64,000 nucleotides of DNA. Origin: Lineus longissimus. Its lineage: Eukaryota; Nemertea; Pilidiophora; Heteronemertea; Lineidae. Under the pieces are notes generated by a model, which had not been told where the DNA came from, searched no databases, and worked only from the letters and a program-made list of their open reading frames with translations. The position numbers were made by a program, and so were the translations under genes. The stretch covers positions 24,522,646 through 24,586,645 of the forward strand of contig NC_088311.1 of assembly GCF_910592395.1 (NCBI RefSeq), read 5' to 3'. Shown here in pieces: positions 1-64,000 of the stretch (position 1 is the stretch's first letter; each line of letters starts with the position of its first letter).

Positions 1-2976
1 ACCACATCTCAACCATCCATTTCCAGGCATTAGAAACGTCGTTAGAAGAGCCCTAAAATTGGCATGTCAACACAGATAAATCTGATAAAGAATTGAACAA
101 AAGCATGCAAACTTAAAGGAAATTTAAACTCCCACAGTTTAACCAACTCACGAGAGACAGGAACTATATCCAATCTCTATCGTTTTGAATTGCTTCTGAT
201 TATGCATTTGGACAACAAAATTGTTTTTTAAGATGTGCAGGTCCATTAATCAACATGTACTTTTTCTCAAAACACGTCATTTGGAAAACATTTTTCAAGA
301 ATTTTCCAAAGCAACTCTCTGTTTTGGGCTATCCTTCTAAAATATGAATGGTATGTATTGGGATGCCTCAGAGTCGAGTTTTCGAGTACATGTAGTAATA
401 CCTCACAACACAGCTATCTAAATGAATGTACAAATACACAAATGAGCCTCACATAAAGAGACTCAGTTATCAAATGAACCATATTACAAATTGTGGAAGC
501 TCTGACCATAAAAACAAGGCACTTATAATTACATACGTTGGAAAATAACAAAGCAATATTAAAGGCCTACGCCGTTCGTAAAAATGTTTGAATTTGTAAT
601 TGAATTTAAAAATGTGCAACATGGAATATACATACTCAATATAAATTTCAACATTTCCGTTGTGTAGACTGATATTCAAAAACAATGAATACCAAGTTTA
701 AACAAATTTGTATTCACAATAACTGCACTACAGCATTGTGTATTAGTGCATTTCTGTTTGACTGGATCACAAGTAATTACGAACGGCGTACCCCTTTAAA
801 GAGACAGTGTACATGTATCCCGGCCCACAACCTTTTCTATACAGCGTAAGTTGTTGCTAAGGTAATAAACACGATTTGCTATGTTCATTTCCTTTCATAG
901 CCCGCCATAATAGGCCAACTTTTGCATAAGGGCCTAATTCACAAAGGGTTATTATACACCTCATGTGAATCCGGCCCTGAATGCTTTAGAAAAGGATAAA
1001 GGTGTAGCTTATGAGTAAAGATTTAAATCTTAAGTTGCATCTGTGATTGCCTATATACACACCAGAGGGAGAACCTCTGAACACTGAGAGCACGATCAGC
1101 CAATGGCTCATTTTAAGAGACTAAATTCACTCCAAATAAGAGTGTGTTTTACAGTTTTAATTCATGGTGGGGTGATAAGTCTTGATTACATTGTCGAACA
1201 CATGACATCCATCAAAGCCAACATAATTAGAACACTTGAAGAAACCAAGGACACTGAGTCGATCGTCATGGAAGATTAGCCGAGACATGACAAGCTGGGC
1301 TGCATATCGACCCTGGAGCACCTATTTCTGTCTCGCCATGTTCGGTAACGTTGCTGCTTTACTTGCCGCTGACGATTTTGACGGGAGACTAAATGATTGG
1401 TACGTCCGCGCACCTCTTGGTGGCCCCCTGAAATATACGGAAGATGACAGGTTAGACAAAGTTTCTGGTGATATCTTAAGTTGAGATGACACTTGCTGAC
1501 TTCACACCAGCAATTTAGTTGGAAATATTACCTATCTACAAACAGTGTAGCAGAAGAGTGACTGCATTGTTTATCATATCTCAATATAAAAACAGTCAGA
1601 TCGTCTTTCTAAAAGATGAAACTGACACTTCAAAACAGAATGCGGCATGACCTAAACATTGTATTTCCTACAAGTTGGAACCGCCGGCGTACTGTTTACT
1701 GTACATCGGATGCATTGGACTTCCCAGTTTTCACAGGACGTATGATTGTTGAGATTCAAAGAGGGAATTGGTCCAATAATGAATCAAAAACAAGGTTAAC
1801 ATGATATGTGAGCTAAAGTAGTGGCCACAAAAAGGATGCCTCCAGTTACGATCTACATGTTGATCTAAGATCTGTCTATAAGCAAGACAAAACCCAACTA
1901 CACATCAAATAATACTCCTGCAATCGAAGAAAGAAAATCAAGCTAAGTATCCGTGTTTTCTATGGCATGCTCAGTGAAACACTCACACAATAAAGTGATC
2001 AGATCTTATCAAAAGACACCTGCCAGTGAATAGAAACAAATCCTTTGAACCCTGACAAAATAAGTGACACAGCAAAAAAGAATAACTTGTGTTGAAAAAA
2101 TTCTGTAAATAGTTCAAGGGGTGAAGGTGATTGAACCGTTTTGAGCAGAATAATGATCAAAGCGAATATTCCGTGGTCATAGAGTGCTTTCACAGTTAGC
2201 CAGAACAATGATTTGTCATGCCTGAATTGATTAATTTAAATGTTGTCATGGTCATTTGGGCTAACTTTCTTTTGTCTGTCCCCCCAGCATGGCTGGTGAT
2301 GACGTCACATGAAACCACTCTATTTTTTCTCAACTTGTATAAGTCAGTTGCTGACGGGGACCAATGACCAATGCAGAATTAAGTTTTCCACATCAGTCGT
2401 CGACCTATACTATGAATACAGCCTTCAGCCTTCATCCCTCAGCTATTGTTTCACTTTCAATCAAATGCTGAGCCTGCTACCTGACTAAGCCCAATAAACA
2501 TCAGTCTGATAAACTGAAGATCGCCTGAAAATGTCCAAATTGATGCTGAAATGTTACGTCTTTTCACTACAATCTATACTTTTAAGCATGATATCAACAC
2601 TACATGCGGAAAGCATGTCTAATATTGTTAGTTTGTAGTCCCTTGGCTGTTCTATATAGCGCTATCACTGTGTCTAGAAAAAGGATCTATCCACACCTGA
2701 AATGAGCACTGCAATTAGAATCAAATTTCAGCACACACCAAACTGTATCAGGGCCCCAAGCCTTAACTGACAGTTCACACAACCATAGGATAACCCCTCC
2801 AAACCAAGCTATGGCAGGGCATCTCAAAAGTGCATCCTAAATTGATCTGGATTCTTGTGGTTTATTCTTGAGTTTGAAGATACACCTTTGAGACACGCTA
2901 GGAACAGACTGGCAACACACATCACTTCAAGTTCACTTTACTCCCGACACAACTAAAGCCAACATTACTAGAAATT

Positions 2977-3279
2977 GAGCATTCAAGACCACTTTCTTGA
3001 GTAATGAGCATTCAAGACCACTTTCTTGAGGAATGAGCATTCAAGACCACGTTCTTGAGTAATGAGCATTCAAGACCACTTTCTTGAGTAATGAGCATTC
3101 AAGACCACTTTCTTGAGTAATGAGCATTCAAGACCACTTTCTTGAGGAATGAGCATTCAAGACCACTTTCTTGAGTAATGAGCATTCAAGACCACTTTCT
3201 TGAGTAATGAGCATTCAAGACCACTTTCTTGAGTAATGAGCATTCAAGACCACTTTCTTGAGTAATGAGCATTCAAGAC
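2977..3279. repeat. 29-bp minisatellite, about 10.4 copies
   Basis: Direct tandem repeat with a 29-bp period; the unit begins GAGCATTCAAGACCACTTTC. Copies are almost identical, differing mainly at one position (TTGAGTAAT versus TTGAGGAAT) and at one C/G (CCACG versus CCACT). The array ends with a partial unit at 3279. Such homogeneity points to recent expansion. No coding or regulatory role is visible. Confidence 0.97.
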
Positions 3280-4727
3280 TAAGCGTATGAGGTTTCACAG
3301 CGACAAGAGAACTTCTTATCCTATATCATGCAGTGAATATCAAACTCCAGGAAAGTGTTTCACAATTTCCACCCAATAGTTACCTATGACTGTATGTTCG
3401 CCGAAGTCTGATCAAAATGAGAATATGAGGTGAATGTGACATTATCCGTTTTATGGCAGGGTGAAATTTCACAATCGATGAGAGATGTAATCCCCTTTCA
3501 TCTATTGTTTTTATTTTTCATAGTTTACTTTTTCATATCAACATCTTTAGAGGATTTTGCAGTCCCTACTTCTTCCACAAAGCTTCAGTGTGTAATTGAG
3601 AGGATTTTGCTCTGAAAACATGTCAACATGCATCTTGTCAATATGTACACCCAACCTAGACCAGACAAGCTGCACGCTACTTGCACAGAATGTACAGCAG
3701 GATTGCATGTTCCTTTGCATCACACTCAGCTCACAGCATTTTTATGCTTTACTGTACACCCACATCCACTGCTTTAAACGTTGCACTATTTAACGTTGTC
3801 TCAGTAGAGAGCACTGTGATTGCTCAATCACCTGATAAGTGTACAGTGACGATTGTTCCAGGATGAACTCAAGAGTATTCCTTGAGGAATGTGAATCGGC
3901 GCCACAGTTGAATTTAGGAATCACAAGCAGCAGTTGCTGTGGGCGATGAGACTTGAACAGTCATAAACAAATGCTGTGAGACAAGTGTGTTCTGATCCTA
4001 GGTGTTGTGAAAAGCAACTTAAGACATTCAAACTTGAGAAGTCGAGGATGAGAAAAAAATGACAGTGGTTAACCCAAGCTTCTCGCTTAATTGAAAACAA
4101 CTGCTAAAACCCGAGGAGAAAAAATGAAATAAATGTAAGAATTTTTTACATTGATAAGCCAAAATAATCAACAGCTGGCAATCTAGTTTCTAGAGGGATT
4201 GAGAAAAATAACCGAACCAACATTTATACAGGTACCATGAACCACAAGCATTCCTTGATCCACTGATGCGACCTGAGTTGCTTGCTATTGTGTGCCCTAC
4301 ACCAATCTGAACAACAGAGGCAGATCACCTTGAAGATAACATCCTAGAATAATACAACAACCAAAATACTGTCGACTGAAGGTCAGAAGAAACAGCAGAC
4401 GCGCCAAACCTGTTCCTTGATTAGTTCAACCAAACCATTGTCATTGGGTCAAAATTCAACAAAAAAATCTTGCCCTCAAGGTTTGGCTGGAGGTGTCCAG
4501 TTTTAGTGTAAAGTACTGCAGTGCCTACCAACAACACGAAAACTGCTTCTATCATTCTGTGCGAGTGCCACCACAATCATGGCAGTCTGGTATGAAAGGG
4601 TTTAAAGGAACATGTTATTGTTATCTTCAAAGAAATCATTCCTCCTCTCGTGTTCAGACCGTTACCTGCACCAGCAGCTCCTCGAGAGTGCACCAGGGTC
4701 CAGCTCCTGAAACAAGCTAAGCCAACG

Positions 4728-4777
4728 CGAAGTCTTAGCTTGGCACTATTTGCTAAGTCTTAGCTTGGCAATATTTC
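4728..4777. repeat. 25-bp tandem doublet
   Basis: Two adjacent near-identical 25-bp copies, each containing AAGTCTTAGCTTGGCA. Minor local duplication with no other visible role. Confidence 0.6.
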
Positions 4778-6447
4778 CTATCAGGCGTCACACTAATTCT
4801 AGCACTGTTTCAGCAACTGGCCCAGAGCCGCAGAGGAGTTATAAATGACCTGAACTCACCTAGAGTAAGCCAAGGACAAGGTCTACTTGCCCTTCAGTCT
4901 GGCTGCTTTCAGTGTCTTAGCCTGGCCAGACACGCTAAACACATGACGAATAGCATGATTAGACTTGACACAAAAGATGAATGTCAATAAGGGGAATATA
5001 CTCTTTTTGCCACAAGTATTAAAATAGTAAAAGAAAACCTTGAATTATTCTATACCAGATACAAATATCACTAGATTACAGAAAACTCTGCCCCAATCGG
5101 TTGGTTTTGTACAAACTTGTGTCATCGGCAGCATGAATCGTGACCTCCAGCCATGGTCACCGCATATTAAAAGTCACTGTCTGGTTGATATTTACAACAA
5201 ATACATTGTGATCAGACACTGCTTTCTATATGCTGTGTGCATGCATTCATGTACTTCATGTACACAGGCGTTCCTTTAGGACTTGGGGGGGGCCTGTCGT
5301 TGAATTCTTGCACGTCAAACTCATCTTCCACTCATTCACAAATATAACACCACTAGCTGACAATCTTCAACTCATGTCAGTCTTCAACAAGTTTTTCTTT
5401 TATTGGCAGCACATACCTTAGGAGCCCCAACATGACTGACTCATATCATCTCCTTGAACGGTCAATTATTCAATGACAGAGAGAAACCTCTATGGATCCA
5501 TGAACAAGAAATGGGCTAAATCTACATGTGCTGACACACAAGATAGGGGCAGCAAGGGGTGCACAGTTACTCTTAGGTATTGCATCATGATATTCCAGAA
5601 CTTACTTGTCATATCTTCAACATTTATGAGTTAAACCATTCAGGCAGATTGAACAACAACTTGGCTACTGAAGTAAGTTGTTTTGACTATACTGAATAAA
5701 GCTGAGGAAGTTACTTTCAATAACGATTGTTTAACCTTGAATCAATGGTGGCAACATCACCGTCATAAAGTATACTTGCCACCATCAAAAGAATTATGAG
5801 AATTTCCCTTTTCGGTTAGATAGGTTCATTGACTTCCTTTACTTCTACATTTGGCATCTCAGTTCTTTTTCAAATTTTATTTGTTAATATCAGCAACCCT
5901 TTCAATAACACTTTTGACCACTTCGTACAAAAGACATTTAATTGGAAACATCCAGGCAAAGCCTTGGTCGGGTGTAGGTAGAGGTTAGGATAAGCAAGCG
6001 TTTGGACGAGACTCTTTCTAAAGCTTTTACTGGTGCATGTACAGAAGGCCATCTTCAAACCAGATGTGTTCCGAGGCCGAGGTGAGTGTTTTAGGATTCA
6101 TTGGATCAGACACGAATCCATTTGTTTATCAAATAGTTTTTTGGTGAAGAAATAACAAGGTTTCTGCCCGAAGCAACAACCAGTATCTAAACCTCGTCCA
6201 AAGGTACACCACAAGATATTTTTCTTAACTGACAAGCAAAGACGAAGAAATACTAAGATTTAGACCCTTAATGATAATGATTGGTGATAATGATTTCATG
6301 CCTTCGAGAAAGGAAAGTGACTCAACAGCCGACATGTAATATCAAAGTTGAGATTGACGTTGAACAAGGTCAGTTGTCAACAAGGAACACATCTAGAATA
6401 AACATGACTCATTAAAGAAAGTCATTTACTTACAACACCAATACAAC

Positions 6448-27995
<21,548 letters not shown>

Positions 27996-29734
27996 GTTGT
28001 TCTTCTGTTTCCTATCTTTCAGGTAGGTAGAAAAAGTGACATTCAACTTTCCGACTTGTGACTTCTCAACAAAAACTAAGTCACACAACAGTTCAGAAAG
28101 ATTTCAACCTAAAAAACTTCAGGAAATTCTTCTATATTGCATTAGACAATCAAATAGTAACTTTTCTACTACTGCAGAACAATATTGGGACTTGAAAGTT
28201 AATTTGTTTGGGTCCATATAGAGCCCCATGCACTTCCTACATGAAGCACAAGCAATGTACACAAAAATGTACGCGGTCTCTCAAGTTTCAGAACACCTTC
28301 CAAGAACCCCATCTAAAACCACAAACAAAGCGATATTCCTATGCTATTTCCTATTCAAGAGCTGTCACGTAATCCGATGCATCACAACGCGGCTTTGATT
28401 GCACTGCCAATGTTGAGAATGGTGAATATTATGCAAACTTTTCGATGGAAGTTCAGAAAACGGAATTTACTCAGTCGCCATTTTCCAACATGGCCGCAGT
28501 CAATCTTTTACCTTGTTCTGCAATGTCCGGACCCAACCCATTTCGTTTGTGATTCTATCCTTGGGTAAGACGCTTGACTCCGTTGGTGCTCGGGAAGCAT
28601 CCCCACCTGGTGAAAACCATTTCCAAATGCTTGTGCTTGACTAAGGATTGTTTTCTTGGGCAAATCATTTGTCGTGATGAGACCTGCCTTGCTAAAGTCA
28701 CACCCAAAGACTGTCACAACCAGCACCAGAGAAGGCAATGTTCAAATATGAATGATGTATAAAGACTTGTTACACCTTTTTACCGGGAAATTGAACTGAT
28801 GCATTAGGGTTCATGCAGTCATAATTTACAACTTCTGATTCTCTCACAGACTATAACCAAAGACCAAGAGTAGACCTTGTTGCCTTGAAGTTTGGATATT
28901 GTGGTGTCCGCACGACCAGCAGAACTTGGAGCTCTTTATGGGCTTTCCGGGGGTTTTAAAATGGCTTTATAATCCGGCTTTTTTAAAGAGAATACCCCTC
29001 CCCTCCGCACATATCTTTCATCACCACGTGGAAATATCTGGAGGAATCTCTCTTGGAAATATTTGGAGGAATCTCATCCTTGAGAGGATTGTCTTCAGAA
29101 AGACCGGTTGTGCCTTTCATGGTGCTGCCGCCTAGGGTCAATGACAGAAACTACATTGTGCCTTCACTTCCAATAATCTGATATCAGCACACTCGCTGCA
29201 AGCATGGGAGAACATTGCCTGTTGCAGATTCAAAATACTGGTATCTGTAAATATTGGACTTGCATGTGTCTTTTGGGAACAAAAATAAGACAAAAGACTA
29301 TATTCAAAGGAAATATGAATTTTTTATAAATTACTAGCACAATTTTTGATGGCTAATCAATACAGGATTGTTTATAAAATACAACTCATAATTCAGACAC
29401 ACAAACCTGGTTTTACAACTGTTATAATGCCATAACTGCTTTCTATCTCGAAGATAAAAATTATGCTTTTTGGTTTCTCAGCTGCTAATGATCGTACATT
29501 ACATTAACACAATACTTTAAACAGATTTACATCACAACTTATAAAAAACCTGGTGTCAAGGAATGTTTTGTGTGAAGAGAACTTTTCAGAGTAATCCAAA
29601 GAGTCTATCATTATATGATATTTTGAGACATGAGGAAACAGTGCAGTTTTCTAACAAAATTATTTCAAAAGTCCCAGTTGTTGCAGCATTTGAGCAATAA
29701 TTATTATTAATAAGTCTCTGGCTATTTTTGTAAG
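27996..29734. other. ROCK 5' flank / GILT 3' flank
   Basis: 1.7 kb between the ROCK start codon and the GILT stop codon, both genes on the minus strand. No gene is seen. ROCK 5' UTR and promoter are expected here, probably near 28300-28500, where a YY1-like site occurs. Confidence 0.6.
28474..28484 (-). promoter_or_regulatory. YY1-like site in presumed ROCK promoter
   Basis: The minus strand reads AAAATGGCGAC, matching the YY1 core AANATGGCG. It lies about 480 bp upstream of the ROCK start codon, beside GGCCATGTTGG. YY1-type sites often sit just downstream of transcription starts in animal housekeeping promoters. Motif match only; the start site is not known. Confidence 0.3.
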
Positions 29735-32700
29735 TTAAAGAACATCATGTGTCCGCTTTCCAAAAGATGGAAGACTTGCGAAGAACCATGACTCTTTTGT
29801 ACATCTTTTCTTTGGCTCTTCCGTCTTACAAATTGCTGGCTTTGTACCCTGAAGGAATCAATGAGAAAAAGTTGAATACATCTATGTGTTTACAAGTACG
29901 TGATACAACATGTGCAACAATGTCAAGATTATTAACCGGTACATGAAAGGTTTTTGCAGTCAGAATGAAAACCTGAATAAAGGTTTCTCCTCAAGACAGA
30001 CAAGAACCCTTCACACCATTCCTCCAGGAATTTCAAATCTCTAGGAGTTTTTGTCTTTGTTGAGATCAAATTGGTGGGGGACAGAAAAGTTAGTATTTAT
30101 TTGTCAAAAATATGGCACAAGAAGTGGTGTTCTGATTGATATTATTTCACTGACCTTATAAGTATCACAGATAAGCTTGAGGAGGTTTTTCTCAGCCTCA
30201 TTTTGTATTTTTTCTGTATGTACCTGAAAGAGAAATATTCAAGTTAAAATTGAAGGATAAAAACAAACAACATTGAAGATACTGTTAGGTGGATCTAAAG
30301 ATCTTATTTGTGAACTGAGTGATTTCTCCTGGCACCTGTTGATAAATCTACTGTATCCTTGCAAGTATTCAAGTTCATAAAATGGATGAAGATGACTTTT
30401 GAAAGCTATAGCTATGTTCCTCGCAACATGCGGTTTTTCTAAACATTGTCGGTTGATCAACAGAAAGCTGAATTTTAAACCAGCTTGTTACACTGTCTCC
30501 ATTTTTCCATGATCAACAGACAAGGACCCCATCTATTTCAAAACCTAGTTGTGATAATGTCTCTCTACAGTGTCCCTCTGTGATAATGTCTCTCTACAGT
30601 GTCCCTCTGTGATAATGTCTCTCTACAGTGTCCCTCTGTGATAATGTCTCTCTACAGTGTCCCTCTGTGATAATGTCTCTCTACAGTGTCCCTCTGTGAT
30701 AACGTCTCTCTACAGTGTCCCTCTGTGATAATGTCTCTCTACAGTGTCCCTCGATCAATGGACAAGAAATCATTCTGTCCTTCACATGAACAAAGCTGAA
30801 CTGAAAGAGAGAGTACTCACCCCGTTCAATGTAACCCACGGAACATACTGATGGGCAGGTTGAAGAGCATCAGTTTTCATAGCCATCTGGTGCTCAAGTT
30901 GATTGCCCTGAGGACCGTCAGCACACTTCATAATAGCATTCAACTGGGTGATCTTAGTTTTGGTAGCGCACTGAAATAGTTGGGAAATGGTGAGAAGTGT
31001 CAATCAGAATTGGCATATTTCATGTAAGAGCAGACTCAAATGCTAGAAGTACTTTTGAACCGCACATGAAGGAACTGGGTTGGGTACATTGCCCATGGCA
31101 GTTTGAAAATTATCTCAGAAAAGTAATTGTGACAGACTTGTTTTCAGAACAATTGTAGCTAAATACTGCCTGAATCTGAGTCAAAGACTCTCCTTTTCTG
31201 TTCAGCATCAACCCTGATGATCACCAAATCTCACCTGTTTGGCAGCTTCTTTTGGATCAGTACTTGAAGCTTCCATACAGGTAATGAATGGGAAGTAGAC
31301 CTTGATATCTTTGAGTAGATGTATGGCACATGTCTGAAAATGGGGAGATGAGAAGGTCATCATTCAGTGGTTTGCAAAACTGCAACTGCTGCTATATGGC
31401 GCGGACTGTCACTAGGGTATGGCATTGTTGTGACTGAGACACAACATCAATTTCGACCAAGTTTTGACCTCGTTATGGCTGCCAGTCACGTCATTTTTTA
31501 TATCGAGTGAAAATCATTGCCACCTGTCGGGATGCCAATACCACATTGAGGTGAGTCTAAATCATGTCCTAGAGAGACATGTGATAGGATGCCTGGATAC
31601 AAAGAAGGTCAAGTACTCCCTATTGTATTATTGTGTGATCTCACGTGGAATTGCATGACTAGTGACAGTCATCTGTGAAATTGCGATCAAGTCCACCCTC
31701 AGAAATATGTCAAGTCATGGTGCATGCAATGCATTGATCAGACAGCCTTTATCCGCCTGATCAGCCTAAGAAAACTAAACACATTTGACAGGAGACAAGT
31801 GGTGATAGTGGTTTCAAGCTATTCAAATAATTTCTTATTGACTCATTGACTATACGAGTGTGTATGTTCAATGAATAATTGTCATTAAAATTAATATCCA
31901 AAAAGCTGGGCAAAACTAGGACATTACTACAGGTCTCTATAATTATACTGGGCAATTTGTTTGGGCAATTTGTTTGGGCCATTTGTGATGCAATGTAGGA
32001 GGAAGCCGGGCCTGGCGGCAACCTTTGTTAGTCCTCTCCCTCACAGGATGACGCAGTCCATGAAGGAACGGCAAAATTGCACAACTATTGACCACTCACC
32101 TCAATCACATTCCCTACACACTCCTGTTCTCCATGCTGGCAAGTAAACACATATTTATCACCACGTTTCCTCTCCTGCAATAGACGATGAGCAAAGATCA
32201 TTATACATGTACTAGGATCAATTGATAGTCCATCTAATTTTGGAGTGGTCAATTTCAAGAAAGTTTAAATCTAATTGCCTTCAAGTTCAATTCAAGACAT
32301 AGGTCCCAAGTCTCACAGAAAACTGAACTGAACTGAACATCACAACACGGGATTCTATTCATACAATGGTTCGAAGGAATGGGTCTACCTGAGAACTTGG
32401 AAGTACTGGAGTTAGACAAGCAATGAAGGCCTAAGATTAAAAACAAAATCGTTTCTGTACAAATCAAAATGCCAAAACAAATTCATGAAATTAAGACCAC
32501 TACGAGCCTGAAAGCTGGTTGGTTAAGGAGGGAATCCCAGGGTCTGGGGAATATGGATTGCATCTTAAAACAGCCACCAGTTATAAAGCAAATCCTTCCC
32601 AGAACTAGCAGAACTAGTTTCCTCACCTCAGCGTTGCCATATGGTACAAGTGTAATATTCATGATATTGCCAATGGCATTGTAAGCTGGCCCAATGTTGT

Positions 32701-33365
32701 TTTTGAAAAACATCTTGCAGAATGGACACAGTGACTCGTAGTAGAAGCCAAAGTTGACAAGTGGGGCCGCATCTCTCAGAGTCAGATGATCTCTACATTG
32801 GTCTTCAACCTGTGTAAAAATCCTAGAATTAACAATTAATTTTTCAAAAATTAAAGAGTTCTCACCTCTGCATTACCATACGGAATGAGGGTCAGGTTCA
32901 TGATACTGCCAAGTGTGTGGAACGTCTCAGTGAGTTGGTGTTGGAAGAAGAGCTTACAGTCTGGGCACAGCGATTCATAATACAAGGCAAAGTTGACAGG
33001 GGCGGCATTGGTCAATCCTGATGAGGCCAAGTGTTCCCTACAATGCTCTTCAACCTGGAGATAAAATGCGGAAATAAACTTTGATTAGTCGTGGGTGGGC
33101 GTCGCCGCGTGGCATCCGCTTCTTTGCTTCCACGGATGGATCGCTTGTCAATTACACAACACTGAACAGAGTACTGGACTGCAATATTCCTGCTCCACTT
33201 GAAAATATACTTGGAGAAAAAAGTGAAATGTTTTGGAAATATGGAATGGAAACATGCCTTGCAAAGTTTAGAGATTTCTTTGCTGCTGCACCAAAGACTT
33301 GGAGGAAAATCACAGGCAGACGATGCCCCTACAAAAGCTACAAGCAATGCTGCGATGAACTTCAT
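29735..33365 (-). CDS. IFI30: Gamma-interferon-inducible lysosomal thiol reductase (GILT), complete gene
   Basis: Reduces disulfides of proteins in lysosomes (family knowledge). Exons: 33258-33365 (signal peptide [17 protein letters not shown], then [11 protein letters not shown]), then 32866-33054 (2a) and/or 32627-32809 (2b), then 32100-32174, 31235-31333, 30821-30970, 30155-30223 and 29735-29848. The GILT signature is present as [20 protein letters not shown] precedes the C-terminus. All introns are phase 0. Length is 267 aa with 2a, 265 with 2b, 328 with both. The last exon (GTKPAIC...) was placed by homology to the human GKKPDVC segment and an ATTCCTTCAG acceptor. NLT and NIT glycosylation sequons occur in 2a and 2b. 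The first intron appears to use a GC donor. Confidence 0.93.
30550..30752. repeat. 29-bp minisatellite, 7 copies
   Basis: Seven nearly perfect head-to-tail 29-bp units beginning TGTGATAATGTCTCTCTACA. One unit has AACG in place of AATG. It lies in the GILT intron between the exons at 30821-30970 and 30155-30223, about 70 bp from the former. Confidence 0.96.
32627..32809 (-). CDS. IFI30: GILT active-site exon 2b (CPFC)
   Basis: 183 nt, 61 codons, phase 0 at both ends, with a TTTTTACACAG acceptor and GTGAGG donor. Encodes [22 protein letters not shown] and [14 protein letters not shown]. It is clearly homologous to 2a, with a different middle residue in the CXXC site and a divergent helix after it. 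It is not degenerate: the frame is open, splice sites are good, and the Cys pair and glycosylation sequon are kept, implying selection. Confidence 0.92.
32866..33054 (-). CDS. IFI30: GILT active-site exon 2a (CPDC)
   Basis: 189 nt, 63 codons, phase 0 at both ends, with a TTATCTCCAG acceptor and GTGAGA donor. Encodes [22 protein letters not shown] and [14 protein letters not shown]. The CPDC pair is the thioredoxin-like redox site. It is a paralogue of exon 2b, 56 bp further downstream in the gene. Confidence 0.92.
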
Positions 33366-34812
33366 GTCTACTTTCGGTCAAATCAGCCACGAAAATGGTT
33401 CACAAGGCCTTCAAAGAACTGACAAGTCACCATATCGGTCACAAGACTGATCCAATTACGACAGACACCGGATGACAGCATGGACTGGTGGCACTGAACA
33501 GTGCGGATGACGGCGTCAAAGGGCAGCGTCAAATTGGCCCCGGGCAACCGACACGAGGTAGTCTTTCAGTTCCAGCTGAGGCCTAATCATACATCATATT
33601 TCTGGGTTCATATGAATCCAGAGAAGAAGTCTGCAGCATTTCATTGCATTTAATTCATAAGTACACCGATAGGTGGCGCCACCTTTGACACCACTTGGAA
33701 CCTGAAAATGGTAAATAATGGCCAAAACGGACCCCGTCCCCACTGTGAAGTACTGTGTGCTCTACAAGGAGACCCGAGTTAGGCCTGGAAGAATTTCCTA
33801 GCCCAGTGTACAGAGTCGTAGAACCCCTACTCGGGCAACCCAATGAAGAGAAGTTGTTGGGGAGAATGTGACCCAAATCCCTTCAAGCAGTGAGACACCA
33901 ACTTCGGGGGAACGAGTGTGAAGGTCCAAGATAGTTGTGGTCAGTCTATACTTCAAAAAAGTTTAAAATTTCCCATGGTTTACATTTTTGACATTTTGAT
34001 ATTTTCTTGTAATGATACCTCTTCTAAGGTATTATATTTAGAAGTATATCAGAAAAGATGTCATAGTAGATATATCCAAAATAATTCTTATGTATTTAGA
34101 TTTGAAAAGTTACATTGTCTTAATAAATTAAATGATTCTTTTGATGTGATATTCCTGATATTTGTGCTTTAAACCTGGCCTGGTTGTGACCGTCTCATCA
34201 GTCATCTCTCTCACCATGCTGTCAACACGGTGGAGCAGCCAGGATTGATTCGGCCTGGCTGTGACTGTCTCATCTCTCTCATCATGTTGACAACTTGGCA
34301 GAGCAGCAAAGACTGATTTGGCTTGGTTGTGACCGTCTCATCTCTCTCACCATGTTGTCAACACGGTGGAGCAACCAGGACTGATTCGACCTGACTGTGA
34401 CTGCCTCATCTCTCTCACCATGTTGACAACTTGGCAGAGCAGCCAGGACTGATGTGGCCTGGCTGTGACTGTCTCATCTCTCTCACCTTGTGAACACTTG
34501 ATAAACATTATATCAAAAGTTACCAATAATAAACTTTGGAGACGTCAGGACAGCCTACGTAACATTACAACCAACCTCTTCCAGCTGGTTATCTGGTCAG
34601 GTTCGGAAGACATTGGCACAACCTTCAAAGGGTCCTTTAGCGGCTAACGACAACATTACACTTGACTTGCGTTCTACATGGGTGATACAAGACAACTGAT
34701 TTGGTTGTACCATGGTAATCATCTCACAAGGACAGACAATGGAACAACCAACATCTGCCAGCTGGTTATCTGATCTCACGAGACTGGTAGTGTCTATCTG
34801 ACAACTCTTTAA
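33366..34812. other. Intergenic region between GILT and the transposon
   Basis: No gene recognised. GILT promoter sequence should lie at its left. An unusually AT-rich block at about 33940-34165 has a chance open frame. A 68-bp repeat array runs to about 34488, and a diverged duplication of a CCAGCTGGTTATCTG segment occurs at about 34580 and 34757. Confidence 0.5.
34173..34488. repeat. 68-bp tandem repeat, about 4.5 copies, alternating subtypes
   Basis: Units begin CCTGGCTGTGACTGTCTCAT. Copies alternate between a TGTCAACACGGTGGAGC form and a TGACAACTTGGCAGAGC form, so the true higher-order unit is a dimer of about 136 bp. It lies just left of the TTAA element. Confidence 0.85.
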
Positions 34813-34899
34813 CACCTTCAACGTCGAACCACGTAGATCCACGTGGCCAAAAGCCCCCCTCTTTGAGCTGGTTATCGGAGTCTCGCTGAATTCATGAAA

Positions 34900-34999
34900 G
34901 AACTACGCCATCGCCATCTTCAGTGCAAGATAGGAACTGAAAAGACCAAACGGTCTTTTCAGTTCCTAGTGTGCCCTAAAGATGGCGATGGCGTAGTTC
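34900..34999. repeat. Left subterminal palindrome of the TTAA element
   Basis: Begins GAACTACGCCATCGCCATCT and ends with the complement, GATGGCGATGGCGTAGTTC. The centre is AAAAGACC-AAAC-GGTCTTTT. It can fold into one hairpin about 100 nt long. The equivalent structure at the right end has the same arms. Confidence 0.93.
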
Positions 35000-35275
35000 A
35001 GAACTTTAAAGGTCAAATGCTGAGCTATTTAACCTGTATTTGTGGTGAATTTTCATAATATGCTATCTTAAAAAAACATAATAAACCGGAAGGAATTCAA
35101 AAAATAGTGATTTTTTTGTGAAATAAGTGCTATTTGTTCAGTCCTCTGCGAGCTCGTTTTTGAAGGCGCTTTTGAAAAGACCGCCAGATGTGTAGTTACG
35201 CTATTCGCCGCTAGGTTCACATTGGTGACGTCACTAGTGCTGTCAAAGCCACGATCATTGACCACTACGCAAGTA

Positions 35276-35287
35276 AAAATGGCGGCT
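35276..35287 (+). promoter_or_regulatory. TISU/YY1-like start context of the ballast gene
   Basis: AAAATGGCGGCT overlaps the chosen start codon. It resembles the TISU element (SAASATGGCGGC), which in animals couples YY1-type transcription with initiation on very short leaders. Motif resemblance only. Confidence 0.3.
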
Positions 35288-36758
35288 GCAAGCATGGCGA
35301 GCGAAGATTGTGCGGGAGATTTGTTTGATGACGATTTGGTTGTTGATGAAGGCAATGGTGTGATTCAACCCTACATGTACGAGCCAGTAGTGGAGAGTGC
35401 GAGAGACGATTCAGATTCTTGTTCTGATTCGGGCGAAGGTGATGATGGGGAGATGGAGGATGAGCGACTTGATCGCATCGGAAATATCAATTGGTGAGTT
35501 CCAAGTGCAGTGGCAGTGCACTGTGCATGCCATGTGTATAGGCGCGGCATCAGCTGGACATTATAGGGGGCCTATGCTGATATGAGCCATGTCATCATGT
35601 GCATGTATTCATGTACATCTCTACATAGGGCTCCATCGTTCACGGATCGAGTGTTGTCAGTAAACAATTGGCGTTTTTCACCTCGAATATGTCGAAACCA
35701 CAACGTATCTTGAGTTGAGTGAGTTCATTCCACATCGTTATTTTATAGTAAGTAGGATCTCGGAATACTAAGCCTCAGGGTTTGGTAGTAGGCCTACTCG
35801 AATGTAGTGAACTCTAGGCCTAATAACTTGGATTATTACTATACTGAGACTCTTCCATTGCGGAGCATTACCAATACCACACCAAATAGTGAAATACTAC
35901 ACACGCGTAAAGACAACAGTTTATTCTCACCGTAACAACTTAAGGCGAAAGCCTTCGACAATACTACATTAATTGATTGATTGAAACAATGCTAAATCTT
36001 ACTGAGCTGAGCTCCAGGGGCCTGCCTCTCACTCAAATTTGGCCTACCCTTGGCCTGGGCCCTGATTCATTGATGGCAATGGCTATCGAAATATCATCAC
36101 TGCTGTATAACAATAACATTTATATCATACTTGTATTTGTAGGTGTCATTGTGGTGTCTGCACTCCACAAGAGAAGGGGAGGGAATCCTTGTGCTGCTCA
36201 GACTATTCACCAGTCCAGGCCAAGAAGGATGAGCTGAAAGTAGAGTGCATCACGCAACACCCAGGTTTTTCCAGCACCTGTCTTGATAGATGGGTGCTGG
36301 AAATGTCGATGTATCACTACATCGAAGAGCAGGGACAAATAGGCGATGACCAGCCCATTCACAAGTAAGTAATGATGACCACCTCCATCGCTGTATAATT
36401 GAAGACAAGAAAAGGCAATATCAATTCAGAAATGAGATTTTTTTCTCCCTTTGAAGACTAGAAATATAGAAAATAGATATAATAAAATGTATCTACATGT
36501 ATTTAGTAATAATATTACAAGTTTTCAATAAATCTAAAAAAAACTGTCAATTAAATGTACAAACATTGTTTTCTTCCCAACAATTTCAGGTTATATCGAT
36601 ACGTGGCCTATAGGAACCTTGTCCGTTGGGTTTGGAAGAGGTTGGGGAGAAGGAACCGTTTGCCGCTCCCTGTTTGTGCTCGGGACAAGATACGTGCTGC
36701 TTGGCCTGCTCCGGACAATGACGGGTACACAGGATTCAAGTATCCTACGTTCAATTGA
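35279..36758 (+). CDS. Stand-alone P2X7-type ballast-domain protein, 201 aa
   Basis: Exons 35279-35493, 36143-36364 and 36590-36758, phase-consistent with GT..AG introns. Residues 1-71 are acidic and Ser/Asp-rich (DLFDDDLVVDEG, DSDSCSDSGEGDDGEMEDE). Residues 72-201 resemble the cytoplasmic ballast domain of the P2X7 receptor. WCHCGVCTPQ...LCCSDYS (Cys 73, 75, 78, 89, 90) matches the P2X7 zinc cluster. YRYVAYRNLVRWVW matches its HCAYRSYATWRF region, and DGYTGFKYP matches the P2X7 end QYSGFKYP. No channel or membrane segment is present. The start was chosen at AAAAATGGCGGCTGC; an in-frame ATG at 35222 lies upstream. Function unknown; zinc binding is inferred. It sits inside the transposon, 60 bp from the stop of the opposing THAP gene. 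Confidence 0.87.
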
Positions 36759-36818
36759 TTTGGTGTGACCGTTCAATTGATCTGTGATAGTGAACTCTGA
36801 TGGTGCTATGAATGAACT

Positions 36819-38823
36819 CTACAGTTTGTTAAACCTCGTTTTTGTTTCTTCTACAACTTTCATCTTGTCCTGCTTGTCGTACTTTGAGCACACTGGACCT
36901 GGAATAGGATGAGTCACTTGGTACTTGTCCTTTGCATCTCTTGCCAATTTGTAAGATGGCAGGTCATCTCTCCGCTTCAGCAGGTCCTCCAGAATTAGCT
37001 GTACATAGTCTGAAAACATAAAGGGAAGTATTAATACAAGTAATCTTGTTTCTTCTTGTTTCTTGCAGTGCTAGCACTAAAGTAACGATGCTGGCCGTTA
37101 TACCTACCATATGTTGATTCAATTTTGACCTCTTTTGCTACTGCAGCTCCTCCTCTCCCCTTGGGGTATGAAATCGACCACTGCGGCTGTTCATCTTGTC
37201 CCATACGCTGTTTCCGATTTGAATTTTCATTAAAGTGGAGTGTGGCGAGCAGTAACCTGTAAAGAGAATTTGTAATACTGGCATGACTGGTCAATGCTTT
37301 CAATCAATGTTTTACTCGCCTCACGCCTTATAGTCCAAGTAGAGTGCAAGAACAAAGTTCAGTTGCATCATGAATAAGGAAAAGTGGGCTTTGATAGCAC
37401 TCACTCAAAGCATTGCATGAAATTTTTTTCGTGATTTAGTAATGACCCCTGAGAATACATTGTAGTCTATCATACCTTGCTTTCATTGGCTCATAGAAGA
37501 AATGGCGGGATTTGGGAGCGAAATAACCAACAATTTTGTGATACGACTCAAGAGATGAAGTCTGTACTCCTGGTGAAACCTTTCTGATGTCCTTGAGCAA
37601 TATCTTTTGAGTGAGAATCAGCGTAAGTTCCTTGTGGGCCTTGCTACCTGAAAGAGTAATACTGGTTTAAGTAATAAGGAACAAGGAATTAACAGGGCCA
37701 AATGACTAGCTGTTTTTCTTTTGATTGAGGGCACTCCTTACTTGTCAAGACAAATTGCATTCATAGCATGGGCTTAATTAATAATGCAGCTAATTTTTAT
37801 TACAAGATTGTGGGATTAATCCATCCTCTGATTTATTAGTCTACACTGCTCGGGACATTTATCTATGTAAATATGATCACCCAATATAACCAGTTTTTGT
37901 AGAGCCACACCCTGAAGTCAGTTAATAGTAAGCTTATGACACATGGGGCTGGGTTATGATTGAACATACTTGTGGCAAAACCTCCAAATCGTCTAAACTC
38001 TGTGGCAGTACTGCATCCTCTATCAGGTGATTGCCAACCTCCTCAAATCGGCCTTCATCAGCCATCAAAAAACCATCATCCTGCTCAGCTGCCTCCTCCG
38101 CCTCCTCTCCATACAACACGTTGTATCCCGCTACCGCCTCTGCTACAGCCTACGAAATGAGAAACAAATATTTTAAATAGAAGGCCTATCGTAATTGACT
38201 AATAGGAGTAGGACTTTTGTATTTGACTTGCTCCTACAGCTGAAGGTAGCCTAGTAGGTGCAGTCGTGCAGTATCAATTATGAAAATTATCAAGTTGTAG
38301 TCTTAAAAGGTCCTCAGGCCCCAGCAACACCACATCCTACACTTCACAATGCCTACCCCATGGTCATGCACTCGAGATGGAGGTATTCCTAGCCTAGGCC
38401 TATGGCCATGGGGTATAATTTCATACCTACTATACTGATTTCATAATAAATAATAATCACCTGCTGATGTGCCCTCTTCTGCACAGCTGACCGCGGCGCA
38501 CTGGTCGTAGGCGTACCATCCATGGCATCGCCTTCACCATGACTGAAGAGTGTAGGGAAGGCACCTGGCTTCAGCAGGCGTTTTTTAGGGTCAAATCCTA
38601 TCGCACGGCATATGGCTGGGTCCAGCAGGTAATCTCCGGCAACGAAGTGCTTCGAACATACCCTCGCACCGAGAGACGGGACCCAAGAAGACGGACGATG
38701 CATGCGTCTTACCCATACTTTTCGGGCCTTCTTGTCGCGAGGAAAATTGTAATAACCGACCCCATCTACTTTCAACACCTTCGTTGAATCACTGCTGCAG
38801 TTTGGTGCGACGCAGTAAACCAT
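36819..38823 (-). pseudogene. THAP-domain transposase-like gene, core deleted
   Basis: Exons 38461-38823, 37970-38149, 37476-37647, 37108-37256 and 36819-37009. Exon 1 encodes a full THAP DNA-binding domain: C4, C9, P28, W37, C56, H59 and the FPTLF box. Exon 2 is acidic (YGEEAEEAAEQDDGF). Exons 3-5 encode SSLESYHKIVGYFAPK and LLLATLHFNENSNRKQ, a block I recall from the 3' end of THAP-linked transposases of many animals. That block includes the last catalytic acidic residue region. The several hundred residues normally between these parts are absent. The exon 2 to exon 3 join is also out of frame (phase 0 against an expected phase 1), so the gene is probably internally deleted. Exons 1-2 could still make a short THAP protein reading through into the intron. 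Confidence 0.75.
38461..38823 (-). CDS. Intact THAP zinc-finger exon
   Basis: 121 codons from MVYCVAPNC through ARVCSKHFVAGDYLLDP and LKPGAFPTLF to a GTGATT donor. All four zinc ligands (C4, C9, C56, H59) and the invariant Pro, Trp and Phe are present. THAP fingers of transposases bind their own subterminal sequences, so the palindromic ends of this element are the obvious candidate target (inference). Confidence 0.9.
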
Positions 38824-39236
38824 TTTTGCTTTAGAACATGTAAAATAATTGGTTTTACATGGTAGGAACGGCGTGAACGCAACCAGAAAGTAGAATCAGC
38901 TGTCAGATGAATGAAAACAAAACTGGTCTCCTGTCTTGCGCAGGCATCTACAGCATGGCGTTTGTGTATGCAGGCAGTGGGATCAGTCTAACAATGACAG
39001 CACTAGTGACGTCACTCCTCATTTGGAATTCCCCAAAACCGCGAGAGTTTCCGAACGAAATACGAACTTTGCCGAAGCAAATTCACGCTGAGACAGGGCG
39101 GTTTATTTGAATTTCTTTATTCCATGCGATATTTATGCAAATAAATTTACTACATTTGACATCTAAATGTAACAAAAGGTTATCCTGATGTACTTTGATT
39201 AAGATTAGGCCTAACTTTGGCATTTAACCTTTAAAT

Positions 39237-39352
39237 GACTTCATGAAAGAACTACGCCATCGCCATCTTCAGGGCAAGGTAGGAACTGAAAAGACAAGAC
39301 GAGTTCCTACCTTGCCCTGAAGATGGCGATAGCGTAGTTCTTTCATGAAGTC
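39237..39352. repeat. Right subterminal palindrome of the TTAA element
   Basis: Arms run from GACTTCATGAAAGAACTACG to the complementary CGTAGTTCTTTCATGAAGTC. The loop region (GGAACTGAAAAGACAAGACG) is less symmetric than the left copy. The outer TIR follows to 39420. Confidence 0.93.
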
Positions 39353-39424
39353 CATGAGACTCCGATAACCAGCTCAAAGGGGAGGGGGATTTGGGCCACG
39401 TAGGTTCGGCGCTGAAGGTGTTAA

Positions 39425-40871
39425 GTACAACTTGACTACTACTTGGGACCACAGTCATCTTAGAAGACTGGTGAATCCTCCCCAAGTCCTTTCTCTCATG
39501 ATGAACGGCCCACCAAAAATTCATCAATATCGCCAGGTCAGGACCAGGCTTGGCCTTAGGTCAAAATAGGTCAAACACAACAGCGTCGTCTGACGGTGGC
39601 CAGTGGTACCAGGCTAGGTGCACTACGTTGGGAGAGTACACATCTACAGACAGAGTACGCATAGTGAAGGGGAATGGCACATCCAGCAAAGACTTGGTAC
39701 ACTCTCTGGCAACATGGCGAGCTATGAAGGGGAGGGCACATCCAGAAGAGATATGGTGCACTGCTGTCTCATTGCCTTTGCAAGAATGTCTTTAAAAAAA
39801 TGCATTGGGAATTCACCAGTTTGTTTGTATAAGAAATACATATACATGCCATACAGCAAGTCAAGAAAGAAAAATGCGTCATATTTTGACGAGTAGAAAC
39901 AGTTGTTTTGGCAAAGACATGTTTTTTTGAGTTTCTGAAACCTAGAGCGCCACTCAATAGGCGGCTAACAAGAAACTACGCATTTACTGTTGTTGCCGAC
40001 GTATGTGTACACTGAACTTGGGATGTGCGTCGGCCCCGTGTTGAAATGCCGTCCAGTGCTCGTTGGTGCGTTTTTCGCTGATTTGTGCAAAATTCAACAT
40101 ATCTCAAAAGTTCAATGGTTGACCCTCGATTTTTTTAAAAATTTTGTGTAGCGTAAGCAACTGTCTTTCATAGGAGAATGGTCTGATATAATGGATGAAA
40201 TAATATTTGGGGCTTTTCGTTATTGTCCGGCCCAATTGGCAAGGAGCAAATGCGACGCTTATTATTTATTTAAAGAAATAAAATGCCCGATTTAACATCC
40301 TGCAGAATCAGGGGAATCGGGCGTTTCCAGTGATATACGACACAAATGGGTTGTCCTCATGCATTCACTTTGGAAACGCATTTTAAAATAGATGTTACGT
40401 CCTGTTAATGGGGCACATCATCATCGCGTACATTTGGGGAAAACTCCCTAATGAGACCTATGGTCGACACTGATGCTGGCGCCAGAGCGTTCGGGCTCGA
40501 TTTTCATACTGGGCATGCGCCTCAAGGCCCGAGATCCGTAGCGCTAGAAATCGAACGCGCTATAAAACTGTGGTGTATCTAAAACAAGCACAAAGTTTAG
40601 TAACCCGTGTTCCGGGCTAAAAAAGACAATTCATTATATTCACACTATTTCATGGGAATACGAATCAAAGTACTGATATCAAGTCTAAGAATCTGCCTTC
40701 TTCAAAATTTCTTGCACAATAAATTGTCACATTAAAGAAAACTGATGAGGTTTGTTGATTAAATCTTCGTTCCAGTTTTCAATTTGGAGTTCTTATTTTA
40801 GATTAACTTAGGTAAACAAGTGCACGTGGTTGTGGATTGAGAATTTTTTCTTTCAATGAAATTCATCGTTC
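39425..40871. other. Intergenic region between transposon and DUS4L
   Basis: 1.4 kb with no supported gene. A segment at about 39550-39800 is open on both strands and has two similar GGCACATCCAG blocks, but no family is recognised. DUS4L promoter is expected to the right. GGGCATGCGCC at about 40511 is a partial NRF1-like motif. Confidence 0.5.
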
Positions 40872-43800
40872 ATGGCAGAAGATGATTGTAATAGGTGGAT
40901 CAAACCCATTTATTTGCTAAATAACAACAATGTCACTAAAATATGCGCACCGATGGTTCGATATTCGAAGTAGGTTTGGCTAAATATGAAGAAAAAGATG
41001 GGCTGTTTTATTTTCATGTACATTTTTACCCTCCCCGTGATATTATACAAATGTTATGTACAGCATGTCCCAAAATATACTCCATCATAAAAGTTCCTGT
41101 CAATACCCAAAAAGTTATGAGGCAAATAAAGTTCAAAAGCTTAACAACTTTACAACTGATTGACCTATCCCTTCATTCATATGTTTTTGTTCATCTTAGT
41201 TAATGGTGGTTTTTGTTGCAAAAAGGGTTGGTCAAAATCTTTGAGATGAAATGCTCACAGTTCACACATAGATATTTCAAAGTGGCTATTCTCACGGTAC
41301 TGTAACAATTTTAAAAAATTAGAGATTTTAGGGATTACACTGAGGATTGGGAGAAAAGGATTAGGGTTGGGGAAGGGTTAGGGTGAGTGTTAGGAGTAAG
41401 GGTCAGGGTTAGGTTAAATTGAAGTAGGATCAAGGTTCAGAAGTGAAAATGACTGCCGTGAGAATAGCCAATTGTTCGCATGTAAATTGCATTAGAGACT
41501 GCTGTAATAATAGCTACAGTGTTGATATTTTATCAGTACATCGCAAAAACCTATTGAACTGGTATCTGGACAACGTATATAACCTTTCATTTTAGGCAAT
41601 GAATTGAGCACAACAAAGAGAAGTGTCACACTACAAACAGCGGGTTAAAGTGAGGCATTATTTCTCATCCCATATTTCCACTACAGGCTGGGCTTCAGAA
41701 CATTGGTCAGAAAGTATGGGTGTGACCTAGCCTACACACCTATGACAATCTGTGACTCGTTCATCAAATCACAGAAAGCCAGAGACAGCGAGTTCACCAC
41801 CAACAAAACTGATCGTCCCTTGATTGTCCAGTTTGCAGCTCGGAATGCTGAAGAGTTGGCTGAAGCAGCAGAAATTGTTGTGCCGTGAGTATAGCTTTTC
41901 AAGCCATGTCCATCAAATCATTTTAGTGCAATTGACTTTATGAAAGTGGCAATCTTTTCATCAAACAGTGTGAAGTTCATTTAGAATACTTATGAAATTG
42001 ACATGTTTTGCTTTGCCAAACTTTAATGTTACTTCATATACCACATTTCACCTTTTGAAAACATCTTTCAAAGTTCGTGATTGTTCTAGTCTGTGAGTGA
42101 CATCGATTTCCATTGGGTCATTTGATATCATTTCTTTTTTTGTCAGATTCGCTGATGGCGTTGGCCTGAACTGTGGCTGTCCCCAAAAGTAAGCATTGAA
42201 GATGTCATCACACTTCCTTTGTGGTTCCCTCCATGTACAATTTCTTGCTCAATTCATCTTGTTGCCTTTTCATTGCCTTGCTTCTCCTCTGGTGCGTTAT
42301 TAATATTATTGCCTCGACTAATTCTTATTGTTGCCTTTTTATTGCCTTACCAGCTTCTTTGGGTTAACTTTTCATCGTCTCGCCATCGAACCTTGTTGCC
42401 TTATCATCACCTCGCCAACGTCTCCTTTTAATTGCCTCATCAACTTTTCTCCACTAACTTCTCATCGCCTCACTAGGTTACATTTGTATCCTGCTGCCTT
42501 TTCATTGAGTTGTACTTAACTACTTGCTACATGTCATTGCCTTGCTGTGGCAGGTTACTCCAGTTCCATCTGTCACATAGCTTGTCTGTCTTGAGCCTAT
42601 CTTTCATACAAGTTATCTCTAAATAATGTTAATCTTTTCAGATGGGCGGTGTCTTCTGGTTATGGTGCTTGTTTGTTAAAGAAGCCCGAGCTCTTGGCTG
42701 ACATGGTGCGACAAGTCAAGTCTCGCGTTCCAGATGACTTCACCATGTCTGTGAAGATCAGACTGCACTCGCACCTCAGGTAAGACTTCCAATTTCTCAT
42801 TATCGATATCAGAAATGTATATTTCTGTTAACATCAAGGTTAATACTGTAGCTGTACCAGGTTACGGTACATCAGTCAATACTCACCGTTTTGTTGCCAT
42901 TTATGCCTATGATGACTCCAGCTTCTGTAGATATCAGTTGCATTCTGAGATTCAGTGTTATCATTCAGCCTGACCTATGATATCCTTACCTGCCATTCAA
43001 CCTTTCAGGACCACTGTTGATATGTGTCAGAAAGCAGAGCACGCTGGTGCAGCATGGGTAGCTGTCCATGGTAGACGTGCAGATCAACGAACCGAACCAG
43101 TCGAATTGGAAGCTATCAAACAAATTAAAGACAGCCTCGGGATCCCAGTGGTTGCCAACGGTGACATAAAGAGTTTGGCCGATATCAGAATGGTGAAGGA
43201 AGCAACAGGCGTCAATGGTGAGAATTGATAATTTGATGAGCTAATGGTAGTGTGTGGATTTGGCCACTGCTGGTTAGTTTGGAGTGATGCCACTTGCTGG
43301 CTCTACCAGCCCATGTTGTCCCCGGCTAGTTGAACCCACTTGAGCCCTAGACTTCAGACTACTCAGCCTTGAAGCATAGATGAGTCATAGATGTGCCATA
43401 CTGTACTTGGGGCTCCAGTCACTACTATAACCTTTATTATTATCTACATTGGTTGCAATTTCCACCACAATAGAATGCTCCTTATAGCACTCCTTCCATG
43501 TCATGAACCTGCTCGTGTTCAGGGTTTTTTTGGATTATTGTCTCTGTCCCCGAGAGTGCCTCGTGGCTGGCAGTCACAAAGTTCTTACAACAAGACCACA
43601 ACGAAACTATCGGGAAATAGTAGCCCAAACATTACCAAAGCCATGACTTGTTGATTATAGCATCTGGTCACTTTGCCCTGAAAGCTCCACTTGACATATT
43701 CTCTTATTTGCTAGGTGTGATGGTCGCACGTGGGCTCCTAGAGAACCCTGCTATGTTTGCTGGTTATGACTACACACCCTTGGAATGCATCAGAGATTGG

Positions 43801-44310
43801 GTACGTCCAGGTATCATTGTAAATTTAGAAAGTCGCTCAATTTAGGAGAAGAAAATGCTACGATAAGTGAATCCCATAGTACAATGGTCTCCTGTGACAT
43901 CAGGGTAACGCTTCCTACAACTTGTACTGTTTATGCTTTAAAAACAGGCAAGTGTTAATTTTCAGATGTGTTTAAAAGTAACAGTTCATGTTAGACTGAT
44001 ACAGACATTTTCACATGCAGGAATGTGCTTGTGGTAATACATGTAGGGCTACCTTCCGTTGGTCTCTTCAGACGTGTTGTCTCTAATGCTGTCATTCCGG
44101 TTATTGCAAACAACTTGGACATTAATTACATTTTTTTATTCATTCTAGGTTGACATTTCCATGTCCACAGGGACTCCATTCCAGACTTTCCATCACCACT
44201 TAATAGAAATGTTGCAGTGCAACCTGTCGTCTGCTGAGAGGCGGATATTCAATTCCTTGACTAGTACATCTGCTACAATAGACTATGTGGAGGAACATTT
44301 TGGAGCGTGA
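40872..44310 (+). CDS. DUS4L: tRNA-dihydrouridine(20a/20b) synthase, DUS4L type, complete gene
   Basis: FMN enzyme that reduces uridine to dihydrouridine in the tRNA D-loop (family knowledge). Exons: 40872-40969, 41687-41884, 42147-42188 (42 nt), 42642-42779, 43009-43217, 43715-43800 and 44149-44310. All are in phase, giving 310 aa, against about 317 in human. Motifs in order: ICAPMVRYSKL (FMN site), CDLAYTPM, ARDSEFTTN, PLIVQFAA, GLNCGCPQKWAV with probable catalytic C110, SVKIRLH (K151), VAVHGRRADQR (H179), IPVVANGDIKSL and GVMVARGLLENPAMFAGY. The start at ATGGCAGAAGATGATTG was chosen because it opens in frame with the APMVRYSK block. Its stop lies 345 bp from the stop of the convergent RENBP gene. 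Confidence 0.95.
40970..41686 (+). other. DUS4L: DUS4L intron 1 with telomere-like stretch
   Basis: 0.7 kb. At 41361-41414 there are several TTAGGG-like words (GATTAGGG, GGGTTAGGG, AGGGTTAGG) in a degenerate run on the plus strand. Otherwise featureless. Confidence 0.6.
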
Positions 44311-44655
44311 TATATCTCTCTTTCTCTGATAAATAACGGAAAGTGGCATGTGGCTCTTGTGCTGTTGGCTCGAGTGACTCCTTTTCATGTGGATGTGTGT
44401 TGACAACTCCAGTACATTGACATGAACATCTGCCATCCTGAACAGCGTGTGAGAACATTTTGGAAGATTGATTATTTGTTTCAAATAAAGCCGAGTCCTG
44501 TGATAACTACTTGGCATTGTTGGCTAATGAGATAACACATTATTCAATCAACCAAATGTCATTTCCATTTGGGTAAACATCCAAGATGGCTGACCTGATT
44601 GTGATAAACAAGGCCTGTTGTCTGCTTGTGTTGAATGACGACGTCTGCCCCAGTT

Positions 44656-47419
44656 TTACTGTTTGTTGACAGTGATCTGTTGAAGCAGCTGTTCACAGAT
44701 CATGAGGCATCTTGGGACATGGAAACATCCTGGAATAGGAACACGTGTACTTGTGACGAATTCTGTCTTTACTGGTGTCAGGCTGCAGTTGAACTATATT
44801 GGTTATACATGTATTACTTTTTGGCAACCAGTTATCGTACCTTTGAAAGGTCCTCCCTTGAAATCCATGCTGATGTCTCCTTGTTGATTAAGATAACCAA
44901 ACCATTCACCATGTTCTTCATCTACAAACTAATGAAATAAAACTGATTAATACTGGAATTATTTTTGTATCTTTGTTCTTGTTAATTCACCAAAGAAATT
45001 ATCTGGTGCATGCAGGCTCGATATGAATCTTGGGTGTCATGACTTTGGAAACTAAGACTCGCCGATTCCTCTACCAGTTATAGATGCGGTGATGCTTAAG
45101 TTGGATATTGTGCTTTGCTTTGTTGCTGACATGATATTACATGCTTTACACTCTTACTATTCTTTCATAACCCTTGCATTATGTTGGCCAAAACTCCCTC
45201 TCGATAAGCCAAGCCAAACTTACATGTGTATATGTGTAGTCAAACACCTGGGCAAACTTCTCCAAATACAACTGGTCCTTGGTCTTCATATACGCCATAA
45301 GGAATGCGATCATGGCTTCGTTGTGAGGCCACCAGAGCTTCATATTCCATTCAAGGATCGTAGGGGACAACCCGTCTGCATCCAACATGTAGAAGAGACC
45401 ACCGTGTTCCTTATCCCAGCCAGTTTTGAAGGGATTTAGAATGAAATTTTGTAGGGCTGTTTTCACTAAGTTTTCATCACTGTCGTTTGGAAAGTTGTCT
45501 GTGTATTCTAAGAGGAACCAACCTGCTTCTATTGCATGACCTGAAAAGGTTTCATATGAATCATAAGAACAGGTTATGAATTACACATTTCTGCACAGAA
45601 TTCTGAACAGCAATGTACCAATTACCTGGAATCATGAGTCGTCCTTGACAGCCGGGCAACTCGTCTCCATCTTGGGAGACGTTCTCAAGGATAACAGCGC
45701 CATTTCTCTGAAAGTGTCAATTCAGATTGGTTATGAAATACTTAATAGCTTCAATGTCTCTGGGTAAACGTACCCACTGCCTGTGCCAATTACAAGCAGA
45801 TAGTAACAGAAACTTGCACAGTGGCAAAATGCTACGAATGCAGAATAGTCCAGCACCTCTAGTGTCTAGATTGTGACAGCAATGAGTGTTTGAATGCAAA
45901 TATTCAGGCAATTTGTTCAAAACTTGCAAACCAACCTGAATATGTAGCTGTAACTTGCCAACACAGTGAATGGCTTTTTCTTGGTAGAATTCCAAATCTT
46001 CCTCTTTCTTGTGCCTCATGAGTTGGCTGATGACTGCTAGCAACATGAAGTGAACCCCCATCGTATTGGCCGGGACGTCCCCAGGTAGTCGACTGCCTAC
46101 AATATCGGTGTCATCAACGTCTGTCCAGAAGAATAGTTTGTCTCTCATCTTTATAGCTTCATTCTGAAGCAGACAGATATATCATGGTGAAAACAATGTA
46201 TTGTATCTGGTCTGCTGATAGGTAATCCTCTCTTGATTAGAGTGTAGCTGTCACATGCCTGCTGTGAAAGCTTTAGAAACAAACTTATGAATCTGCCTCT
46301 CATCATATATACAATGAGGAGGGTCGATGAGGGTATTAGGTGAAAATCAAGATTGGTCTTTGATAGATCAGGGTCACCCAGTATGGCTATGAGTTACATG
46401 TAGTTGACACTTAACTTACTAAGTATGTGTCATCCTTTGTGGCTATAGCCAACTCAGACATGGCCATCAAGTAGAAACACTCAGTAAATATTGTCCGTTG
46501 AATCTTGATTGGTTTGCCATCTCGAGTTAGGGAGAAATAGCAACGGTAGGTTGAGGGATCTCGTACTTTTGACATCAGAAATTTCCCGCCTAGAAACCAA
46601 AAAGTTTCATGTTGTTATCATGTGTTCCTTGGGAACTTATTGAAAGACAAGTTGTGGGAGAACTGTCAAGAGCCACATCTGAAGCCATAATAGAGAGATG
46701 AACAAACAATTTATCAATCTAACAGATCTCACATTGTGTGACTTTTCCTTCAGAGTTGTGACTTTTACTTTAGCCAAAGATGATCTCTTGACCAACCTTG
46801 AACTGCTTCTTCTAATATCTCTGGTTTCCTAAACCTCTTGATATCATTATACAGCCTGGCGTATGTCCAAACTTGACGTCCTTGAAGCCAGCAGTACTTG
46901 GTCTCATCATAAAGCTCGCCCGTCTTCCCAATGCAGTTTAGGAAGCCGCTGCAAATCAAAATGCCTGGTAACATTAAACAAAATCTTGAAGTGTCGTCTC
47001 AGAATGACACAGGGCTGGCAACAATGGAGCCACTGTGGACAGGCAGCTTGGACTCTCAGCTAGCAGCCAAGAGGTCCCTGGTTCGAACTCTACAGTTGGC
47101 TTGAGACTTCAGGCAGGTCTCTGTCAAACTTCCTGTACCTCACCAAGATGTATAAATGGTTACAGGCCTGCTTGGGTTGTAGCACAGATATGCAGCTCAT
47201 CTTAGTTCTACTGAAAGGACTTAAGGATAGACCAGGGTTAAAGTGTGGTGACAAGTCCCGCCTTGTGTGATATAGAGGTCTTCGCGTTATTGAAGAGAAG
47301 AAAGATAATCACCCATGTTCCTTGTCATGCGAATGTTTCATCCAGAAGTCTACAGTCCTGTCCAAGTCGGCTCGGATCTGATCGAAATATTCCTGGAGAC
47401 GGTCCACTACTACAGCCAT
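44656..47419 (-). CDS. RENBP: N-acylglucosamine 2-epimerase / renin-binding protein, complete gene
   Basis: Interconverts GlcNAc and ManNAc in amino-sugar and sialic acid metabolism. Exons: 47313-47419, 46797-46948, 46420-46589, 45936-46163, 45626-45707, 45224-45540, 44841-44928 and 44656-44729. All are in phase, giving 405 aa (human about 417-427). Motifs: [49 protein letters not shown] with H248, [48 protein letters not shown] and [15 protein letters not shown] with H385. H248 and H385 occupy the places of the two catalytic histidines of the AGE family. Two exons use GTTGGT donors. Start chosen at AAAATGGCTGTAGTAG. Predicted cytosolic, with no signal peptide. Confidence 0.95.
47020..47200 (+). 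repeat. Possible tRNA-derived SINE
   Basis: GGTTCGAACTC at 47080-47090 is a perfect pol III B-box. An A-box-like GAGCCACTGTGG lies about 55 bp upstream. No cloverleaf can be folded confidently, so it is not a tRNA gene. It lies in RENBP intron 1. Boundaries are approximate, and a search of the genome for further copies would decide it. Confidence 0.4.
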
Positions 47420-50199
47420 TTTGTTATGGTGTCCTGCTCACAGAGGTGTCCGCTAAGAGAGGTACCAGATGTGAGCCTAGCCCAAGGGCAAAAACCAGAA
47501 AAGTATGGTCTTACAAGTTTCACTGAGATCCCAATACTGAATATGAAGACGAACTGTCAGAATATGTGTACTTATATCAGAAAGTTTCCAAGCACAGCTA
47601 AGCTGATATGTTATTGCTTATCAGAAAGGTCAATCAAAGCCAATGTTTTGGTAAATAATCAGTGGAGGAAGTAGGCCAAGCACTTTTTTTTCAGGTTCTT
47701 GTCCGAAATGAAAATGGGAGTCAAGAACATTACTATGTGGTCACATCACAATGGGTCTTCTTTTTGTCCTGATACGGACCAAGAAGAAATGGCGTTATGT
47801 CCCCTGTATGGACCAAAATAAGGCAGTGTAATACTAGGACTAGTCTAAGGATTAATGCTCGAGAAGGTCTCTTTTCATGCCACGTGGGACGGTAATATCA
47901 GTGTGGCCAACTATTAGTAACTTAACCCGGATCGGTTGTGGTCCCTTGGTCAGTCTGTGGAAGCCCTTGTCGAGGTATCTGGATTTGATGTGCAAACAGC
48001 TGACACAAGCATCCATGGGCTTGGCGAACTCAAAGGTGCACAATCAGAACTCTCATCATTCTCTGCTATGACAACAGGCAACACACTGCTATTTGGGTGG
48101 GTCCATAATGGGGAGCTGTCCTGTTACAGAGGTCAAGGGGCCAAGCATTATTTTTCCGCTGTAACAAATGTAGCTGGCTGGAGATGTCCAAGTAGAATCA
48201 GCATGCCTCCTGTGCTAATGAGGTGTTATATACAACTTTCCAAGTAACTAAGAGAACACAAATAGATTTATTTGTACATTCATTTATTTTTCATCTTCCA
48301 AACTTTGTTTCAGACATGAAGTGGTACGTTAGCTTCACATGGAATCAACTCTTACTCTTGTATTACATGATCAAAAGCCGACCGAGACTGGCAACAACCA
48401 ACTCAATATTTTTTTTTAGAGACAACCTGTAGGCCTAGCCACAGGAACTGCATTGATTTATTTGAAATGCTACAGTGAACACCTGGATCTCTCTGTAATA
48501 ATCATCTTGTAGTCATGACGTTACTTACTATGACGTCACTTGAGTTCTAAGGCCACAGATTGATTGTTCTTTCTCAAGGCATGTATTAGATTCCGTTTGG
48601 AAGTAAATACAATGAAATTGACGCTTTCAACCTCAGAATTTATGACGGGAACTCATCTCAAATGTGTAAGTGGATACAATTTTTCTACAATATTTTCTAA
48701 AATATTTAGTCAGGTTGAGCGGACGACTCCAAAATCCAAAATGGTGTGGGGATGGAGGAGTTATAATGGCAATTGAAATAAATCAGAAGTTGGGAGTTCT
48801 TGTTACCATGGAAACACTACAAGTCTCTAAACATCTCCTGTTTCTATACAACCCTGTGTTTGGATTGATTATGCATGTTTTTATTTACAATTATGAATCA
48901 TACATAGTGTCACATTGTCCAAGTATTAACTCTCCCCGATTCAGATTGGACTAATCCAACACCCAGTCTCAAATGGATAATAATTTTGGCTCAGTTCATT
49001 ACAATGATGTGCTAGGGGTAGGCTGTAAGCTTTGGGGTGAAATTACACATGGAATGGTAGGTCTGGTGTAACTTTTTTAAAGGGAGAAAAGAAATCATAT
49101 CTCTTATCTACGAAACTATCTGTTAAACAACTTCATTGTAACAATCAATTTAGCAACCAAGGTTATAAAATGGGACCATTTCACTTTTACAGCATCATTC
49201 AACCAAGTGAGCAAACCACGGCGTTGTCTCCAAATATGCCAAGCTAAACACCGGTACAAATCTCCCGTACAAATATGCAACTGTCACTCACGCCCAAACT
49301 TGCACATTATAGTACTGGATATCGCCAAAAGATAAGCAGACTTGGCTGCTCCTGAACTTGAAGCTTCAAGATCAGAGGTCTCTGGCGCTTAGAAATCAAT
49401 TGTTATACATGTACCAAGTGACTGACTGTACATGGTGCATAGGATAACACAGGTGGGTGCATTTCTGTGCAAAATGCAAACAATTACTGGACTAGAGTAT
49501 AAATGGAATGTACAATACAAGACATAGGACTTCATCATCTATACATGTCTGATCGGATTCACGTTGCTACATGTACCTCCCAAACCATCTCTGGCTTCCT
49601 CAACATCCATAGGACTGATAGACATTTGAGAAATCAACAATTGTGCATAGGCAAGGTATACTTGAGCCTGCCTCTAACAAATCCCTCACTTAGGTTAGCA
49701 GCTAGAGCAATAGCTACAAATTTCTAGTCACAATCACACCGACTGAGACCAATAATCCAAAAGTAAATGCATTGAGACAGTGAATTCTCCTCCCGAAGTT
49801 TGTGAATAGCAAGAATTCAGTCTTGTGACATCACAGATACATTGCACAATATCGTGAGATTCATTTATCACTTTGACATCAACATGTTTGTCAAAATCAA
49901 TATGAACTCCAAATGCATTTGAATGAACATCAAATTCTCTTCAAAGCCAAGCTCATTTCAATGAATGCTGAAATCACTATTAACGTACCATTCTCTTGAA
50001 CACAAGTTTTGAATTCACTTGGATGAACGTCAAATTCACTAAAATGAACATAAATGTCACATTCTCTTGATCACAAGTGTCAAATTTGATATCAAGGTCA
50101 AATTCACTTGAAGACGAATGTCAAATTCACTTGAATAAGATTGTCCAGCTGACTTGAACACTAACGGCACAGAACAAACACACAATGATCATGGTAGTG
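47420..50199. other. Intergenic region between RENBP and dystrobrevin
   Basis: 2.8 kb. No exon recognised. The longest open frame here (about 100 codons near 47936-48247, plus strand) has no similarity or splice context. Part of the right side should be dystrobrevin 3' UTR. From about 49910 to 50150 a degenerate repeat of GAACATCAAATTC-type words occurs. Confidence 0.5.
49905..50150. repeat. Degenerate TCAAATTCACTTGAA-type tandem repeat
   Basis: Irregular recurrence of words such as GAACATCAAATTC, GAACGTCAAATTCAC and GAATGTCAAATTCACTTGAA, with spacing of roughly 30-40 bp. Copies are diverged, so this is an old array. It lies just past the dystrobrevin stop codon, probably within the 3' UTR. 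Confidence 0.55.
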
Positions 50200-51174
50200 C
50201 TATCGGTTGACCCATCGTCTCATATTCTCCTCCCAGTCCGTATTCCCGCCGTCCTCGTCATCTGTTCGTATGTACGACTCCGCATCAGTCTCCAGACAAC
50301 TCTCGTCATCTGTCGTGTATCGGTGGTACTTTAGAAGTTCCTGCGAAAAGATGGGCCATAGAATATGTCACATTTACAATTCATAAGGTTAGAAATCATC
50401 ATTTCTACGGTCACTGAGCCACCTAACTAGTACTCTCTCATAGTAGGTGTGAACCTGAATGGCGTTGTGACTGTAACCCTTGACGATACTGGGCAATCAC
50501 AGACATATGTAGAATCTTGCACAATACTTTGCCAGGCGTTATGCTGCTACAACAACTATAGATCATGATTTAGAACTGCAGCCTTGAATTCCTTCTGACC
50601 AGATAACAGGGGATGTCTGCTTCAAGGCGATGGTAATTATAGCTGTAATGTAGCAAGATGTATTTACCTTGGGATCTTTATCATATAGCTCAGCATCTTC
50701 TTCGTCTGTTCTGAAGTTGTAACTCTCATCATCGTCCGTCCTCACATACGACTCTGCATCTGTTAAAACACTCTCCTCGTCAGTCCTGTTGGTGTAGGAG
50801 GATGTCTGCATCACATCTATGTTCCGGTCTATATAACTGAAACAACAAAGGAAACCGGTTACGATTGAGATATTTGACCAAATTTGGCAGAATTTTACAG
50901 TTAACAGTCAGCAATGGGAAAACATGACATGATAAACAGGATGTTGTCCCAAAATGTAAAATGTACAGTATGTCTCAAAATATAGATACTCACTTTTCAT
51001 TTCCAAGATCCAAATCTTTTTCCTTCCTGGCGCGTAACTCGGCAATGAACTTCTGATCGTCCCCAAAGCGTTTCTCCATTTCCTCCTTCCACCCAGAGAG
51101 GTCGCTGGACACCGTCGTCCCCAATGTTCCCGCTGTTTGATTTTCTAAAACATTATCACATTCCATTTCGAAAT
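50200..51174 (-). CDS. DTN: Dystrobrevin acidic tail exons
   Basis: The last three exons. The tail carries [20 protein letters not shown] in the penultimate exon and [13 protein letters not shown] in the last, two copies of the same acidic motif in consecutive exons. It ends [11 protein letters not shown] then TAG. Human dystrobrevin has a shorter acidic Tyr-containing stretch (DADPYVQPEDENYEND) at this place, so this is a lineage-specific expansion of it. Confidence 0.85.
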
Positions 51175-54100
51175 CTGTCAAAGACAAAGTGAGAGAATTT
51201 CGTGAGAACAACTGAGCAAAGGCTGACTTCTGTTTAAAAGATATGATACCAGTATGTCAGGAGCAGTAACACCTCAACTTCTCCTCAAGTCACCATAATG
51301 AAAATATTTAAGTCTCAGAAGATTGTGCAGCTCAACTCAAGACGATTGATCCTGTAGTGTAAACTTGCTAGAACTGATCATTTGACCTGTTGTGGCTATT
51401 TATTGAGAGTAACGCAAAAACATTTGTATTTTCTACTTTTGGTGACCTTCATATGGCATTACTTGATACTGTGTATGAAAACTGAAGGAGTATAAACATG
51501 CACATGCAAAATAGCTATCTACCTTTTCATTTCATCAAACCTAAATTCGAAATCTTCTGTTGAAACTAGCATGCATGCATACATAGACTTATTCTACGGA
51601 AAACTACAAAGTATGTAATGCTCTGTTGGTTCTACGGGTGGGGGGATTTCTAAATGGATATAAAAGCAGCAGGTTGAACGCCAATGTTTGTCAAAGAAGG
51701 CCTCTATCATAGGAGGACAGAGTAGATAAAGGTCCCCTATAAAGCTCCCAAAAATCCCAATACCCTGCGTCCCAAATGTGAGTTTCAGCAAATATTGTCA
51801 CAGGAAGATGAAATTGGAAGAAAGAGATATCTGAAATCGAAAGTAGGTCAAGAAAATGTGTATTTCATTCTTGATTCATGAGGCCTCCAAGCATCTGCTT
51901 TTTTCTTCTCCCAAATATCCTCCAGATGACCATGTTACGTCTTGATTTCAACTAATGCTAAACTTGAATCAGAATATACATCTTTTTCAAGCTGGGTCCA
52001 CACCGATTACCAAGTTTGGTAGCCACAGAGATTTTATCTTGGTGGCCACATTCCACGTGGGTTCTCTCCTGACTCACACAATGAAATGGGACGGAGCTCT
52101 CTTGGTAATACGCAGACTTCTTGGCGTTGTTCTGCTGTTACATTGGAGATGTCAAGAGGCCATATTCCCCTTGAATCAAGAAGTAAAAATGTGCGACACA
52201 CATATTACAATAGCATTACAGCACAATAGATAGAGTTAAATAACCCATGTCAACTAAAATAGCTTGTGTCAAAAGTTAAAGCCACTTCAAAAGAAGGACT
52301 GATAAATACTAAGATCAAATTAATCGAACATTATTTTCAGCAACTGTACATAAGTTTTATTCACTGTTTTCATTTGTACAAATGAGGCAATGAAGCACAT
52401 TTGCTGCTCAAGAGTACTGTTTACTGATACGAAATCTGAAACATCCACGTAACTATCACAACACATTTCCACATAACATACCACAACAACAGATGTTTAT
52501 CACCATTGGTAACAAGCTATTTTAGAAGATAGGTAGAGGATACAAGTCTAAAGTAACATGCCATCAGGCACAATATTTTGTGTTGCATAAATATGCAACC
52601 AATATAGCTTGTTACTTCTGACCAGTTCAGTGTTTAAGGGAAAGGGTCCCCTCCCTATAAAACTTAGGCAAGAAAACCTTGTCCCTGAAATGTGTATAAT
52701 AAACTGGGAACAAGGTTGTTTCATTGAATACATTTGGTGGCAAGGTGTGAAGCTGGAGGACGCAAAACCATCTCTTAAATGCAAATGAAAGAGGATTTTG
52801 AAGGAGTCATGCTGGTCTATTGGCTATGGTCTCTGACTATAGTGGTCTCTGACTATAGTGGTCTTTGACTATAGCGGTCTCTGACTATAGCGGTCTCTGA
52901 CTATAGCGGTCTCTTGACTATAGCGGTCTCTTGACTATAGCGGTCTCTTGACTATAGCGGTCTCTGACTATAGCGGTCTCTGACTATAGCGGTCTCTGAC
53001 TATAGCGGTCTCTGACTATAGCGGTCTCTGACTATAGCGGTCTCTGACTATAGCGGTCTCTGACTAAAGTGGTCTCCGACTATAGCGGTCTCCGACTATA
53101 GTGGTCTTTGACTATAGTGGTCTTTGACTATAGTGGTCTTTGACTATAGTGGTCTCTGACTATAGCGGTCTCTGACTATAGCGGTCTCTGACTATAGCGG
53201 TCTCTGACTATAGCGGTCTCCGACTATAGCGGTCTCCGACTATAGCGGTCTCTGACTATAGTGGTCTCTGACTATAGTGGTCTCTGACTATAGTGGTCTC
53301 TGACTTAGTGGTAATGATGTATCTGGTCTTATCCCCATAGTCGGCCTGACACTTGTTCATTTCTCCCACTGAAAAATGTAAAATTTACCAAAACTTTGAG
53401 TTTATTTAGAGTTTTGCAAACAAGTTTCAAGGCTTTTGGAATGTTCAACAATATGGGAGAAAGGGAAGGACACAGAAGCCGAGCTATGAACTAAACTACC
53501 CTCCAGTACTTCCATGACCAAGGAGAGACACCCGCAATCTTTCACTTGGATTCCATTCAGTCTACACTTTGCCACCAAGTAAAACTTGGAAAAGGAAGAA
53601 CGCGCACTGACAAACGACAGCTGACAATGAATGCATGGATGTTGGTGTAATGGAGCCACAACTCACACATTGTTGCCTGTTTCCATTGGTAAGCTGAGTC
53701 GTATGAAAAAAACGGAAATTTTTACGGACAGAGACAGAATGGGGGAATAATAGATTTCTTAGTTGAACCACATGTATTAAGAATGAAAAATTTTGTGAGA
53801 AATAGCTGGAATAAAAGATAAAATGTTAAGATTTGTGCATAAATTCAATATGATTCGGTGCAGAAGATATCCAAGAGCAACACACAGATTATACATACAT
53901 ACACCAGTTACAGTTCCTCTGAACACACACTTTTCGAAAGGTGGAATGTCCTCACAGAGTTAAATTACAGTTTCATACCAAAAATGAATACATTCCTGCC
54001 AGGAATTGTCAAGGAGATGGGGCATTAAGCTCCAGACATTGTTGTAATAGACAAATCTTCACCTTCACAAATTGCTTTTTTCGAACAGACATAGAGTAAT

Positions 54101-57100
54101 CATAGATGAAATCCACAAAAGTTCATCATTATTTAACTATACTGAAACAGGCGACTGTCGTCCATTGAAACGTGAGATGTAAAAAACATTGAATATGAAA
54201 AAGCTACATGTAAAGCTACATGTATCCCAATGCCAATTTCACATTTAGATCTTAAAGATTAAAACAAAATGTAACCAATTGATTCAACATTAAAGTTCCA
54301 AAACATATAAATATCAAAAATTTATCTAAAAATATACAGTAGCCCCAGTCAATAGCAATTTGGTATACGCCTTGCCCTGCCATTATAACCGTGTTTCAAA
54401 CAGTTTCAAACTCTTTTGTTATTTTGCCAGCACGCATGATGGCTATACAATTCAGCTCCACCGGGATGTAAGCAAGTGACTGATGAGCAAGTTAGGGGAG
54501 CGACTCCAAGTCACCCCGTGCTTGACCAAGCCAACAAGATATCCTAGCAGACGTTACATTATTCACATTATTCATTATACCGCCAGCAGTCCTACCAATC
54601 TGTAAAGCATTGCAGTCGAACCCTTCACCAGTGTTAGTTTGTTAGAAGATAGAGCTCTCAGCAGTGAAACATAGCGATGCATAAAGCATGAGAAATTGGC
54701 TGAACCCTGAGTTGAATATTTCAAAGTCAAAATTCTGAAAAATTTCTCACACGTGGGGTCACACTGTGGGCCTGAATCATTATGTAAGACAACATTTCGC
54801 AGAATTTCCCAAGGCAACACCCACACCATTCTTCTACACCTTCTATACCTCATACCCACACATTCATCGTGCAAGACCAATCCACACACTGAATTCATTT
54901 AAAATACAAGAACTTCCAGTCTAAACAAGGGAAAGATCAAAACAGTGATTTTCAGGCCATTTTGGCATCGAGAAAAGGCCATTCCCCACCTTAGTACAGT
55001 GCAACCTCCCTTAGCGGACACCTCTCTATTAAGGACACTAGTTTTGGTCCCAAATTGGTTGTTTCCATTCAATTTGACCTCTCTAATGAGGGCACCTCTC
55101 TATTAAGGACAGCACTTGTCAGTCCCGAGGGTATGTTTTGACTGGAATTCTCCCACAGGTATTTGATGATCCACGAGAAGAAGTTAGTAGGGGATGAAAG
55201 CCAAACGCACCAGGCAAGCTACAGCTATACTCACATTTCCCTAGAAACAAAACAAGATGAACAGTTTTTAGTTTTGAATGGTTGCAATTTACACTGAAAT
55301 GTTTACATTTGGGGAGAGGGTGAAAGACGTCAGTCAGAATGTATACCCTTATCATTCTAAAGAACAACCAAGGTGAAGTTGAGTTGAAGAGGGCTTTAAT
55401 CAACGTTGAGCTCAATAACTCACAAATTTGAGGCACATGGTCATCTGAACTGAGAATGACAGTGCGAGATACAAAATGATCAAGATCTGAGTATACCAGC
55501 ATATTTACTACCTCTGACCCTCAGTAGGAGTGATTTTTTACTGGCCGTCTTCATATAGTTCTCAGTGAGCGCTTAACCTACTGGTGTGCAATAGTGGTGA
55601 TAGTCACGATTTACCATATCATTCAAAAAGAAACTATTGTGTAACTCGTACGAATGCAGTAGCATACTGATGATACAAGGCAGAATGCATGCATTAGTAA
55701 TCAGAAGCTAAAACAGATAACAAAATAAATTGAAAAAAACTCATACCAAAAATCAACTCAATGAAAAAAATATCCATCCTGAAACCCTGCACCTGAGGAG
55801 ATAAAGTTCAACACATATTATGAGATTGATTGGTCCAGGGAATGGCAAAGAACTGAGCAACAGGGTTGGCCTCAGTTGCTACAGGGCTTGGCACATTGTA
55901 CAGATATTAATCTCCACACTCAAACAGTTGCCAACAGTGATATAGGACCTATGTGTTATGGGGAAGGCGGCAGAATAGAGGAGATCATTTATAACTGCCG
56001 ATCATGCTTATGCTACCGATGACAAGTGAAACATAGTTCATATAGCTTCATACGGCATTATTATGTAAGATAGGCACACAGGGTTTGAAGCATTTTTACG
56101 CGTAACAGGTATTTGGTATTTTAAAACCAACTGCGTTAGTGGAAGGTGTGGGCACGCAAGGTCAAATGGGACATGGCCAATCGATAGTGACTGGCCAAAA
56201 ATCCCATGAATGATGAACTTAACCGGTTTCTCAGTATGAGATTCCTCACTTAAAGTGTAGTTTTTGTCATTCTGGGGGGGGGGGCCGCAAGCAAGCAAAA
56301 ATGTGTCTAACAATGAGGGTGATATGCTTATGTACACATATGGCAATGAGGGGTACCACTGTGGATGATAGCGTTACCGTAACCACCATTGATGATAGGG
56401 GGTACCACTGTGGATGTGTGGATGTTGGGGGGGGGGGGGGGGGGGTGCCATCCCTTTAGCCATGGGTGGAGAAAAACTTCAAATACTCACAGCCACAATA
56501 ATTGTCTACTATTTCTGTAAGACACAAATGGATTCCATTAACAGGAATTCTGGCCTCATCATTATGTTTTAAGCTTATTTGTGTCAACTTGAGTTGAGGA
56601 CCATTCTATCAATGGCTGTACTACTGCACATCACTTGTGAGTGGGATTTTCATTGGTCATTTAGTGCTGAGTGATATGGCCACTGGTTGGTTACGCTCCT
56701 GATAATAGGGAGGTTGAGAACAGCAACATCACAGATACTTAGATGTATTCAGATAGAACCCTGTAGAAAGAGGACAAACACCGATATCCATTCTAAGAAC
56801 TGTACAGCTTGCACCACCATGAATCTGTAGGTTCATACAACGAACGATTCTGTAGTCGTTGTTTCTCCGGAGAGAATCAGATCATCAAAGAAATGAATAA
56901 CATAGGCCTAGAATCATGAACCCATCAAGTGCATACGTAAATATACAATCATTGTAGAGGCCATTACCTCAACCAATAATGAATACATACCTCGGCCATT
57001 TTTGCCCCGATTAGAACCACCATTGCCACCGTTCTCATCCTCTTCTTCACTTGAGGCCTCTGCAAAATGAAGGAAATCCAAGTCAGAGTGAGTATCTCGT

Positions 57101-60100
57101 TATCACATTAGAGGGCAAAACACTTGTGCTATGTGTCTTACTGTGAATATGGGATGACCACCCCAAGAGGGAGGAGGATGCTCTCACAGCTTCTAGCTTC
57201 TAATGACATTGTGCAAATTGGAAATATGGACCAACCTGAATTCAACTCTTTCACTAACGACGACATAGCATTTGTCACAGAATCAGCCGCCACCAATAAA
57301 TCATTCCGTAAACTTCGCATACTGCCCGTCTGTGTCTGGTTGAACGCTTGCCGCATATCGGAGCCAAAGCCGGACATAGACATGGAATCTCTCTCTCCTG
57401 GCGTGCTGGGCGAACTGCCGCTGCTCACCCCTCGGCCAGCTGGAATGGTTGGTGATTGACCGCTACGTGACCGAGGACTACTGCCCGGTGTTGATCGTGG
57501 AGAACCATGATTCTGAAAGTCAGGAAGATGCAGATTTGAATATTCTAAGTCTGTAGAAAAAGAAAAATGTATATTCGATCACTTTATTTGCCAAAATTGG
57601 AATCCTCTGGCCTGAATGGCTGGCTTGAGGTGGAGAAATGTCCAACAAAAAGCAGATAGTACGCGAACATTTGGCGATAACCCAAACCCCCAAGGCTTTG
57701 ATATTCCTATGCCTCAGGTATGCTCCCTACGGGCTGCTGAAATATGGGATGAAACCAAGGCCCAGTGAGTCAACGATGTGCCTCTCCTCACCTTTAATAG
57801 TTTCATGAGCCCCTCCAACTGCACCATAAGTTCCCGCCTGCTATCCTGCAGTGACGACATTCTCCCCTCTAGCTCATCCTTCCGCTGCCGGAGCAGACGT
57901 AGCTCCGCTAACAACGTTGGGTTTCTCTGCACCTCCATACTGTGACGCGACGTCGACTCCTGTTCTATCCGTAGCCGCTGGATTTCATGCATTATGTCCC
58001 TGGAATATAAGGGATGTTTGTTGAACATGATTGTGATGACCAGCATATTTATGATACATATGACCTCAAATAGTTTGATCATAGTTTCAGCTGTTCCCCC
58101 ATCCATGTCATGCAGTTACACAGTTCACACTCAGTTCAAAGTTATGTCACCAGATGGAATTACTCTCTGATCAGACTGATGGCCGCTGTTCAATGCTTAG
58201 CACTCGGAGGTCATATTGAAGACTGATTCAGTTGACAACTACAGTCAGATCAAAGCACAATTTCTGGTAAAACTCAGTGGAGACTGCAATCACCTGGTTG
58301 GTTCAATACTCTGTCATCAGGTGAAAGCACCTTCTGACCATAACAGAGGCTGGTAACTCACTGCTCTGTAAACGACCAAGCAGCATAGAAGAAGTTCATG
58401 TCCAAACAAACTCACGAACAGTCCTCTATTTGAGTACAGAATCTGACAATACTAAAAGCAGCAAAATGGGTCTTTTGGTGCCAAATTGCATACCCTGATT
58501 CACATGATCATTTTTGAGAAAAGTTTGAAATGAGTACCTGTTCTTCTGCTCGAGCTGAGAGATGAGTTCACGCTGGGCTTTACTCGACTCCAGGCTAAAA
58601 TTGAGTTCCGTCGGGCTTCTTGCCTAAAAGGGTATGGACACAGCATTACTATCATGTTCCATATTCAAGGAACTGTGAACCCAGCAAACCATTCATTTTG
58701 CAATTGCTTTCAAGGAGGTTTCAAAAGTCCATTTTGGGGTAATATTTGAATGAGGGGTTAGGATGGTGCATAGAGTGATTAAATGAGAAGCTTGGTATCT
58801 TACTTGTTCTTTGCAGGATATAAGCAAAGTTGATAAAGAGTAAGGTAAAGCCATAGGTGAACATGAAGCTTATGGGTATGTACCATTAGAAGGAATTTCA
58901 ATTCTTCCTTCCTACTTTAAAAGAGGTAAATACTTGATTAATTCATGTCAAAACACAAAACATGATTACTGCATGCAGCCATCACAAAAGTTATCCTGTT
59001 TCATAGGACAGTAAAACTGGAAGGTTACAATAAGCAAGACATACGCAAGCAGAGTTAGTATGTGAACCATTAGTTATGCGTTGAAACAAGGCCACGGTCA
59101 GAGAAAGAGAAACATGCTTAAATTCAAACCAGGAAGGACCAAGTAATCTATACTGTACTGGTCAACAGTAACAATTTGAGACCACGGAAGTGAAGCTTTC
59201 TGTGATGCTGTTCAAAGAGTCGCCCCCCCCCCTAAACATTGCAACTGACATAGGAAGCTTCTTTTGACGAGTACAGTACAATTTCTAGTGATAATAGAAA
59301 GGAATGTATGTAAACTGCTATTGTTACTGAAGCAGGGTATGAGGGAATGAATGGTTCTTTCTACCCTGGGAAATAAAAACTGTGTTTAACTTTGTTGAAA
59401 ATAGCATTTCTATCAGGTCGGAGAATTTGCAGGCAAATTTGGGATCAGATAGTGTATGACAATGTGGCATTCTCTATGTTTTTTTTGGCACTGTAGGCAT
59501 GGATATTTGAACAAATTTGGGAATTTTCATCCATCCAATGAAAAGAATTGCATTATGCGACTGTGAGGCTGTGATGAGAGTTATAAAGTGACTAGTGTTA
59601 TCTGAACCTAACACCTAATTTCTAAAGTGAATAAAGGAAGTGATTACTTTCATGTGAAGTTGTGATGCCATTATTTTGCCAACTAATTGATAACATATGT
59701 ACATGCATTTGTCTACTAACTAGTACCAGGTAAAGTTTTCCTGTATTTCCGAACAATAATAATAACACTCAAACATTTGATGCCAAAAACCTAAGATGGC
59801 ACGAGATTGAATTGAAGCATGACAGTCTATCGGGAAAAGATCAGAATGCAAAAAAAACAATCATAGAAATCATTCGATGAAATCAAAAACTGGTCCTCAC
59901 ATCAATTTGTACTCGTTTGGGATTGTATCTCGGTTCAGATGATGTACTTGGTGTGCTCGCAACAGTAACTGTAGTGGGACACTGCAATAGCAAATCATAA
60001 ACTCAAATATGGCTGAATAAAAGTCATAAACTTAAAGTATGCATTAGTGGGTGAAGAGAATACTTGGATACGACCACATGCACACAAAGTGCAGGGCACC

Positions 60101-63077
60101 CTTGAACCACTGACAAAATTTTCAAAGTTTTCAAACCCAATTTTTGAAATTCGAATTACCAAATCACCCATGCTTATGCATGATGTGTTTGTCAGTATTT
60201 CAAAGGTCGATATATGCCATAGATTCTTGTAAACGTCTCCCAGCAATATACACAGGACAAGGAATTGAAACTTCAAGCTGTTTTCTGCAAATCACTTTTG
60301 CGACATAATACAAGGCAATGTGCAGTTGTTGCACAGAACATCCAATGGTTTTACAGTTCTAGTCATGAGCAACATCCCTTGTTGCAACATACAACTGCCT
60401 CACCACAAAATACAAACTGCACATTGCGACTGGAGCTGGTACTACTAAACACGCCAGAGCAGGTCTCCAGTGGAATGTTCAACAGATGTTGCACTCGGCA
60501 AGGGAAGTTACCTCTGACCAGAACTGTATGTATTTGATGGCTGTGAACTAAACAGCCCCTAAAATGACAAGTGATCTGTCAATCAAAGTGTGTTCTTGCA
60601 GACAAATATGATTTGACTGTGACAGATGACAAACAAAGGTCATTAAGAATGAATGGCATATATCTCTTGAGTGGCAAGTGAACATCAATGTGGTAGACTT
60701 TCTCTGGTGTTGACAAGATCTTGATCGATAAGCTCATCATGGCCAGTAAGCTAATATGTATCACTAGTTAGGCTAGCCATTGGAGTTCTAGTTTCACACA
60801 AAAACTCATTGATTGAGGCCCACTGGAACAATCTGCTTTGAGGCTGCACGAAATTTGGGGGCAAATGGATCTTAATGGGTTGAAAGCACTCTTTTTGCCC
60901 TCAAATTTCAGCCAGCAACAAAGCATTGGGGCAAGTTTTTTGTCTATATCTGGCTGTTACCAGCATAGTTTCAACCACCACTCCTGACCCGATTGCATAA
61001 GGTGGTACTGGTTGAGGAATGTTTCTTTCTTTCTAATGTATGATTTTCTATGAATGCAGTGGGCCTTTAAGACTTATTCGATTCAGATCACGCCCACCAG
61101 AGTATAGGTTCTTAAAAGGTAATAAACACACATTAGCATAAAGCTGACTGAAGGCATGAACCGGGGTCAGACATTGAAATCTGCGGGGCACAGTAGCTGG
61201 GGGTCAAATGAGTTCCAAGTTCCCAAAGTTATTCAGTGATCGTGTGAAACACAGCGTAATCTGTCTCCTCAAAAGCTACAACCAGAGATAATAATGATAC
61301 TGAGGATTCAAAGTTTGTAAAGGGCTCTGGTATATTGAGTTCAAGTTCAGGCAGATTACACTGTGTCTCATGAATTGAGTTAGGAAATTTGATATAATCA
61401 CCAAACCAAACCCAGCACCCATTACCAGAACCAATTCCTACACGTCAACCAAACCCAGCACCCATTACCAGAACTAATTCCTACACGTCAACCAAACCCA
61501 GCACCCATTACCAGAACCAATTCCTACACGTCAACCAAACCCAGCACCCATTACCAGAACCAATTCCTACACGTCAACCAAACCCAGCACCCATTACCAG
61601 AACCAATTCCTGCAAGTCAACCAAACCCAGCACCCATTACCAGAACTAATTCCTACACGTCAACCAAACCCAGCACCCATTACCAGAACCAATTCCTACA
61701 CGTCAACCAAACCCAGCACCCATTACCAGAACCAATTCCTACACGTCAACCAAACCCAGCACCCATTACCAGAACCAATTCCTACACGTCAACCAAACCC
61801 AGCACCCATTACCAGAACCAATTCCTACACGTCAACCAAACCCAGCAATAAGAGTTGAAATGCCACCCTCCTAAATCATTGTAAAGCAAATTCATCAACG
61901 AAAATCTTTGATTTTATCACAACATCTTATGTTTTACAAAAAGGTTACTGGAATGAAGTGGTAAATGACTTACAGCGTTTGTTGTATCTGCCGCCAACCG
62001 CGCGGCATATCGCGCAATCAGCCGATGTTCATCTTCAACTTTGTTGCAATCAAGGCTCTGCATTTTGCTTGGACTGAAAAACATGTCAGACATCATTAAA
62101 ATTGTTCATCACTTGGCTTAGAATATAGAGTGTTAAGGATTTTAGTTGAAATAGCATCAAAGCAGCTAATTCAGATATGATAGTCAGATTATTTCACTTA
62201 CCGAAAATACCAAGAGCCACTCCTGTATATGACACTCATTTTACCAATATATCCAGAGAACACTATGAAGTAATCCAAAGTGAATACACCAACAAGCAAA
62301 GAAATTGTCTGTGAAACACCAATGTGAAACTGAGTGTCCAAAATTCATTAATAGCAATGATGACAAATTTCATTACAGAATTTATCGGAAAGAAATTTGA
62401 ACCGAATCCATCCAATGTCATCAGTTTGTACACAAGGACTACACGGAGAACCAACTACTGTTCATCTATACTTCCAACCAAATGGAACAAATAGAATAAC
62501 AGTATAAGAATAACTTCCTAATGACACAGATTTGATATGAGGTGGACAATTGAGCATACAGATCTATCAACTGTGTATACACGAGAAACAAAGGTTTGTC
62601 TACATGGGCAGAGGGCTTGACTCAAGTAGCCTAGAAAGTGAGAGGGCCATTGAGTGGCACAATTATCGCCAATCACTGTTTACAACCGAGATAATGACCA
62701 ACCTCGATTAGGCAACCCAAAATTGTCATTTGTTTATTTATGGCAAACATAGTAAACGGTTGTTGTTTTAGACTTTATTTGTTTGTGACCTGTCAGTTTT
62801 GTTTGTGGGCCGTGTAACTATATGTCTTTTCATCCCAGAAAAGGAAACCGCTAACTCTAACCCCCAATTCTGAACATACAAGAAGAGGTGACTAAAGCCC
62901 ACAGGTTCGTCTATAATGACAGACAGCCAGCCAAGAGGACATTTCATATCAAAGGAGATCTCCGAATGACCTCACCTTTTCGTAGCTGATCCGCTGTCTT
63001 GTGACGAGAGGTCCTGGGAGTGAGTGTAGGAGCCTCCTTCATGGATGCCATTATGTACAGGGACTGGGGTCGGTGGC
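50200..63077 (-). CDS. DTN: Dystrobrevin, C-terminal ten exons (gene continues beyond right edge)
   Basis: Cytoplasmic member of the dystrophin-glycoprotein complex; binds dystrophin and syntrophins (family knowledge). Exons: 62976-63077, 61974-62073, 59901-59981, 58538-58623, 57792-57999, 57236-57512, 56991-57059, 50994-51174, 50668-50836 and 50200-50340, all phase-consistent. Motifs: [24 protein letters not shown], coiled coil [12 protein letters not shown]...[13 protein letters not shown], then [19 protein letters not shown] and [14 protein letters not shown], a Ser/Pro linker, and [20 protein letters not shown], matching human DTNA/DTNB. The tail has [10 protein letters not shown] (human AFLAQIHARK) and an acidic end. 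The N-terminal EF-hand-like and ZZ regions lie outside the window. Intron 7 is 5.8 kb. Confidence 0.94.
52823..53312. repeat. 16-bp minisatellite, about 30 copies
   Basis: Unit GGTCTCTGACTATAGC, period 16 bp, with occasional 17-bp units (TCTCTTGAC). Copies differ at a few fixed sites: ATAGC/ATAGT, TCTCT/TCTTT and CTGA/CCGA. Variants occur in runs: T-type at both ends, C-type in the middle, TTTGA types clustered near 53105-53150. This layering records local duplication events. Confidence 0.97.
54996..55140. repeat. Interspersed repeat, pogo/Tigger-like MITE copy 2
   Basis: Begins ACAGTGCAACCTCCCTTAGC and contains GTTTTGGTCCCAAATTG and CAATTTGACCTCT in register with the copy at 21180. It includes internal duplication of CACCTCTCTATTAAGGACA. 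No open frame. Family assignment from the terminal motif only. Confidence 0.5.
59901..59981 (-). CDS. DTN: Dystrobrevin 81-nt exon, possible cassette
   Basis: 27 codons, phase 0 at both ends, with GCTATTGCAG acceptor and GTGAGG donor. It encodes a Thr/Ser-rich stretch ([15 protein letters not shown]) between the ARYAARLAA exon and the first coiled-coil exon. Because it is symmetric and low in complexity, it can be skipped without harm to the frame. Dystrobrevins are heavily alternatively spliced (family knowledge). Confidence 0.75.
59982..61973 (-). other. DTN: Dystrobrevin intron with 43-bp minisatellite
   Basis: 2.0 kb between the exons at 61974-62073 and 59901-59981. The minisatellite occupies 61406-61848. 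The rest holds short chance open frames only. Confidence 0.6.
61406..61848. repeat. 43-bp minisatellite, about 10.3 copies
   Basis: Unit of 43 bp beginning CCAAACCCAGCACCCATTAC. Copies are virtually identical: two have GAACTAATT for GAACCAATT and one has TGCAAGTC for TACACGTC. Such uniformity over 440 bp implies very recent expansion or strong homogenisation. The array ends about 125 bp from a dystrobrevin exon. Confidence 0.97.
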
Positions 63078-64000
63078 CTGCAAAAGAAGAAGAAGATAAA
63101 TCCAAGCATAATTCCCTTTTACATCACATTCAATAACGGACCTACCATTCTGGTTCAAGGCTTGAAATGCAGCATCACAGAGTGGTATGAACATCCCACA
63201 CTGCACGGAGCAGAAGCAAAACACTGAATCACACCTGAGGCATCCTTTTCCGCTCGGCCACGTAACTCACAAAATCTGCATCACTGAACCAATGAAACGC
63301 CTGTGTCTTTGTGGCGAAGACAAGTACAAACATGTTACAGATGAGTGGTCTGGGATGTCACACGAATGTTGATCAGAACTTACATTTGTAAGTGTTCACA
63401 ACTGTTCCTGTAGTTGAGTAAGCTAACATGAACAGTGTGTCTCCCTTCAGATTTGAATGAATATGATTTTCTAATATAAGCACTACTTCTATATAACAAG
63501 CATCATAGCAAAGCTAAGGGACAATCTCCGAATTGTTTGATGCCAGAGATTACTCATCTTGAACACAAGGTTTTGAGATTGCCAAGTCAATCACCTCTGT
63601 GGAGCCTGATAGTGGTGAAGCAAATGCATGAGTGTCAGGCTGAGCCTTATATTCTAGATTAAAAGGAGTACAAGACCATGAGGGTCAGGATAGAGAATAC
63701 CGAACGAGTTTAGTCTCTGGGAGAAGCTCTCATTACTGGTACTCAAAGAATCATCAGTTGTTTATAATCCATGATACTAAGAACCTCCCTTATTAGTCTC
63801 TTGAGGAGGATGGGGTAGAGCTAGAGAGACTTGACATGTTTAATCTTTTCTGGTACTGGGGAATCTTGAGATGGTCCCTCAGGGAAGAGCAGACACAAAC
63901 AACAATTGCAATCAATTATTAGCTATCATCCTCACACATCTTTCTAACGAGAATAGACAACAGTCACTGTCTGTTTCTTTGAAACATGAACATCATATTA
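63078..64000 (-). other. DTN: Dystrobrevin intron, running off the window
   Basis: 0.9 kb upstream of the first visible exon. No further dystrobrevin exon is recognised, so the preceding exon should lie beyond the right edge. Confidence 0.6.

Follow-up and report, generated by a model that had tools for sequence, protein, structure and literature searches.

What kind of mobile element carries the gene for a P2X7-like ballast domain in the genome of the nemertean Lineus longissimus, and which of the repeats around this gene are the element's own ends? The question arises from a window of 64,000 nucleotides (the whole stretch of DNA that was analysed), belonging to an assembly described as chromosome-scale, with 19 pseudomolecules (PMC8593623). 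In the initial annotation, the interval 34813-39420 was seen as one mobile element flanked by TTAA, with inverted repeats and a large palindrome at each end, and holding two convergent genes, one for a stand-alone protein like the P2X7 ballast and the other a THAP transposase relict; these descriptive points are confirmed below. Our reading of the vehicle itself is a different one: the segment 35010-39230 is probably a recent copy of a Kol0-type Kolobok transposon, non-autonomous through an internal deletion, and most likely lies inside an older palindromic MITE of the TTAA type.

KolX encodes a stand-alone ballast domain

The forward gene, KolX, is formed by three exons and encodes a protein of 201 amino acids, with no internal stops. 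Exon 1 (35279-35493), with start and length as in the RefSeq relative P0001, codes for an acidic N-terminal part; exon 2 (36143-36364) for a zinc-binding part of the form WCxCGxC...CC, recognized by the Pfam family P2RX7_C on the spliced protein; and exon 3 (36590-36758), which includes the stop codon (36756-36758), lies in an ORF matched by P2RX7_C at E 8.2e-6. On the spliced protein, the match to P2RX7_C (PF20478) falls in the C-terminal part, with an E value of 1.8e-15 and 57.8 bits against a cut-off of 23.5. Of five PDB sequences matched up to E 1, four are P2X7, and the seven cysteines of KolX align with P2X7 in the PDB-sequence alignment. Moreover, a predicted model of P0001 (a 98% relative) had 14 Foldseek hits at E <= 0.001, all of which were P2X7 (best, 1.4e-5). 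By Pfam, by sequence and, in P0001, by predicted fold, the C-terminal part of the window KolX matches the cytoplasmic ballast of P2X7.

Kojima and Bao (2022; PMC9587614) describe KolX as a second protein encoded by Kol0 families, with the cytoplasmic ballast fold, derive P2X7 from a P2X4-like gene that fused with KolX, and see nanor as a domesticated KolX. The zinc-binding cysteine domain is common to KolX, the P2X7 ballast and nanor (Rump et al. 2020, PMC7016195), whereas P2X7 is a channel fusion. The earlier proposal that the ballast gene is cargo or an accessory gene of Kolobok-like TTAA transposons agrees with this description as regards "accessory"; "cargo" is too weak a term for what is presented there as the second protein of Kol0 families (PMC9587614). 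A transposon as the source of the P2X7 tail, also suggested in the initial annotation, is supported and had already been published (PMC9587614).

A transposase gene without its catalytic middle

KolX converges with a transposase gene on the reverse strand, the two stop codons being 60 bp apart. Exon 1 of the latter (38461-38823) contains the start codon and a THAP DNA-binding domain (E 2e-14), and exon 2 (37970-38149), delimited by splice and reading-frame analysis, codes for an acidic region and ends in phase 0. Placed by the alignment of relatives, exon 3 (37476-37647) encodes LESYH, whose E is presumed to be the last catalytic residue (E669 of P0006), exon 4 (37108-37256) the tail, and exon 5 (36819-37009) the end of the tail with the stop (36819-36821); the 3' exons match the tail of full-length relatives. 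The closest proteins are those of L. longissimus, among them P0006 (801 amino acids), and longer, near-identical transposase proteins are on record, on long contigs. Exons 1 and 2 are identical to P0006 at 181 of 181 residues; residues 182-636 of P0006, or 455 of its 801, are missing from the window copy, and the 322 bp where their exons would be expected (37648-37969) contain stops in all three frames of the strand. It is not certain that the product would consist of the THAP part only, since splicing from either of two weaker donors (37966 and 37941) would preserve the reading frame from exon 2 into exon 3 or 4.

In P0006, the THAP domain is followed by GDARCC (457), TDRHS (525), DCWH (547), CLHG (622) and LESYH (668), motifs that were assigned by eye. 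Their order is the one published for Kolobok, P0006, like P0001, being known here from its protein sequence; as described for Kol0 Kolobok (PMC9587614), this full-length relative shows by motif D, D, DxxH, zinc finger and E. The middle of the Kolobok core (DDD/E, C/DxxH and a zinc finger before the last E) is gone from the window copy. Pfam transposase matches of P0006 were below the cut-offs, a profile of six transposases matched, up to E 1, only two PDB sequences, each of them a THAP domain, and the structure predicted for the transposase was of no use (mean pLDDT, 35.3).

It is very unlikely that the ballast gene belongs to the host, as a domesticated gene, and came by its transposon ends through chance. 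Its frame is open although the transposase is broken, as that view would have it, but KolX adjoins a transposase gene, which is the two-gene arrangement known from Kol0, and four proteins, on contigs that all differ in length, share 98-100% identity with the THAP part. A 98% identical KolX protein recorded on a contig of 17,976,742 bp also argues against a host gene, although its cluster (five member sequences, one contig) gives no copy count and may represent an allele of the same locus.

A gene-free MITE shares the outer ends

The outer TTAA sequences are found at 34809-34812 (end-pair comparison, pair I7) and 39421-39424 (sequence read-out). The ends are inverted over 22 nt including TTAA (91%) and over a further 85-nt pair (89%), and the outer pieces, aligned as an inverted pair, are identical in 72 of 93 columns. 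The left palindrome (34900-34999; folded as 34893-35006) has a folding energy of -46.8 kcal/mol (z -15.2) and the right one (39237-39352) of -60.1 kcal/mol (z -19.7), with no equally stable fold among 200 shuffles in either case. The outer termini, 5'-CA...TG-3' (starting with CAC), depart from the rule for Kolobok termini, 5'-RR and YY-3' (PMC9587614).

An end search and alignment revealed a palindromic MITE without genes at 11491-11763 (273 bp including both TTAA), with outer ends as at 34813 and 39420 and a fold of -139.7 kcal/mol (z -27.6; 0 of 200 shuffles equally stable). Positions 34809-34999 are 88% identical to 11491-11681, over 191 bp, and 39237-39424 are 90% identical to 11570-11763; the left piece represents positions 1-191 of the MITE and the right piece positions 80-273, which places the palindrome core on both sides. 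A sequence of 267 bp composed of the left outer piece followed by the right palindrome and end matches the MITE at 244 of 275 columns, against 235 of 275 when the left palindrome is used instead. A search with the outer 12-mer, allowing up to two mismatches, gave 15 matches in the window, with 9.5 expected and as many in 6 of 100 shuffles; the evidence taken from it was restricted to the four exact matches. The initial annotation had counted copies of the terminal repeats without the ballast gene as evidence against its proposal, and such a copy is indeed present in the window; as this MITE lacks every gene, carriage by a Kolobok is not refuted, yet the outer ends become less likely to be those of the vehicle.

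The left (34813-35005, forward) and right (39235-39420, reverse) outer pieces, delimited by MITE identity and folding and each including its palindrome, are probably two parts of a palindromic MITE entered by the transposon. We also considered two separate MITEs flanking the transposon. A single interrupted unit is likelier, because both outer pieces are short of the MITE by 79-82 bp on the inner side and keep its left and right features in one orientation.

A second pair of ends lies inside the palindromic pieces

Two further TTAA, at 35006-35009 and 39231-39234, were found by inner-end comparison and are the probable target-site duplication of the Kolobok copy; a TTAA duplication is typical of Kolobok, and the outer pair is TTAA as well. 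They border the terminal inverted repeats AGGTCAAATGC (35010-35020, forward) and AGGTTAAATGC (39220-39230, reverse, read inwards), identical at 10 of 11 positions (pair I11). These ends, with the consensus 5'-AGGTYAAATGC, are located inside the palindromes, and AGG...CCT conforms to the 5'-RR/YY-3' rule. In a test designed only after the inner ends had been spotted, the inner flanks were put through 5,000 dinucleotide shuffles; a TTAA-anchored 11-mer pair as good occurred once, and never when 5'-RR was also demanded. Further in, a 21-bp internal inverted repeat (I5, 100% over 21 nt) is present at 35225-35245 (forward, with TGACGTCA at 35226) and 38995-39015 (reverse, with TGACGTCA at 39007). 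Its left copy sits 33 bp before the KolX start codon, and each copy begins at a distance of 215 bp from the inner end on its side, the distances from the outer ends being 412 and 405 bp.

A MITE without genes has these outer ends too, and a rule-abiding TTAA pair lies inside them; we therefore regard 35010-39230 as the most likely carrier of the genes, inserted into the palindromic MITE. The inner ends fit Kolobok better than the palindromic ends at 34813 and 39420, which the initial annotation had taken for those of the vehicle. Outer ends belonging to the carrier itself, as a Kolobok variant with 5'-CA ends, are the less likely reading in view of the I11 block, which consists of TTAA plus AGG, and of the shuffle test, which favoured the inner ends.

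There is nevertheless a minor but appreciable chance that the interval 34813-39420 as a whole forms a single mobile unit, bounded by 5'-CA ends and long palindromic inverted repeats, and is either a Kolobok variant whose ends are unusual or a composite of MITE and Kolobok that moves together. The nested arrangement is strained in that the interrupted MITE must have been a longer form with a double core, and no such form is present in the window; a single unit, with outer end and palindrome core mirrored on both sides, requires no double-core MITE, and the match of the joined outer pieces to the MITE is what a deletion between the palindromes would produce. Against it stand the 5'-CA/TG-3' ends, which break the Kolobok rule, the rule-abiding TTAA pair inside, and the 21-bp repeats, equidistant from the inner ends but not from the outer ones.

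Relation to known transposons

With Kol0 Kolobok, as described in PMC9587614, the element shares TTAA, 5'-RR (at the inner ends), and a transposase gene accompanied by KolX with the P2X7 ballast fold, the latter found in the window protein and its relatives. It differs in that the window copy lacks the catalytic middle, is probably nested in a palindromic MITE and comes from a nemertean, a group for which that study lists KolobokP but, to our knowledge, not Kol0. The Kolobok elements and T2-MITEs of Xenopus share the transposase with THAP, DDE and zinc finger, TTAA and short AG ends (AGGRR in T2-MITEs), and AG ends were found in 10 of 10 full-length Xenopus Kolobok copies (PMC6004289). Unlike the T2-MITEs, the MITE described here is palindromic and has 5'-CA ends; it is therefore probably not derived from the Kolobok element at this locus.

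A piggyBac, or an element of another TTAA superfamily, that gained KolX and a THAP gene is extremely improbable. The ends of piggyBac elements are 5'-CCY, and neither the inner (AGG) nor the outer ends (CAC) are of this form. The target is TTAA and a KolX-like protein is reported from a few piggyBac families, but it is described as lacking most of the seven cysteines (Kojima and Bao 2022, PMC9587614), which in the window protein align with P2X7. In addition, P0006 has the Kolobok motif order, and its Pfam matches up to E 0.1 include no piggyBac family.

The P elements of Drosophila have short ends with an internal inverted repeat further in (PMC7313671). In KP elements, a similar internal deletion spares the THAP part. 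They belong to a different superfamily. A KP-type repressor would be a truncated THAP protein that binds the ends and lowers transposition, a role that the window copy, judged by reading frames and splice sites, may or may not have. We know of no KolX in P or KP elements.

A possible mechanism and its significance

We propose that intact members of the family code for two proteins, a transposase of the THAP-DDE type and KolX, the accessory protein with the ballast domain. The window copy, with THAP exons and tail kept, the catalytic middle gone and KolX open throughout, would be mobilised by transposase made elsewhere. If transcribed, the broken transposase gene is predicted to yield a protein with the THAP part and without the core, which, by analogy with KP proteins and P elements, could vie for the element's ends; KolX may be a helper or regulator that binds zinc and works in trans. 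More speculatively, and in our view unlikely, deleted KolX-keepers could form a spreading class of their own, in which the core is shed, a THAP competitor kept and KolX held under selection, the copy found here being inside a MITE and possibly part of a composite. If so, the ballast gene would be spread by elements that produce no transposase themselves, and a P2X4-like gene would be likely to have captured a ballast exon from one of these deleted carriers rather than from a complete transposon.

What is new is a nemertean, internally deleted copy that keeps KolX, which we add as an example and not as a discovery, because the ballast domain on such transposons was published in 2022 (PMC9587614). 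This further, very recent ballast-domain gene inside a TTAA transposon fits the origin from a transposon that has been published for the P2X7 tail. With KolX kept and the transposase gone, the role of KolX (helper, regulator or passenger) becomes simple to test. Moreover, invertebrate annotations of the type "P2X purinoceptor 7-like" (e.g. P0001 and P0009) may mark transposon genes.

Five of the six palindrome arms contain TNNGGGCA, which we take to be a THAP1-like motif. It was given no weight, as the window total is 23 against 24.5 expected, and a literature search for the motif found no paper. The window had no Rfam matches and no tRNA, and sigma-70 and terminator scans have no bearing on this element. 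The flank just outside the element (34583, 34760) shares AGCTGGTTATC; in six query/strand alignments of this flank, three scores (15, 16 and 23) are within their shuffle maxima and the other three (28-30) exceed maxima of 23-24 over 200 shuffles.

Two nested sets of TTAA ends

The initial annotation had placed a mobile element at 34813-39420, with TTAA on both sides, inverted terminal repeats and a palindrome at each end. These features are all present: the outer TTAA copies (34809-34812 and 39421-39424) enclose 4,608 bp, the ends are inverted over 22 nt including the TTAA (91% identity) and in an 85-nt pair (89%), and palindromes are found at 34900-34999 and 39237-39352, with folding energies of -46.8 kcal/mol (computed for 34893-35006) and -60.1 kcal/mol, the stability of each being equalled by none of 200 shuffles. 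Adjoining the left outer end, on its outside, are two 32-nt near-copies (34567-34598 and 34744-34775, 177 bp apart), which have AGCTGGTTATC in common with the outer ends.

A second set of ends lies just inside the palindromes. On the left, TTAA at 35006-35009 is followed by AGGTCAAATGC and on the right, TTAA at 39231-39234 is followed, read inward, by AGGTTAAATGC; the two are identical at 10 of 11 positions. This pair is the best of the nine possible in the two end regions (runner-up 6/11). In dinucleotide shuffles of the inner flanks, a test designed after an inverted-repeat search had already revealed this block, a TTAA-anchored pair matching at 10 or more of 11 positions occurred in 1 of 5,000, and with 5'-RR in 0 of 5,000. 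A perfect 21-bp inverted repeat upstream of both genes (35225-35245 and 38995-39015) starts 215 bp inside each inner end; measured from the outer ends, the distances are 412 and 405 bp. The repeat contains TGACGTCA, a CRE-like site, of which two of the four occurrences in the window are within the repeat copies. Between the inner ends and this repeat the two sides are mostly dissimilar, with an ungapped identity of 10-50% per 20-bp step for 35025-35224, and when 35000-35290 is aligned to its mirror with gaps allowed, these marks included, the score is 133 (maximum 103 in 200 shuffles). Ends in 5'-RR are the Kolobok rule (PMC9587614); in Xenopus, 10/10 full-length Kolobok copies have AG ends and the T2-MITEs have AGGRR ends (PMC6004289). 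The inner pair, the shuffle test, the 5'-RR rule and the 215-bp spacing thus indicate that the gene carrier is probably 35010-39230 (4,221 bp), and that boundaries at the outer ends are probably wrong.

The window also contains a gene-free, palindromic foldback MITE at 11491-11763 (273 bp, TTAA included; -139.7 kcal/mol, z -27.6). The first 12 bases of each of its ends are those of the outer ends; it has 5'-CA ends and is too small to hold the genes. Its identity is 88% with 34809-34999 (191 bp aligned) and 90% with 39237-39424, and the simplest reading of these matches is that the carrier inserted at a TTAA within such a MITE. The left outer piece corresponds to MITE positions 1-191 and the right to 80-273, so that the core is duplicated rather than cleanly split, and the inner TTAA, looked for in the MITE at 11491-11763, is absent from it. 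Insertion would therefore require a MITE with a double core; alternatively, the outer and inner parts move as one. Joined across either palindrome, the outer pieces resemble the MITE in 244 or 235 of 275 columns, which would fit recombination with loss of one core under insertion as well as under joint movement.

An intact KolX gene beside a transposase relict

The forward gene encodes KolX, the accessory ballast-domain protein of Kol0 Kolobok transposons, in exons 35279-35493, 36143-36364 and 36590-36758 (201 residues, no internal stops). Its description as a ballast-domain gene inside the element is borne out by sequence and by the predicted fold of a relative. The protein matches Pfam P2RX7_C at 57.8 bits (cut-off 23.5); four of the five PDB sequences matched at E up to 1 are P2X7, the other being SUZ12 (E 0.087), and seven cysteines of the ballast region align between KolX and P2X7 in the PDB sequence alignment. 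With a profile of 15 relatives, including P0001 and leaving out the window protein, every PDB match with an E-value no higher than 0.01 (four sequences) is P2X7. The predicted model of P0001, a 98% relative, has a mean pLDDT of 66.0; between residues 61 and 190, all but one of the 13 ten-residue blocks reach at least 70. Its Foldseek matches at E ≤ 0.001 are P2X7 without exception (14/14). Searching with the protein itself gave two matches, both from L. longissimus: P0001, which differs at 4 of 201 residues and may be a further copy or an allele, and P0002 (58%). The profile search gave 15 proteins, including three of L. longissimus (P0001, P0002 and P0009) and one each of Tegillarca granosa, Sinanodonta woodiana and Diadema antillarum. 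Going by these matches, the window probably comes from L. longissimus or a species very near to it.

The reverse gene converges on KolX, as annotated, with 60 bp between the stops. Its exons on the reverse strand are 38823-38461, 38149-37970, 37647-37476, 37256-37108 and 37009-36819, the first encoding a THAP domain (E 2e-14). A query of its two parts joined by 300 X found six proteins (P0003-P0008), among them one of Fundulus heteroclitus (P0008) and four of L. longissimus (P0003, 644 aa; P0004, 723; P0005, 572; P0006, 801), the latter recorded on contigs of four different sizes. Because P0001 and P0006 are both recorded with a longest contig of 17,976,742 bp, they may lie on the same chromosome. 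P0006 has a THAP domain followed by GDARCC, TDRHS, DCWH, CLHG and LESYH which, matched by eye, would correspond to the succession of D, D, C/DxxH, zinc finger and E in Kolobok transposases (PMC9587614); none of its Pfam hits to transposases (Mutator at E 0.0013, MULE and ISL3) reaches the cut-off.

The window gene is identical to P0006 over residues 1-181 and picks up again at 637, a deletion of 455 residues that upholds its designation as a relict; in the 322 bp from exon 2 to exon 3, each of the three frames of the reverse-gene strand is interrupted by stops. Phases worked out by hand put the end of exon 2 in phase 0, against 1, 2 and 1 required by exons 3, 4 and 5; the conserved borders therefore yield the THAP domain, the acidic part and a few residues. 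Two weaker donor sites, 37966 and 37941, would stay in frame with exon 3 or 4 and give THAP plus tail. The catalytic core is absent from either predicted product. P0003, P0004 and P0005 are likewise incomplete in the core, the missing parts differing between them, through either deletion or the choice of gene model.

Mobility and relation to known KolX elements

This internally deleted copy was very probably moved in trans by transposase from full copies. KP proteins compete for the ends of P elements; by analogy, the core-less THAP protein might compete for ends here, which we regard as rather doubtful. The layout of P elements behind this comparison follows PMC7313671. For KolX, the chances that it would be a zinc-binding helper or regulator, and not mere passenger, seem about even.

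PMC9587614 describes Kol0 elements as coding for both a transposase and KolX, assigns the ballast fold to KolX, and states that P2X7 originated when a P2X4-like gene fused with KolX. The features first annotated are confirmed, the boundaries are probably not as first drawn, and the core of the interpretation, a transposon-borne ballast gene as source of the P2X7 tail, is right but already published. The string 'transpos' has no occurrence in the portion of Rump et al. (PMC7016195) searched, and a search of the KolX/P2X7-Kolobok literature, in a collection of papers with few subscription journals, turned up no report of the present Lineus element.

Of 27 long ORFs, 12 were scanned; the closest recognised genes to the left and right among these are represented by exon sequence of a GILT-type thiol reductase (32483-32872) and of an N-acylglucosamine 2-epimerase gene (45179-45580), both on the reverse strand. 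Tandem arrays occur at 2976-3279 and 30550-30752 (29-bp units), 26621-27048 (31 bp), 34202-34491 (68 bp), 52828-53305 (16 bp) and 61404-61847 (43 bp). On the reverse strand, 8436-8915 has a weak match, at 24.6 bits (cut-off 27), to the PH domain of MRCK kinase and is perhaps part of a kinase gene.
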